Below the pieces are notes generated by a model. It made no database searches. It was given only the letters and a program-made list of their open reading frames with translations, and was not told the origin of the DNA. Both the position numbers and the translations under genes were made by a program. A DNA stretch of 64,000 nucleotides from Leucothrix pacifica (GTDB lineage Bacteria; Pseudomonadota; Gammaproteobacteria; Thiotrichales; Thiotrichaceae), in assembly GCF_003172875.1 (NCBI RefSeq), contig NZ_QGKM01000006.1:1-64000 (forward strand), given 5' to 3'. This document shows, piece by piece, positions 1 to 64,000 of the stretch; within the stretch, counting starts at the first letter, position 1, and each line of letters begins with the position of its first letter.

Positions 1-267
1 GAGCTCTTACCTCACCAACTAGCTAATCTAACGCAGGCTCATCCAATTGCACAAGGTCCGAAGATCCCCTGTTTTCCCCCGTAGGGCGTATGCGGTATTA
101 ATCCGGATTTCTCCGGGCTATCCCCCACAACTGGGTAGATTCCTACGCGTTACTCACCCGTCCGCCACTCGACGCCTGGTAGCAAGCTACCATCGTTTCC
201 GTTCGACTTGCATGTGTTAAGCATGCCGCCAGCGTTCAATCTGAGCCAGGATCAAACTCTTCAGTTA
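1..267 (-). rRNA. rrs: 16S ribosomal RNA, 5' end (partial)
   Basis: The reverse complement starts near position 267 with the conserved 16S 5' sequence AAGAGTTTGATCCTGGCTCAG, then the conserved ACACATGCAAGTCGAACGG and GTGAGTAACGCGTAGG blocks. The gene runs off the left edge of the window at a point equivalent to roughly base 270 of E. coli 16S. Only the 5' domain is present. The exact mature 5' end was placed by similarity and is uncertain by a few bases. Confidence 0.97.
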
Positions 268-419
268 AATAGTGTCACGACATAAATGCCGTTAAATCTT
301 TAAGCTGAAGCTCTAAATCCTAACTTAATACGTATAATCAAAAATTAACGTTCGTTAGGTTCATTGCTTCTTGCAGTCTATTGCAAGCTACAAATCCCCA
401 CACAAGTTATTTGGTCTAG

Positions 420-432
420 TTTGTTAATTAGC
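420..432 (-). promoter_or_regulatory. Probable boxA-like antitermination element in the rRNA leader
   Basis: On the minus strand this reads GCTAATTAACAAA, followed by ACTAGACCAAATAACTTGTGTGGGGA. The layout (boxA-like, then a GTGTGGG block) matches gammaproteobacterial rRNA leaders, where boxA is GCTCTTTAACAA and binds NusB/S10. The first half of boxA is degenerate here, so this is a likely but not certain assignment. The leader from about 457 to 268 contains no open reading frame that I can support. Confidence 0.45.
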
Positions 433-463
433 TACCAAGATCTCTATCTCAGCGAGGAGGCGT

Positions 464-491
464 ATTCTATACAACCCTCAAATTCTGTCAA
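464..491 (-). promoter_or_regulatory. rRNA operon promoter P2 (sigma-70)
   Basis: Minus strand: -35 TTGACA (491-486), a 16-bp spacer, and -10 TAGAAT (469-464). A GC-rich stretch (ACGCCTCC) follows, like the discriminator of stringently controlled rRNA promoters. It lies about 108 bp downstream of P1, the usual tandem arrangement. Confidence 0.8.
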
Positions 492-571
492 GTGATTTTA
501 TTCACTTTTTATTCAGCTTAGCAACTAACAACACCGTTTCTGCTGGGTTGTTGTGCCTGACTGAGCGGCGC

Positions 572-599
572 ATTATAGACATAAAGAAAAAGCTGTCAA
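572..599 (-). promoter_or_regulatory. rRNA operon promoter P1 (sigma-70, consensus boxes)
   Basis: Minus strand: perfect -35 TTGACA (599-594), a 16-bp spacer, and perfect -10 TATAAT (577-572), followed by a GC-rich discriminator (GCGCCGC). The region upstream, about 600-640, is A+T-rich and could act as an UP element. The interval 600-768 between this promoter and the ntrC stop holds no gene; I see no strong terminator in it, so readthrough from ntrC into the rRNA operon is possible. Confidence 0.85.
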
Positions 600-768
600 T
601 GCCTTTATTTCAGTTTTGTTAAATTAACTTACAATTAACCAATGCAACCCTAAACCTTAGCTTCCGGTATTTAGTTGATGCACACCCTTAACCATATTAG
701 ATACTAACTTGAGTCATCATCCCGCTCATCAATGATTGAGCTGTAACAAGCAAGTAGTTACCAAAGGA

Positions 769-2181
769 TTAATCAGAATCAGGATAAATATCTTTTAACT
801 TGCGAGTCAGCGTATTGCGCCCCCAGCCAAGCAGGTCAGCTGCATCCTTTTTACGCCCGGCGGTCTTTTGCAGCGCGACCTCTAAGGCGAGTTTTTCAAA
901 CTCCGGCGTCAAATCGTCTAACACTCGTGTTTCACCCGCATTTAAACGGCGCTGAATTTCGTGACTCAACAAGGTTCTCCAGTCGCCAGAGGAAACAACC
1001 TCCTCAACATCCATTAGTTCTGGTGGCAAATCATCCATCGTGATGTCACGGCCAGATGCCATCACTGTCATCCAACGGCTAATATTTTCAAGCTGGCGAA
1101 CATTCCCTCGCCAAGGCAAGGTTTGCAGGTAGTCGCTAACTTCTGGCAGCAGCACTTTGCATTCAACCTGAAGGTCTTCTGATGCGCGCTGTAAAAAATG
1201 ATTGAGTAACAGTGGAATATCAGAACTGCGCTCGCGTAGTGGCGGTATCTGAACACGTATCACGTTTAGACGGTGGAACAAATCTTCCCGAAATAACCCT
1301 TCGCGCACCCTGTCTTCAAGATTTTGATGGGTCGCTGCAACAACACGAACATCTACATCGACTGGTACATGACCGCCTACTCTGTAAAATTTTCCATCTG
1401 CCAAGACTCGCAACAGTCTTGTTTGCAGATCTGCAGACATATCCCCTATCTCATCAAGAAATAATGTCCCATGGTTAGCTTGCTCAAACCTTCCTTTACG
1501 AAGCGCGTGGGCACCTGTGAACGCCCCCTTCTCATGACCGAATAACTCAGACTCGAGCAACTCTTTGGGAATAGCAGCAGTATTGATCGCTATGAACGGT
1601 TTGTCTGAGCGTGGGCTATGCTCATGCAAGGCCGCGGCAACTAACTCTTTACCCGTACCGGATTCACCTGTAATCAGCACAGAGATACTAGATTTACTCA
1701 AGCGACCAATTGCACGAAACACACCTTGCATCGCCAACGACTTACCAATAATACCGGATTGGTTCATCACTTGTGGCTCAGTCTCAGTCTGTGATGTTTT
1801 GCGTTGACTCTTGGTATGTTCCAGCGCCCGTCTGGTAAGATCAGTCGCCTCATTAATATCGAATGGTTTTGGTAAGTATTCGAACGCACCACTTTCAAAC
1901 GCTGAAACCGCGCTATCCATATCAGAATGCGCTGTCATAATGATGACAGGTAATTCAGGATAATCACTTTGAACGCTGGCGAGTAACTCAAACCCATCCA
2001 TATCCGGCATACGAATATCACTAATAATCGCCGCAGGACGCTCACGTTTAATGGCCTTTAGTAAGTCAGTCGCATTTTCAAAAGTTCGTACCGGGATCTC
2101 CGCACGACTCAACGCACGCTCTAACACCCAACGAATTGACTGATCATCATCGACCACCCACACAGCTTCGGATTGAGACAT
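769..2181 (-). CDS. ntrC: Nitrogen regulation response regulator NtrC (NRI)
   Basis: A 470-residue sigma-54-dependent activator that turns on nitrogen-assimilation genes when phosphorylated by NtrB. The N-terminal receiver domain (about 1-120) has the acidic DDD cluster at 11-13, the phospho-acceptor Asp55 in SDIRMPD and the Lys in KPFD. The AAA+ domain has Walker A GESGTGKE (172-179) and the sigma-54-contacting GAFTGA loop (219-224). The C-terminal Fis-type helix-turn-helix ends in [16 protein letters not shown]. Length is normal for the family. It follows ntrB by 11 bp in the same direction, so the two are cotranscribed. The targets visible here are the NtrC boxes upstream of glnK. Confidence 0.97.
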
Positions 2182-2192
2182 ACAGGATTCTC

Positions 2193-3242
2193 CTAAAGTA
2201 CTTGAATGGGCAATAACAACGTAAAACGCGTATCGCCTGGTGTAGATTGAAATTCGATAAGGCCGTCATGCGCATTGGCCAGTGATTGTGCAATGGATAG
2301 GCCTAGACCAGTTCCGTCCGGAGAGCCGCTAACCATTGGAAAAAATATTTTGTCTTTAATCGACTCGGGAATACCAACACCATCATCGACAATTTGTAAC
2401 TTGAGGACCAAGCGATGCGTTTTATGATTCAGCATAAAACGTCGCAGAACCCGTGTTTTGAAGGTAACCACTCCCTTATTACCGACGGCCTTCAACGCAT
2501 TCACGACCATATTCAGCACGATTTGAATGAGTTTATCTTTATCCGCCTGCATCTCAGGAATACTCGGGTCGTAATCAAAATGAATACTGACATCGGGTGA
2601 CAGATCAACACTGACTAGTTTTCTAACACGCTCCAGCACCTCGTGAATATTCACCTTCTCCTGGACAGGTGGTGTATGTGATCCACTCATTCTATCGACT
2701 AACACCTGTAGGCGATCCGCTTCAGAAATTATAATACTGGTATATTCACGTAGATCAGGACTGGGTAACTCAGCTTCTAATAACTGTGCCGCACCGCGTA
2801 AGCCGCCCAATGGATTCTTTATTTCATGCGCCATTCCCTTCACTAAACTCTGAGTCGTTCTTAACTGACTCACTAGTGTTTCTTCCTGAGAAAGGCGAAG
2901 TTGTTGGTCGATTCGGTTTAACTCAACCAAAATACAATCCAGCTCACCCTCTACCAGATGCGCACTGACGACAATATCTGCAATTGCCATCTCCCCCTGA
3001 GATGCTTGCAGATGAATCTCACGTAGCGATTGTGTTTCATGCGTCTGTATGACTTTCTCTAATATAAGGTAGATCACATCCTGATTGAGTAGATGAGTGT
3101 AGGAACGCCCGGTCATGCGACGGCGGCTATGCCCGAACAGAACTTCTGCTGAAGCATTCATATACTGAATATTGAGCTTCTCATCTAACATTAAGACCCC
3201 TGTCGATAAAACGTCAGGTATATCTACTAGCTTTGTTTTCAT
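2193..3242 (-). CDS. ntrB: Nitrogen regulation sensor histidine kinase NtrB (NRII)
   Basis: A 349-residue cytosolic kinase/phosphatase that controls NtrC phosphorylation in response to PII. An N-terminal PAS domain spans about 10-110. The phospho-acceptor His139 lies in GMAHEIKNPLGGL, typical of NtrB. The ATPase domain has the N box (NMVVNALKA), DDGVGIP and GTGLGLSIAQ. There is no membrane segment, as expected for NtrB. It is the first gene of the ntrBC unit; no glnA lies upstream. It diverges from glnK across a 368-bp regulatory gap. Confidence 0.96.
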   Translation of the reverse strand: MKTKLVDIPDVLSTGVLMLDEKLNIQYMNASAEVLFGHSRRRMTGRSYTHLLNQDVIYLILEKVIQTHETQSLREIHLQASQGEMAIADIVVSAHLVEGELDCILVELNRIDQQLRLSQEETLVSQLRTTQSLVKGMAHEIKNPLGGLRGAAQLLEAELPSPDLREYTSIIISEADRLQVLVDRMSGSHTPPVQEKVNIHEVLERVRKLVSVDLSPDVSIHFDYDPSIPEMQADKDKLIQIVLNMVVNALKAVGNKGVVTFKTRVLRRFMLNHKTHRLVLKLQIVDDGVGIPESIKDKIFFPMVSGSPDGTGLGLSIAQSLANAHDGLIEFQSTPGDTRFTLLLPIQVL

Positions 3243-3361
3243 TGATTCCTTTTCGTCATGAATACGGAGGACGTTTAAACCTCCTTATTTGTTACAGAGT
3301 GTCAAAGCAATTATCAGGCCAACCAGATTCGCTACCTACTCCGCCGCCTTCAAGTCTATTT

Positions 3362-3378
3362 TGCACCAAAACAGTGCT
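3362..3378 (+). promoter_or_regulatory. NtrC binding site 1 upstream of glnK
   Basis: TGCACCAAAACAGTGCT matches the NtrC consensus TGCACC-N5-GGTGCA with two mismatches. It lies about 105 bp upstream of the sigma-54 promoter, a normal enhancer distance. Confidence 0.75.
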
Positions 3379-3379
3379 A

Positions 3380-3396
3380 CACACCAAAATGATGCA
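3380..3396 (+). promoter_or_regulatory. NtrC binding site 2 upstream of glnK
   Basis: CACACCAAAATGATGCA matches TGCACC-N5-GGTGCA at 9 of 12 defined positions. Its centre is 18 bp from that of site 1. Paired NtrC dimer sites are the usual enhancer form, because NtrC acts as an oligomer. A further GGTGCACC at 3410-3417 contains inverted half-sites but not the right spacing. Confidence 0.6.
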
Positions 3397-3475
3397 CCTA
3401 AAAAACTCCGGTGCACCAATACGAAACATGAAAACCATCTCCCAAGTAATCGTAATGCTGGATTTAACAGGCTGA

Positions 3476-3949
<474 letters not shown>

Positions 3950-3964
3950 AGACAGGAGATAACA

Positions 3965-5251
3965 ATGGAAAACCAAATATTTCACTTGCAGTATGCTATC
4001 GACACTTTCTACTTTTTGGTTTGTGGTGCGTTAGTGATGTGGATGGCCGCTGGCTTCTCAATGCTTGAAGCAGGCCTTGTTCGTAGTAAGAGTACGACTG
4101 AAATTCTGACAAAAAACGTTGCTCTATTCGCTATCGCTTGTACTGCGTACTTAGTTGTTGGTTACGACATTATGTATGACGGTGGAATTCTGCTGAAAGA
4201 CATCGCGCTAGATGGTGCTGAAAACGCTGATGCAATGGTCGCTAAAGTACTAGCGGACTCTGCTGAAGCTGGTTTCGATGGTGACTCTGTTTACTCTAAC
4301 GCTTCCGACTTCTTCTTTCAGGTAGTATTCGTTGCAACAGCAATGTCTATCGTATCTGGAGCAGTTGCTGAGCGCATGAAGTTGTTTGCATTCCTTATTT
4401 TCGCAGTAGTAATGACTGCATTTATCTACCCAATGGAAGGTTCTTGGACTTGGGGTGGTAAGTCTGTATTCGGTATGTTCTCACTGGGTGATGACTTCGG
4501 TTTCTCTGACTTTGCTGGTTCTGGTATTGTTCACATGGCTGGTGCAGCTGCTGCTCTTGCGGGTGTTATCTTACTGGGTGCTCGTAAAGGTAAGTACACT
4601 AAAGACGGTAAAATCAATCCGATCCCTGGTGCCAACCTACCGTTAGCAACACTTGGTACATTCATTCTATGGATGGGGTGGTTTGGCTTTAACGGTGGTT
4701 CTGTTCTGAAACTTGGTGATATCGGAAACGCTAACTCTGTTGCAATGGTATTCCTGAATACTAATGCTGCTGCAGCTGGTGGTGTTATTGCTGCGTTGTT
4801 CGTAGCTAAGATCCTGTTCGGCAAGGCTGACTTAACGATGGTACTAAACGGTGCATTGGCTGGTCTGGTTGCCATCACTGCTGAACCATCTACTCCTTCT
4901 CCAATGATGGCTACTATCATCGGTGCCGTTGGTGGTGTGATCGTTGTATTCTCCATCCTGTTCTTCGATAAGATCCGTATCGATGACCCAGTCGGTGCGA
5001 TCTCTGTACACGGTGTTGTAGGTCTTTGGGGCCTGTTAGCAGTACCTCTAACTAACGATGGTGCAAACTTCGTAGGTCAGTTAGTCGGTGCAGGTGTGAT
5101 CTTCGCATGGGTATTCGTTACTTCATTCATCGTATGGATTCTGATCAAAGCGATCATGGGTATTCGTATCTCTGAAGAAGAAGAGTACGAAGGTGCTGAC
5201 ATCGGTGAGTGTGGAATGGAAGCTTATCCTGAATTTACTTCAGCTCGATAA
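3965..5251 (+). CDS. amtB: Ammonium transporter AmtB
   Basis: A 428-residue inner-membrane ammonium channel of the Amt/Rh family with about 11 hydrophobic helices. The twin pore histidines are visible in GIVHMAGAAAA and ISVHGVVGLWG. Unlike E. coli AmtB it shows no cleavable signal peptide: the first hydrophobic segment, from about residue 14, leads directly into AGFSMLEAGLVRSKS. The charged C-terminal tail (SEEEEYEGADIGECG) would be the cytoplasmic part that contacts GlnK. AGGAGA lies just upstream of the start, and a terminator follows the gene. Confidence 0.96.
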   Translation: MENQIFHLQYAIDTFYFLVCGALVMWMAAGFSMLEAGLVRSKSTTEILTKNVALFAIACTAYLVVGYDIMYDGGILLKDIALDGAENADAMVAKVLADSAEAGFDGDSVYSNASDFFFQVVFVATAMSIVSGAVAERMKLFAFLIFAVVMTAFIYPMEGSWTWGGKSVFGMFSLGDDFGFSDFAGSGIVHMAGAAAALAGVILLGARKGKYTKDGKINPIPGANLPLATLGTFILWMGWFGFNGGSVLKLGDIGNANSVAMVFLNTNAAAAGGVIAALFVAKILFGKADLTMVLNGALAGLVAITAEPSTPSPMMATIIGAVGGVIVVFSILFFDKIRIDDPVGAISVHGVVGLWGLLAVPLTNDGANFVGQLVGAGVIFAWVFVTSFIVWILIKAIMGIRISEEEEYEGADIGECGMEAYPEFTSAR

Positions 5252-5279
5252 GCCACTACGCAACACTGCTTGATAATGA

Positions 5280-5305
5280 CCGGAGCCTTTGTGCTCCGGT
5301 TTTTT
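5280..5305 (+). terminator. Rho-independent terminator after amtB
   Basis: A perfect 7-bp stem CCGGAGC/GCTCCGG with a 6-nt loop is followed by six T residues. It ends the glnK-amtB transcript. Confidence 0.9.
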
Positions 5306-5445
5306 ATGCCTACCTTTCTGAATAGCATATTAACTATTTGGCCCATTGGTCTACTGAGACCTAACAGCCATGACTGAATTAGGGTAGCTTTCAGCAATTA
5401 ACAACGATAGGCTACACTGCCCTTTTTCACAAACATCGCTGCGAT

Positions 5446-6531
5446 ATGACTGCTAGCTCAGAATTTTCTTTTTCGAATGCCGTTCTAGACTGGTTTGATC
5501 AACACGGTCGCAAGGATCTGCCATGGCAGCATCCCATCACTCCCTATCGGGTTTGGATCTCTGAGATCATGCTGCAGCAAACCCAAGTCACTACTGTCAT
5601 TCCTTACTATCAGGCTTTTATGCAACGATTTCCTGATCTGAGTTCTTTAGCAGATGCACCAATTGATGATGTGCTCAAGCATTGGTCAGGTTTGGGCTAC
5701 TATGCAAGAGCACGCAACCTTCATAAAGCCGCCCAACAAATTCGTGATCAACATAACGGAGAGTTTCCGGATACTCTCGAATCAGTTTGCGAACTCAGCG
5801 GCATCGGCCGCTCAACAGCCGGGGCTATTTTGTCGATTGCCTTCAAACAAAAACAAGCCATTCTGGATGGTAATGTAAAACGTGTACTTGCCCGATTTCA
5901 CGAAGTCGAGGGCTGGTACGGCATTAGTCATGTGCAAAAAAAACTATGGCAACTCGCAGAAAGTCATCTGCCAGATAAGGTAACCCCTCAACGCTTCGCA
6001 GATTACACGCAGGCCATGATGGATCTCGGGGCGACACTCTGTACACGCTCCAAACCTGCTTGCTCTGCCTGCCCTCTGAAAAACCATTGCGCAAGCTTTA
6101 ATCATCAAACGATACACCTATATCCCGCCTCTAAACCTAAAAAGGTCATACCTGATCGCCAAGCCATCATGCTGTTAATGCATCAAGGTGAGAATATTTA
6201 CCTGATTCGCAGACCACCAACGGGGATATGGGGTGGCCTGTGGTGCTTCCCTCAGTTTGACGATATTGACTCAGCCACCGAATGGTTAGCGCAGCAGGGT
6301 AAATCCAGACAAGCGATTGATTCTGCCACAGCACTCCCCCACTATAAGCACACGTTTAGTCATTTCAGACTAACCATTACGCCACTGCTGATTCCTGATG
6401 ATGACCTTGAGAGTTTAGGTGTCATGGAGACCAGAGAAGCGCTTTGGTATAACATAAACGACGAATTTGACGGAGGGCTTGCCACTCCGGTAAGAGATTT
6501 ATTGACAACATTTAAGGAATTAACATCATGA
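5446..6531 (+). CDS. mutY: A/G-specific adenine DNA glycosylase MutY
   Basis: A 361-residue base-excision repair enzyme that removes adenine mispaired with 8-oxoguanine or guanine. The HhH-GPD domain carries the catalytic acids Glu40 ([10 protein letters not shown]) and Asp141 ([12 protein letters not shown]) and the helix-hairpin-helix [13 protein letters not shown]. The 4Fe-4S loop is C199-X6-C206-X2-C209-X5-C215. The C-terminal part (about 230-355) is the nudix-like domain that recognises 8-oxoG. Length is normal. Its stop overlaps the yggX start (ATGA), so the two are translationally coupled. Confidence 0.96.
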
Positions 6532-6797
6532 GCCGAATGGTTAACTGCGTTTTGCTAAAAAAAGAAGCTCCAGGTTTAGAGCGAATGACTTACCCGGGAG
6601 ACCTTGGTAAACGTATTTTTGAAAATGTTTCTCAGGAAGCCTGGACGCAATGGGTGGGTCACCAAACTATTCTGATGAATGAGTATCGTTTGTCTCCTAT
6701 CAACCCTAAGGACCGTAAGTTCCTTGAGGAAGAGATGGAGAAATTCTTCTTCGGTGATGGTCCATCTGAAGTCGACAACCTCGTGCCACAAGGTTAA
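6528..6797 (+). CDS. yggX: Probable Fe(2+)-trafficking protein YggX
   Basis: An 89-residue cytosolic protein of the YggX family, linked to protection of iron-sulfur proteins from oxidative damage. Family features seen are the near-N-terminal Cys in [18 protein letters not shown] and [14 protein letters not shown]. The start overlaps the mutY stop by 4 bp. The mutY-yggX pairing is common in gammaproteobacteria and makes sense because MutY is itself an iron-sulfur enzyme. Confidence 0.95.
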
Positions 6798-6803
6798 TTC
6801 TAA

Positions 6804-7550
6804 ATGGCTTCTGCGTTTATACCTGCCACCGTGCTTGAGAACTACCAATGGGCAGATAATCTCTTCTCTATCAAGCTGGAATCTGAGCTGCTCCCTTTTA
6901 GTGCAGGACAGTTTGTACGACTTCAGCTTGAGATTGAGGGTGAGAAAGTCGCAAAACCCTACTCACTGGTTAATTCACCACGGCAGAAAAATGCGGAAGT
7001 CTTCTATAACACTGTTGAAAGCGGCGTCATGTCTAATGCGCTCGCTGCACTGACCGCTGGGGACACAATTGAAATTTCCCAACCTGCTGCAGGCTTTTTT
7101 GTATTAGCAGAAGTTCCTGATACAAAAATTTTATGGATGTTTGCGACCGGTACTGGCCTCGGGCCTTACCTGTCCATGATGCAGGAAGATGAGATTTGGA
7201 ATCGATTTGATAAATTAGTGCTGGTGCATGCGGTATCTTATGCCAACAATCTGGCATACCAAGCGCTGATTCACTCTTTAAAAACTCAACACTCCAACAT
7301 ACTAAGTTACGTACCAATCGTCAGTCGAGAGACCACTTCCGGAGCTCTACAGGGGCGCATCCCGGCATTAATAAGTGATGGACAACTAGAACAAGCAGCC
7401 GGCCTTCATCTGAATGCTGAAACATCGCATGTGATGTTATGTGGCAATCAGAATATGATCGCGGATACCAAAGTGGTGCTTGCCGAACTGGGTATGAAAA
7501 AACACCTGCGCAGAAAACCCGGCCATATAACCACCGAGCAATATTTCTAG
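6804..7550 (+). CDS. fpr: Ferredoxin--NADP reductase
   Basis: A 248-residue FAD-dependent oxidoreductase that exchanges electrons between NADPH and ferredoxin or flavodoxin. The FAD-binding motif appears as KPYSLVNSP. The NADP-binding start is FATGTGLGPYLSMMQ, and the C-terminus (LRRKPGHITTEQYF) resembles that of bacterial Fpr. It follows yggX by 6 bp, so mutY-yggX-fpr is probably one operon. It converges with the DUF4124 gene, with only 4 bp between the stops. Confidence 0.93.
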   Translation: MASAFIPATVLENYQWADNLFSIKLESELLPFSAGQFVRLQLEIEGEKVAKPYSLVNSPRQKNAEVFYNTVESGVMSNALAALTAGDTIEISQPAAGFFVLAEVPDTKILWMFATGTGLGPYLSMMQEDEIWNRFDKLVLVHAVSYANNLAYQALIHSLKTQHSNILSYVPIVSRETTSGALQGRIPALISDGQLEQAAGLHLNAETSHVMLCGNQNMIADTKVVLAELGMKKHLRRKPGHITTEQYF

Positions 7551-7554
7551 CAGC

Positions 7555-8226
7555 TTAATTAACCGGGAATTGCAATAACTTATTTGTTTCGGTGATTCCC
7601 TGAGATGGATATCCGAATGGGTTATCGACATTAGGGCCATCAGGGTAAGGACTGTAAGGCTTATTTATCAAGGCTGAGTTTCTTAGTACATTAAATGTAA
7701 CTGACTCAGCACTAATTAATGACCTGGCAGCTTTGTTAACAATATTGACCTGTAAAGTATGTTCCCCACGATCGAGATTAGTTAAGTTCGCAACTCTTGA
7801 AGTACTTCGGCTAACCTCCTGTCCATCCAAAGTCACCACAATTCTGTCTCCGGGACGTAGCTTGGGCGACACACTCAGTGCAACGGATACATCACCGTCG
7901 TTCGCACGAATCGCCTGCCCTTGCTTAGGTGCAATCACGTTCAGGCTTGTGTAGATTGGTTTTTTATCCGAGGACTCAACCTGTGCCACTGCCCCTTCAG
8001 GAACCTGATTTGATGCTTGAGTCACAACAGGGTTGGTTTTATAACGACTGGAAAAACCTTCCAGCACCGTTAGCTTTGGTGGCTCAATCGCTTTAGCCGT
8101 AACATTCTCGGGTGGCGTATCTCCATAGATTAGATTACCGGACTCATCAGTCCAGCTATATATACTGCCAGCTGCACTGACAACCTGCGAAGTCGCAAGG
8201 ATAGTGATCAGTAATAAATTACGCAT
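7555..8226 (-). CDS. DUF4124-domain exported protein
   Basis: A 223-residue protein with an N-terminal signal peptide (about 1-19, ending VVSAAG). The DUF4124 domain follows directly: SIYSWTDESGNLIYGDTPP. The rest (about 105-190) looks beta-rich, with an Ig-like stretch around LRPGDRIVVTLDGQEV. DUF4124 proteins are periplasmic or envelope proteins of unknown function and are often found near glnA/ntrBC in gammaproteobacteria; here ntrBC lies about 4 kb away. I can assign no catalytic role. Confidence 0.85.
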   Translation of the reverse strand: MRNLLLITILATSQVVSAAGSIYSWTDESGNLIYGDTPPENVTAKAIEPPKLTVLEGFSSRYKTNPVVTQASNQVPEGAVAQVESSDKKPIYTSLNVIAPKQGQAIRANDGDVSVALSVSPKLRPGDRIVVTLDGQEVSRSTSRVANLTNLDRGEHTLQVNIVNKAARSLISAESVTFNVLRNSALINKPYSPYPDGPNVDNPFGYPSQGITETNKLLQFPVN

Positions 8227-8328
8227 CCACTTAAACCTATCTGTTATTATTTCTACTCACAATATAGCAACACATTGAAAAGCTCGGGAAAATTCCCGAT
8301 AACAGGGCATTAAACAAGGAGTAAAAGT

Positions 8329-8685
8329 ATGTCGAAGAGTTTAACAAAGGATCAAGAAGTAACCTGGGGAATGGCAGCGCATCTATCCGCATTGCTTGGC
8401 ATTTTATTCGCTCCGGGAATCGTCATAGGTCCATTGCTAGTCTGGCTCCTGAAGCGAAATGATAGCGAGTTTATCGACACTAATGGCAAAGAAGCACTTA
8501 ACTTTCAACTGACTGTGTTAGCGGCTACTTTTATTCTGGCAATGCTATCGGCTATATCAGGAATCTTCTTAATTTTAGCCATGGCAGTTGGTATCGCTGG
8601 CCTTGGCTTTGCCATTTACGGCGGCCTTCAGGCTAAAAAGGGCATTAATTACGTCTACCCATTTGCAATCAGACTGATTAAATAA
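8329..8685 (+). CDS. DUF4870-domain membrane protein
   Basis: A 118-residue small membrane protein of the DUF4870 (Tic20-like) family. The family signature is visible: WGMAAHLSALLG near the start, then GPLLVWLLKRNDSEF and NGKEALNFQLT. Three to four hydrophobic segments cover most of its length. AAGGAG lies 7 bp upstream of the ATG. Function is unknown. Confidence 0.9.
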   Translation: MSKSLTKDQEVTWGMAAHLSALLGILFAPGIVIGPLLVWLLKRNDSEFIDTNGKEALNFQLTVLAATFILAMLSAISGIFLILAMAVGIAGLGFAIYGGLQAKKGINYVYPFAIRLIK

Positions 8686-8694
8686 GTAATAGAA

Positions 8695-8717
8695 GTCCCA
8701 CCTAAAGCAGGTGGGAC
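8695..8717. terminator. Hairpin between convergent genes, probable bidirectional terminator
   Basis: A perfect 9-bp stem GTCCCACCT/AGGTGGGAC with a 5-nt loop lies between the DUF4870 stop and the stop of the convergent gene at 8727. Neither side has a strong T-tract; the minus-strand side has the better T-richness (TTCTATTACTTATT). Confidence 0.6.
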
Positions 8718-8726
8718 ATTAGTTCA

Positions 8727-9284
8727 CTAGCAAGAACAATCCGTATATTCAGGAAAGTACTCTTCCTGCAAGTGATTATTGGGGACATAAGTTTCGCCAG
8801 ATGCCACGCTGGTATCCACAGCACTTGTATCAACTGAGCTCGTATCCACTACTTTTTCTGGCACATCATAACTGTGCAAAGTAGTAATACCCACATAAGG
8901 CTCTATTGTGTGATGAGAGATTAAAAAATCTGCTCCTGCCGCCAGATAACTACCATTCACACCAGCGGTCAACAACGCTTGCTTTTGCTGTAAACTATAA
9001 CCGCCACCATACGTTGCCTGCATATTTTCATCACCAGTCACCGCTTCTACCTTTACCTTATCCAGACCGTGGTGAGGCTTGTATGAAACACTGCCTTGCC
9101 AGCCACTGACGTCACCGTCTGTTTCAACGTCCACTGAACGATAACCTATTACCACATCCGGCTTCATTGTCTCCGAACCAAATGTCCATTGCAGTGAGGC
9201 AAATGGCGTATCCTCTTCTGTCGCGATAACGCTCACCGAACTCAGCATGACCGTGAGGCATGCAATAGATTTCCATATCTTCAT
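8727..9284 (-). CDS. Exported hypothetical protein with VDTS repeats and a Cys-rich C-terminus
   Basis: A 185-residue protein that I do not recognise. It has a Sec signal peptide (about 1-21, ending SVIATE). The central part (about 30-135) is beta-rich with short strand-like alternation (VVIGYRSVDVE, ATYGGGYSLQQ, GVNGSYLAAGADFLI), as in small outer-membrane or surface beta proteins. It then has a VDTS repeat (VDTSSVDTSAVDTSVAS, about 143-159) and ends in EYTDCSC. The CxC tail could be a disulfide or metal site. Its upstream region holds inverted repeats (9302-9342). Confidence 0.75.
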   Translation of the reverse strand: MKIWKSIACLTVMLSSVSVIATEEDTPFASLQWTFGSETMKPDVVIGYRSVDVETDGDVSGWQGSVSYKPHHGLDKVKVEAVTGDENMQATYGGGYSLQQKQALLTAGVNGSYLAAGADFLISHHTIEPYVGITTLHSYDVPEKVVDTSSVDTSAVDTSVASGETYVPNNHLQEEYFPEYTDCSC

Positions 9285-9301
9285 TGCTATAATCCTTATA
9301 T

Positions 9302-9342
9302 TAGTCTCAGACTACCAACTGATAGTCTATGAACTATTAGAC
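9302..9342. promoter_or_regulatory. Inverted repeats, candidate operator
   Basis: A perfect 13-bp palindrome TAGTCTCAGACTA (9302-9314) is followed 10 bp later by nested inverted repeats: ATAGT/ACTAT (9322-9326, 9333-9337) and GTCTA/TAGAC (9325-9329, 9338-9342). The shared AGTCT half-site makes two neighbouring regulator sites plausible. The cluster lies just upstream of the minus-strand gene at 9284. No regulator family is recognised. The rest of the 9285-9522 gap shows nothing else I can name. Confidence 0.35.
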
Positions 9343-9522
9343 CGGACTCAGCAAAATTTGGAGCACAGACTAACGGCCAGAACCTTCCGTTTGTCGGGGC
9401 AATTATTAAAACTTACCGGTAGCAACGGTGTAATAATTAAAACCAATGGTTACCAAAATAATCATTTTCATGAGAAATGACGTAGTATATGCTCGATAGT
9501 CTGACCCAGACATAAAACCAAT

Positions 9523-10065
9523 ATGCCCTCCGAACAATCACTGACTTCCATGAGTAACAACGACAAATCAAATTGGCTTTGGCCTGTATTGATATTAGCA
9601 ATCGCTGTGACATTGATCTCAGGGATGATTTATGCGCAGAAGCTGATGCAGCAAGTGGAAACTATTGAACAAAATCAGGTATCTCAGTATGAGTCTCGCA
9701 GATTGATGCTGGCTCAGACTGATGCCTTGAACATCAACTGGATGCGCACACTCAACCCCCTTGCGAAGAACATCCAGGGTGACATTGTCTGGAGTAGTTC
9801 GATGCAACAAGGCATGATGCGTTTCGCAAATCTGGCAGCCTTGCCAAACGGGCAACAATACCATCTTCTCATCTATGATCTTGCCAGCCCTGCGGATAAA
9901 CCAATCTCAATCGTGACCTTTTCCCCAGACCTGAATATCCCCACCGAACTACTGATTCCGTTCACTAGTAACAAGGTAATCAAAGAGCCTTACAAATTTA
10001 TGATTATGCTGGAATATGAAGACAGTGAAATCACCTCAGAGCCTTTGTTACTCGCTCAGCCTTAG
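9523..10065 (+). CDS. Single-pass membrane protein with RskA-like C-terminal domain
   Basis: A 180-residue protein with one membrane helix (about 22-44, VLILAIAVTLISGMIYA) and a C-terminal part (about 85-175) that resembles the periplasmic half of anti-sigma-K (RskA) proteins: IVWSSSMQQGMMRFANLAALPNGQQYHLL runs across about 84-112. The N-terminus lacks the zinc-binding anti-sigma domain, and no sigma factor gene is adjacent, so an anti-sigma role is not supported. The start could also be the Met at residue 10 (9550), directly before SNNDKSNWLWP. Confidence 0.7.
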   Translation: MPSEQSLTSMSNNDKSNWLWPVLILAIAVTLISGMIYAQKLMQQVETIEQNQVSQYESRRLMLAQTDALNINWMRTLNPLAKNIQGDIVWSSSMQQGMMRFANLAALPNGQQYHLLIYDLASPADKPISIVTFSPDLNIPTELLIPFTSNKVIKEPYKFMIMLEYEDSEITSEPLLLAQP

Positions 10066-10157
10066 TCGCTTCAGTTAACACCTGCTCCATAGATATATTA
10101 GATTACGGTGAGATTTCTGCTAGTCTAACGAGTCAATTAACAGCCTCATTCTCAGCT

Positions 10158-10853
10158 ATGCAAACACCCGCAGATTTTGACGTCACCATGCCAGACAACT
10201 CACGAGAGTTTTTGGAAGCAGAGTTAAAGAAACGCCAGGAACAACTACTTGCGCTCACACTGGAGTCAGACCCGCTGACACGTGCATCTCTGCAATTCGA
10301 TACTGCTGAAATCATGATCGAGTTAGCAAAACCAGGAATGCCGGAAGCAGCTTGGGGACTTGCCAAAGAAGCAATGCTGATTTTTATAGAACATAAGCAA
10401 TGGGAAGATGCTATCCGTGCCAGCGATGCTCTGTATCGTACCGAGTTACCGGCATCTGTTGTTGCGCTCGGTAACGGTTTGTGGCTTTCGATCACCTACC
10501 CCGTTGATACCGAGCTGAGTATTCTCATGCTCAACAATCTAATTCAGGATACTCCTGATAAATCAGATGGCGCGGCTGTCGCGGCCGCTGTTGCTCATTA
10601 CTTAGCAGATTTAAGGCTTGAAGGAGAGAAAAGAGACAGCGTCATGTTTTTGACGGCAAGCATGCTCAGTAAAGTGGCGGAGCGTCACAGTAATGTTAAT
10701 GATCAGGGGAAAATGAATTTCTGGATGGATAAGTTGGAATTGAATGACCCATCAGTGTTTTTACCAAGAATGGGACAGGTTCTGGACGCTATTGTTAACG
10801 GCCAATGGTGGTATGACCGTGATGCACTTCGTGCAGAATTACCGGTCAATTAG
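10158..10853 (+). CDS. Hypothetical cytoplasmic protein
   Basis: A 231-residue protein that I do not recognise. It has no signal peptide or membrane helix. It is mostly alpha-helical with TPR-like alternation (about 20-190): an N-terminal helix rich in Glu/Lys (FLEAELKKRQEQLLAL), then EAAWGLAKEAMLIFIEHKQW and AVAHYLADLRL. A second in-frame ATG lies at 10188 (residue 11). Its 3' end overlaps the Rieske gene tail-to-tail by 15 bp. Confidence 0.75.
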   Translation: MQTPADFDVTMPDNSREFLEAELKKRQEQLLALTLESDPLTRASLQFDTAEIMIELAKPGMPEAAWGLAKEAMLIFIEHKQWEDAIRASDALYRTELPASVVALGNGLWLSITYPVDTELSILMLNNLIQDTPDKSDGAAVAAAVAHYLADLRLEGEKRDSVMFLTASMLSKVAERHSNVNDQGKMNFWMDKLELNDPSVFLPRMGQVLDAIVNGQWWYDRDALRAELPVN

Positions 10854-11138
10854 AATAGACTTATCGTGAATAACAACCGGGAAGGTTTTAATCGGAACTT
10901 CTCCCGGCTCTTCAGTGGGTTCACCAGTACGGACATCAAATCGCGCGCCATGCAAAGAACACTCTACATTAAAGCCTTTCAGACAACCATAAGACAGCGA
11001 AAAGTCTTCATGTGTACACAAATCTGCGACAGCAAAATATTCCCCATTAACATTACAGAGTAAAACAGCCTCACCATCTGTTGTGATACGCTTCATGGTT
11101 CCGGGTTTTAACTCATCAATTTCAGCGGCTTTAATCAT
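10839..11138 (-). CDS. Rieske [2Fe-2S] ferredoxin-like protein
   Basis: A 99-residue soluble Rieske protein. The two cluster-binding motifs are C-T-H (LCTHEDFSL) and C-x-x-H (ECSLHGARFD), and GEPTEEP follows as in NirD/biphenyl-dioxygenase-type ferredoxins. The frame is open to 11162, but ATG at 11138 has AGAGGG 8 bp upstream and avoids overlap with the divergent gene. It is probably an electron carrier; no partner oxygenase is adjacent, so its partner is unknown. Confidence 0.88.
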   Translation of the reverse strand: MIKAAEIDELKPGTMKRITTDGEAVLLCNVNGEYFAVADLCTHEDFSLSYGCLKGFNVECSLHGARFDVRTGEPTEEPGEVPIKTFPVVIHDKSILIDR

Positions 11139-11150
11139 AGGAACACCCTC

Positions 11151-12014
11151 TTGCATCAACATTGGATAATCGGCTGCGGAGACATCGGTCTTCGCGTTGC
11201 CAAGCTAATCAGCGAGTTATATCAGAATGTCCCACACAGGACTAGTGCCCTTATTAGACAGGAAAGCTCTGCGGAACGATGCAAGCAAGCCGGATTAGAA
11301 ATATTACTTCACGATTTGGATGATCCATCACCTCTGGATGTCACATCATTTGAAAATGCGTCCGTCTATTACTTTGCTCCACCACCGAAAACAGGCGACA
11401 TTGATACGCGCTTACAATACTTTCTGAACCAAACAGCAGGTGCGCCTAAGCGTATCGTGTTAATTAGCACCACAGGGGTTTATGGCAATAGTGATGGACA
11501 ATGGGTGGATGAGGAAACTCCTGCCAATCCTCAAACGGATCGAGCGAAGCGTCGCCTGTCTGCTGAGAACCAAGTCTATCAATGGGCAACAACATACCAG
11601 CGCGAATATATCATTCTCAGAGTACCGGGGATTTATGCTAAAGACCGCCTTCCGTTGGAACGGCTAAAAAAAGGGCTACCTGTCGTGCAAGAATCAGAAG
11701 CTGCTTTTACTAATCGCATTCATGCAGATGACTTAGCACGAATTTGTATTGCAGCAATGGAAAGTGACATCAATGGCGAGATATTCAATACCACGGACGG
11801 TCATCCCGGTACCATGGTTGAATACTTTAACAAGGTTGCTGATTTTGCAGGTCTGGAGCGCCCCCCTCAAATTAGTTTAGCAGAAGCCAAACTAAAACTA
11901 AGTAAAGGAATGCTCTCATATGCAATGGAATCACGACGTATTCGTAATGACAAGTTATTGAAACTATTAGATATCGAGCTAAGCTACCCTACCCTAGAAG
12001 ATGGCTTAAAATGA
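11151..12014 (+). CDS. NAD(P)-dependent SDR epimerase/dehydratase family protein (YeeZ-like)
   Basis: A 287-residue extended-SDR Rossmann protein resembling E. coli YeeZ. The nucleotide-binding start is HWIIGCGDIGLRVAKLI. ISTTGVYGNSDGQWVDE contains the STTGVYG segment typical of this family, and the usual Tyr/Lys pair is not clear. The start is TTG at 11151 with AGGA at 11139-11142; no in-frame ATG lies close by and the Rossmann fold must begin here. It starts only 12 bp from the divergent Rieske gene, so their promoters lie inside one another's coding region or in that gap. Confidence 0.85.
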   Translation: MHQHWIIGCGDIGLRVAKLISELYQNVPHRTSALIRQESSAERCKQAGLEILLHDLDDPSPLDVTSFENASVYYFAPPPKTGDIDTRLQYFLNQTAGAPKRIVLISTTGVYGNSDGQWVDEETPANPQTDRAKRRLSAENQVYQWATTYQREYIILRVPGIYAKDRLPLERLKKGLPVVQESEAAFTNRIHADDLARICIAAMESDINGEIFNTTDGHPGTMVEYFNKVADFAGLERPPQISLAEAKLKLSKGMLSYAMESRRIRNDKLLKLLDIELSYPTLEDGLK

Positions 12015-12035
12015 GCATCAGCAGACTCGGGTCAA

Positions 12036-13097
12036 TCAGGCACTCTCTCCTAATGCCAACCATTCGTTGACTACCTTATCTGCTGACAAATGCTGTACTG
12101 AGTCGAATGCATTGTCTTTGCAGTGTGCAAGTAGTGCTTTGTCGTAATAAAGCCTGTCGATAGCCTCAGTCAGCGCGACTTCGCTTCCATTTTCAACCAA
12201 TAAACCGTTTTCACCATCAATAACGATTTCGCGTGGCCCGGTTGGACAATCCGTTGCAACAACCGGGCATGAAAGCACCAGTGACTCAATCAGTACCATT
12301 GGAAACGCCTCCGTACGACTGGACAACACCAAAAACTCAGCATTTTTTAAATATCGAAACGGGTTAGTCTGAGAACCTGTCAGGATGACGTTATCAGTCA
12401 ATTCAAGCGATTCTATCTGCTGCTCCAGATTAGAGCGCATTTCGCCTTCACCGATCAGTAATAAATCACACACCTGCTGCAATTTTGATTTCGCATAAGC
12501 ATCGACCAATAAATCCAGACGTTTCACATCCGCCAACCTTCCGAGTGCTACGATATATGGTCTGCCATGATGATATTCATCGCTTCCCTGTTGCTTGATT
12601 TCATCGAAGGACACTAAGTTATAGATTCGCGACACTTTCTTCATATTGTAATCATCTCTGAGTATCGTAGCGACATCCTCAGAAACAGCAATGATATGTT
12701 TGGCGAGAGGGTAGGTCAGCTTCATTAACCACGTTTCGTAGGTTCCGATTTCGTGGGGATTACAATGAACTGAAAGGATAGAGTCTGGTGAGGCCATAGC
12801 AACCGGAAAATTAGCCGACTCCATGAAGCCAAAGATGTAATCATATTTTTCAGCATCAAAATGACGCTTCAGACGAAATGCTCGCTTAAAGACGTTATAG
12901 GCTTTAGCAATCGTCGACTTTTTATCAGGACAATCAAGGTTGATTAACTTGCATGGTACCTTGTACTGGCGATAGCTGTCCTGAAATACCAGTACAGTTA
13001 CATCGTGATTCACAGATAGAGCGGCAGCAAGATTAAGCGCCGAACGCTGTCCCCCGCCCAACACTAAATCGGCAATCACTATGGCTATTTTTTTCAT
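12036..13097 (-). CDS. Glycosyltransferase family 4 (GT-B fold)
   Basis: A 353-residue GT4 enzyme that likely transfers a sugar from an NDP donor in polysaccharide or LPS assembly. The N-terminal acceptor domain starts MKKIAIVIADLVLGGGQRSA. The C-terminal donor domain has ALGRLADVKRLDLLV, the E-x7-E motif (EAFPMVLIE) and PREIVIDGENGLLV. It stands alone, converging with the SDR gene, so its acceptor cannot be deduced. Confidence 0.88.
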   Translation of the reverse strand: MKKIAIVIADLVLGGGQRSALNLAAALSVNHDVTVLVFQDSYRQYKVPCKLINLDCPDKKSTIAKAYNVFKRAFRLKRHFDAEKYDYIFGFMESANFPVAMASPDSILSVHCNPHEIGTYETWLMKLTYPLAKHIIAVSEDVATILRDDYNMKKVSRIYNLVSFDEIKQQGSDEYHHGRPYIVALGRLADVKRLDLLVDAYAKSKLQQVCDLLLIGEGEMRSNLEQQIESLELTDNVILTGSQTNPFRYLKNAEFLVLSSRTEAFPMVLIESLVLSCPVVATDCPTGPREIVIDGENGLLVENGSEVALTEAIDRLYYDKALLAHCKDNAFDSVQHLSADKVVNEWLALGESA

Positions 13098-13240
13098 TAA
13101 GCAACACGCCAGTTTGAGTTTTTAATTATAAATGTGCGCCCATTTACCGGCACCTACTCTTAGTGAGAATACTTAAGTGTAAATTTTGTGTAAATATTCA
13201 AGCGATAAAGTGCTCTTTAGCAGCGATTAACGACCATCAG

Positions 13241-14743
13241 TTACTGGTAAGTCAGGTGGTAATCTATACGCTCCAGCCAGGCCTTCTCACGCTTAAGATC
13301 AGCTTCCAGCAATTCACGATCCGCCAGACCTTTTTCATTGCTTAACTCAATATTGTGGCCTGCAACCTTCAGCTTTGGATTCAGTTCATTCAAGTCTCGT
13401 CGGCGGTGAAGCAATATCGATAAGCGCATCAAAATACTTAAACGAGTGACCGTCTCACGATCAGGCTCAGGAATGTCTTCAAACTGCGAATGATTCAACT
13501 TGCGGCGGTGCGTCTTGACCAGGGTGGCAATCCAGATTTGCTCGCGTCTGGAAAAGCCCGGCATAAATGCATATTTCAGGATATAAGCACCTTGGTAGTG
13601 GTGCTTGCTGTGAGTAATGATCAAACCTACTTCGTGGAGCCCAGCGGCCCAAGATAATAAGGCACGCTCTTTTTTTGGCAACGCCCATGCATCAGCAACC
13701 TGATCAAATAAGATCATCGCTGTTCGCTGGACTCGTTCAGCATGCGCAACGTCTACCTGAAAGCGACTGGATAGCTCCTCAATACTACGGTCACGCACAT
13801 CAACACGACGAATACGCCCCAACATGTCGAATAGCAAACCTTCACGAAGCGCGCCATCAGACACCATCATTTCATCAATTTCCAGCGCTTCAAAACCCGC
13901 TATCAACACGGCCAGACCACCGGCATATACCGGGCGGCGATCCTCACTTAATCCCGGAAGACTAATATTATCGACATGCCCACACTCAATAAGTCGCTTA
14001 CGAACCTCGTAAAGTGCATCCAGCGTGATACAAAATGGTTCCAGACCAAGTGCCAGAATAATATTTAAAGTTGTCTTGATGGTACCGGAAGAACCAATCG
14101 CCCGTGACCATTTCCCTTTTTTATAGGCTTCTTGTATGGGTAATATTTCAAGGCGAATGGTTATATTCGCTTTTTTCCAAGCCTTGGCACTCAAGTCACC
14201 CTTGGCAAAGAATCGTTGCGTACTACTTGCAGCACCCACATCCAGACTTTCAAGCTCTTTGGGGGCAAAATCATGACCAATAATGAACTCAGTACTACCG
14301 CCACCGATATCTATAACCAGTTGTTTTCCCTGATCATTGGACAGAGAATGCGAGACACCAAGGTAAACTAGACGCGCTTCTTCACGCCCTGAAATAATCT
14401 CAATCGGGTGTCCAAGCAGCTTACTGCCTTTACGGATAAAGTCGTCTGAATGACGCATCCGTCTCAGCGTGTTGGTACCCGCAATCCGGACATTTTTGGA
14501 ATTAAAATGACGTAAACGATCGCCAAAACGAGATAGGCAGGCTAACGCCCTTTCTTCATATTCGGGATCTAAATTACCTTTTTTATCCAGTCCGCCACGC
14601 AGACGAACCATTTCTTTTTCTTTATCAATCAAGGTGAGATTGCCATTCGCATCTGCGCGCGAAACAATCAGATGAAAACTGTTTGACCCCAAGTCAACAG
14701 CCGCCAGCATTTGATCGGTAGACTCATTATCCAAAGCTTTCAT
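13241..14743 (-). CDS. ppx: Exopolyphosphatase, Ppx/GppA family
   Basis: A 500-residue ASKHA-fold phosphatase that degrades polyphosphate (or pppGpp for GppA-type members). The phosphate-binding motifs are DLGSNSFHLIVSR (about 17-29) and VIDIGGGSTEFIIG. The C-terminal half has the HD-like domain seen in full-length Ppx (SWAAGLHEVGLIITHSKHH). It lies 9 bp after proB in the obgE-proB-ppx run. Whether it prefers polyP or pppGpp cannot be told from the sequence. Confidence 0.92.
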   Translation of the reverse strand: MKALDNESTDQMLAAVDLGSNSFHLIVSRADANGNLTLIDKEKEMVRLRGGLDKKGNLDPEYEERALACLSRFGDRLRHFNSKNVRIAGTNTLRRMRHSDDFIRKGSKLLGHPIEIISGREEARLVYLGVSHSLSNDQGKQLVIDIGGGSTEFIIGHDFAPKELESLDVGAASSTQRFFAKGDLSAKAWKKANITIRLEILPIQEAYKKGKWSRAIGSSGTIKTTLNIILALGLEPFCITLDALYEVRKRLIECGHVDNISLPGLSEDRRPVYAGGLAVLIAGFEALEIDEMMVSDGALREGLLFDMLGRIRRVDVRDRSIEELSSRFQVDVAHAERVQRTAMILFDQVADAWALPKKERALLSWAAGLHEVGLIITHSKHHYQGAYILKYAFMPGFSRREQIWIATLVKTHRRKLNHSQFEDIPEPDRETVTRLSILMRLSILLHRRRDLNELNPKLKVAGHNIELSNEKGLADRELLEADLKREKAWLERIDYHLTYQ

Positions 14744-14752
14744 TCCTCTGTA

Positions 14753-15883
14753 CTAGTCTTCTAAGACCAGATTATCGCGATGTATCAGCTCTTTTTCGCC
14801 CATATAACCGAGGATGTCTGCAATACGGTGACTGGGCGTTTTACATATCTTAACCACATCAGCGTCGGAATAATTGCATAAGCCACGAGCAATCACCCGA
14901 CCGGTTGTATCCGCACAATTGACTCTGTCACCACGCTTAAACTGCCCGGTGCAACGCTCCACCCCCACGGGTAGCAGACTTTTACCGCCAGACAACAAAG
15001 CATCGACGGCACCTTCATCCAAAAACAAAGTACCATTCGCCTGTGTTTGCCCGGCAATCCACTGCTTACGAGCAGCCAGTTTAGAGTCTTCCGGTACAAG
15101 TAGCGTGCCCAATGACTCACCCTTTCGCAGACGTGATAACACCTGATCTTCCCGACCAGACACTATAATCGTAGCACAACCTGCTTTTGCTGCACGTCTG
15201 GCTGCCTGCACCTTCGTCGCCATGCCGCCGCTACCAATGGCCGTTCCGGCCGCTCCGGCAAAACTCACGTAGTCCGGATTCATCGCTACGCCTTCACTAA
15301 TAAACTCAGCATCCGGGTTATGACGGGGATCCTGATCATACAATCCCTTTTGATCCGTCAGTATCACCAACAAATCTGCCTCAATCAAACTAGCTACCAC
15401 AGCTCCCAGCGTGTCGTTATCACCAAGACGAATCTCTTCAAACGCAACGGTATCATTCTCATTGACTATAGGCAGCGTGCCTAAGCGAATTAAAGTACGT
15501 AGTGTGTTTCTGGCATTTAAATAACGCAAACGATGACTCACATCATCATGCGTTAATAATATTTGAGCGGCCTGAACACCGTATTTCTGAAATTCAGTCT
15601 GATAAGCCTGAATAAGGCCCGTCTGGCCAATTGCCGCAGCGGCCTGCAACTCAGGTAATGCTTTTGGGCGCGACGCCCAGCCCATGCGACTCATGCCCTC
15701 AGCAATTGAACCGGAGGACACCAAAACCACCTCTACGCCCTGTTGTCGCAACTCGGCCATTTGTCCGGCCCAGTCAGCAATAGCCTGATAATCCAAGCCT
15801 TTGCCGTCCTGAGTCAACAAAGCACTGCCAATTTTGACAATCCAGCGTTGACTCTTCTGAGTATACTTCTCTCTATTACTCAT
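14753..15883 (-). CDS. proB: Glutamate 5-kinase ProB
   Basis: A 376-residue enzyme for the first step of proline synthesis, phosphorylating L-glutamate at the gamma-carboxyl. The amino-acid kinase domain (about 12-255) has WIVKIGSALLT, VSSGSIAEGM, NENDTVAFEEIRLGDND and GSGGMATKVQAA. A C-terminal PUA domain (about 280-360) has GVERCTGQFKRGD and IARGLCNYS. Length is normal for the PUA-containing form. obgE lies 5 bp upstream. Confidence 0.97.
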   Translation of the reverse strand: MSNREKYTQKSQRWIVKIGSALLTQDGKGLDYQAIADWAGQMAELRQQGVEVVLVSSGSIAEGMSRMGWASRPKALPELQAAAAIGQTGLIQAYQTEFQKYGVQAAQILLTHDDVSHRLRYLNARNTLRTLIRLGTLPIVNENDTVAFEEIRLGDNDTLGAVVASLIEADLLVILTDQKGLYDQDPRHNPDAEFISEGVAMNPDYVSFAGAAGTAIGSGGMATKVQAARRAAKAGCATIIVSGREDQVLSRLRKGESLGTLLVPEDSKLAARKQWIAGQTQANGTLFLDEGAVDALLSGGKSLLPVGVERCTGQFKRGDRVNCADTTGRVIARGLCNYSDADVVKICKTPSHRIADILGYMGEKELIHRDNLVLED

Positions 15884-15888
15884 AACGT

Positions 15889-16935
<1,047 letters not shown>

Positions 16936-16957
16936 TTACAACCTACAGGGGTATAAC

Positions 16958-17446
16958 TTAGTGCTGGTGGCCACCCGGACCGTGTGGGTGACCGTGACTG
17001 ATTTCTTCTTCAGTCGCTTCACGGACATCGATAACATCAACATCAAAATGCAATGTCTCGCCAGCCATTGGGTGGTTACCATCAATCTTAATCGTGTCGC
17101 CTTCGATAGCAGCCACGGTAATAATCTCTACACCTTGGTCAGTCTGTGCCTGAAACTGCGCACCAACAACCATATCTTCATCCGGAATGCTACCAAACAT
17201 TTCACGCGGTACGTCTTGTGTCAGGTTAGGGTTACGCTCACCATAAGCATCAGCCGGAGCAACAGAAACAACCACTTTCTCACCCGCTTTGCTGTTCTCA
17301 AGAGCTTTTTCTAAACCAGGAATCATTCCGCCCACACCGTGCATGTACAAAAATGGATTATTTTCATCGGCTACATCCAGAATTTCACCGGCGTCATCTT
17401 TGAGCGTGTAATGAAGTGTAGCGATAGAATTTTTAACGATAGTCAT
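16958..17446 (-). CDS. slyD: FKBP-type peptidyl-prolyl isomerase SlyD
   Basis: A 162-residue chaperone and prolyl isomerase. The FKBP domain with IF insertion is intact: MTIVKNSIATLHYTLKDD, PFLYMHGVGGMIPGLEKAL and the insert around PADAYGERNP. The C-terminus is a short His-rich tail (SHGHPHGPGGHQH) that may bind nickel, shorter than in E. coli SlyD. The frame is open to a TTG at 17458, but ATG at 17446 gives the family N-terminus and was chosen. Confidence 0.93.
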   Translation of the reverse strand: MTIVKNSIATLHYTLKDDAGEILDVADENNPFLYMHGVGGMIPGLEKALENSKAGEKVVVSVAPADAYGERNPNLTQDVPREMFGSIPDEDMVVGAQFQAQTDQGVEIITVAAIEGDTIKIDGNHPMAGETLHFDVDVIDVREATEEEISHGHPHGPGGHQH

Positions 17447-17684
17447 GCTGCTGTCCAAGCTGTGGAAAATCTGAGAATTCTGACATATTTGACCCTAGAG
17501 AGATAGTTAATGCGCATATTTATATACAGCTCGTCGGAGCAAATCCGTGTAGACACAACGGAATAAGGGTTATTGAGTAATATTTAGATACAGCTTGTCG
17601 TATGGTACTTCGCTGGGAAACAATCAGAATGATAGAATATCAATCAAATACTAAAACGCCAATAACATAATAAAAAGGTACATT

Positions 17685-18089
17685 ATGGCTAAACTATCCG
17701 AAATCAAAGGAATAACGATTCGTATTTCTTACATCATAGAAGCTCAAGGGATAAAAACCGTTGAAGCATTGCTTGAGGCATGCGCTACCAAAAAAGGCAG
17801 AGAAAAACTTGCTAAAGAAACTGGCCTGGAAAGTAGAGACATACTAACGTGGACTAACCGTGCTGACTTATCCAGAGTAAAAGGCATTGCTACGCAAAAT
17901 GCAGACTTGCTGGAAGCCGCTGGTGTTGATACCGTTCCGGAATTGGCGCTACGTAACCCTGAAAACTTGCACGCAACTATTCTTGAAGAAAATAACAAGC
18001 ATCGTATCGTCTCTAAAATGGCGAGTTTGAACCAGGTAAAGGATTGGGTAGCACAAGCCAAAGAACTTCCTCGTGTAATTACTTATTAA
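17685..18089 (+). CDS. DUF4332-domain helix-hairpin-helix protein
   Basis: A 134-residue protein with two helix-hairpin-helix-like units: IKGITIRISYIIEAQGIKTVEALLEA (about 7-32) and VKGIATQNADLLEAAGVDTVPELA (about 65-88). This is the DUF4332 arrangement, related to the HhH of DNA-binding and ribosomal proteins. Its function is unknown; DNA or RNA binding is possible. waaA follows 39 bp downstream, so the two may be cotranscribed, although a weak inverted repeat (18069-18106, CCTCGTGT/ACACGAGG) lies across its stop. Confidence 0.85.
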   Translation: MAKLSEIKGITIRISYIIEAQGIKTVEALLEACATKKGREKLAKETGLESRDILTWTNRADLSRVKGIATQNADLLEAAGVDTVPELALRNPENLHATILEENNKHRIVSKMASLNQVKDWVAQAKELPRVITY

Positions 18090-18128
18090 ACAGTCCCTAC
18101 ACGAGGCTCAATCTTACTTTAAAGGTTA

Positions 18129-19406
18129 ATGTCCGTGTATCGACTGCTTTATTCAGCACTATGGTATTTGCTTTGCCCGTTTATTTTATTACGGCTGTAT
18201 CTGCGTTCCCGCAATAACCCAGACTACAAACTAAACTGGCAACAACGTTTAGGATACATTCACTGTGCCCAAGCTCCTCGTATTTGGCTGCACGCAGTTT
18301 CCGTTGGTGAGACTGTTGCAGCCAAGCCCTTGGTAGAGTCACTCATCAAACAATATCCCAATCACACCTTACTGGTTACAAACACCACTCCAACAGGATC
18401 ACAAACCGCAAAACGACTGTTTGGTGATCTTGTTGAACATTGCTTTTTCCCTTATGACCTACCCCATGTCATTACCCGGTTTCTAAACCGAGCCGCACCG
18501 GACATGCTCATCATCATGGAAACTGAGATTTGGCCAAACCTTCTGCATCACTGTGGCAAAAAAAATATTCCTGTATTAATAGCAAATGCCCGCCTGTCAG
18601 CTCGCTCCACCAAAGGCTATCTTAAGATTCGCTCATTAATTAACGATGCCTTGCTTGATGTCTCAACGGTGGCTTGCCGCAGCCAACAAGATGCCGATCA
18701 CTTTCAACAACTTGGCGCGAAGGATAAACAACTACTGGTGAGTGGTAATATTAAATTTGATGTGATTCAGGGCGCTAAGAATGATACAAACCACCCTCTC
18801 TTGCAGAAGGACTCTGACAGAAAAGTGTTAGTTGCAGCCAGTACTCATCAAAGTGAAGACGAAATCATCTTATCTCTGTTCACGAAGCTGAAAAAGAGTT
18901 ACCCCAATCTTCTGTTAATCCTGGCACCAAGACACCCTGAACGTTTTAACAATGTCTATCAATCCTGCCAAGAAACAGGCTTCGTCACCCAACGTCGCAG
19001 CGAATCACTGGATATGGCACAGACTTGCGACATTATTCTCGGGGATAGCCTGGGTGAAATGGCGCTGTGGTATTGTACGGCAGATGTGGTATTTATCGGT
19101 GGGAGTTTAGTAGAGACGGGAGGACACAACCCACTTGAAGCAACAGTTTATGGTGTACCAGTAGTCGCGGGACCACACGTTTTCAATTTCACCGATGTAT
19201 TTGACGTACTGTGTGAAGCTAAACTGGCTTGGGTTGAAAATGACAAGACCTCATTAGAAGCACGTATAAAAACATTACTCGACACATCACCTCAAGCGCT
19301 AGAAGCATTTCGTCTGGATGCAACGGAGGTATTAAAAAAACATGCTGGCGTTACGACGCGACTGATACTTGAATGTGACCGCCTACTCCCAAACACCCAC
19401 AATTAG
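18129..19406 (+). CDS. waaA: 3-deoxy-D-manno-octulosonic acid transferase (Kdo transferase)
   Basis: A 425-residue inner-membrane GT30 enzyme that adds Kdo from CMP-Kdo to lipid IV-A in LPS core synthesis. The N-terminal anchor (LLYSALWYLLCPFILLRLYL) is followed by WLHAVSVGETVAAKPL, METEIWPNLL, NARLSARS, LAPRHPERF and FIGGSLVETGGHNPLE, all hallmark WaaA motifs. Length is normal. Confidence 0.96.
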   Translation: MSVYRLLYSALWYLLCPFILLRLYLRSRNNPDYKLNWQQRLGYIHCAQAPRIWLHAVSVGETVAAKPLVESLIKQYPNHTLLVTNTTPTGSQTAKRLFGDLVEHCFFPYDLPHVITRFLNRAAPDMLIIMETEIWPNLLHHCGKKNIPVLIANARLSARSTKGYLKIRSLINDALLDVSTVACRSQQDADHFQQLGAKDKQLLVSGNIKFDVIQGAKNDTNHPLLQKDSDRKVLVAASTHQSEDEIILSLFTKLKKSYPNLLLILAPRHPERFNNVYQSCQETGFVTQRRSESLDMAQTCDIILGDSLGEMALWYCTADVVFIGGSLVETGGHNPLEATVYGVPVVAGPHVFNFTDVFDVLCEAKLAWVENDKTSLEARIKTLLDTSPQALEAFRLDATEVLKKHAGVTTRLILECDRLLPNTHN

Positions 19407-19532
19407 TACCTGATTTTCAGCACCTTATCGGCACCAAGCCCTTCGTCGCTAAAATATAGACAATCGATCCCCACCAGATTAGTCTTGATTGGTAGACCAA
19501 AATACCCCAATAAAAATAATCAGAGTGTCGTC

Positions 19533-20348
19533 ATGAAAAATATCGCCATCGGCTTAGTACTTTGTGCTCTTTCAGTACCAGTAGCCGCTGAAAAACTGAC
19601 CTTAGGGGTTGTTCCTCAGCAAAGTCCCCTTAAAATGTTTAAAGTCTGGAAGCCTATTACAAAGTACCTGAGCGAAAAAACCGGACACGAGATCATCTTC
19701 AAAACTGAGAAATCAATCGCTGAATTTGAAAAAACACTTTATTCCGGCGGCTATGATCTTGCGTATATGAACCCTTACCACTTTGTAGTGGCTAATCGTA
19801 AGCAGGACTATCAGGCTGCGGTACGCGCTGACAAAATGATTCGCGGTATTCTGGTATCTAAGAATGAAAAAGACAGCTTCAATAAGATTATCAAATCCAA
19901 AACAACACGCTACTTATTTCCGTCTCCAAATGCTTTCGCTGCCACCCTGTTGACTAAGTTTGAATTACTCACCAAGTATGGTGTGGATATCAACAAACAA
20001 GATAGCTATCAATACGTTAACTCGCATGATTCGGTCTACTCCGGCATCGCCCGGAGTACGGGTGATATTGGTGGTGGTATTCAAAGAACGTATGCAAATT
20101 TTGGTAAGAAGAAAGATAAAAATCAGCTGAATATTATCTACACAACTGATGCGTATCCGAGTCACCCTGTCGCATTCAAACCAAGCTTGTCCACAGAACT
20201 GCAAAGCAATCTTAAAGAGGCATTCCTAAACATCCCGGATGAGTTGATTGCAAGACTGAGCATTAAGAAAATCATCCCAAGTAATAACGAAGAGTTTGAC
20301 GCTATTCGTGACCTTGAATCAAAGCTTGCGGTTATTGAGCGTAAGTAA
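19533..20348 (+). CDS. PhnD/SsuA-type periplasmic substrate-binding protein
   Basis: A 271-residue protein with a Sec signal peptide (about 1-19, ending VPVAAE) and the type-2 periplasmic-binding fold of phosphate/phosphonate proteins: LTLGVVPQQSPLKMFKVWKPI, YDLAYMNPYHFVVAN and STGDIGGGIQRT. The frame opens at a TTG at 19485, but the ATG at 19533 begins the signal peptide. No ABC permease or ATPase gene is adjacent; instead the gene ends 23 bp before a sensor kinase. I infer that it is a ligand sensor feeding that kinase rather than a transporter part. The ligand is unknown. Confidence 0.85.
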   Translation: MKNIAIGLVLCALSVPVAAEKLTLGVVPQQSPLKMFKVWKPITKYLSEKTGHEIIFKTEKSIAEFEKTLYSGGYDLAYMNPYHFVVANRKQDYQAAVRADKMIRGILVSKNEKDSFNKIIKSKTTRYLFPSPNAFAATLLTKFELLTKYGVDINKQDSYQYVNSHDSVYSGIARSTGDIGGGIQRTYANFGKKKDKNQLNIIYTTDAYPSHPVAFKPSLSTELQSNLKEAFLNIPDELIARLSIKKIIPSNNEEFDAIRDLESKLAVIERK

Positions 20349-20371
20349 ATCATAAGGTTTTGGGGGGTAGT

Positions 20372-22270
20372 ATGTCGTTTCGATTTCGCTTTGTTTTTTC
20401 GTTTATATTATTAGAAACCTTGTTCATGGTTTGCATTGTGGTGGTCAACTTTAACTCTCTGGAGCGTGAATCCAGACAGCTAATGACCGACAAAACTAAA
20501 CTGGCAAGCACCATGTTTAGCGAAGTGGTGTCTACGCCATTGATTGTGAATGACTTAGCGACGATTGATGATGCGGCTCAGCGCTTTGTCGCCATGCCAG
20601 GTGTTGTGCAAGTGGAGCTGTTTAATGATGAAGGACAACTCCTTTCCAGCTCGTTCAGTGACCAGGCGCAATACCAGTCTGAGTCAATCAAACCAGCACT
20701 CACCAATAACCTAAGCACCATCGAAATCGATTCCAACGGCGTTAAACAACTCGAGGATTACCACTTCCTGACAGTGACTGACCCGATTACTGTCGAGCAA
20801 GAAGAAATAGGCTCCGCAAACTTTGTCTATGACATCACGCGCAGTATTGTCGTGCTCAACAACAATGCATTTTGGACGTATCTGCTGGCTGGCATTGAAA
20901 TTTTCATCAGTACCATTGTGGCGCTTTTCATGGGCTTTCGTATCGCAACAGCCATCGACAAGCTGAGCTTTGTGACGAAAGAAATTGCCGAAAACAGACC
21001 TGTTGAGATACCTCGCTACAAAAAACGTGGTGATGAAATTGACCAGCTCTATGGTTCTGTAAAAACCATGCAGGATAATATTATGCTTCGTACCAGTGAG
21101 CTGGTTGAGGAAAGCAAAAAAGCCAGAGCGGCTAGCAAAGCGAAGTCTGATTTCTTAGCAACCATGAGTCACGAAATACGAACACCTATCAATGGTGTCA
21201 TGGGATCTTTGGAGCTGATTGATTTACCTGATTTAAAAGAGAAAGACGCTTCACAGGTACGTACTGCGCTGAGTTCTGCAGAAATGTTAATGACCACTGT
21301 CACGGACATACTGGATTACTCGAAAATGGAGGCTGGTAAACTAACTATTCACAACAAGCCTGTCTCATTAGATCAGTTCGTGGATAACATTGAAGACATC
21401 TACCGGCCTTTGGTTGAAAACAAAGGACTCGCCTTTGTCATTGATAAGACCAACTTAAAACAACATTATGTGTTTGTTGACGAAAGCCGTCTCAAGCAGG
21501 TTCTGAGTAACTATCTAAACAACGCCATCAAATTTACTCAGTCTGGCGTCATTCAATTGAATGCGGAATCAACACCTGAAGGGCAAGTCAGCTTTATGGT
21601 TATTGACCAAGGTGTTGGTATCCGGGAAAGTGATATGAGTCTCTTGTTTCAGGAGTTCTCACAGATCGATAGTGGAGCAGATCGTCATTTTGGCGGCACG
21701 GGGCTTGGCTTAGTTATTGTTAAAAAGCTTGCTCAGCTAATGAATGGAACCACACATGTTGAAAGTGAGTTTGGACGCGGCTCTAAGTTCTCTGTTCAGC
21801 TACAACTGGTTTCTGCGACAGCTCAGGACTTTGAGTCAACTCAACCAAAGCCTGTCGAATCATTAACCAACACAACAACGTTAGACGCCAAGGTGTTATT
21901 GGTTGAGGATAACCTAATTAACCAGAAGGTTGCGCAGAAGGTTTTAGAAAAAATCGGTTGCAGTGTGACCTTGGCAAATAATGGTTTAGAGGCGCTTGAG
22001 CACATGGGCACCGACCGTTTTGATGTAGTATTGATGGACTGCCAAATGCCTGTAATGGACGGTTTAACAGCGACCACAAAGATACGTGAAACGGATGCAA
22101 AAACACCGATAATTGCACTCACTGCGAACGCTCAGGAAGCTGATAAAGATGCTTGCTTTGCAGCGGGAATGAATGACTTTGTGAGTAAGCCGTTTAAACA
22201 GAAGTCTTTGTTCTCTGCTATGGCGGCACAAATAGCGGGTAATCCAGTGCTAGCATGCGAACCAGCCTGA
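20372..22270 (+). CDS. Hybrid sensor histidine kinase/response regulator
   Basis: A 632-residue inner-membrane kinase. TM1 (about 6-27), a periplasmic sensor of about 140 residues, TM2 (about 168-190), a HAMP-like segment (about 190-245), then HisKA with His267 (ATMSHEIRTPINGVMGSLE), HATPase (DQGVGIRESD, GGTGLGLVIV), and one receiver with Asp556 (DVVLMDCQMPVMDG). No Hpt domain is present, so phosphotransfer to a separate Hpt or regulator is expected. The start is ATG at 20372 with GGGGGG just upstream rather than the TTG at 20360. It is coupled to the upstream PhnD-like binding protein. Confidence 0.93.
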   Translation: MSFRFRFVFSFILLETLFMVCIVVVNFNSLERESRQLMTDKTKLASTMFSEVVSTPLIVNDLATIDDAAQRFVAMPGVVQVELFNDEGQLLSSSFSDQAQYQSESIKPALTNNLSTIEIDSNGVKQLEDYHFLTVTDPITVEQEEIGSANFVYDITRSIVVLNNNAFWTYLLAGIEIFISTIVALFMGFRIATAIDKLSFVTKEIAENRPVEIPRYKKRGDEIDQLYGSVKTMQDNIMLRTSELVEESKKARAASKAKSDFLATMSHEIRTPINGVMGSLELIDLPDLKEKDASQVRTALSSAEMLMTTVTDILDYSKMEAGKLTIHNKPVSLDQFVDNIEDIYRPLVENKGLAFVIDKTNLKQHYVFVDESRLKQVLSNYLNNAIKFTQSGVIQLNAESTPEGQVSFMVIDQGVGIRESDMSLLFQEFSQIDSGADRHFGGTGLGLVIVKKLAQLMNGTTHVESEFGRGSKFSVQLQLVSATAQDFESTQPKPVESLTNTTTLDAKVLLVEDNLINQKVAQKVLEKIGCSVTLANNGLEALEHMGTDRFDVVLMDCQMPVMDGLTATTKIRETDAKTPIIALTANAQEADKDACFAAGMNDFVSKPFKQKSLFSAMAAQIAGNPVLACEPA

Positions 22271-22298
22271 ACTACCCTCCTACAATCGACAACAATGA

Positions 22299-23534
22299 TT
22301 AGAGCAAGGCTGCTTTAGCCTGCTCTTTAGCTTTTTTACGCATCAGTGCTTCAATCTCACTTTCCCCTTCAATAATATCGTCATCCTCGTCCTCTTCATC
22401 TTGGATTGGCTCCAGCATCATGTCATTGAGTACAGAGTCCCGCGCTTCTTTGGCTTCATCGTCTTGCCCATCAGCATTTTGCATCAAATTGATCTTCACT
22501 TTCATATTATTAGGTGAGTCAGCATTTTTCAGTGCTTCCTCCAGTGAAATACGACCCTCTTTGTAAAGGCGATACAAATGACTATCGAAGGTTTGCATAC
22601 CAAGCTCTTCTGACTTTTCCATAATCTCCTTCAATGCATGGATGTCCCCTTTCATAATCAAGTCCTGAACCATAGGCGTACCAATCAGGATCTCAATTGC
22701 AGCAACTCGTTTACCGTCTACCGTCGGGATCAGACGCTGTGAAATGAAGGCACGGATATTCAATGAAATATCCATCAATAGTTGATTGCGTCGCTCTTCC
22801 GGGAAAAAGTTAATAATCCGATCCAGCGCCTGATTAGCACTGTTCGCGTGCAAGGTGGAAAGGCAAAGGTGACCGGTTTCCGCAAACGCCAGCGCATGCT
22901 CCATCGTTTCTTCTGTGCGAATCTCACCAATTAAGATCACGTCAGGCGCTTGTCTAAGGGTGTTTTCCAAAGCGTCCTCATAAGAGTCCGTATCCACTCC
23001 TACTTCTCGCTGACTCACCAAGCATCGTTTATGAGGATGAACATACTCGATAGGGTCTTCAATCGTAATTATATGACCTGTAGAATTTGAATTTCGATGA
23101 TCGATGAGTGCTGCCAAAGACGTCGATTTACCAGACCCTGTTCCACCCACAAACAATATCAGACCTCGTTTCTCCATGATCACTTCTTTGAGTACACTCG
23201 GCAGACCGAGTGTATCCGCATTAGGGATCTCAACTTTGATATTACGAATCACCATTGCCAAATGAGTCCGCTGCTTGAAGATGTTGATTCTAAAGCGCCC
23301 GATTCCAGGCTCATCCAGCGCAAGATTCATTTCCGGTTTCTTTTCGAACTGCTGCTGTTGATCTTCATTCATCAACTCATTCGCCAGATTATTAAGTGTT
23401 TCAGCATCCAGCTTTTCCGGACCTAAAGCACGAAGCGCGCCCTGAAACTTTGCAGCAGGCGGGGCATTGAATGTTAGATATAAATCAGATCCATCATTTT
23501 TAACTAAGATCCGTAGGAGGTTTTTAAAATCCAT
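22299..23534 (-). CDS. pilU: Type IV pilus retraction ATPase, PilU type
   Basis: A 411-residue PilT/PilU family hexameric ATPase that helps pull back type IV pili. The N-terminus MDFKNLLRILVKNDGSDLYLT is PilU-like. Walker A is GGTGSGKST (130-138), the Walker B region is APDVILIGEIR, and the His box is STLHANSANQAL. The C-terminal tail (about 350-411) is long and strongly acidic (DEEDEDDDIIEGESE), longer than usual, so the protein is somewhat long for PilU. pilT is not in the window. Confidence 0.9.
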   Translation of the reverse strand: MDFKNLLRILVKNDGSDLYLTFNAPPAAKFQGALRALGPEKLDAETLNNLANELMNEDQQQQFEKKPEMNLALDEPGIGRFRINIFKQRTHLAMVIRNIKVEIPNADTLGLPSVLKEVIMEKRGLILFVGGTGSGKSTSLAALIDHRNSNSTGHIITIEDPIEYVHPHKRCLVSQREVGVDTDSYEDALENTLRQAPDVILIGEIRTEETMEHALAFAETGHLCLSTLHANSANQALDRIINFFPEERRNQLLMDISLNIRAFISQRLIPTVDGKRVAAIEILIGTPMVQDLIMKGDIHALKEIMEKSEELGMQTFDSHLYRLYKEGRISLEEALKNADSPNNMKVKINLMQNADGQDDEAKEARDSVLNDMMLEPIQDEEDEDDDIIEGESEIEALMRKKAKEQAKAALL

Positions 23535-23587
23535 AAGGCATACCCGTTTTATTATTGTTTTTTTGTTAGAGCTTAGGGCATCTGCAA

Positions 23588-23638
23588 AAAAGGTTAAGTA
23601 CTTTACGACAAAATGAATCGCTTAGTACTTAACCTTTT
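23588..23638 (-). terminator. Long A/T-rich hairpin downstream of the giant surface-protein gene
   Basis: A perfect 15-bp inverted repeat (23588-23602 and 23624-23638; AAAAGGTTAAGTACT and its complement) has a 21-nt loop. On the minus strand it lies 17 bp after the giant gene's stop and ends in CCTTTTTTGC, so it can end that transcript. It is A/T-rich and long-looped for a Rho-independent terminator, so another role such as a regulator site or RNA stabiliser is possible. Confidence 0.6.
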
Positions 23639-23655
23639 CATGTGACTGTCCACGC

Positions 23656-26600
23656 TTACTCGTCGATTTTTACGCGATAACTCACTGAGCCACCAGCACC
23701 ACCTGATAATGTACCAGTGAAAGTCCAGCTCAGGCTATCATCTAAACCTAGCGGGCTGGCAACACAGGTCATTCCTAATATGACAGCGCCACAATCTGCT
23801 GAGCCAACCATCTCCGTGTATGGCGGTACTACATCATTAATCACAAGCTCAGTCAGTGGCCCTGTTCCGCTATTAACATAGTAAACACGATACTCCAGTG
23901 TATCACCCGGCTCTGCTGAGTTAACTGTTTCAGTTTCTGGTGTTCCCTGATCAATGTTGCGTACCGTTTTGCGTAATTCCAGACGAGAAGGTCCAAGCTC
24001 AGGAACAACTGGTGTCGCGGCTACCGGAAGCTGTTCTGGCTCCGGATCAGTCTCAGGCACATATGGCGTGTCAGGCACTTCAGGAGTTGTTTCAGTTGCC
24101 GGCACATTAGGTGTCGCAGGCTCTTCAGGTTGCGCAGGAACAGCAGGCTCAGGTGCAACTACCGGAGTTGCCGGTAGTGTAGGCGTCTGAACTTGCTGCG
24201 CTGTCGTCAGATCCTTAGCCAATAAAGTCTCTGTACCTGCTATCGCATTATTGTAATCAAATAATGCAGTGATCTCTTGCAAGTAGCTATCATTGGCCGC
24301 AACGTTTGAAGGTGCGTACACTTTATTAATAATACACACACGTCCTCCGGCAGTAACACCAACAGGATCACTTTTCCACGTGCTGTTAGGCTTCGTGATC
24401 GAAGGTGTTAGCGAAGATACTCTGCCACTAGTTCGGATTATGGTTGAGACTTTTTCACCTTGCATCGGTGCCGACCCTTCAGCGCCATCTAACTTGCCAT
24501 TACAGTTAGTGTCTTGATAAATCAGACTTGCCCAACCCGTCGTGGCGTTGTTTCCAGACACGCTGGTGAAACTTACCGTGCCTTGAGTCGGCGTGCTAAA
24601 GCGATGCGCATAGAACAACACATTGCCCGGCAGAATTTGACTACTATTGTCCGGCTCAAACACAGGTGGCTTAACTTCACCAAAGTCTTTATCTGTTATG
24701 TCACTGGTTGTGACATCAAAAGCAGGGGTGACATTCACAGTCGTTGATCGATATCCCGCAGGGTCTTTAGCGAAAGCCACACCACAATTACGTGGCGATG
24801 GTACAGCCTCACGTGACGCTTCATACACCTGATAGTTACCAGCAACAACATCTTCGAATACATAGTCGCCATTACCATTAGTGCGAGTACTGACACAGGC
24901 TTGATTCGCAGTGTCATACAACACAACGGGTAAGCCTGTTACACCCACTTCACCTGCATCATTCGCAGCATTCACATTGATGTCTCTGAACACTCGTCCA
25001 CTCACTGAGACACCGGCAGTCGTGATGGTAATTGGATAATCCTCTACCTCACCATCCAGCTTAGGACCATACGGTTCTCTGTTGTTCAATGAGTCTGTGG
25101 TTAAACGAACACGCACATAAGTATCACCTTCCTGAATATCCAGAGGTATATTAGACCAGTTCAGCGTAATATTCGCACCAGAACTACCTGCAGATACCGA
25201 ACGTATAGCGGCCTCGTCAGCGTCGAATTGTCCGTTACGATCAAAATCAATCCAAGCAATTAACGTCGCTGTCTCACTTGTGCGATTAGTTGTTCTGGCA
25301 GTTACACTGTAAGTACGGTCACTAGTAGTCAGCGCTCCAAACGTTGCAATACCATCTTCATCAGCACCATCATTAGTGGCGGATGAGCTTGGTTGACCAT
25401 CATTATCCACATCGGGCTTTGCGCTGCCTAAGTAGACATCATTAATCACATCATGACGCGCCCCATCCGAGATTAGTGTTGTTTGATAACTGCCCGGCGC
25501 ATCACCATAATCCTGACCTGCGATCGTTGCTACCGCCGAAAACTCAGACGTTCCGGTCCCAGCAATCGTTGCAGTGGCTGTCACTTTATCGCCGATTTGT
25601 AAGGAGCCAGGTAAAGACATTCGCCACTGGAATGGGCTCATCCCACTCGCATCATTTCCATCAGAATCAGTTAGACCGCCACAGTTCACTGCAGGCAAGG
25701 TGCTATCTTCTCCCACCCCTTCTTCAAAGGTAGCGATGTAAGTTTCACCTTCTCCATAGTCCTGAGTCTTACCGAATGTATTATCACCAACACTCGCGCC
25801 ACTGCCAGAACCAGAAGATACATCAGCCTCAAAAAGCTCAACCGTTGAACCCGTTGGCGCACAACCCTGAATAATCAAGTCAGAACCGGAGTGCACTGCC
25901 CGCGTAAACTGCGGGAAGTTGAGTCCAGTATTAGGGCCACCATCAGAATCATTAGCGTCATTTAATGTGACCTGATCCGGGCTACCGTTTGTCGTATTAT
26001 GCGAGATATCGATGCCCAGCTCACCATTGTTGTAAATGCTGTTTTGAGTAATCGTGGACTCTACCCCGAGGCCAGCCGCACGCAGTTGCACCGAGACACC
26101 GGCGTTCAGGTTGTCATAAATCACATTCTTTTTTACCGTGGTGTTAGTCACCGTATTCCGTAAACGAATACCCGGTCCAAAGTTGCTATGCAGTGTATTA
26201 TTTTCGATAACAGAATTCGCAGACACCTGTGCATTGCTCGCAGCGCCGAGTTCAAAACCTGCACCGCCACTACTGACCGAACTATTCGAAGAACCATTGT
26301 GATGCATCAGGTTACCAATCGTGGTCCAAGTACCACCGGCATCCACTGCATCCTGTCCGCTGTTGCTTAATACCAAGTGATGTAACTCATTACCGGTTAA
26401 CAGATAGGTTCCACCTGTATCATCCGCATGAATACCACTGTTTTCAGAGTAAGCGATTAAGTTATCAAGGAACTCAATATTCGGTGGGGATGTGAAGTCT
26501 ACATCGTCATAACTACGACCCAAACGTTCACCCGCTCCGGGATCCGCTCCAGTTGCACGAGGCCCGAGGTAAACATTTTGAATCGTCAACTTAGTCGCAG

Positions 26601-29600
26601 CGGTTAAACCAACACCACCCTTATCAATAGTCGCACTCGCCCTGTCTGTGTCATAGATCGCAAGACGCGCAATCAGCACTTCGCCTGCACTATCAACTCT
26701 CAGACCACTAAAGTCATTAGCGTCAATTTCAACTTCGGGCTTTTGATACTGTGGCAAGGTCAAACCATCAACACCAACGATACCACCGGTGCCCATTACG
26801 CCTGCATTAGTATTACCAATATTGCTGGTCTGCGTGCCTGCATCTACCGCAGTGCTTGAGCCTGTAATGATCGGTAGAGCTGTGTCCAATTCGATGGTCG
26901 CGACCCCTGAACTCAAGTCAGCAGCTGGAATCATAAAGATAGATGTTTCCCAAGTAGCTGTTTGACCGACTTGTGCCAATGAGGCCTCATCGGTCAGTAA
27001 ATTACTGTTGAGAATAAACTGACGCAGCGAACCTTGGCCATTGTCATTTGCATTGACGATAGTATCGAAGTTATAACCAAAATCGATACCCTCAATATCC
27101 GCCCCTGCTAGGGTGACAGATGTAACTGACTGTGATTGACCACCATCCAAAGCACCACCTGTAAAAGCATAGCTAGACGTGTCCAGTGTTGAAGGACTAG
27201 TCACATCGTGTGCTGTGGTGTCGCTCAGTGATGGTTGGCGTCCACCAACCTCTGCAGTGACATCTGTCGTCCCGTCACTTCGGAATGTCTGCACAGCCAA
27301 TTCACTGCCGTCTGATCCGCTCCTCGTCGAGTTCACAGAATCGCTCACAACCCGCACATGGTAATCACCGTCGATCAATGCTGTAAACTCATAAGCACCA
27401 TCAACACTGCCATTATTAGCAGTGGTCGTGTTTGCAATGAATGTACCGGATGCATCATATAATTCTACGGTTGCGCCATTGACTCCGGCACCGGATGCCG
27501 AGGTTTGATCTCGCCCTGCTCCACCACCGTAATTGATATCTTCAAATATGACACCCGTCAATTTATGAGTCGCGGTTACTGTCACAGCATAATCTTCAAC
27601 TTCACCATCGAGTGCAGCCAATGTGGAGCGCTCATCTATCGTCTCGGTCGCAGCCTCATCACTCAGTACATTTGAGGTTAAACGTAAACGTGCATAGGTC
27701 GTCCCAGCGGCCATGATATCAGTGAATGTCCAGTCCAGATCAGTCTGAACAACACCTGCAATTACATCTGCGCTTGCAAATTCATCTTGCTGGTATGCAC
27801 CGTCGCCATCAAAGTCGATCCAGGCTGTTAGTGTACCGTCACCAGTCGCAGCAATGTCAGCAGCTGCTATCTGGTAAGACGTCATCGCGTCGGTTAACAA
27901 TGGGAAACTTGATATAGCATCATCGGATGCATCATCAGCAGCCAATGTACTGACCACATCTGGCGTCACTGTTGCACCTAATTGAATGCCGCTGAGTAAT
28001 TGATGAGTCGCCTCGCCATAAGCTGAAGCTGCAACTGTCCCATTCGGTGTATCCAAACCATCTGCCAAACCATCTGAATAGTCAGTCGGGCAGACGTAAT
28101 TCAATAGCGTTGGACGACCATAAGCCTGTGTTGGATCAAATAATGTTGTGTAGACATACACCACACCATCAGATGGGTAAGTTACTGGAATATCGAAACT
28201 TTCACCGATACCTCCACCGCTTGCATAGGTATAAACGAAATCAGCTGAACTTAGAACATTACCCGCTTCATCTTCTATCCAGTAAGCAGAATACTCGGCT
28301 CCGCCATTGGTATCGTAAATGACCGTTTCAGTGGTTCCCGGCTCACCTTCCAGACGGAATATGGTCGCATGGTACTCTGCTAAATGACCACTATCCGTTC
28401 GTGCTGTGGCGCTTAGATTATTACCCACGCGAGTTGGAATGCTTCCGGTGATCGTTTCCAGAGGAGTACCAAAGGAAGAGATAATTTTACCATTTGACTG
28501 ACGTCTCAAAGCGGTAAAGGCATATGGGTCATTTTGCACACTGCCAGAATTAAAACGTATATCATTATCATGCAAGGTACCCGCTGCGGCTGACTTCCAA
28601 CCACGCGACACAAAACCTCCACAGACGCCGGGACGCGTCATGATATCCGGCGTATTATCAAGGACAGTGATGGCATAATCTTCAACTTCACCATTACTTG
28701 CAATTGAAGCAGGCGTGTTAGCGTTAATGGAGGGATCGGAGGTGAAACGGAAACGCGCGAACGTTATATCGTTAGCACTTAGCCCAAAGTCGGGATTACC
28801 TGCCAAACCATCCAACGCCCAATTTAATGCTCCAGCTGAACCACTTGATACCAACGTACTGCTGTGCTCATCCGGATCAAAAACACCATTACCATCAAAG
28901 TCTATCCAAGCATGTAAGGTACCAGATCCGACCGCTGTAATATCAGCGCTTACAATTGAATAAGCGGTATCACCTGCCACAAGCGTCGGTAACAGTATGC
29001 CGTCTTCATCGTCACTACCGTTTAAGTCATCACCATTTGCTAAGTTGCTGTCTTGATAGCTCGCATCAATATCAGGGTCACTGCTACCCAAACTCATGCC
29101 AGAAACCACCGCATGCTGCGTAATACCATAATTATTTGTACCGGAACCGCTTGGTGCTGTACCGGATAATGGCGCATCACCATAGTCGAAGCTTGAAACC
29201 AATCCGATTGCTGAGAACTCTGATGTACCCACCGATGCTACTGTTGCTGTTGCAGTCAGTTTGTAATCCAGTACGACATCAGTACCCGCAGGCAAACTAC
29301 TCAGTGCAAATGTTTCACTAAACGCCAACATACCCGTCGGGTTGTTGTTATCCGCATCAACATTTAATGCACACGCAGTACCTGTGGCAGGTATAGTCCA
29401 TGACCTCAGGAAGACTTCACCTTCACCATAATCCTGCGTACGCCCGAATTGATTGCTACCGGTAGCCTGACCGCTCGTTGAGCTTGGCGATACATCCGCT
29501 TCAAACAGCTCAACAGTAGACCCCGCTGGCGCACAACCCGCAACCGTTAGATTGCCACTGATAAGTGTGACTTGTGAGAACTGAGGGAAATTTAGGCCGT

Positions 29601-32600
29601 CATTCGCTGCACCAGCATCAACATCACCGGCATCATTCAGCGTGACATTATCCAAGTCAAGATCAATACCCAACCCTGTATTGGCATACATCACATTTCG
29701 GCTAACTGTATTGTTATTGGCACCTGCTCCGAGAATTGTGACCGCATCACCTGTGTTATTGGCAATAATGTTTGCGTCATTAGCACCACTACCGCCAACC
29801 ATGGCACCAGATGTATTTTGGATAATCACACCACCATTGGTATTACCCATCGCCGTGGTACCATCCAGTGCCACACCAATGCGATTGTTTTGTATTGTGT
29901 TATTAGTGGCAGTACCACCAAATATCCGGATACCGCGATTCCCATTCGCACTGATGGTATTGACACTGACATCTAAATTAGCAGCAGCCGTTCCCACATC
30001 AATACCATAGGTTGTATTACCGCGTGCAGCGGTTCCCGCCTCATTCAATCCGATCAGGTTATCAGTGACCGTAGTATTCGGACTATTCACCAGATATATA
30101 CCACGGGTACCATTTGCAGAGATGATGTTGTCCGTGATCACAGCGCCATCAGTTGCCACCGTTTCAACACCTGACTGACCATTACCCGCAGGACTATCAG
30201 CATCTGACAATAAGCCCACTACGTTGTTCTCAATTAAAGCATCAGAGACAGCTCCCACAACAAAGACACCGATCACACCATTAGCAGAAATCACATTGCG
30301 GTCATTCACTGCACTACCACCGATTTCTACATCAGCAGCATTTTGTATATAAATTCCGTGTAATGAATTCCCTAAACTTGACATGCCGCTAGTATCAACA
30401 CCAATGTAGTTACCTTTGACTGTTGTACCACCAGAATTGGTTATGCGAATACCACTGATATCATTGGCAGCAATAACGTTTCTACCCGCTACGGTACCGT
30501 TACCGACAGTTGCATTGGCGGTGTCCTGGAAGAAAATACCATTATCCTGATTACCCAGATCACCCGTACCATTGATATCAACACCAATGTAGTTACTTAG
30601 AATACTGACGGTGTCAGTTCCAAAGCGTGAACTGAATCCATCTTCACCATTGGCAGAAATCACATTGCGATCAGCAACCGATCCACCCACGGTGATGTCA
30701 TCAGTATTAAAGCTGTAGATACCTGCTCCTGAGTTACCCAGTGCAGCTAAACCATCTGCATCCGTACCTATAAAGTTACGCTTGATATCGATGGTATCAG
30801 CCGTGTTCAAGTAAATACCGTCAGTGGTATTTGCCGGAGCTGAACCAAAGGTCTTGTCATTTCCTGAGATCAGATTATCAAAGATATTAATATTCCTGGC
30901 ATTCGCTATCGCAGCTACACCACCATACTGCGCACCTTCCGTATTATTTGAGCGTGCACTTGTTCCACTGATATCTGTACCGACATAGTTATATCTGACT
31001 AGTGCTGTATCAACACCGTCCAAACTAATCCCGTGACGCGTATTTCCTGACACGAGATTTCGCTCCGTGTCACTGCTACCACCGATAGTGATATTCGTCG
31101 CATCTTCTATCCAAATACCATGTAAGCCATTACCACTGACAGTATTACCGTCAGCCTCCATACCTACGTTGTTACAGGCAATCAGAAGATTATCAGCATT
31201 TGCACTTCCGTAAATACCTTGCTCACTAAACTCTCCAATCGCGAAACCCCGAATAATGGCATCACTAGCATCGATGCTCAGACCTTGCTCATTCACACCG
31301 GCATTTGTTCCATCGAGTTGAACCTGCAAACTGCGTGATCCCGATACACAACTAGCGCCTTGCTGAGTAGTGGCATCCAAAGCGGTGAAACTATCCGTTA
31401 CGGCTGGCAGGCCTGAAATCGGACTGATTTCATGCACACCGGTGCCCGGAATTTCGAAAATTGATGTCTCGACACCTGGTGCCGGATCCGTTGCCCCATC
31501 AGCAGGGTTATCAACCTGATCTAAACCGGTGTTATCGAGGAGATTACTGTTTAAGATGAACTGACGTAAGGATCCTTGCCCAGCATCATTTGTGTTAACG
31601 ACGGTGTCAAAGTTAAAACCAAATTCAATCTCAGAAACATCAGAATTAGCCACTGTCACAGCCTGTATTGACTGAGCTTGCCCCCCGTCTAAACTGCCTC
31701 CGGTAAAGCTAAACGTTGTGGTATTGAGTGTGGAAGGACTCGCAGCATTGTAAGCCGCTTCATCAGCAACAGCCGGATTCCGACCACCTACTTCATTGCT
31801 TGTATCAGTTGATCCATCCGAACGGAATGTTTGTACGGCAAGCTCACTGCCATCAGCTCCACCACGTGTTGAGCCTACAGTGTCATTGACGACACGAATG
31901 TAATAATCGCCACTGTCTATATAATCGAAGCGGTACGTACCATCTGCGCTGCCGTCATTGGCAGTCGTCGTACTACTCAGGAATACACCAGTATTATCAT
32001 ATAACTCGACGGTTACACCGTTGACGCCAACACCTGACGCCGATGACTGATCACGACCAGCACCACCACCATAGTTAATGTCTTCAAAGACCACACCACT
32101 GAGCACCTTTGGGCAGCTATAGTCTTCAACGGTTGTCTTTCCGTAGTAAGAAGACGGATCGAATAAACTTCCGTAAAGATATACGACGCCATCAGCAGGG
32201 TAAGTAAAGGTCAGTGATACTTCTTCACCATCACCGCCGTTCACTGTGGTAGGAACAGAATAAATAAATTCATTGGAATTGGTTAACACTGTTCCCGCAG
32301 TGTTCTCAATCCAGGCATAAATATTATCTGCACCACCCACCGCAGTGAATTTCACAGTATCGGTAGTGCCTGCCTCCCCATCTAAACGGAAAACAGTGAG
32401 GTGATACTCTGATTCCTGACCGGGTTGTCCGACAGCAATCTCGGACAGTTCTGTACCTGCTTTGCCTGGAATCGCGCCACTTAGTGTTTCGTCCGGCAGC
32501 CCAAATGAAGTCAGAATACGACCTTCAGCATCTCTGCCGAGACCCGCGTAAACATAGGGGTCTTTAAGTGGATCGTTACTACCAAACAAAATATTGGTAT

Positions 32601-34323
32601 TGATATTAGGACCCGCTGGCGTTAACCAACCCGCATGATTATAGAGACCACAACTACCCGGTCTTGCAACAAAATCAGGCGTACCTACCGCGAGCTGATA
32701 ATCTTCCACTTCACCGTCACTTGCAGAGGTAGCCGCATCAGCATTCGTTAACGAATCTGAAGTCAATCTAAAACGAGCAAACGTTTTCCCGATGCTATTT
32801 GTATTTTGTCCGCTCCAGATTAAATCATTTGCAAGCGTACCAGCGCTCACTGAAGATAATGCGTGTTCACTAGTATCAAACAGACCATTGCCATTAAAAT
32901 CGATCCACGCATGCAAGGTACCACTTCCAACCGCTGTTATATTACTAGCTGGCAAGACATAATTGGTGTCACCAGTCGTCAGGGTTGGAAATCCAGATAC
33001 GCCGTCATCATCGTTATTACCATCACTATCATCACCATTTGCAGTCGGTGTTGCCTGGTTATTCGCATCAGAATCAGGCAAACCTGCCCCCATAAAAATA
33101 CCAGAGACAATACTGTGTGATGCTTCACCATAGGCATTCATTCCGGAACCAGACGGCGCTGTTCCGGTTAGTGGCGCATCACCATAATCTGTCGCGCATT
33201 GAGTACTCGATAATTCAACATTATCCAAGGTCACTTCAGCAGTTTGTCCACTGCTTCCTAATCCATTTACGGTACAAAAGCCCGAGGTATCAGGATTACA
33301 ATAGCCCCCGTTATCCTGATAAAAATGTCCGTAGTTTGTAAAACTAATCACCGTGTTAGTCGTGGCTGCCGTAAACTCTACCGTATAGCTTTTAACTCCT
33401 TCATTACCAGGCACTTCGACATGGATGTAGTCGCCATTTATATCTAGTTTCACAATCCCTGAAGGTCCATTGCCACCCTCACCTTTCACGGTAAAACGCG
33501 CTCTATAGGTTTGACCGACCACGGTGGGTACTGCCTGCGATAAACTAGGGGCTGAGCCACCGTAATCACAGCAGTTACTGGTAGACCCGGGTGTAGAGCC
33601 GCTAACACCAGCAAGGTCATCACTGGCGTCACGAATTTGGATAAAGCCAGGGACATTCGTCGCTTCACCATCGGCTGTAAATGTAAAACCACTGGTCAAA
33701 GCCGGATAAACTCGTTTAACGCCACCATTGCCAAAGTAAGCACTGTTTCCGGAAACTGAGCCTCCACCGCTGTTAACAGCAGCATACGTATCAGTCCCTC
33801 CACCAGCGGCAGTCCATCCATTAATCGTCCCGGCACCAGCCCGGTTTACCCCCCAAAAAGTACCAGACACCGTATCTTCAAAATCACCATTAACCAATAC
33901 ATTCGGACAGGACAAGATAGGAGCATTAGGTACAATAGTTATTCCACCGGTAGGTTGTGTAACAGCCGGCAGCGGTGTCACTGATGAGCTAGCTGACTCA
34001 TCACCAACACCATCCCCTGGAGTTGAATCTGGATCGAACACGCTTGATTCGATGACTTCGGCTCTGTTGTTATAATCACCGGTTTCAAGCACAGTTGCGA
34101 CCACATCCATAGTCACAGTTGCGCCCTCTGCCATGTAGCCAATATCCCACTCACCGGATAATGGATCATAACTACCTTGGGTCGTCGTATTCGACTTGTA
34201 ATCATATCCCGATGGCAGCAAATCCAAGACCTTAACCAAATCGGTATTATCAGGCCCCTGATTAGTCACCGTCACTCTGAATGTTGCATCATCACCGATC
34301 ATTGGAGCGCCACCAGATGTCAC
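23656..34323 (-). CDS. Giant DUF11/GEVED/SdrD-like/beta-helix surface protein, 3' fragment of a broken gene
   Basis: An open frame of 3555 codons. Domains by residue: DUF11 (1-110), a carbohydrate-binding-like beta domain (140-375), GEVED domains (about 378-545, 1714-1884, 2081-2247, 2940-3100), SdrD B-like modules (about 740-850, 2250-2370, 3104-3211), CSLREA-like NDxGQGSLRQFILNSN (about 918 and 2438), two right-handed beta-helices (about 965-1560 and 2540-2775), a Pro/Glu linker (about 3375-3440) and a final DUF11 ending SVSYRVKIDE. It is an adhesin-like exported protein. It has no signal peptide because the 5' end is separated by a frameshift at a G7 run (34379-34385) and an IS element. 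The frame continues upstream of the GTG at 34323 to that run, so this start is not real. Confidence 0.85.
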   Translation of the reverse strand: MTSGGAPMIGDDATFRVTVTNQGPDNTDLVKVLDLLPSGYDYKSNTTTQGSYDPLSGEWDIGYMAEGATVTMDVVATVLETGDYNNRAEVIESSVFDPDSTPGDGVGDESASSSVTPLPAVTQPTGGITIVPNAPILSCPNVLVNGDFEDTVSGTFWGVNRAGAGTINGWTAAGGGTDTYAAVNSGGGSVSGNSAYFGNGGVKRVYPALTSGFTFTADGEATNVPGFIQIRDASDDLAGVSGSTPGSTSNCCDYGGSAPSLSQAVPTVVGQTYRARFTVKGEGGNGPSGIVKLDINGDYIHVEVPGNEGVKSYTVEFTAATTNTVISFTNYGHFYQDNGGYCNPDTSGFCTVNGLGSSGQTAEVTLDNVELSSTQCATDYGDAPLTGTAPSGSGMNAYGEASHSIVSGIFMGAGLPDSDANNQATPTANGDDSDGNNDDDGVSGFPTLTTGDTNYVLPASNITAVGSGTLHAWIDFNGNGLFDTSEHALSSVSAGTLANDLIWSGQNTNSIGKTFARFRLTSDSLTNADAATSASDGEVEDYQLAVGTPDFVARPGSCGLYNHAGWLTPAGPNINTNILFGSNDPLKDPYVYAGLGRDAEGRILTSFGLPDETLSGAIPGKAGTELSEIAVGQPGQESEYHLTVFRLDGEAGTTDTVKFTAVGGADNIYAWIENTAGTVLTNSNEFIYSVPTTVNGGDGEEVSLTFTYPADGVVYLYGSLFDPSSYYGKTTVEDYSCPKVLSGVVFEDINYGGGAGRDQSSASGVGVNGVTVELYDNTGVFLSSTTTANDGSADGTYRFDYIDSGDYYIRVVNDTVGSTRGGADGSELAVQTFRSDGSTDTSNEVGGRNPAVADEAAYNAASPSTLNTTTFSFTGGSLDGGQAQSIQAVTVANSDVSEIEFGFNFDTVVNTNDAGQGSLRQFILNSNLLDNTGLDQVDNPADGATDPAPGVETSIFEIPGTGVHEISPISGLPAVTDSFTALDATTQQGASCVSGSRSLQVQLDGTNAGVNEQGLSIDASDAIIRGFAIGEFSEQGIYGSANADNLLIACNNVGMEADGNTVSGNGLHGIWIEDATNITIGGSSDTERNLVSGNTRHGISLDGVDTALVRYNYVGTDISGTSARSNNTEGAQYGGVAAIANARNINIFDNLISGNDKTFGSAPANTTDGIYLNTADTIDIKRNFIGTDADGLAALGNSGAGIYSFNTDDITVGGSVADRNVISANGEDGFSSRFGTDTVSILSNYIGVDINGTGDLGNQDNGIFFQDTANATVGNGTVAGRNVIAANDISGIRITNSGGTTVKGNYIGVDTSGMSSLGNSLHGIYIQNAADVEIGGSAVNDRNVISANGVIGVFVVGAVSDALIENNVVGLLSDADSPAGNGQSGVETVATDGAVITDNIISANGTRGIYLVNSPNTTVTDNLIGLNEAGTAARGNTTYGIDVGTAAANLDVSVNTISANGNRGIRIFGGTATNNTIQNNRIGVALDGTTAMGNTNGGVIIQNTSGAMVGGSGANDANIIANNTGDAVTILGAGANNNTVSRNVMYANTGLGIDLDLDNVTLNDAGDVDAGAANDGLNFPQFSQVTLISGNLTVAGCAPAGSTVELFEADVSPSSTSGQATGSNQFGRTQDYGEGEVFLRSWTIPATGTACALNVDADNNNPTGMLAFSETFALSSLPAGTDVVLDYKLTATATVASVGTSEFSAIGLVSSFDYGDAPLSGTAPSGSGTNNYGITQHAVVSGMSLGSSDPDIDASYQDSNLANGDDLNGSDDEDGILLPTLVAGDTAYSIVSADITAVGSGTLHAWIDFDGNGVFDPDEHSSTLVSSGSAGALNWALDGLAGNPDFGLSANDITFARFRFTSDPSINANTPASIASNGEVEDYAITVLDNTPDIMTRPGVCGGFVSRGWKSAAAGTLHDNDIRFNSGSVQNDPYAFTALRRQSNGKIISSFGTPLETITGSIPTRVGNNLSATARTDSGHLAEYHATIFRLEGEPGTTETVIYDTNGGAEYSAYWIEDEAGNVLSSADFVYTYASGGGIGESFDIPVTYPSDGVVYVYTTLFDPTQAYGRPTLLNYVCPTDYSDGLADGLDTPNGTVAASAYGEATHQLLSGIQLGATVTPDVVSTLAADDASDDAISSFPLLTDAMTSYQIAAADIAATGDGTLTAWIDFDGDGAYQQDEFASADVIAGVVQTDLDWTFTDIMAAGTTYARLRLTSNVLSDEAATETIDERSTLAALDGEVEDYAVTVTATHKLTGVIFEDINYGGGAGRDQTSASGAGVNGATVELYDASGTFIANTTTANNGSVDGAYEFTALIDGDYHVRVVSDSVNSTRSGSDGSELAVQTFRSDGTTDVTAEVGGRQPSLSDTTAHDVTSPSTLDTSSYAFTGGALDGGQSQSVTSVTLAGADIEGIDFGYNFDTIVNANDNGQGSLRQFILNSNLLTDEASLAQVGQTATWETSIFMIPAADLSSGVATIELDTALPIITGSSTAVDAGTQTSNIGNTNAGVMGTGGIVGVDGLTLPQYQKPEVEIDANDFSGLRVDSAGEVLIARLAIYDTDRASATIDKGGVGLTAATKLTIQNVYLGPRATGADPGAGERLGRSYDDVDFTSPPNIEFLDNLIAYSENSGIHADDTGGTYLLTGNELHHLVLSNSGQDAVDAGGTWTTIGNLMHHNGSSNSSVSSGGAGFELGAASNAQVSANSVIENNTLHSNFGPGIRLRNTVTNTTVKKNVIYDNLNAGVSVQLRAAGLGVESTITQNSIYNNGELGIDISHNTTNGSPDQVTLNDANDSDGGPNTGLNFPQFTRAVHSGSDLIIQGCAPTGSTVELFEADVSSGSGSGASVGDNTFGKTQDYGEGETYIATFEEGVGEDSTLPAVNCGGLTDSDGNDASGMSPFQWRMSLPGSLQIGDKVTATATIAGTGTSEFSAVATIAGQDYGDAPGSYQTTLISDGARHDVINDVYLGSAKPDVDNDGQPSSSATNDGADEDGIATFGALTTSDRTYSVTARTTNRTSETATLIAWIDFDRNGQFDADEAAIRSVSAGSSGANITLNWSNIPLDIQEGDTYVRVRLTTDSLNNREPYGPKLDGEVEDYPITITTAGVSVSGRVFRDINVNAANDAGEVGVTGLPVVLYDTANQACVSTRTNGNGDYVFEDVVAGNYQVYEASREAVPSPRNCGVAFAKDPAGYRSTTVNVTPAFDVTTSDITDKDFGEVKPPVFEPDNSSQILPGNVLFYAHRFSTPTQGTVSFTSVSGNNATTGWASLIYQDTNCNGKLDGAEGSAPMQGEKVSTIIRTSGRVSSLTPSITKPNSTWKSDPVGVTAGGRVCIINKVYAPSNVAANDSYLQEITALFDYNNAIAGTETLLAKDLTTAQQVQTPTLPATPVVAPEPAVPAQPEEPATPNVPATETTPEVPDTPYVPETDPEPEQLPVAATPVVPELGPSRLELRKTVRNIDQGTPETETVNSAEPGDTLEYRVYYVNSGTGPLTELVINDVVPPYTEMVGSADCGAVILGMTCVASPLGLDDSLSWTFTGTLSGGAGGSVSYRVKIDE

Positions 34324-34858
34324 AATCTTTTCAAGGCTGAGATCAGCACGCGCAAAATCGATAGTGAATGCACCAGCGCCCCCCCGTCATGCTGATAAGT
34401 GGGACTACTTGCACCTTGCAAACTAAATGAGTTAATACTGCCCAAAGCTGGGCCATTTCTGAATTGCGCGGTCAAAGAGTACCCATCAGTCTCGTTATAA
34501 GTGGGAACATTCGATGGGAAATGACCGTTTGGATTATTGACTACTAAATCCAATACTGAACTAAATCCAGGCATTGTTGCGTATGTTTGGCTAGCAGAAT
34601 ACGAGAAGCCATAAACGAGTAATCCACTCTTTGGGTCATCTATCGCCTGGCCTGCATCTAACGCAGCACTTGATAAAACAAAATTCCCCGGCTGAGGTGG
34701 TTGCGACTGAAAAGCCCACCCAGAACGAACGATTCCGGTGTTTGTGTCATTTACATTTTCAAAAACAATGGCAATTAACGAAGCCTCATCACCCGCTGAT
34801 GTCGGAAGCTTTATATCGCCAGAACTTAAATTCAGGTTTCCTGAGGCACTCCCGCCTA
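34324..34858 (-). pseudogene. Middle fragment of the broken giant surface-protein gene
   Basis: The frame is open from the IS boundary (34858) through 34386 and encodes a beta-rich stretch (SASGNLNLSSGDIKLP, then IVFENVNDTNTGIVRSGWAF, PGFSSVLDLVVNN). At the run of seven G residues it goes out of frame and stops at 34320 after ISALKRL. Reading eight Gs instead gives GAFTIDFARADLSLEKIVTS, the classic lead-in to the DUF11 domain of the 3' fragment. The fragment therefore belongs to the same gene. Confidence 0.85.
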
Positions 34859-34875
34859 GGCTCCGTTGACGTTTT
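34859..34875 (+). repeat. IS left terminal inverted repeat
   Basis: GGCTCCGTTGACGTTTT, an exact inverted copy of the right end at 35677-35693. The match extends to 20 bp if the flanking CTAG target bases are included. Confidence 0.93.
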
Positions 34876-34923
34876 CCAAGCAGATTATTTGAATGATAAA
34901 ATGACTGCTATTTAACCAGCTAT

Positions 34924-35160
34924 ATGAGTATAGAAAGAGCCACAATCAGTGATAGAGAATGGGAGTTGATTACCCCAGTATTGCCAACACTACCCAAAGT
35001 AAAAATCGGAAACCTGGATAAGTGCAGACAATTTATTGGCGCTGCTTTATGGGTTTTACGAGGAGGAATTGAATGGCGTATGTTGCCTCCCGAGCAAGGC
35101 AAGTGGAATAGCGTATTCAAACGATACTCCCGCTGGTGCGCTCATGGGGTGTGTTATTGA
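34924..35160 (+). CDS. IS5-family transposase, ORF A
   Basis: A 78-residue N-terminal transposase part: ISDREWELITPVLP, the DUF4096-type start of IS427-group transposases, then LWVLRGGIEWRMLP. It carries the DNA-binding region; the catalytic residues are in ORF B. The two frames overlap at 35136-35160 and differ by -1, which fits the group's usual production of the full transposase by frameshifting. Confidence 0.92.
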   Translation: MSIERATISDREWELITPVLPTLPKVKIGNLDKCRQFIGAALWVLRGGIEWRMLPPEQGKWNSVFKRYSRWCAHGVCY

Positions 35161-35678
35161 AACATTTCTCTCAACAAGCTGATCTACAGGATGTTTCCAT
35201 AGATGGAACAATCAATCGTGCTCATGCTTGTGCCGCAGGTTACGAAAAAGACTCGGCTTTCCGAGAAGCATTGGGACGCTCGAAAGGTGGACTTAGTTGC
35301 AAAGTACATGCTATTTGTGACGCTCACGGTTTGCCGATTAACTTCATTTTGACCGGAGGCCAAGCAGCAGAATGTACCCAAGCGATTTCACTGTTGACAA
35401 ATGTAGGAGCAAAGGCAGTTCTGGCCGATAAAGCCTATGATACCAATGAACTCAGGGACTGGCTGAAAGAGCATGAAGTAAAGGCAGTCATTCCTCCCAA
35501 ATCGAACCGGAAAGATGAAATTCTCTGCGATTTTTGGCACTACAAAGAACGGCACACCATTGAATGCCTGTTTGGAAAGTTGAAATACTATCGTCGAATC
35601 TCAACCAGATATGAGAAAAAAGCCATAAATTACAAGGGCATGCTTTATTTGGCATCTGTCTTTTTATGGCTTAGGTAA
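35136..35678 (+). CDS. IS5-family transposase, ORF B (DDE catalytic part)
   Basis: A 180-residue C-terminal transposase part with the DDE residues in place: D in DVSIDGTINRAH, D in AVLADKAYDT and E in ERHTIECLFGKLKYYRR (the Y-2-R-3-E-6-K region). The first codon of the open frame is GTG at 35136, but the product is probably made by -1 frameshift from ORF A. There is no stop or gap within the frame, so the element looks intact and possibly active. Confidence 0.92.
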   Translation: MRSWGVLLKHFSQQADLQDVSIDGTINRAHACAAGYEKDSAFREALGRSKGGLSCKVHAICDAHGLPINFILTGGQAAECTQAISLLTNVGAKAVLADKAYDTNELRDWLKEHEVKAVIPPKSNRKDEILCDFWHYKERHTIECLFGKLKYYRRISTRYEKKAINYKGMLYLASVFLWLR

Positions 35679-36221
35679 AACGTCAACGGAGCCTAGCAAA
35701 AATTCAATCTCACTCTCATAAATTGCGAAGTGATAACTTTCTCTTGATATAAAAGCACCATTACTCCCGGTACTACCCATATAGTTTCTTATCATTCTGA
35801 GAAATCGCAAATCACCATCAGGAAACACAAAGGGATTGGTTTTATTCAAACTTCCACCTGCACCGCTAATGATCATATTAGTTTGGTTATCATCAATAAC
35901 GTTGTTAGCAAAGTTATCGGACAGTAGTGGCGAATCAACATAACACCCCGCTGCAGTATCATCAGCTACAGAACAATGCTCTCGTTCGAAATGACTGATG
36001 ATGAATACCGCCCGGTTATTACCTTCCGGCACGTTTACAGTTAATGAGGGAATACCTGATGCACCTACTCCGCTGGCGCTGGAGCTAGCCTGATTGATCA
36101 CTGTTACTTCATACTGGGCGAATGCCGATGAAGCCATCAACAGAAGTGTTAAACCCACCAAGCTTAGGAACTGGATAGATCTGCTGATACGGGAAAATAA
36201 AGTCGGAATATGGTTTAACAT
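35664..36221 (-). CDS. 5' fragment of the giant surface-protein gene, cut by the IS
   Basis: About 185 codons. It has a signal peptide (MLNHIPTLFSRISRSIQFL, hydrophobic core, cleavage near SAFAQ at about 36) and then a mature N-terminus with beta-rich sequence (YEVTVINQ, IPSLTVNVPEGNN, AVFIISHFERE). Native coding ends at about 35694; the last residues (GSVDVLPKP) come from the IS. The open frame runs to 36467, but the ATG at 36221 starts the signal peptide and avoids the terminator and the upstream gene. The predicted product is a truncated exported peptide, probably non-functional. The intact ancestral gene would encode about 3,900 residues. Confidence 0.85.
   Translation of the reverse strand: MLNHIPTLFSRISRSIQFLSLVGLTLLLMASSAFAQYEVTVINQASSSASGVGASGIPSLTVNVPEGNNRAVFIISHFEREHCSVADDTAAGCYVDSPLLSDNFANNVIDDNQTNMIISGAGGSLNKTNPFVFPDGDLRFLRMIRNYMGSTGSNGAFISRESYHFAIYESEIEFLLGSVDVLPKP
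35677..35693 (-). repeat. IS right terminal inverted repeat
   Basis: AAAACGTCAACGGAGCC, the exact reverse complement of 34859-34875. It overlaps the last bases of ORF B. Confidence 0.93.
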
Positions 36222-36403
36222 GCGATGTCCATTTTTCTTATTATCTACAATAATCGCTCTATGGATTTTTGTAGTGAGCATGACGCTAAACACTGAAGCT
36301 GATGCGCCACTTATCAGTTTTATATCAGAGTACTGAACACTAACCTTACGATAGCTGAATGACTTGTTCTGACATTTTTTATCAAAGATTTTATGTGACA
36401 AAC

Positions 36404-36432
36404 AAAAAGGGAGGACTATAAAGCCCTCCCTT
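36404..36432 (-). terminator. Terminator between the 902-residue protein gene and the giant gene
   Basis: An 8-bp stem (AAGGGAGG at 36407-36414 with CCTCCCTT at 36425-36432) and a 10-nt loop; on the minus strand the last stem bases run into TTTTTG. It suggests that the giant gene has its own promoter in 36222-36403 or is expressed by partial readthrough. Confidence 0.8.
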
Positions 36433-36459
36433 GTCAATGTGTTATTGATGCTGTGGCTG

Positions 36460-39168
36460 CTACTCAACCATCACACCAAAGACCAATGAGACTGATCCGC
36501 CGGGGTTAACATCTCCGGCACTTCCTTCGACTAATCCGGTATCACCCTCTGCCGGACTCTGAACTATGCTACCTTGTGTGATGGTTGGTAAAGCACCGCC
36601 ATCCGTGAAGTGACTGGTAAACTCAGGAATCGCATCATCAATTCGTACATTCTTAGCAATACTTGAACTAGTGTTGGTTGCGGTTAGGTTATACAGCACA
36701 CAGGTTCCCGGCTGAGCCTGAAATGCATCAAAGCTAAACACTGAACCACCATCAACATCTCCGTCACAATTCACATCCGGTGCTTGCTGTTTAGTGATGT
36801 TCATATTACTCATCGCAACAAACGTCATGTCCTGAGCTTTGACTGTGATGTTTACTGGCGTTCCGGCATCGGTAGTACCAATTGCGGTAATGTCTGTTAA
36901 GTTATGTGCTCCTAATGGTGCATTGGCCGGTGCAAACACCTTTGCAAAAATGGTTTTTCTCTCACCGATACCCAAGTCAAAACTTCCAACAGGCAAGTCA
37001 CCAGCACTCAACACACCATTACCGTCAGTATCTTCATACAGTACCGATGTCCAACCATCACCAGCCAATGTATCGGTGCTGGTCATATTGATTCCGGTAA
37101 ATACCGTATTGCCTGAGTTATGGATATCATGCGTATAAACAACACTGGATCCTGGCTCAACCTGAGCGCGATTATCTGGTTCAAGAATCAGATTTTGAGC
37201 AGCGGTCATGTAGACAGCGTCATGTTTAATATCACTCGCCTGAGTCAGAGGAGACTGCACCCTGAAATAAATACTGACGGCGTTGCCACTAAAATCAGCA
37301 TTTTTTGGCAAGGTTATCTTGGCACAAATTAACTTGCTGTCACCCGGCGCAATCAGCGCTGTATTGTTAACAACCGGGCCAAGCGTCGAACAGTTCGTCG
37401 CACCGGCATCGATATGAAATGCCACTCTCCAGCCAGCAGGAGCTGTACCGGCGACAAATGGGTTATCTTTACTGAACGTCAGATCAAAACTATCTGCAAC
37501 AGTACTGGTGTTATTTACATAAAGCTTGAATACACCCGACTCTCCTGGCGCCAGAATCAGTTGCGACTGAGCATTAGTCTCTGGCCCCGGGCCAACACCT
37601 AAAACACCGGCACCACCGATTGCTGCCACATTAGTAAGATCAACCTCGCTACCGGTGATTTCATCTAAATGATCAGTTACCGGATTAGAAACACTTGGAT
37701 CGTTTGCCGAAATCGCGGTCTTAGTGACATCAAAGCCCGCCCCACCATTATCACCGACAGCGCTGCCAGTCATTGGTAACTTCGCTTTCAGAACGACCGT
37801 ATAAGATTCACCGGGATCCAGTGGTCCGGTATCGACGACACTTGAGTTATCGGTATCAAGCAAAGGTGTATAACCATCACTGTGATACAAAGTAAATGTT
37901 GTGCCTGTCGGGAAGGTAGATCCAGCAGTATCGACGCTGATATCAAACGTATCGACTGAGTTACCACGGTTCCAGATGACGTTATCAAATGCTACGGTAC
38001 TGCCTAACGTAGCGGTGGTTTGAGAGACCGGTTCATCGATACCCTCAGCATCATTGGTAGTCGAACCGTTAGCAACCACCCCTGGCTCTGCAATCACTTC
38101 CAGAGGGACTTGATTCGTTTTTTGATCCGTAATCACTACAGCACTGTTGAAATACTGGAACTCTGCTGTATTTAACAAAGTAGAGGCTTCTAAAGTTGAG
38201 TCAAGTGTGACATCAAAACTAATTGTACCGCTGTCACCTGACACTACCGTTGCAATGATTGCAGTCACTTGGTTAGTACTTAGATTATCAGCGTCCATTG
38301 AGGCCTCAGCAAGGCCTGTACAGTCTGCATGGTAGGCGCAATAAATAACCGTGTCTGCACCAATACCTTGCGCGTCGGTTTTGTTATTGTCTGTCAAAGC
38401 AACACCAGAACCTGTCAGGCTCCACTCACCACTGTTTGCGACATAGTTCATGCCTTCAGGTAGTGCATCTATCAAAATTACATTTGAAGCATCTGATGTA
38501 CTCTGATTACTGTAGGTCAGTGTGACAGTGTAGGGGCCGCTCCCAGCTTCGCCGCTGTTAGAGCTGATACTCTTTGTGACTTGAATCACAGCTTTGTCAG
38601 AGACGATTACCTCATCTGCATTGGTCTGGCTTGCACCACTAAAGTCGCTCACACCTTCGACAAGTAGGTCAGCGGTTTGAGCATCCGTGGCGCTATCTGG
38701 CACTGTAGCGACGACGACAAAGTAAAACGCCTCTTCACTCGCCAACACTCCGGTGTCTGTAATTGGTGTCAGACTGTCTGCCACTCCATCCTGATTGACA
38801 TCCGGATAAATAGTGATGTTAGTAAGATCGTAATTATCCCCAGTAAGATTGCTCGCATTCAAGGTGAAGGTATCATCACCATTACCTGTATTGGTTAATA
38901 CATGAGGGAATGAAACAAGCTGTCCGGCAATGCCATACCGTGATTGATCGGACTCCAGGATAAATGCGCCGACCTGTTGAATAACCGTCTCTACCAAATT
39001 TGAAGTGGCGGTTTGTTCTATACCGGCAGAATCCTTGTAGGTAGCCGTTGCCTGATTCTTGATAATAGTTCCGGCAACTGGTGCTTTAGCATTCACTGCA
39101 CCTGACACTAATAGTAAAAACACCATTAGGTAGTTGATAAACTGATGACTTTTTTTATTTTGATTCAT
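36460..39168 (-). CDS. Exported DUF11-repeat surface protein, 902 residues
   Basis: A secreted or surface protein with a signal peptide (MNQNKKSHQFINYLMVFLLL, cleavage after VNAKA). A start module AGTIIKNQATATYKDSAG (about 30-48) matches the other large proteins of the cluster. Several DUF11-like domains follow (for example VIQVTKSISSNSGEAG, ALPEGMNYVANSG), with D-rich calcium-like loops (YPDVNQDGVADSL, DTDGNGVLSAGD). It ends with the penultimate module PDNRAQVEPGSSVVYTHD and a C-terminal DUF11 module (DDAIPEFTSHFTDGG). The frame is open to 39207, but the ATG at 39168 gives the signal peptide. Partners and ligand are unknown. Confidence 0.88.
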   Translation of the reverse strand: MNQNKKSHQFINYLMVFLLLVSGAVNAKAPVAGTIIKNQATATYKDSAGIEQTATSNLVETVIQQVGAFILESDQSRYGIAGQLVSFPHVLTNTGNGDDTFTLNASNLTGDNYDLTNITIYPDVNQDGVADSLTPITDTGVLASEEAFYFVVVATVPDSATDAQTADLLVEGVSDFSGASQTNADEVIVSDKAVIQVTKSISSNSGEAGSGPYTVTLTYSNQSTSDASNVILIDALPEGMNYVANSGEWSLTGSGVALTDNNKTDAQGIGADTVIYCAYHADCTGLAEASMDADNLSTNQVTAIIATVVSGDSGTISFDVTLDSTLEASTLLNTAEFQYFNSAVVITDQKTNQVPLEVIAEPGVVANGSTTNDAEGIDEPVSQTTATLGSTVAFDNVIWNRGNSVDTFDISVDTAGSTFPTGTTFTLYHSDGYTPLLDTDNSSVVDTGPLDPGESYTVVLKAKLPMTGSAVGDNGGAGFDVTKTAISANDPSVSNPVTDHLDEITGSEVDLTNVAAIGGAGVLGVGPGPETNAQSQLILAPGESGVFKLYVNNTSTVADSFDLTFSKDNPFVAGTAPAGWRVAFHIDAGATNCSTLGPVVNNTALIAPGDSKLICAKITLPKNADFSGNAVSIYFRVQSPLTQASDIKHDAVYMTAAQNLILEPDNRAQVEPGSSVVYTHDIHNSGNTVFTGINMTSTDTLAGDGWTSVLYEDTDGNGVLSAGDLPVGSFDLGIGERKTIFAKVFAPANAPLGAHNLTDITAIGTTDAGTPVNITVKAQDMTFVAMSNMNITKQQAPDVNCDGDVDGGSVFSFDAFQAQPGTCVLYNLTATNTSSSIAKNVRIDDAIPEFTSHFTDGGALPTITQGSIVQSPAEGDTGLVEGSAGDVNPGGSVSLVFGVMVE

Positions 39169-39257
39169 TATACAAGCCTGTTTCTTAACGTTTACGCGTA
39201 TCCCCACACCCGTTCATCGAACCTTGCACGAATGCAAGGCCGATGATCTTAGTTTGC

Positions 39258-40037
39258 TTACTTCACAGGGAACGGTGCATTAAAGCTGGTTGCCTTAGGT
39301 TGAACTGCCAGACTCAATGGTCGTCCACTTGCATCCAACAACATCAACTCAACTCTTCGGTTAATGACGCGTTCCGCCTTCGTGTCTCCCAGAATTGGTA
39401 ACTCTTCACCCAGTGGTGATACCAAAATCCGATCACGAGACAGCCCCTTATCCATGAAGTAATCAACAACGGTCTGCTGACGTCTTAATGCCAGCTGTCG
39501 ATTGTATGCTTGTGAGCCTTTACTATCAGTGAACGCCTGAACACTTAACTTCAATGATGGGTTTTTCTTCAACACCAACATATCGCGGTCCAATCTAGCT
39601 TGCTCAGAAGCATTCAAGCTGGATAGATCAAATCCGAAGTAAACGGCCGGCTCCCAAATTTCTCCATGAACAGCCTGCTTGACGTACTCTACCTTGTTTA
39701 CAACCTTAACTTTCTCAACCACTTTGATCTTGGTCTCAGGGACCATGACGCGCTTAACCCGGTCAACATACTTGATCGTTTCAACCGGCTTAATCTTTTC
39801 GACGATCTTGATCTTCTCCACTGGTTTGATCTTTTCAACAACTTTGACCTTCTCAACCACTTTCTCTTTCTCAACGACCTCCTTGACGATTTTTACGCGT
39901 TCAACCACTTCTGGCTTTGGCAGTTCACACACGTCTTCATATTTTGCGTAAAGATCATTCGTGCTGGCACAGCCACTGGCTAAAGTAATCACACCGGCTA
40001 CAGGCAAGATACGCTGAGCTAATTTATGACATTTCAT
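39258..40037 (-). CDS. OmpA-family outer-membrane lipoprotein with Val/Glu/Lys repeat linker
   Basis: A 259-residue protein. A lipobox-like LASGC gives Cys23 as the acylated residue. Residues about 41-120 are a linker of hexads such as VVEKVK, VVEKIK, PVEKIK, IVEKIK, PVETIK, YVDRVK. The C-terminal OmpA-like domain (about 130-250) has VYFGFDLSSLNASEQARLD, VQAFTDSKGSQAYNRQLALRR and ERVINRRVELML, the peptidoglycan-binding signature. It starts 2 bp after the 2126-residue barrel-protein gene, so the two are coupled and probably work together, the lipoprotein tying the barrel or fibre to the cell wall. Confidence 0.9.
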   Translation of the reverse strand: MKCHKLAQRILPVAGVITLASGCASTNDLYAKYEDVCELPKPEVVERVKIVKEVVEKEKVVEKVKVVEKIKPVEKIKIVEKIKPVETIKYVDRVKRVMVPETKIKVVEKVKVVNKVEYVKQAVHGEIWEPAVYFGFDLSSLNASEQARLDRDMLVLKKNPSLKLSVQAFTDSKGSQAYNRQLALRRQQTVVDYFMDKGLSRDRILVSPLGEELPILGDTKAERVINRRVELMLLDASGRPLSLAVQPKATSFNAPFPVK

Positions 40038-40039
40038 TA

Positions 40040-43000
40040 TTATTTTTCTCCTGTCAGCCAGTTCAGGCTATTTTCATCGAATTTATACTTCAGGCCGATG
40101 TACAGACCTTCGTCGTTATAATTTTCGGGATCAAGATCTTCATCCTCAAATCCAGTCACGTTATAACCAATACCCGCGCGAAGATTCTTTCTTACGAGGT
40201 AGTTAATACCAGCACCAAATGAGTATTGTTGCTCACCCATACCATCGGTAGCCAACACACCTGCATGAACATCAAGGTCTAAACGATTAGTTAGGTCATA
40301 AGTAAGACGTCCATCCAGTACAACTGCATCACTCTTAACACCGTCACAGTCTTCAGTTTTTCCACCTAAACGACCTGATAACAGTACGTCTTCGTTGATC
40401 TCATAGTTCTGATGCGTAGACAATATATGTGTACTACAGTCGCCGTTATCACCAGCACGCTCTTCTTTATTTTGATAGAAGAACAAAGAGTGTTGCTTGT
40501 TATCACGACGTGGGCGATATGCAAGGCCCAGCGTAAACGTGTTATCCATCAAGTCATCACCCGACTCTGGTAACTCATAGCGCAGCGTATCTTTCATTAA
40601 TACACTCCATTTTGAGTCTAAACGCTTTACGTAGTCTGCCTGCAGACCATAGTACTCACGGTCATCATCATGTCTTGTCTCAAGGCGTAGAGATGCAATT
40701 TGATCCGTTGAACGCTTATCAGTAATAGCAATAGACGCAGCCACAGAGTCACTACCATCTCCATCCAGGTTATTCACAATCTCCAGGTGCGGAGATATGG
40801 ATAAGCCCTCGGCCAGCTCATAGGTACCTCTGACCCCTGAAGCTGTTTCAAGATCACGCGAGTCAATTCCACCACGTACGCGGTACTCTGAGAAAAGCTC
40901 AGTTGATTTCAGGAAGTTTGACTTCACACCAATTGCAATGGTGTCTTGCTCATTGGTTGTTGAAGAAAGTCCACTCACACCTGAGAGGCTATTGATGCGC
41001 TCTCCCCGTGCATACAACTTTACTTTTTCATGAACCTGAAGGTCACCCGTCAACGCGATGCGACGACGATCAGAACTGTCAAAGTCCTGCTCATACTCAG
41101 CCGCAACAGAACCCTTTCTACCGGCGATATCCAGATTCTTCTTTATACCGACAATAAAGGTTTGGAACTCTTCATCTCCTGTCGTCTTCTCTTGCCTAAT
41201 GTGACGTACACCACCTTTTATATTCCAGTCTTTAACATCCATATCAGCGGTTACACCAATACTCTGCTCAAGATCATCCGTATCCAGCATCTTGCTGTGT
41301 ATTGCCTCAATCTCAGCATTCAGATCTTCGTAAATCTTCATCTCATGTTTAACACGAAGCTCTTCCCTGTTTTCAGCTATGCCTGCTGCAGAATTTATAA
41401 AGCCATCGCTGGCACGCCCCAGAGTGACAGTCGTTAATGACTTATCTTTCCACTCTTTAGCCATGTATAGACGTGTAGCAACACCAGAATCATTACTTAG
41501 ATCCCGGTGAGACATACGACCAACACTTCCACGAACCTCAAAGCCGTCATCATTTTTATATTCAGCCGTCACACCGTATAACTCGAAACCTTCGGAGTCA
41601 TGCTGGTTAACAGTGTAGTTCAAACCTAATTTAAAGCCTGGCGCTACTTCACTGCTCAAGCGGGCACCCGCAATGGTGTAGTCATTGCCATCACCCTCTA
41701 CATCGTAAGTTGCACGGATGTAAACAGGATTCAGGTCTTCATCTGAAATTGGCACTGTCTCGCTAAAGCTCAACTCGCCGGTCACAAAGTCCAGAGTGTA
41801 ATCACCAAATCTACTCAATGTTTCTGTCGTTAACACAACGCCTGGGTTATCACGAGAGACAGTGATGATCTCAATAGTTTCACTGTTGATCACCAGCGGC
41901 GCTTTCTCTAGCTTGTAATTCAGAGCGACGCCCTTTCCGCGAATACGATCGACGTAATTCTGCTCATCAAGCTCAGAGACAAATAACTGTGCTTCAACCG
42001 GGCCACTTTTCGTGACTAAGTTCGCACCAGTGAGAGTACGTTGAACACGCGTGACATCCTCATTCATAGAGTTGCCATCCGTGACAAAGTCACCCCACAT
42101 GACGCTATCTTTGTTCTTCTCCAGCTTAGCGTAAACCTTACTCCGGCTCTGCGCCTCATAGCCACGCTGTGAACTGTCTCCGTGAATTGGATACGACTTA
42201 TTTGGATTAATGTCGCGGAACAGTTGAGCATCATCTTCCTTGTCTGTATCTACAGACATTGTGAGATGCATATCACCACGAACCTTACCCTTTAAGAAGA
42301 ATGCTGCACGAGAGTCAACATCATCTTCAAGACCAGCATATGGAGAGCTTGATCCGCGATCAAACAGATGCCCGCCAACTTCAACTAAGCCGATTGCAAC
42401 CAGCGGTCGTAACGGAGCAACCTGAATTACATTCGTTTCAGCTCTCATAGATCCGTCACTAACACGAACCTTGATCGTTCCACTTCGCTCAGAACTTCGT
42501 AGGTGAACCGTGCGTAAACCATTTACAACACGCACTTGTCGTCCCTGTACCTGGTCCTGAACATCACGCTCAACCCACTGTCCGTCACTTGCTTCCAGAG
42601 TGACGAAGTTAACCCCTCGAGCCAAGTATCCATTAGCATCCAGTAGTTTGATCGTTACTGGCAAATAGGAACGTCCACCATCAGCCGGAAGTTGATCAGT
42701 TCGCTTTTCTAAAACTAACTTCTCTGCAGACACCGGACGATTAAAGGTACCTTTGGCCAGTACGCGTCTGTTTCCAAACATGTCTTTAGCCACAACCTCT
42801 AACTCATTCTTTCCTGGTTGCAACTGAACACCGTACCAAGCAGCTACTTGGGCTCTTTCACGACGATTCTCAATTTGCTCACCTAGCTGAGACTTTGGAA
42901 CCGCTTTACCATTAAGCATCAATGTCGGTGTCAAGCCTTTACGAGTCACAATCATGAAACGACCATCCAGGCTAACATTGCCTTTTGGCCACAGCCATAC

Positions 43001-46000
43001 ACCTTCTTTAGCCTGAGCCTTAGTCACCGATTTAATCACTTCTTTAGCAGGTGTCATCGTCTCCAAACCACGCGGTGTCTCAAGGCGGTCAGCCACCTCA
43101 TCAGAGATTTGCTCATACACGGTTGGGACTACACTTGCACTGTCAGCCAACTTTAATGCTTTCAGACGTGCGTAACTTGTTTTCTTGTCTAGATCAAAAC
43201 CGTGACGAACAGTAAAGAAGTCACCCGCTTCGTGAACGAAAGCTTCCTTTATAAGCTCTGCATCGAGTTTTGCTAGCGCTTCTTCCGCTAATTGCTGCTC
43301 TCTAAACTTCGACAGCTCAATCGAGTAGCCTGTGGTCAGACTCAGTTTAGTAGACTTTGATTTAGCAAATGACCTCAGGTTACTGTTCCTACCACTAGAA
43401 ATATCACCATCAATCTCACCAGTCTTCTGGAGATCATCTGTTATGATTTCCTTATCCGGGTCGTATTTCTGAGCATTTTCCAACATCCAGTCTGTCTTGC
43501 CGATATTGCGAGCTTTGATCTCAGCCTGAATTTCATCTCGGTTGACTTTCGGGCAAACCGCCGCGAAATCAGCTCGATGGAACTCACCACCAGTCAAATC
43601 TACTAAGCGAGAGTGTGGGTCAGCCATCTGACGATTATCAGTCGGTTTAAAGACGATCCCTTCTGGTAGTGTCAGAGGATCCATCTTGATGGCGTGATCA
43701 CCTGGGTCCAGACCATAGATACTATATTGACCATTAGCATCTGTGATCGCCCAAGTACCATCTTGCAGATAGAGCTTTACTCCACCGATTGGCCATTCGC
43801 CACCGTTTTGGATGTTGTTACAGTCAGCATCTACATAGACCTTACCGAAAATGATCGCTTTATCCTGAAGCACACCATCTCGCTCAATCTTAACGCGTAC
43901 TTTATCTTCATTTGACTCAAGCGCTACCCCCGTCGGAGTTTGTGCTGTTGCTTGGGCACTATTGATCCCGTCACTGCCAACTGCTCCGGCTGTCGTTCTG
44001 ACACGATAGCTCAAGGTATGCTCAACAGTATCAAGAACGCCGTCGGCAGCACCTTCAATAAAAGGCAAGTTGGTAAATAGTAGATTTGGTCGTGGCGCAC
44101 CTTCAGGGTCCGCAATCGGCACACCGTCCAAGGTCGCAGTGCCACTTACGTAGTTAAAGCCGCGAGGTAGAGTATCCCTGATCTTTACCGCATACAAACG
44201 TTGGCCAGAGTGGTTTTCGATACGAATCGAGTAATTTATAGAACTACCAACACTTACCTCACTAACTGATGCAGTCTTTTGCACAGATAAATCGGTATCT
44301 AACTCCGGATCAAGTGGAATATCGAAGATTAGCAGTGATGCTTGGGTGAAGATACCACTACCTGCAATATTGTCAGGACCATTAACACCGAAGGAGTAAT
44401 CATTAACCTCTCTCTCCGGACTAAATTCATCAACTTCACTAGGGAATGAGTATTGACCTGGTGGAGTGACACCGATGTAATATGAGCCATCAGGATCTAA
44501 TTCCGGAAACTCATAACGACCATCTTCATCCGTAACCTGTGGATCATAAGGAAGATCTGACATTGGATTGATCGCTGGCGAGCCATCAGCGTTTCGTATA
44601 GTAACCGTCGCGCCAGCAACCGGAGTATTGTAGGCTGAGTCGAACACAACACCCAAAGGATTGATTAGTGCAGCATCTTCAAGCACCTCTACTGCGCGTC
44701 CTGAACCAGGATCAGATACTGTCGCTGTTACTGTCAGATTCCCATCAGGTGAGCCATTAAGCACACAGCTGTCTGCGGCTTGAGTGTAATCAGGATCAGA
44801 CACACCAGCTGCAGGACAACTCGCACCGTCACCCAGCTCAGACTCACTCATTACGATAGATGATAAGCTACGGAAGATTCCTGTATTAGGACCAGTCTCC
44901 AGCAATGACACCAGCAGCGTATCTCCGGTGCCTGATGTTACCGTAACAACGATCGTTTCTGCTTTATCTTCGTCTTTGTTTACCGCGCTTGATGCTAGCT
45001 CAATGTAGACACCATCACGCACAGGATCATAACTTGATAACCCACTATCTAGCTGATAGATAGAAGCATCTTCAAAGTGATCATCATTGTAGAAATCAGG
45101 TGTACTGCTACCACCTTGAGTCAGTGATTTTTTGATATCTAAGACAGGCGTCAGGAAACGAATAGTAGCGTCAAATACCGTATCTGGCTGCTCACCTTCA
45201 TCACCACGTGTATTCCCTGGCTCAATGGTTGTACAGACGTTGTTACTGTAAAACTCAGTATCCGTTGCGTCGTCAAGATCGAATTTTGCCTGATTGAAAA
45301 TAGTCGTTGAAGTCACGTTTGGATTGATAGTGACATCAAACTCAAGCATACCACTCTGATTGGGCTGCATTTGATTTGCAGGAATATACAAACCAATTTT
45401 TGATATGACATCAACACCGTTCCAGCTAGTGAAACTAATCCAACGTGATGTATCTTCGTCTGCTCTCAGCTGAACCAAGATAACACCTTGATTTGGCGCT
45501 GCAATAGGTAGTGGCAACTTATCAAAGGTGACGTTTGCAGGAATAACATCCTCCAGCAACACGCCCATCACGATTTCGCCATCAATGCTTATTTCTTTTT
45601 CTGCTGGTTGAGCATCACCGATATTGCTGAAATCAATTTTGTACTTAATCGACTCACCCGCTTTCACAGGCACACCACAAACTGGCGTCGCAGTCTTTGA
45701 GAGAGTCAGCACTGCACCATCAATAATGTCGATTAAGTCATTGTTTACCCAATCTTCTGGTAAAGCTGATGACGAAATTTGTCCTGCGTTAAGAGCGCTA
45801 TTTTGCCCACCATGACCACCCTCTTCTGCTAGAATTTCAGCATAGCTTGCAGGATAGACGCGTACATTCATTCTGTACTCATCTCCTCTGACTGCATTAG
45901 CTAACGTGCTGCCCGAGATAACGAATTCGGTAACTTCACCCGGATCCATTTCAGGAACATGGTAGCAAGTGACATTCGATTCCAACGGCTCACAAGTCAC

Positions 46001-46420
46001 TGTGTTCCATAGAGGCTCTCCAGTATCAACAACACCATTCGAGTTTGTGTCACCATAGAGATTAAGGTTTTCCAGATTTCCTGAATCGCCCTCATCGTGA
46101 CGCACTCTTAAAATGTAATCTGAAGGCGTATTACCGGTATTGGTAAGACGATGTGGAAGATCAACAATTTTACTGGCACGCGTGTGACGCACGTTATCGC
46201 TAGTCAACAGTAGTGACCACTGCTTGCTGACTACGACACTAGACACATTTGAAAAGGCATGTTTTAACTGGCCATCTTCTGTATCAAACCAAGATATTTC
46301 AGCTTGGTTTGTGATTACCGTACCGGAGGTAGTTTTAGCCATCAACGGTGGGGAGAAGAGCACAAAGAGAAACATCAGGAAGCTTAAGGTTTTAGCCCCT
46401 AACCAATCAGGAATTCGCAT
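40040..46420 (-). CDS. Large DUF11/SdrD-like protein with C-terminal outer-membrane beta-barrel, 2126 residues
   Basis: Signal peptide (1-28, ending LMAKT). The start module SGTVITNQAEISWFDTEDG matches the other cluster proteins. DUF11-like domains (about 237-297 and 707-773), a CnaB-like unit (about 587-667), an SdrD B-like unit (about 850-953) and Ig/invasin-like regions (about 1215-1340) follow. From about 1350 the sequence is amphipathic strand-rich and continues to the end, with the last strand YIGLKYKF, a typical outer-membrane barrel C-signature, plus a 12-residue extension. I infer an outer-membrane anchor or exporter for the cluster's surface proteins. The barrel region does not match a family that I can name. 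Confidence 0.85.
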   Translation of the reverse strand: MRIPDWLGAKTLSFLMFLFVLFSPPLMAKTTSGTVITNQAEISWFDTEDGQLKHAFSNVSSVVVSKQWSLLLTSDNVRHTRASKIVDLPHRLTNTGNTPSDYILRVRHDEGDSGNLENLNLYGDTNSNGVVDTGEPLWNTVTCEPLESNVTCYHVPEMDPGEVTEFVISGSTLANAVRGDEYRMNVRVYPASYAEILAEEGGHGGQNSALNAGQISSSALPEDWVNNDLIDIIDGAVLTLSKTATPVCGVPVKAGESIKYKIDFSNIGDAQPAEKEISIDGEIVMGVLLEDVIPANVTFDKLPLPIAAPNQGVILVQLRADEDTSRWISFTSWNGVDVISKIGLYIPANQMQPNQSGMLEFDVTINPNVTSTTIFNQAKFDLDDATDTEFYSNNVCTTIEPGNTRGDEGEQPDTVFDATIRFLTPVLDIKKSLTQGGSSTPDFYNDDHFEDASIYQLDSGLSSYDPVRDGVYIELASSAVNKDEDKAETIVVTVTSGTGDTLLVSLLETGPNTGIFRSLSSIVMSESELGDGASCPAAGVSDPDYTQAADSCVLNGSPDGNLTVTATVSDPGSGRAVEVLEDAALINPLGVVFDSAYNTPVAGATVTIRNADGSPAINPMSDLPYDPQVTDEDGRYEFPELDPDGSYYIGVTPPGQYSFPSEVDEFSPEREVNDYSFGVNGPDNIAGSGIFTQASLLIFDIPLDPELDTDLSVQKTASVSEVSVGSSINYSIRIENHSGQRLYAVKIRDTLPRGFNYVSGTATLDGVPIADPEGAPRPNLLFTNLPFIEGAADGVLDTVEHTLSYRVRTTAGAVGSDGINSAQATAQTPTGVALESNEDKVRVKIERDGVLQDKAIIFGKVYVDADCNNIQNGGEWPIGGVKLYLQDGTWAITDANGQYSIYGLDPGDHAIKMDPLTLPEGIVFKPTDNRQMADPHSRLVDLTGGEFHRADFAAVCPKVNRDEIQAEIKARNIGKTDWMLENAQKYDPDKEIITDDLQKTGEIDGDISSGRNSNLRSFAKSKSTKLSLTTGYSIELSKFREQQLAEEALAKLDAELIKEAFVHEAGDFFTVRHGFDLDKKTSYARLKALKLADSASVVPTVYEQISDEVADRLETPRGLETMTPAKEVIKSVTKAQAKEGVWLWPKGNVSLDGRFMIVTRKGLTPTLMLNGKAVPKSQLGEQIENRRERAQVAAWYGVQLQPGKNELEVVAKDMFGNRRVLAKGTFNRPVSAEKLVLEKRTDQLPADGGRSYLPVTIKLLDANGYLARGVNFVTLEASDGQWVERDVQDQVQGRQVRVVNGLRTVHLRSSERSGTIKVRVSDGSMRAETNVIQVAPLRPLVAIGLVEVGGHLFDRGSSSPYAGLEDDVDSRAAFFLKGKVRGDMHLTMSVDTDKEDDAQLFRDINPNKSYPIHGDSSQRGYEAQSRSKVYAKLEKNKDSVMWGDFVTDGNSMNEDVTRVQRTLTGANLVTKSGPVEAQLFVSELDEQNYVDRIRGKGVALNYKLEKAPLVINSETIEIITVSRDNPGVVLTTETLSRFGDYTLDFVTGELSFSETVPISDEDLNPVYIRATYDVEGDGNDYTIAGARLSSEVAPGFKLGLNYTVNQHDSEGFELYGVTAEYKNDDGFEVRGSVGRMSHRDLSNDSGVATRLYMAKEWKDKSLTTVTLGRASDGFINSAAGIAENREELRVKHEMKIYEDLNAEIEAIHSKMLDTDDLEQSIGVTADMDVKDWNIKGGVRHIRQEKTTGDEEFQTFIVGIKKNLDIAGRKGSVAAEYEQDFDSSDRRRIALTGDLQVHEKVKLYARGERINSLSGVSGLSSTTNEQDTIAIGVKSNFLKSTELFSEYRVRGGIDSRDLETASGVRGTYELAEGLSISPHLEIVNNLDGDGSDSVAASIAITDKRSTDQIASLRLETRHDDDREYYGLQADYVKRLDSKWSVLMKDTLRYELPESGDDLMDNTFTLGLAYRPRRDNKQHSLFFYQNKEERAGDNGDCSTHILSTHQNYEINEDVLLSGRLGGKTEDCDGVKSDAVVLDGRLTYDLTNRLDLDVHAGVLATDGMGEQQYSFGAGINYLVRKNLRAGIGYNVTGFEDEDLDPENYNDEGLYIGLKYKFDENSLNWLTGEK

Positions 46421-46483
46421 TATTGACTACCATTTTTATTATTTTTATAACTCCGGGCTGCGGAGCAAGCAAAAAGACGGTTT

Positions 46484-46522
46484 GCTTCTGAATGCTCCCG
46501 CCAGGCAGAAGCATTCAGAAGC
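46484..46522 (-). terminator. Terminator between the 987-residue and 2126-residue protein genes
   Basis: A perfect 13-bp inverted repeat (GCTTCTGAATGCT at 46484-46496 and its complement at 46510-46522) with a 13-nt loop. On the minus strand it is followed by AAACCGTCTTTTTGC, a T-tract. A further small hairpin CTCCG/CGGAG lies at 46451-46465. Confidence 0.75.
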
Positions 46523-46546
46523 CCTCTCACCATATTGGGCGAGAGG
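46523..46546 (-). repeat. Second hairpin in the same intergenic gap
   Basis: CCTCTC (46523-46528) pairs with GAGAGG (46541-46546) around a 12-nt loop, just after the stop of the 987-residue gene. With the adjacent 13-bp hairpin it gives two stacked stems, which could tune readthrough or protect the 3' end of the transcript. Confidence 0.5.
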
Positions 46547-46563
46547 ACGTCAGGTTCAACTGA

Positions 46564-49527
46564 TTACTGAACTTTAACGGTAAACTCACCCGTTGCTTGT
46601 TCACCAGCAATCAATTCTCCACCAGTGCCTGCAACAGGATTCGCCTGAACAACATCATCCGCATTACCAGCAAAGAATTTAACCAGACCTGCATCATAAG
46701 TACCTTGGTCACCAGCATCTTTAGCATCCGTTACTGCCGATGGTACACACCCGTTACCATGACAGAACTTCAGCTTGCCACTGACAATATCAGTAAACTC
46801 AGGAGCAGCATCCGAAATCACAACATTCTGAACGGTTGCACTACCTTCGTTGGTAGCTGTTAAGCGCCATGTTACACACTGACCAGGCTCAACTTGCTGT
46901 GTTTGAGTCGCAAGGAAACCAGTCTCTGGGTCACCATCACAGTCCACGTCAATTGCAGCTGTCTTATCCAGACGTACCTGCCCTAAGATTACGGTTGTCT
47001 GATCTTGAGCAGAAGTTATTTCTGGATTCAGAGGGTCAGCAGCATCAGCAACTGTGATTGTAGAAGCATCAACAGATCCCAAAGGTGCATTAGACGGTGA
47101 CGTGACAGTCGTTGTCATATCAACGTTTTCGCCTGGTTCAAGATTCAACTCAGGGATACCATCGCCATCAGTATCTGTGACTTCGATATCTACGTAGTTA
47201 CCATCTTCATCAACACCAGTGATCGTCGTTCCTGCAAGCGCACTTGTCAGGATCGTGTCTGGCACACCATCATTGTCAGTATCAACATTGATGATTGTTG
47301 TCCAACCAGATTGCGTATTGTCTGAACCCAGCTCAAGAACTTCCGTTTGGTTACCGTTATTCTCAAGTTTATGGCTGTAATCAACCGTACCACCTGGCTG
47401 GATCTGATTCTGTCCGTTTGGAGTGATGACTACATCACGATCAGGAGCGATATCAATTGCGTTAGTCAATGAGTCGCTAATTGAAGGCGTAGATGTCGAA
47501 GTCGCAGTGAAGTTAATCTGGTAATCCTTATCACCATCACCGTCAACCAAGGCAACTGAGCCATCATTTACAGCATCATAACCATCGACCGCACCAACCT
47601 GGTCTGCATCACTCATTGATTCAGCAGGGTCAGCAGAGATAGTTACCACAGCCTGATATTCAAATACTTCGCCACCAGGTACTAGTGATGTAGTAGTAAT
47701 CACATTGCCAGCACTGTCTTTGAATACAACATCCCATCCATCAGGAATATTATTTGCGCCAAGTGTATAAGAGTCAGCAGAACCAGACTCATTCGCTAGC
47801 TTCAGGTTAAACGTCACAACCGAGTTAGTCGCACCATCTACAAGAAGGGCCGGAGCTTCGTCCTGAGCATTTTGACCATCACTGTCGTTAAAGCCGTTTG
47901 CTAAGTCATCTCCCTGGCCACCCGTCATTACGTTAGCGATATCAACGTTTGGTGGAGTAATCTCACCAAGCTTCAATGCTGTCGTATCATCTTCTGGTGA
48001 TGCAGATGGGTCACTGGTTGAAGTCGCAGTCAATGTTGCGTTGTAGCCCGTTGGTTGTGTACCAGATACACCGGCAGGTAATTTTGCTTTTACCTTGATT
48101 GTCGTGTCAGCACCAGCACCTAACAGACCTGTGTCAGGAATACCATCATCGTTAGTGTCCGTTAGTTGAACAGAACCTGTCGCATCCCAGTAAGTGAATA
48201 CTGTACCTGCAGGGAAACCATCCACTACATCGTTCTGTACGTTGATGTTGTAAGAGTCTTCACCATTACTATCATTTGTAATAACGTGATTAAACTCAAC
48301 TTCTGCACCTGTGGCAGCAATATCTACATACTGTGAGTCATTTCCACCATCACTATCATCATCACCACCGTCATTGACGCCCGCACCAGGGTTAATACCC
48401 GTGTTATCAGCAATTACGCCATAAGTCTGTGGAATCTCGTCGTGGGTAGTATTCGATGGTACGACACCAGTCGTAGAATCATCTGGCGTGCCATCATCAT
48501 TGATATCATCAAACGCAATAAAGGTATTATCGATATCAACACCAGCAGCCCATGTTGGCTGGTACTCAATAGTATATACAACCGTAACCGTTGTATTCGC
48601 AGGTAGTGTAACGTCTTTAGCGACGATTACATTTAGAGAGTCGGTTACATCACCGTCAAAGTTAAGATCACCAAGATCTGACTCAGCACCGATTACAGTG
48701 CTTGTAGGTACTATGTCACCAGCGTTAACCAAACCACTTACAGCAATCGAACTTGGAACCAGTGTAACTTGTGTGTCTGCTGTGCCATTATCATCAGTAT
48801 CAACTGATGGTAATGCATCAATAATATTGACGTTAGTCGCTTCAGTACCACCGTTGTTTTTAACAGTCAGTGTGTATGTGATTTGATTATTAACTTCATC
48901 ATGTACAGATGACTTATTCAATACCAATACTGGGCCAGTTGAAACAGTTGCAACGTTGTCGACAGTACCATCTGTAGAATCAGAGTTATCACCCACATCA
49001 ACAACAGTTGCTCCACCAGTGGAAACAGCGGTCAACTCTGAGGTGTGTACGGAACCGTCTGCCGCATCAGTAGGAATAGGCAGCGCTACAACAAAGTTGG
49101 CTTGCTCACCTGCAGGAACAGCGATCGGCCCTGTTACTAGTGGCTCACCCGGATCAGGCTGACCATTGTTGTTCTGATCATAATACACATCGCCTGCATC
49201 AGCAGTTACTGTATATGTATCCGCAACATTACCCGTGTTGCTTAATGTGTGTGGGAAGTAAACCGTTTGACCAGGAGCTGCCGACAAAGAGTTATCGTTT
49301 TCAATTGTTGCAGAGAAAACCGGTGCAACCGTTACAACTGCTTCATTTGACTGAGCAGAGTACTCGTTACCATTCTCGTCCTCGTAAGTTACTGTCGCGA
49401 GGTTTTTGATCAGTGTACCCGCTGCAGTCTGGGCATATACCTGAGCACCAAAACCAGCCATTGTACCGACAGCTAGTGACGTGGCGATAAGGCGTGCCAG
49501 CGGTTTCATTTGATTTTTTGTTTTCAT
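46564..49527 (-). CDS. Exported DUF11-repeat surface protein, 987 residues
   Basis: Signal peptide (about 1-33, ending AQVYAQ). The start module AGTLIKNLATVTYEDENG and the adjacent SNEAVVTVAPV are shared with the 902- and 2126-residue proteins. The body is repeated DUF11-type beta domains (VLVLNKSSVHDEVNNQ, DNIPDGWDVVFKD) with many TSP3/calcium-like loops (DQNNNGQPDPGEP, DTDNDGVPDT, DTNDDGIPDTG). The penultimate module PNGQNQIQPGGTVDYSHK and the C-terminal module QVEPGQCVTWRLTATNEG match those of the 902-residue protein. It is strongly acidic. It is probably a structural surface or fibre protein; its role is inferred. Confidence 0.88.
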   Translation of the reverse strand: MKTKNQMKPLARLIATSLAVGTMAGFGAQVYAQTAAGTLIKNLATVTYEDENGNEYSAQSNEAVVTVAPVFSATIENDNSLSAAPGQTVYFPHTLSNTGNVADTYTVTADAGDVYYDQNNNGQPDPGEPLVTGPIAVPAGEQANFVVALPIPTDAADGSVHTSELTAVSTGGATVVDVGDNSDSTDGTVDNVATVSTGPVLVLNKSSVHDEVNNQITYTLTVKNNGGTEATNVNIIDALPSVDTDDNGTADTQVTLVPSSIAVSGLVNAGDIVPTSTVIGAESDLGDLNFDGDVTDSLNVIVAKDVTLPANTTVTVVYTIEYQPTWAAGVDIDNTFIAFDDINDDGTPDDSTTGVVPSNTTHDEIPQTYGVIADNTGINPGAGVNDGGDDDSDGGNDSQYVDIAATGAEVEFNHVITNDSNGEDSYNINVQNDVVDGFPAGTVFTYWDATGSVQLTDTNDDGIPDTGLLGAGADTTIKVKAKLPAGVSGTQPTGYNATLTATSTSDPSASPEDDTTALKLGEITPPNVDIANVMTGGQGDDLANGFNDSDGQNAQDEAPALLVDGATNSVVTFNLKLANESGSADSYTLGANNIPDGWDVVFKDSAGNVITTTSLVPGGEVFEYQAVVTISADPAESMSDADQVGAVDGYDAVNDGSVALVDGDGDKDYQINFTATSTSTPSISDSLTNAIDIAPDRDVVITPNGQNQIQPGGTVDYSHKLENNGNQTEVLELGSDNTQSGWTTIINVDTDNDGVPDTILTSALAGTTITGVDEDGNYVDIEVTDTDGDGIPELNLEPGENVDMTTTVTSPSNAPLGSVDASTITVADAADPLNPEITSAQDQTTVILGQVRLDKTAAIDVDCDGDPETGFLATQTQQVEPGQCVTWRLTATNEGSATVQNVVISDAAPEFTDIVSGKLKFCHGNGCVPSAVTDAKDAGDQGTYDAGLVKFFAGNADDVVQANPVAGTGGELIAGEQATGEFTVKVQ

Positions 49528-49571
49528 TATTGATGTTTCTCTTTATAAATTATCGTTCTTTTAAAGAAATT

Positions 49572-49606
49572 GTCGCTGGGCACGACTACTCGGAGTTCTG
49601 CCCGAC
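49572..49606 (-). repeat. Hairpin between the 165-residue and 987-residue protein genes
   Basis: GTC..GGGCA (49572-49582) pairs with TGCCC-GAC (49599-49606), and on the minus strand it is followed by a T/A-rich stretch (AATTTCTTTAAAAG). It is a weak terminator or attenuator candidate, lying 44 bp upstream of the 987-residue gene start. Confidence 0.4.
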
Positions 49607-49699
49607 TAGGGAGGAATCTCACACTCTAAAATTCAATTATTTTTATTCAATTTTGGTTTTAGAGGTGACAGTCACAAATACATGTTCAAACCATGTAAT

Positions 49700-50197
49700 T
49701 TACTTAACAGCTACTCTGTAAGTGTAAAGCTGACGACCTAGAGCAGCGATCGGCTGTTTAACTTTCCAACGAACATTTGTGTACTTCTCAGCTGGAATGA
49801 TCACTGTCTTCATTTGACCATCAGCCATCTTCTGTTGACGACGTACTGGCTCACGCTCAAACGATGCACCACCATCAATACTCACTAAAAAGTCAGATGG
49901 AACGGCAGTCTTAGCACTGCGACCGATGTATTTCGTGTTAGCAGGAATCGGACCACTGACGACTAAACCACTCAATGTCTTTTTCGTTTCGTTAGTATAC
50001 GTCAGGCTGTATTCCAGTACTTGACCAGGCTCAGTTTGCTTAGCTGGTTGACGGTACTCTTTACCTTGGGCATTGGTCTTAACCAAATATGCCTGCATGT
50101 TACTGACTAATGTAGGTTTACTCTTAGCAGTCGCGTTAAACATAACGCCTGCTGTGACAGTTACTACACAAAGTGCTAATGCAATTTTCTTAAACAT
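49700..50197 (-). CDS. Small exported single-domain DUF11-like protein, 165 residues
   Basis: Signal peptide (MFKKIALALCVVTVTAG, cleavage near ATAKS) and then one DUF11-like domain: TEPGQVLEYSLTYTNETKK, VSGPIPANTKYIGRSA, VSIDGGASFEREPV and a closing YTYRVAVK. This single domain resembles the C-terminal domain of the giant, 902- and 987-residue proteins. The open frame starts at a TTG at 50209, but the ATG at 50197 has GGGGAT at a good distance. It is the first gene of the surface cluster; being so small, it could be a subunit or cap that interacts with the large proteins (inference). Confidence 0.88.
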   Translation of the reverse strand: MFKKIALALCVVTVTAGVMFNATAKSKPTLVSNMQAYLVKTNAQGKEYRQPAKQTEPGQVLEYSLTYTNETKKTLSGLVVSGPIPANTKYIGRSAKTAVPSDFLVSIDGGASFEREPVRRQQKMADGQMKTVIIPAEKYTNVRWKVKQPIAALGRQLYTYRVAVK

Positions 50198-50413
50198 TTC
50201 TATCCCCAATTTTATTTTTATAAATTACTAGTGCATGCAGGAAATCGTTTACGACACACTAAAAAAACACTTACACCAAACTGGCTCTTCTACATTAAGC
50301 TCCAAGCGGCATAATCGCGATAAAGATTAAGTGCTTTTTACTTAACAGTCGGTGAATAGCGTAAAAAGATTTCATCGACGGTGCAAATTAGAAACAGAAT
50401 TTGTTCAGACAAC

Positions 50414-51202
50414 TTATCTCTCGTGAATATAATTGAACCACTTTTCGTACAATGCTTTGCTGGGCGATGCAACCGTAGAACGTTTACTGACTGATGCACT
50501 GAATACAGGATTCCCCTCCAACGTTGATGCCATTCCACCCGATTCTTCTAAAATTAACGATCCCGCTGCGCAATCCCACAACTTCATACCGCCGTGTAAA
50601 TACAACTGCCCACGACTAGCCGCCATCCACACCCATTCCAGAACGGTTGACCCCAAATTTCTTTGTGAGCGATAGGGTGTGTCCTGAATGATTCTCAGCG
50701 TGATATCAGCGGGAAGCCTTTTAAAATCAACCAAAGCGACACAAAGTTCCAACTCATCAACACTTGACGTGCAATTTAATCGTTCTCCGTTTAAGTAAGC
50801 GCCCTCACCCTTGATGGCAGTAAACATCTCATCTCGATTGACATCATAAGTAATCCCCATCACGACTTCGCCATCTTTTATCAGTGATAGTGAAGAAGCA
50901 AACAATGGTACACCCGCTGCAAAATTACTGGTCCCATCTAAAGGATCAAGACACCAAACCTCCGATTCATTCGTTAATAAATCGATCTGTTGCTGCTCCG
51001 TCATCTCCTCACTCATGAAGGCGATACCGGGGTAGTGTTGTGACAACAACGAATGTATCCGTTCGTCTGCTGCTAAATCGGCTTCCGTAATCAGACTGCC
51101 ATCATGCTTAAGCTCATAGCCAATTTTATTAAAGCGTGGCAGTATCTCTTGTTGAGCAACATCGCGAATGATTGTTTCAATAATTTTCATATCGGGCAGC
51201 AT
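50414..51202 (-). CDS. Inositol monophosphatase family protein
   Basis: A 262-residue Mg2+-dependent phosphatase of the IMPase/CysQ fold, possibly acting on 3'-phosphoadenosine phosphate, inositol phosphate or a sugar phosphate. Metal-site motifs seen are FMSEEM (about 73), WCLDPLDGTSNFAAGVP and LKLWDCAAGSLILEESGG-like MKLWDCAAGSLILEE. The frame is open to an ATG at 51238, but the ATG at 51202 has AAGGA 9 bp upstream and gives the normal family N-terminus, so it was preferred. It is the minus-strand neighbour of the surface cluster, but no link is evident. Confidence 0.88.
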   Translation of the reverse strand: MLPDMKIIETIIRDVAQQEILPRFNKIGYELKHDGSLITEADLAADERIHSLLSQHYPGIAFMSEEMTEQQQIDLLTNESEVWCLDPLDGTSNFAAGVPLFASSLSLIKDGEVVMGITYDVNRDEMFTAIKGEGAYLNGERLNCTSSVDELELCVALVDFKRLPADITLRIIQDTPYRSQRNLGSTVLEWVWMAASRGQLYLHGGMKLWDCAAGSLILEESGGMASTLEGNPVFSASVSKRSTVASPSKALYEKWFNYIHER

Positions 51203-51258
51203 ACTAGTTGTTCCTTTTTTAGTTGGCATTATCGCCATATTTATTAAGTTGGTAGCTT

Positions 51259-51576
51259 ATGAGTAGTTTGCTTTTCATTCTGTTATTAGCGGGTATAGCT
51301 TGGTTTTGGTTTGACTCCATTCGAGCCAAGGAGACAGCAACACGCGCTGCCTCAAACGCCTGTCAAAGTATTAACGCACAATTACTGGACCAGACAGTCG
51401 CTCTAAAACGAATCCGCTTGTCCAGAAACACGCAAGGCAGACTTCAGCTGGAAAGAAGCTTCGACTTTGAGTTAAGCCTCGACCGACAGGAAAGGTCATC
51501 AGGTCGTGTCATTCTTCTAGCCAAACAAATCTCCAGCGTACAACTCGACAGAGGTGATGGCACCACTATTCTGTAA
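51259..51576 (+). CDS. DUF3301-domain membrane protein
   Basis: A 105-residue protein with one N-terminal membrane helix (LLFILLLAGIAWFWFDSIRA) followed by the DUF3301 signature AKETATRAASNACQSINAQLLDQTV and RLQLERSFDFELS. The family is widespread in gammaproteobacteria and has no known function. Confidence 0.9.
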   Translation: MSSLLFILLLAGIAWFWFDSIRAKETATRAASNACQSINAQLLDQTVALKRIRLSRNTQGRLQLERSFDFELSLDRQERSSGRVILLAKQISSVQLDRGDGTTIL

Positions 51577-51776
51577 GTATATTACATCAGCACTGGATCA
51601 CTGAAACGGTTCTGAATTAAGTTTACCAATGAACCATGATGGACATTTTTAGCACTATGACAAAGAGGAGCGGAAAATGACAATGTGTCGTTAGTCAGCT
51701 AAAGCTGCATTCTTACACAACGATGCTATGATTCATGCTCCCAGAAAATTTAATACTAATATAAACGGAGAAAATT

Positions 51777-51980
51777 ATGTCTATCGCAAAGGTTACAGAG
51801 ATCACTTCGACTTCTAAGAAAAGCTTTGATGATGCTATCCATGATGGAATCGAGCGCGCTAACAAGTCACTTAAAAACGTCACAAGCGCATGGGTTGCTG
51901 ATCAAAAGGTAACAGTTGACGGTGGAAAAATCACTTCATACCAGGTACGACTAAAAATTACTTTCGTACTGGAAGACTAA
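51777..51980 (+). CDS. Dodecin family protein
   Basis: A 67-residue protein of the dodecin family, small flavin/CoA-binding proteins that form dodecameric shells and buffer flavin. Seen: SIAKVTEITSTSKKSFDDAI and VKLKITFVLED-like VRLKITFVLED at the C-terminus; the Trp in VTSAWVADQK fits the flavin-stacking position. GGAG lies upstream of the ATG. The preceding gap 51577-51776 holds nothing that I can identify. Confidence 0.92.
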   Translation: MSIAKVTEITSTSKKSFDDAIHDGIERANKSLKNVTSAWVADQKVTVDGGKITSYQVRLKITFVLED

Positions 51981-51987
51981 GTTACCC

Positions 51988-52014
51988 GAGCGCTGCTCTC
52001 AAGAGACAGCGCTC
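51988..52014 (+). terminator. Hairpin after the dodecin gene
   Basis: GAGCGCTG (51988-51995) pairs with CAGCGCTC (52007-52014), extended inward by TCTC/GAGA around an AA loop with one bulged C. The stem is strong but no T-tract follows, so this may be a Rho-independent-like stop or an RNA-stabilising stem. Confidence 0.55.
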
Positions 52015-52085
52015 TACCCTACCACCTATATTGTAATAGCTACCCCTAAGTCTTATTATTGCCCGGTTCATTCAACTGAGGAATA

Positions 52086-52883
52086 ATGATGGGATTTTTA
52101 GCGGGTAAACGCGCCCTGATTACCGGAATTGCCAGCAACCGTTCGATTGCCTACGGTATCGCAAAAGCCATGCATCGTGAGGGTGCTTTATTAGCTTTTA
52201 CGTATCAAAACGAAAAGCTCAAACCACGGGTTGAGAAGTTTGCTGCTGAATTCGGTTCTAATATCGTCATTCCATGTGATGTATCAGCTGACTCAGAAAT
52301 CGAATCCACATTCACCGCGCTTAAAGAGCATTGGGACTCTTTAGATGTGCTCGTGCACGCCATCGCTTTTGCACCAAAAGAACAACTGGCTGGTAGCATC
52401 GTTGAAAATACTACTCGTGAAGGTTCTGCAATCGCACATGATGTGAGTGCTTACAGCTTACTAGCCATGGCGAAATACGCCAAACCACTGATGGTCGGTC
52501 GCGACTCTGCAATCTTATCGTTAAGCTACCTTGGTGCTGTTTCAGCAATCCCAAATTACAACGTTATGGGTATGGCAAAGGCAAGTCTGGAAGCAGCCAT
52601 TCGCTATATGGCCTTTGACTTGGGTAAAGATGGTATTCGTGTAAATGGTATATCGGCCGGCCCGATTCGCACCCTTGCAGCAGCAGGCATTGGTGATTTC
52701 CGTAAAATGCTGGATCACGCTGCTGAGAACGCACCACTGCGTCGTAACGTTACCATTGATGAAGTCGGCAATGCAGCAGCATTCTTATGCTCTGATCTTG
52801 CATCAGGCATTAGTGCTGAGATCACGTATGTTGATAGCGGTTACAACACTGTCGGTATGACAGGATACGGAACCGCAGAATAA
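52086..52883 (+). CDS. fabI: Enoyl-[acyl-carrier-protein] reductase FabI (NADH)
   Basis: A 265-residue SDR enzyme for the last step of each fatty-acid elongation cycle. Cofactor motif [23 protein letters not shown] at the adenine pocket, [34 protein letters not shown] with the catalytic Tyr-x6-Lys, and [17 protein letters not shown]. This is the FabI rather than FabL/FabV/FabK type. ATG codons lie at 52086 and 52089; GAGG upstream allows either. A hairpin follows the gene. Confidence 0.96.
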
Positions 52884-52891
52884 GATTTGCA

Positions 52892-52920
52892 GCGCAGAGT
52901 CTATGACATTAGCTCTGCGC
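52892..52920. terminator. Hairpin between fabI and the convergent nudix gene
   Basis: A perfect 8-bp stem GCGCAGAG/CTCTGCGC (52892-52899 and 52913-52920) with a 13-nt loop lies between two convergent stops, so it can end transcripts from both sides. T-tracts are weak. Confidence 0.6.
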
Positions 52921-52936
52921 CTTCTGTACCAAAGGC

Positions 52937-53869
52937 TTAATCTGCGATACTGGTACTGGCAATTCCTTGCGCCCCATACTCTCTGGACAATTCCAGATCC
53001 TTATCGCTCAAACCGCCAATAGCGTAAACCGGAATATTGACTCGTCCAACCAAGCTTTGAAATGAGGGCCACCCTAAAGCTTGTTGCACATTAACTACTG
53101 AATTCATAAGTACCGGACCGATGAAGATAAAGTCCAACCCTAGCCTCTGTGCTTTAAACAACTCACCAGGCGAATAACACGTCGCAGATACTCGCTTAGC
53201 TTGTGGCTTGACTTGTGTTTTTAATAATTCGTCAGCACTTAAGTGTAAATTAAAGTCGTGTCGAACCAATGGCGGTGGTGATTGCAATATCACTTCCACA
53301 TTTCGGCTGGCCGCCGTATCAAGCAACCAGCTTAGTTGCTCATGCGTAAGTTCAGTGTCTTCGAAGTTATGCATCAGAAAAGACTGCCCGGATGCCAACG
53401 AAGCCAATGCCTGCGCCTCAAACGACTCAGCCGTTACAACAGGCTTTAAGATCTTTATGAACTTCGGAAGTATCGCCGCCTCAATGATTGGCTTGTTGGC
53501 CTCAGGAAACTCAAAGTCATTCAGCGAAGCTGGACGAATCCACTGAACAGGCTGCCCTTCTTTGCCTGTCGCCGTGCCGCTCCATTGAGTGATTTCATAG
53601 ACATCCAGATAAATCGATTTATTCTCGTACTCATGATAAACGCTAATGAGGCGGGCACTGTGACCCACATCAATGCCTAGCTCTTCGAATAACTCTCTGC
53701 TGAGTGCGGCGCGGCGCGACTCCCCAGCCTCCACCTTGCCTCCCGGGAATTCCCATTTCCCGCCCTGATGCTTGTCTTGAGGACGTTTCGCAATCAGAAT
53801 ATTTCCATCGTCGTCGCGAATCACTGCCGCAACGACTTCAATCGGCTTCCTGCCAAGTTCATCTTCCAC
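52937..53869 (-). CDS. Nudix hydrolase fused to a thiamine-phosphate-synthase-like domain
   Basis: A 310-residue two-domain protein. The N-terminal MutT-type nudix domain has GGKVEAGESRRAALSRELFEELGI, the nudix box, running about 43-66. The C-terminal domain (about 140-310) is ThiE-like (LDFIFIGPVLMNS, IPVYAIGGLSDKDL). This fusion is known in gammaproteobacteria downstream of argJ. It probably cleans up 8-oxo-dGTP; the ThiE part lacks an obvious reason to be active in thiamine synthesis. The start is GTG at 53869, directly after the stop of the upstream deacetylase gene. Confidence 0.88.
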   Translation of the reverse strand: MEDELGRKPIEVVAAVIRDDDGNILIAKRPQDKHQGGKWEFPGGKVEAGESRRAALSRELFEELGIDVGHSARLISVYHEYENKSIYLDVYEITQWSGTATGKEGQPVQWIRPASLNDFEFPEANKPIIEAAILPKFIKILKPVVTAESFEAQALASLASGQSFLMHNFEDTELTHEQLSWLLDTAASRNVEVILQSPPPLVRHDFNLHLSADELLKTQVKPQAKRVSATCYSPGELFKAQRLGLDFIFIGPVLMNSVVNVQQALGWPSFQSLVGRVNIPVYAIGGLSDKDLELSREYGAQGIASTSIAD

Positions 53870-54700
53870 TTATTTTACTCGTAAGTTTTTCTTGAAATAG
53901 TTCAAGGGAACAAAGTCTGCGGCACAACGCATGCTCGGAATCCATCGAGCTAAATTATCAGCCGTAAAGGTACGTCCGATGTGTTCATTCTCAAACACAC
54001 CATCATGAAATAACACAACACCAACACGGCCTTTTCCTGAGCACATTTGATTCATGACATTATCTAAAATCTTATCACCATCCTGGTATTTTGGATTCCA
54101 GTCAAAGGCAGTCATCTCCCACCCAATATGCTCAAACTTGTTTCGCTTAAGTGCTTCCATTACCTGAGGACTGGTCTTCTGGTTAAACCAACCATCACCA
54201 TGCGGCAAGCGGAAAATGGCAGGCTCTGTGGTAAAGAAAGGTGCCAAAATCTGACGGGACTTTTGGATATTTCTTTCTGCCATTGCCAACGGAATAGCCG
54301 TGTGACGATCATGCTCATAACTATGAGAACCAATCATGTGGCCTTCGTTTTTAATACGAGACAGTGTCTGTCTACGCTGCTGACACAGCTGGAAAGACTG
54401 ACACTGTTCACTTTGAGGATTCGTCTTACAGTCATTGGTGTATAAACTGCAATCAACTTTATTGCCCAGAATAAAGAAGGTTCCCTCAATTTTTTCACGC
54501 TTCAGAACATCCAAAACCTTAGGCGTGACATCTGCCACCCCGTCATCAAAACTGAGTGTGATTTTTTTCTTTTCAACCGGACATTGGTACTTCGCTCTTA
54601 CCTCAGCACAATCAGGCTGAGCTGCTAACGCCACATTGACAGGCAATAAGCCGATTAAGAAAAGACACAAGCCCATTAAACCCATTTTATTTTTATTCAT
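53870..54700 (-). CDS. Exported polysaccharide deacetylase family protein
   Basis: A 276-residue NodB-type (CE4) deacetylase with a signal peptide (about 1-26, ending ALAAQ). Catalytic motifs: SFDDGVAD (base and metal Asp pair), SHSYEHD (metal His), RLPHGDGWF. It may de-N-acetylate peptidoglycan or an extracellular polysaccharide. It has at least six Cys in the mature part, so disulfides are likely. Its ATG overlaps the argJ stop by one base (TAATG), and the nudix gene starts right after it, so it is inserted in an argJ-nudix unit. Confidence 0.9.
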   Translation of the reverse strand: MNKNKMGLMGLCLFLIGLLPVNVALAAQPDCAEVRAKYQCPVEKKKITLSFDDGVADVTPKVLDVLKREKIEGTFFILGNKVDCSLYTNDCKTNPQSEQCQSFQLCQQRRQTLSRIKNEGHMIGSHSYEHDRHTAIPLAMAERNIQKSRQILAPFFTTEPAIFRLPHGDGWFNQKTSPQVMEALKRNKFEHIGWEMTAFDWNPKYQDGDKILDNVMNQMCSGKGRVGVVLFHDGVFENEHIGRTFTADNLARWIPSMRCAADFVPLNYFKKNLRVK

Positions 54701-55908
54701 TAACTTCGGTACTCCGCATTTATCGTCACATAGTCATGGGATAAATCAGATGTCCAAACCGTGGTCGATGCGTCACCCGCATGAAGACCGATACTAATGG
54801 TTATCTCTGCTTTATCCATTTCTTGTTGACCCTTTGCTTCTGTGTAAGTTGCAACAGGTTCGCCATCTTTGATCAGGGCCGTCTCTCCTAAACTTAATGA
54901 TAGTTTGGAGATATCTAATTCTTTGACAGGGCTTCGGCCGATTGCAGCTAATAAGCGTCCCCAGTTTGGGTCACTGGCAAATAAGGCGGTTTTAACAAGA
55001 GGGGATCTGGCAACGGTATAAGCAACTGCGCGGGCTGTTTCTAAGTCAGGTGCGGTATCAACCGTTAAGGTCACGAACTTTGTCGCACCTTCAGCATCAC
55101 GAATAATCGCTTGAGCAAGATACCGACAGACTTCGTCTAAAGCTTCCTGAAACACCGTGGCGTTAGTCGTGTCAACCACAGCCTGTGACTTACCCGTCGC
55201 CATCAACATAAGTGCGTCATTAGTCGATGTGTCACCATCAACCGTGATGGAATTAAAGGATAAATCAGCCGCTTGCTTCAGCATAGACTGCAACAACTCT
55301 GGCTCGATCTGAGCATCAGTTGCCACATAGGCCAACATCGTCGCCATATTCGGCTCGATCATTCCAGCGCCTTTAGCGATACCCGTTATCGTGACGGTAT
55401 TGCCACCGATATCAAGCTGCTTGCTAAATGCCTTAGGCAACGTATCGGTCGTCATAATAGCATTAGCGGCACTTGACCAATTGCCAGCATCCAAGCCATT
55501 TAAAACCTCTGGAAACGCCGCCCTAAAAGGTTCAACAGGCAATAGCTCACCGATCACACCGGTCGAAAATGGCAGAACCTGCTCCGGAGCAACACCGGTA
55601 AGCGATGCTAACTCTTCACAAATTTCACGAGCATTATCCAAGCCAGCCTGACCGGTACCAGCATTGGCGTTACCAGAGTTAATAACTAAATAGCGCGGAG
55701 CGTTGTCTGCCATAAACTCCCTGCATAACAGAACGGGCGCAGCACAAAAGCGATTTTGCGTAAAAACACCAGCAACAGAACTGCCTTCAGCAATTTCAAC
55801 AACCAGTAGATCTTCCCTGTCTTTGTAGCGAACACCTGCCGCTCCACTAGATAAACGAATACCCTCAACGGCTAGTATGTTACTAGCCGGTGTATAGTTT
55901 ACAGCCAT
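54700..55908 (-). CDS. argJ: Bifunctional glutamate N-acetyltransferase/amino-acid acetyltransferase ArgJ
   Basis: A 402-residue enzyme of arginine synthesis that moves the acetyl group from N-acetylornithine to glutamate. The autocleavage region is GAGMIEPNMATMLAYVATDA, with Thr as the new N-terminus, and SGVAGVF-like SSVAGVFTQNRFCAAPV is at the N-terminus. DPNWGRLLAAIGRS and the usual C-terminal NAEYRS are present. Length is normal. It lies 23 bp downstream of secA in the usual secA-argJ order. Confidence 0.96.
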   Translation of the reverse strand: MAVNYTPASNILAVEGIRLSSGAAGVRYKDREDLLVVEIAEGSSVAGVFTQNRFCAAPVLLCREFMADNAPRYLVINSGNANAGTGQAGLDNAREICEELASLTGVAPEQVLPFSTGVIGELLPVEPFRAAFPEVLNGLDAGNWSSAANAIMTTDTLPKAFSKQLDIGGNTVTITGIAKGAGMIEPNMATMLAYVATDAQIEPELLQSMLKQAADLSFNSITVDGDTSTNDALMLMATGKSQAVVDTTNATVFQEALDEVCRYLAQAIIRDAEGATKFVTLTVDTAPDLETARAVAYTVARSPLVKTALFASDPNWGRLLAAIGRSPVKELDISKLSLSLGETALIKDGEPVATYTEAKGQQEMDKAEITISIGLHAGDASTTVWTSDLSHDYVTINAEYRS

Positions 55909-55931
55909 GCTTAATCCCTTGTTGTCGCTGT

Positions 55932-58634
55932 TTAGTTCAGCTTACCGTGACACTGTTTGAACTTCTTTCCTGACCCACATGGACAAGGGTCGTTACGTCC
56001 TACTTTGTCACCTATTCTCTGGAATGTTCGAGTCGTTTCAGGTGGTGCTTGTGGCGTATCATCACCCAACGCACTTGACGCTTCAGCGTGTGAATACTCC
56101 ATCGGTGTTGCTTCTGGCTCAGGTGGTGCTAAATCCTGCTGAGTATCCTGAGAGATCTGGATTTTCATCATAAAGCCAATCACGCGCAGTTTGATTCGAT
56201 CCAGCAGATCCTCAAACATCTCAAATGCTTCACGCTTGTACTCTTGCTTTGGGTTCTTTTGCGCATAACCACGCAGACCAACACTCTGACGCAGGTAATC
56301 CATTGACGCCAAGTGCTCTTTCCACTCTTCATCCAGTACATGCAGCATGACATCGCGCTCTAACTTACGCATGTTTTCGCTGCCGATGAGGCTCTCTTTA
56401 TCCTTCAGTTTTTTCTCAACCGCTTCCTGAATGCGTTCACGTAGTGGCTCTTCATACAAGGTATCATCCTTGTCCAACCACCCCTGAATATCCAACTCTA
56501 AGTCAAACTCTTCAAGTAGATAAGCCGTTAAACCTTCAATATCCCATTGCTCATCCAGACTTGCTGGCGGTACGAAACGACTGATTGAGCTATCAATCAC
56601 ATCAAAACGAATTGAATCAATAGACTCCTGAACATCCTCACCTTCAAGTAACTCAGTACGCTGCTGGTAAACTACTTTACGCTGGTCATTTGCCACGTCA
56701 TCGTATTCGAGTAGATTCTTACGAATATCGAAGTTGTGCCCCTCTACTTTACGTTGTGCATTTTCAATCGACTTGGACACGATCTTAGCTTCAATAGCCT
56801 GACCTTTTTCCATGCCAAGCTTCTGCATGATGCCTTTGACTCGCTCAGAAGCAAAAATACGCATCAGGCTGTCTTCCAATGACAGGAAGAAACGAGAAGA
56901 ACCCGGGTCACCTTGGCGTCCCGCACGACCACGTAACTGGTTATCTACACGGCGTGATTCATGACGCTCAGTACCGATAATATGCAGTCCACCCGCAGCA
57001 ACCACTGCATCATGGCGCTTTTGCCAGCCTTCTTTAGCTAATGCGATGGTTTGCTCGTTATCGCCCAGTTCTTTGAGCTCAGCTTCCAGTGAACCACCCA
57101 GCACGATATCGGTACCACGGCCCGCCATGTTAGTCGCAATTGTAACCGCGCCTGGACGACCCGCATTTTCAATAATATGCGCTTCACGCTCGTGCTGCTT
57201 CGCATTCAGAACTTCATGCTTGATTTTTGCTTTGGTTAGCAGACTAGAAAGCAACTCGGAACTGTCGATTGAAGCAGTACCAACCAATACCGGCTGCTGG
57301 CGCTCCTGCGCCATACGAATATCATCCACAATCGCATTGTATTTTTCTTCATGCGACATGTAGACCAAGTCATTCTCATCTTTGCGAGCCGTGGGTTTAT
57401 TCGTTGGAATAACAACTACTTCAAGATCATAGATAGACTGTAATTCAAAGGCTTCAGTATCGGCCGTACCGGTCATTCCTGACAACTTGTCGTATAAACG
57501 GAAGTAATTCTGGAAAGTGATTGATGCCATGGTCTGGTTTTCAGGTTTGATCTCAACGCCTTCTTTGGCCTCGATTGCCTGATGCAAACCTTCTGACCAA
57601 CGACGCCCCGGCATGGTACGACCTGTAAACTCATCAACAATGACAATCTCACCATCCGAGATGATGTAGTCAACATTCAATTGGAATAAGGTGTGAGCAC
57701 GCAAACCTGCATTCAAATGGTGTAGCACTGAAATGCTACCGCTATCAAACAGACCTTCATCTTCTTTCAAAATACCGGCTTCGCGCAGTAACTCTTCAGC
57801 TCGCTCATTACCTACATCAGTCAGGAAGACCTGCTTGGATTTCTCATCGACAGAGTAATCACCAGGGCCTTCTTCATCATCTTTTGCTTGTGGTACAAGC
57901 TTTGGAACGATCTTATCAATAGCCGTATAAAGCGGCGCTGATTCACTGGATGGGCCAGAAATAATCAGTGGTGTTCTCGCCTCATCGATCAGGATCGAAT
58001 CCACTTCATCGATAATGGCATAATTCAGTTTACGCTGAACACGCTCTTCTTTACTGAAGGCCATATTGTCGCGTAAGTAATCGAAGCCAAACTCATTGTT
58101 AGTTCCGTAAGTAATATCAGCGGCATAGGCTGCCTGACGCTCATCCTGCCCAAGGCCACTCACAATAACGCCTGTTGTTAGGCCTAGGAAACCATACAGC
58201 TTAGACATCCACTCCGCATCACGACTTGCCAGATAGTCATTCACCGTAATAACGTGAACACCCTTGGCAGGTAATGCATTGAGATAGGCTGTCAATGTTG
58301 CAACCAAAGTTTTACCTTCACCGGTACGCATCTCGGCGATTCGGCCATCGTTCAACACCATGCCACCGATTAACTGAACATCGTAATGGCGCATTCCCAT
58401 GACGCGCTTACCAGCCTCTCTAACAGTCGCAAATGCTTCCGGAATCAAAGAATCCAGCGTTTCGCCTTTTTCCAGACGCGCTCTAAATTCAACCGTCTTA
58501 GCCTGTAACGCTTCATCGCTTAATTTGCTGAACTGGTCCTCCAGCGCATTTACCTGCTGAACGACTTTGGAGTAACCCTTAACAACCCTGTCATTGCGAC
58601 TACCGAAGAGTTTTCTAGCAACCGATCCTATCAT
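55932..58634 (-). CDS. secA: Preprotein translocase ATPase SecA
   Basis: A 900-residue motor of the Sec export pathway. Walker [33 protein letters not shown], the second NBD ([30 protein letters not shown]), helical scaffold [16 protein letters not shown], and the C-terminal zinc-binding [17 protein letters not shown]. The frame is open to 58706, but [15 protein letters not shown] at 58634 is the family start and has GGGGAG upstream. The 197-bp gap to the M23 gene shows no secM-like ORF that I can support. Confidence 0.97.
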
Positions 58635-58903
58635 GATATTTATTTTCTCCCCGGTTTGATCCCGGTCTATTATCTGTTCCCGTTTGTAACGGATAAAAAG
58701 CGTCAAGAGCCCCTGCGCTCAACGCTTTCAATGAATAAAACTATTACAACGTATATTGGGGTTTCAGCCAAGAAATACAAGGCTTATATATGACTTTCGA
58801 CATAGCTGCCGCTTACCAACATGCACGCTTACCCAGCGGATTATAGTATAGATTGCGGGATAAATTCACGCTTAACGCAGCACTGAATAGATATCACTCT
58901 GAT

Positions 58904-59788
58904 TCACTCGCCATAGGGACTTTTTCCCAGATAATCTAGGGGATTTACATTCTTATTATTTTTTAATACTTCAAGATGCAGATGCGGACCGGTGGAGCGA
59001 CCACTGCTGCCTACCCGACCAATTACCTCTCCACGCGATACACGCTGCCCCTCTTTCACTAAGGTTGCACTCAGGTGGGCATACCGGCTACGCAACTTAT
59101 TCTCATGTTCGATCTCAATCATGCGGCCATATCCCCCATTGCGGCCACTATGAATCACCATACCATCTGCCATACTCATGACCTTTGTGCCGGTAGGTCC
59201 TGCGATATCAATCCCACGATGTTTTCGAAAACGACCGTTAAACGGATCTTTTCGCATACCAAAGCGAGACGATACATAACCTTTAGCCACAGGCCATTGC
59301 GCCAGCGTTTGGCCTCCACCAAAGGAACGCGACTTGAGCACTAATTGCATTCGCTCCAGCTGATGACTATGTCTGAGCATACTTTTTCGCAACGCTTCGA
59401 TTTCTTTATTCACTTGGCGAAGTGAACGCCCTCGTTTCGAATAACTGTAATTTCGACCGTTTAAACCACCTTGTGCAGGTGGCTTATCAAATGAAAACAG
59501 GTCACTATCGAGCTTTGCTAAATCAACCATTTTTTGAGCAAATGCCCTTAACCGCACGCTCTCAGCCTCAAGTGACGCAATTTTTTTCTTCAAATTACTC
59601 AGATCGGACTGCGAGTACTCAATACCACTACTTCTGACAAAGGGGTCGTCAAATGAACGATTCGCAATAAATGACAATAAAAGAATAAGCAAAGACAGCC
59701 CCAGGACGGGCAATAAAATTTGACGCCAAACCGATAACTCAAGCTCTGTCGAAAGGTTATTTTTAGTTCGATGAAAATAAAGATTCAC
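58904..59788 (-). CDS. Membrane-anchored M23-family peptidase (NlpD/EnvC-like LytM domain)
   Basis: About 294 residues. An N-terminal membrane helix (ILLPVLGLSLLILLLSFI), a coiled coil (SQSDLSNLKKKIASLEAESVRLR and KEIEALRKSML), then the LytM/M23 domain with all metal-site motifs: RKHRGIDIAGPTGT (H-x3-D), SRYAHLSATL and GPHLHLEV (H-x-H). An active peptidoglycan endopeptidase is likely. The open frame extends to 59983, but that would overlap the divergent dciA gene. The GTG at 59788, with GGAG upstream, fits better; this start is inferred. The secA-M23-dciA order is typical. Confidence 0.88.
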   Translation of the reverse strand: MNLYFHRTKNNLSTELELSVWRQILLPVLGLSLLILLLSFIANRSFDDPFVRSSGIEYSQSDLSNLKKKIASLEAESVRLRAFAQKMVDLAKLDSDLFSFDKPPAQGGLNGRNYSYSKRGRSLRQVNKEIEALRKSMLRHSHQLERMQLVLKSRSFGGGQTLAQWPVAKGYVSSRFGMRKDPFNGRFRKHRGIDIAGPTGTKVMSMADGMVIHSGRNGGYGRMIEIEHENKLRSRYAHLSATLVKEGQRVSRGEVIGRVGSSGRSTGPHLHLEVLKNNKNVNPLDYLGKSPYGE

Positions 59789-59845
59789 GGGACGCTGCTC
59801 CGCTACACATAGTGCATACTCATGGAAATAAGTTACACTTGAAGC

Positions 59846-60211
59846 ATGAAGCAAACACGCACCCTCCAAAACTCGTACATTACTGAAAGCATCAAAAATA
59901 TTGATAGGCTGTCTGAGCGTGTTCGTGAACACTTGGGTGTCAACGCATCGCAACAAAGTCTTTATGTGCTGCCAAAGCAGCAAGAGGTGGTGCTAGTGGT
60001 TGATAGCCCGGTTTTCGCTTCACAATTACGTTATCAACAAAACGATATTCTTCGATTTATCAACACAACGTTCTTGAGTGAATTCAAACGGGTAAAGGTA
60101 AAGATATCGCCACCGGTTATGCAAGCTAAACCTAAACCGGCGGTTCACAAGGAACTACCCAAAAACATTAAAGATATGCTTTCAGGCGTCCGGGATGAAT
60201 TAGATAATTGA
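59846..60211 (+). CDS. dciA: DciA-family (DUF721) protein
   Basis: A 121-residue protein of the DUF721/DciA family. DciA loads or guides the replicative helicase DnaB in bacteria that lack DnaC. Family hallmarks are seen: an N-terminal helix (SIKNIDRLSERVREHL), YVLPKQQEVVLVVDSPVFASQLRYQQNDIL and the basic tail. It lies between lpxC and the M23 gene in the common gammaproteobacterial order, with 2 bp between its stop and the convergent lpxC stop. Confidence 0.85.
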   Translation: MKQTRTLQNSYITESIKNIDRLSERVREHLGVNASQQSLYVLPKQQEVVLVVDSPVFASQLRYQQNDILRFINTTFLSEFKRVKVKISPPVMQAKPKPAVHKELPKNIKDMLSGVRDELDN

Positions 60212-60213
60212 GA

Positions 60214-61125
60214 TTACGCGTAGCCTAGTTCGCCAGCATAACTCACTGAAGCTTCTTGCTCTTCTTCCATTGTCGTGAGCTCCCATGCATCAGGCTGAGC
60301 AATTAACTCATGAAGCAGTAGATTATTAATCGCATGGCCGGACTTATGTCCGTGATAGGCACCAATAATGCTGTGACCAATAGTATATAAATCACCGATA
60401 GCATCTAGCATTTTGTGTTTTACAAACTCATCGCTGTAGCGCAGACCGTCTTTATTTAAGACCCGATATTCATCCAGTACGACTGCATTGCCCAAACTAC
60501 CACCTAACCCCAGGTTTCTCGAGCGCATATACTCAACATCACGCATGAATCCGAAGGTGCGCGCACGGCTGATTTCACGACTGTAAGAACGCTTAGAAAA
60601 ATCCAGAGCCAGTGTTTGCCGAGTAGATTTCACCGCGGGGTGATCAAAGTCGATTTCAAACGAGACCTTAAAACCGTCATATGGACGCAGCTCTGCCCAT
60701 CCGGCTTTATTTTCAAAGCGGACGGTTCGTTTAATCTTCACAAACTTTTTAGCAGAACGCTGAGTTTCAATACCTGCAGACTGAATCAGATAGATGAATG
60801 GAGCAGCGCTACCATCCATTACCGGTATTTCAGACGCGGTTAAATCAACATAAGCATTATCAATACCGAGACCCGCAAAAGCAGACATCAAATGTTCAAT
60901 TGTGGCAACCTTAACCCCATCCTGAACCAGCGTTGTACTGAGAACCGTTTCTCCAACTGCCTCAGGTGTGCTATGAATTTCGACAGGAACATCAAGATCA
61001 ACTCTGCGATACACAATCCCCGTATCTGGCGCTGCTGGCCTGAGTGTTAACCCTACTTTTTGTCCTGAGTGCAAACCGATGCCTACCGTGCTGACGGTAC
61101 GCTGTAATGTTCTTTGTGCTAGCAT
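60214..61125 (-). CDS. lpxC: UDP-3-O-acyl-N-acetylglucosamine deacetylase LpxC
   Basis: A 303-residue zinc enzyme for the committed step of lipid A synthesis. Zinc and catalytic residues are in [15 protein letters not shown] (His79 region), [11 protein letters not shown] (Glu78 region is just before) and [15 protein letters not shown] (His238/Asp242 region); the tail has [14 protein letters not shown]. Length is normal. It is not preceded by ftsZ here; dxs lies upstream with 136 bp between. Confidence 0.97.
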
Positions 61126-61261
61126 AAAATCCCCATTTATCGAGCCGTTATTATTGTTCTGGCTGATATATTATGGTGGGTAAGTGTATTTAATGAATTA
61201 TAACCTGCGCTTAACGCCTCACAGATTTGTGCGCTATCATGCAATAAAATCAACAGCTTGT

Positions 61262-63145
61262 CTATAGATGTGCTACTTTTGAGATCGCCTGAGGTACCAC
61301 ATGGCGACTACTGAACGCCGTAATTTGTTGAATAATACCCTCTGCAGAAAGTCCTATTTCAGCTAATTGAGCTTCCCGTTCAGCATGTTCTATGTAGTTA
61401 TCCGGAATGCCTAAATGAAGCACTGGAATACTAACGCCTTGTCGTGCCAAGCTCTCTGATACAGCACTTCCTGCACCACCTTGAATCGCATTGTCTTCAA
61501 GTGTCACAATGACATCATGATTACTGGCAACATCCAGAATTATAGCCTCATCCAGTGGCTTTACGAATCGCATATTCACCAGCGTCATATCCAAAGTATC
61601 CGCTGCTTGTTGTGCAGGGGCGAGTAGCGAGCCAAATAGCAAAAGAGCCACACGCGCTCCGCTTCTTAGCGTCGTAGCTTTACCGATTTCCATAGCCGTC
61701 ATTACCGCATCCGGTTCAATGCCAACACCTTTACCACGCGGGTATCTGACTGCTGTCGGACCATCTTGCAAATACGCAGTGTAAAGCATTTGCCGACATT
61801 CGTTCTCGTCTGCAGGCGCCATGACAATCATGTTAGGAATGCAGCGAAGGTATGACAAGTCGTAATTTCCAGCGTGTGTTGCGCCATCTGCACCAACCAG
61901 TCCTGCACGGTCAATCGCAAACACAACCGGCAAGTTTTGAATCGCCACATCATGAATTAGCTGGTCATAAGCGCGCTGTAAGAAGGTTGAGTAGATAGCA
62001 ACGATCGGTTTAGCGCCATCACAAGCCATACCCGCCGCCAAGGTCACTGCATGCTGCTCTGCAATTGCAACATCAAAGTATCGTTCCGGAAATTTGTCAG
62101 AGAACTCAACTAAACCGGAGCCTTCACGCATAGCCGGAGTAATCCCGACCACACGCTCATCACTGGTTGCGATATCGCACAACCAACGGCTAAAGACTTG
62201 TGTGTAAGTAGGCGTAGATGTCTTGGTACTTTTAACAATTCCCTGCTCGAGATTAAATGGTGAAACGCCATGATAGGTACAAGGGTCATTCTCAGCAGGC
62301 TCGTAGCCTTTTCCCTTTTTTGTGACTACATGGACGAAGCGAGGCTCGTCAATGTCTTTAATATTTTCAAACATCCGTACTAACTCAAGCACATCATGCC
62401 CATCAACCGGGCCATAATAAACAAAACCCATTTCCTCGAACATTGTTCCGGGCATCAACATGCCTTTGGTATGCTCTTCTGCCCGACGAGCCAACTTTTT
62501 CATGCCCGGCGTTCCAGACAAGATCTTTTTACCTTGCTCGCGAATACTGGAGTAAAGTGGTCCCGATAAAAGTCTTGCTAAGTATTTACTTAAACCACCC
62601 ACATTCGGTGAAATCGACATATCGTTATCGTTGAGTACCACCAACATCCGTGCGTCTAAATCACCCGCATGATTCAACGCTTCATATGCCATTCCGGCGG
62701 TTAATGCACCATCACCAATAATGGCGACACTTTGACGGTCAATACCCTGCTGTTTCGCAGCAATTGCCATTCCTAAAGCCGCACTGATTGAGGTACTGGA
62801 ATGACCAACACCGAACGTATCGTATTCACTTTCACTACGCTTGGGAAATCCTGATAAACCACCCTGCTGGCGTATCGTATTCAAACTATCACGCCTACCG
62901 GTCAATACCTTGTGGGGATAAGCCTGATGACCGACATCCCATACTAAGCGATCTTCAGGCGTGTTAAACACGTAATGAAGAGCGACTGTCAATTCAACCG
63001 TACCCAGACCTGCAGAAAAATGACCACCTGAACCTGACACAGATTCTAATAGGAACGCACGCAACTCATCACACAACTCAGGAAGCTGCTCTTTTTCTAG
63101 GCCGCGAAGCTCTTTTGGTGTCACAATCTGATCTAACATAGGCAT
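61262..63145 (-). CDS. dxs: 1-deoxy-D-xylulose-5-phosphate synthase Dxs
   Basis: A 627-residue thiamine-diphosphate enzyme, the first step of the MEP isoprenoid pathway. ThDP motif [51 protein letters not shown] with the catalytic Glu, [17 protein letters not shown] and NVRYPRGKG-like [11 protein letters not shown]. Length is normal. Its ATG at 63145 directly follows the ispA stop, so the genes are coupled. Confidence 0.97.
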
Positions 63146-64000
63146 TTACTTAATACGTTGTACTATAAATTGGGCGATATTCCGTAATAGATCAGCCTCA
63201 TGGCCGAAGTCATCCAGCGCCGCTAGTGATTCTTGGTGCAATAATCGAAGTTTTTCTTTAGCCCCGGCCATGCCTAATATTGACGGATAGGTCGGTTTGT
63301 TTGCAGCAATATCAGCCCCTTGCTGCTTACCTAATGTATCGGTATCGCTTTCCACATCAAGAATATCATCCTGCACCTGAAAGGCCAGACCGATAGCGTC
63401 GGCATATCGTCGCAATAATTCCCGCTGTTTTTCATCTATGCTGTCGCTGCAATATGATGGCATCATCACACAAGCATTAATTAAAGCACCCGTCTTGTGT
63501 GCATGCATGGTTTCAAGGGCTTGCTCCTGTAGCGCTAAACCAACGGAGGCAAGATCAATTGCCTGCCCTCCCACCATACCACGAGATCCCGCCGCTACCG
63601 ACAAAACCTTAATCAATTTAAGCTGTTGATCCGGGCGCAATCCCTCGATTGGTTCACTCAACCATTCGAAAGCAAATGCCTGAAGCGCATCCCCGGAAAG
63701 AATAGCCGTTGCCTCATCAAATGCTTTATGTGCAGTCGGAAGTCCGCGACGAAGGTCGTCATCATCCATTGCGGGTAAGTCATCATGAATCAGCGAATAT
63801 GCATGGATACATTCAATAGCGACCGCTATACGATCCAAGGGTAACAATGGTATCTGCAGCGCAGCTCCACTGGCATAAACCAAACCGGGACGAATCCGCT
63901 TGCCTCCCGCTAAAGCAGAATAGCGCATAGCTTCATGCAGGCGAGAGGGTGCAATATCCTCAATCGCCAGGGCTTCGGAAAGAACCTGCTCAATACGCAA
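63146..64000 (-). CDS. ispA: Farnesyl diphosphate synthase IspA (5' end cut by window edge)
   Basis: 284 residues of a polyprenyl synthase that makes FPP from IPP and DMAPP/GPP. The first Asp-rich motif DDLPAMDDDDLRRG and the second DDILDVESD are intact, as are GGKRIRPGLVYASG and GGQAIDLAS. It is about 13 residues short of the usual length at the N-terminus, because the gene continues past position 64000. It is the first visible gene of an ispA-dxs unit; an xseB-like gene often lies upstream. Confidence 0.95.
   Translation of the reverse strand: MRIEQVLSEALAIEDIAPSRLHEAMRYSALAGGKRIRPGLVYASGAALQIPLLPLDRIAVAIECIHAYSLIHDDLPAMDDDDLRRGLPTAHKAFDEATAILSGDALQAFAFEWLSEPIEGLRPDQQLKLIKVLSVAAGSRGMVGGQAIDLASVGLALQEQALETMHAHKTGALINACVMMPSYCSDSIDEKQRELLRRYADAIGLAFQVQDDILDVESDTDTLGKQQGADIAANKPTYPSILGMAGAKEKLRLLHQESLAALDDFGHEADLLRNIAQFIVQRIK

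Follow-up and report, generated by a model that had tools for sequence, protein, structure and literature searches.

The window, a 64,000-nucleotide stretch of a 104-kb contig in the 5.02-Mb, 146-contig draft genome of Leucothrix pacifica, carries on its minus strand a giant surface-protein gene of about 3,900 codons that is cut into three pieces by an insertion sequence (IS) and a change of reading frame. In all likelihood, this is a recently inactivated fibrillar-adhesin-like gene, broken by an IS5-family element and by the frame change at a run of seven G. The three minus-strand pieces that the preliminary description had reported were recovered as follows, together with the lesions:

35697..36221, minus strand: piece 1, with an ATG start at 36221; first half of the N-terminal domain, homologous to the N-terminal domain of Thiothrix proteins
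34859..35693, plus strand (transposase, opposite to the gene): IS5-family insertion sequence of 835 bp, with terminal inverted repeats and the Pfam domains DUF4096 and DDE_Tnp_1
34323..34859, minus strand: piece 2, the remaining half of the N-terminal domain
34379..34385, minus strand: run of seven G, site of the loss of the reading frame
23656..34386, minus strand: piece 3, 3,576 codons open from stop to stop; body with DUF11, GEVED, SdrD_B and beta-helix/NosD domains

Piece 1 begins with a stretch that, judged by eye, resembles a signal peptide, and its frame continues for about 10 codons into the IS before reaching a stop; by the same visual inspection, no signal-peptide-like stretch is seen at the start of piece 3. 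When the insert is ignored, the two flanking pieces share one frame (...EIEFL / LGGSASGN...). The homology of piece 2 ceases just ahead of the G run, and its final 20 or so codons are out of frame. Downstream of this point, the remaining 10.7 kb is free of stops, as had been noted: about 190 stops are expected over the 3,576 codons of piece 3 at the base composition of the window, none is present, and an open frame of this length is far beyond chance.

In the most plausible scenario, a CTAG site within the N-terminal domain was the target of an IS5-family element, a one-base frame change arose at the run of seven G, also within this domain, and a net 7-bp deletion at some point disrupted the transposase frame of the IS. 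All three lesions (two in the gene and one in the IS) are located within the N-terminal 1.9 kb. Translation from the native start would stop within the IS; together with the lack of a signal-peptide-like stretch where piece 3 begins, this means that export of a full-length protein is not expected. The arrangement of the locus, the homology over the IS site, the collinearity at the G run, the intact genes in relatives and the low dN of the body are observed, and from these we infer the function in adhesion, the order of the events and the absence of a product. At E <= 0.001, the genome yielded no further copy of the N-terminal domain.

Homologs of the broken domain in relatives

Piece 1 has matches in 8 of 63 genomes and piece 2 in 5 of 57 (the source genome is included in both counts, and G075 and G070 are outside the 57); G009, for both pieces, and G077, for piece 1, give weak and short matches. 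In five relatives, namely, G035, Thiothrix lacustris (G014), T. caldifontis (G007), T. fructosivorans (G075) and a Thiothrix metagenome-assembled genome (MAG; G070), both pieces are parts of a single ORF of 1,713-3,130 codons, which implies that they belong to one gene. The alignment of these five is unbroken through the IS site, where all of them share the motif E.EI..LLGG..SG; the weakly similar G009 lacks the LLGG motif at this position. The homologs in relatives thus have a continuous frame over the IS break point, a property by which a pseudogene is recognized. The preliminary description had held that occurrence of the pieces as separate, conserved genes in related strains would speak against a single broken gene, and the five family relatives with both pieces in one ORF present the opposite picture.

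At the seven-G run, where the preliminary description had placed the loss of frame, the case for a pseudogene consists of a short similarity in Thiothrix and a weak collinearity in one further locus. Past the run, where piece 2 stops matching, similarity resumes in the other frame for about 10 residues (GG-AGAFTI in the window against G.WAP.FT in four of the five relatives), beyond which GEVED follows in the Thiothrix relatives and DUF11 in the window. None of the five has a comparable G run at this site. With piece 2 as the sole query, a scan of the contigs of named genomes gave no relative; the Thiothrix alignment recovered 8 loci from 128 candidate stretches, 4 of them being the same contigs as genomes of the family set. 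All eight loci are open across the entire N-terminal domain, with L057 running off its contig. The further locus with collinearity over the G run, an ORF of 787 codons in a Pseudoxanthomonas MAG (L062), carries DUF11 domains and aligns in order with piece 1 (40%), with piece 2 (32%) and, over 100 residues, with the beginning of piece 3; this last match is weak (26%, E 0.001).

The insertion sequence

The assignment of the insert at 34859-35693 to the IS5 family, proposed previously, agrees with its terminal inverted repeats, which are perfect over 17 bp and start with GGCTCC (20 bp if the CTAG palindrome at each end is included), with its length of 835 bp, with the annotation of its plasmid relatives as IS5 family, and with the two domains of its transposase:

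34924..35157, plus strand: N-terminal frame of the transposase, PF13340 (DUF4096)
35136..35678, plus strand: C-terminal DDE frame of the transposase, DDE_Tnp_1, offset from the N-terminal frame

The element is flanked by TA on both sides and, like the copy in the congener G006, has CTAG at both ends. Because CTAG is palindromic, a target duplication of either TA (2 bp) or CTAG (4 bp) fits; the earlier statement that the flanking frames join once the IS is removed is upheld, with the duplication length ambiguous.

A single copy of the IS was found in its own genome, where all 13 candidates were scored. Among the 63 family genomes, 7 (this one included) have matches, and the only other full-length one is the G006 element, 843 bp long and 80% identical, although, with at most eight candidates scored per genome, further copies could be missed. 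The transposase of the G006 copy is one continuous frame; compared with it, the window copy has a net 7-bp deletion beside 35143-35149 that puts the two halves of the transposase in different frames, and this break relative to the G006 copy is the point in which the element departs from the IS5-family pattern. The aligned parts of the two transposases (74 and 170 residues, 84% and 89% identical, respectively) together yield a dN of 0.074 and a dS of 1.23, indicating that the IS lineage evolved under selection for the transposase. With its transposase frame broken, the window copy is probably inactive now. The two halves may instead be read by programmed frameshifting, given that some distant plasmid relatives likewise match in two or three pieces.

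The body of the gene and the age of the loss

The body encoded by piece 3 has a close counterpart in the congener G003: a 1,567-residue part matches at 80% within an open frame of 3,880 codons and, of the 2,608 residues that pass a filter on local identity, which reduces sensitivity, 2,030 (78%) are identical. The dN between the two bodies is 0.156, with dS saturated (2.65). In a relative-rate test with G035 as the outgroup, 101 unique changes fall on the window branch and 83 on that of G003 across 1,728 filtered sites (binomial P = 0.21), that is, there is no significant acceleration on the window branch. The low dN of the body and the lack of significant acceleration relative to an intact congener make the loss of the giant gene look recent, in line with the earlier proposal. 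The openness of the whole 10.7 kb could also mean continued use of some kind.

The search for an intact gene in relatives, suggested in the preliminary description, yielded the G003 gene of 3,880 codons, which corresponds in the body and not at the N-terminus: the N-terminal domain of the G003 protein is unlike that of the window and was found in 1 of the 63 family genomes. Thus, no single relative closely matches the whole gene, and the closest intact body is fused to a different N-terminal domain.

Bacterial pseudogenes formed by IS insertion and frameshift are a known class. The window gene resembles these in showing both types of lesion, in being otherwise open and in having intact relatives; it differs in its very large size and in the apparently very early stage of decay. 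The mechanism of the loss is ordinary, and the locus is a new example of a known process. Its value is that of a clean, early-stage case of how a very large surface protein is lost, in which the body is kept intact in one congener and the N-terminal domains in Thiothrix, and in which the locus is without the gene in two congeners.

Genomic neighbourhood

The comparison of gene order involves the following features:

39258..40037: gene for an OmpA-domain protein, upstream of the giant gene
36460..39207, minus strand: intact 915-aa DUF11 gene, upstream; syntenic in two Thiothrix genomes and in the congeners G002 and G006
36407..36432, minus strand: stem resembling an intrinsic terminator, in the interval separating the 915-aa gene from the giant gene, a consensus match only
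22299..23534, minus strand: gene for a T2SSE-type ATPase, downstream; adjoins the 915-aa gene in G002 and G006

Orthologs of the 915-aa gene in G002, G006 and G003 show 64-75% identity and open frames of 898-909 codons, with one or two stops counted within each match. In G002 and G006, the ortholog of the ATPase gene (90-91% identical) comes about 60 and 180 bases, respectively, after this ortholog, and the giant gene is absent between the two; G003 differs downstream of the 915-aa ortholog. In two of the five relatives, T. lacustris and T. caldifontis, the order of a gene similar to that of the 2,126-aa neighbour, a gene similar to the 915-aa one and the giant gene is kept; the first two of these are 42-45% identical to their window counterparts and are not separated by an OmpA-domain gene. 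The 2,126-aa neighbour itself has matches to outer-membrane barrels below the cutoffs. One terminator-like stem was found where 0.1 were expected in shuffles, and a scan downstream of the giant gene found none.

The simplest reading of these gene orders is that the giant gene would be ancestral at this place, lost in some congeners and in the process of being lost here, although the lineage of the window may instead have acquired it by exchange. The absence of the giant gene at the locus in G002 and G006, along with the single copy found of the IS and its probable death, goes beyond the preliminary description.

Domain architecture and likeness to fibrillar adhesins

Piece 3 contains Pfam matches to GEVED (four stretches), SdrD_B (three), DUF11 (one) and beta-helix/NosD (two), and so combines GEVED with other stalk domains in the manner of fibrillar adhesins; no cell-surface anchor domain was detected in it by Pfam at E 0.01. 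By analogy, the product appears to be fibrillar-adhesin-like, which would place it on the cell surface with a role in adhesion. In the modular fibrillar adhesins of the CshA type, as outlined by Barringer et al. (2023, PMC10952558), an N-terminal domain is followed by GEVED stalk domains, with modular domain shuffling. Relative to that outline, the likeness lies in the relatives identified here, which have an N-terminal domain and then GEVED, whereas the window gene differs in that its N-terminal domain has no Pfam match, DUF11 comes first after this domain, no anchor domain was found in piece 3, and the gene is broken.

Besides Thiothrix, the carriers of the N-terminal domain, of about 330 residues, are three gammaproteobacterial MAGs and a further MAG labelled Verrucomicrobiaceae, and the domain sits on differing bodies among them. 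It has no match in Pfam, either in the window or in eight relatives, and hence there is no support for its identity with the NR2 domain. Against NCBIfam, the eight relatives gave two weak matches only (best E 0.064, one member each), and comparison with PDB sequences likewise gave two weak matches and nothing convincing. An AlphaFold model of the T. lacustris domain reached a pLDDT of 66.4 and a pTM of 0.75. Among the best 50 of 526 fold matches, one has E below 0.001 and the TM-score normalised by the query is at most 0.26; these 50 are mostly viral jelly-roll capsids, with some lectins, and a baseplate protein of phage Tuc2009 matches in part (probability 0.72, TM-score by target 0.38). Given the low confidence of the model and the poor fold matches, we claim no fold for this domain. 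The case points to an N-terminal domain that lacks a Pfam family or a convincing NCBIfam match.

Alternative explanations

The long open remainder and an internal GTG at 34323 would be compatible with separately functional pieces, piece 1 being a short secreted domain and piece 3 being translated from an internal start. We consider this highly improbable: no such split is seen in any relative examined, the start of piece 3 has no signal-peptide-like stretch by eye, and piece 1 is half a domain. Very unlikely, too, is a loss confined to the N-terminal tip, with the body kept as raw material for the exchange of N-terminal domains between giant genes. The 78% identical body of G003 with its unrelated N-terminal domain, present in 1 of 63 family genomes, fits such an exchange, as does the clustering of three lesions in the N-terminal 1.9 kb; this clustering may be a coincidence, the G003 tip (the only one sought) was not found in the genome of the window, and selection for a silent stock of bodies is hard to justify. 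A broader conjecture, which we consider very unlikely, is that the giant adhesins of the genus swap N-terminal domains on a conserved body of about 3,000 residues, so that the window gene would have been caught between tips, the old one destroyed by the three lesions and the body intact for fusion to another.

Inactivation by both lesions, the explanation we prefer, also has to be weighed against different interpretations of the G run. Runs of seven G are not above chance in the window (1 seen against 2.54 expected in shuffles), so the run itself is unremarkable, and the frame offset is what matters. That this offset is a sequencing or assembly error, with the IS alone truly breaking the gene, is unlikely but deserves serious weight. 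Homopolymer runs are error-prone on some sequencing platforms, and the assembly is a draft of 146 contigs. Nevertheless, each of the 18 distinct window genes passing the filter against G002, G006 and G003 (identity of at least 45%, E 1e-20) keeps to one frame; 3 of the 33 rows contained stops and were excluded as representing antisense ORFs or an upstream extension. Likewise, of the 14 runs of at least 8 G/C in the genome, 8 are inside read-through open frames of at least 196 codons, 1 is at a frame break and 5 are outside clear genes, these frames being judged by their openness, which over a run is no proof of its length. Neither count establishes that the run is correct. Even if the frame at the run were an assembly error, the IS would break the gene. 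A far more remote prospect is that the run switches the adhesin on and off by phase variation: its position in the 5' part of a surface-protein gene would suit this role, and G/C runs elsewhere in the genome reach a length of 13, where one splits a regulator gene, but runs of seven G are not in excess in the window, nothing comparable stands at the site in the five relatives and, because the IS lies upstream, a switch at the run cannot bring the product back. Classification of the gene as a phase-variable contingency locus was rejected, the tract being neither longer than expected by chance nor conserved at the site.

As a separate observation on the longest of these tracts, the run of 13 G elsewhere in the genome splits a response-regulator gene and may deserve a look of its own.

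The N-terminal domain of the giant gene, and the giant gene of a congener

34391-36221, minus strand: N-terminal domain of the giant surface-protein gene (~330 residues; alignment A3)
G003:C1:3765500-3785400: L085, the giant gene of a congener

The N-terminal domain is marked by a FERDHC motif, which reads FEREHC in the window, and is common to Thiothrix and to MAGs labelled Lysobacter, Lysobacterales, Pseudoxanthomonas and Verrucomicrobiaceae; searches of Pfam and NCBIfam yielded no family in the former and no convincing match in the latter. The body of L085 is 78% identical to that of the window gene, and the N-terminal domains of the two genes are unrelated. Among the 63 family genomes searched, the sole further match to the L085 N-terminal domain is a 291-codon frame, also in G003.

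36460-49527: cluster of DUF11 genes (987, 2126 and 915 aa) and an OmpA-domain gene (259 aa)

This cluster, which shows partial synteny with Thiothrix, is possibly a surface-assembly cluster. At the window edge, positions 1-267 belong to a minus-strand 16S rRNA gene, of which they cover the 5' end.

Other G/C runs in the genome of the window

L034:4530-5505, on G000:C130: run of 13 G at 9283-9295 of C130
G000:C83:43217-43227: G/C run of 11, inside an open 436-codon frame
G000:C100:6407-6417: G/C run of 11
G000:C141:14064-14073: G/C run of 10

The 13-G run separates a response-regulator receiver domain from a LuxR-type DNA-binding domain, the two halves being in different reading frames. The split gene is a candidate phase-variable regulator; alternatively, the frame break could be an assembly slip. 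The top receiver homologs in G001, G003 and G006 (45-47%) lie within open frames of 217-227 codons.
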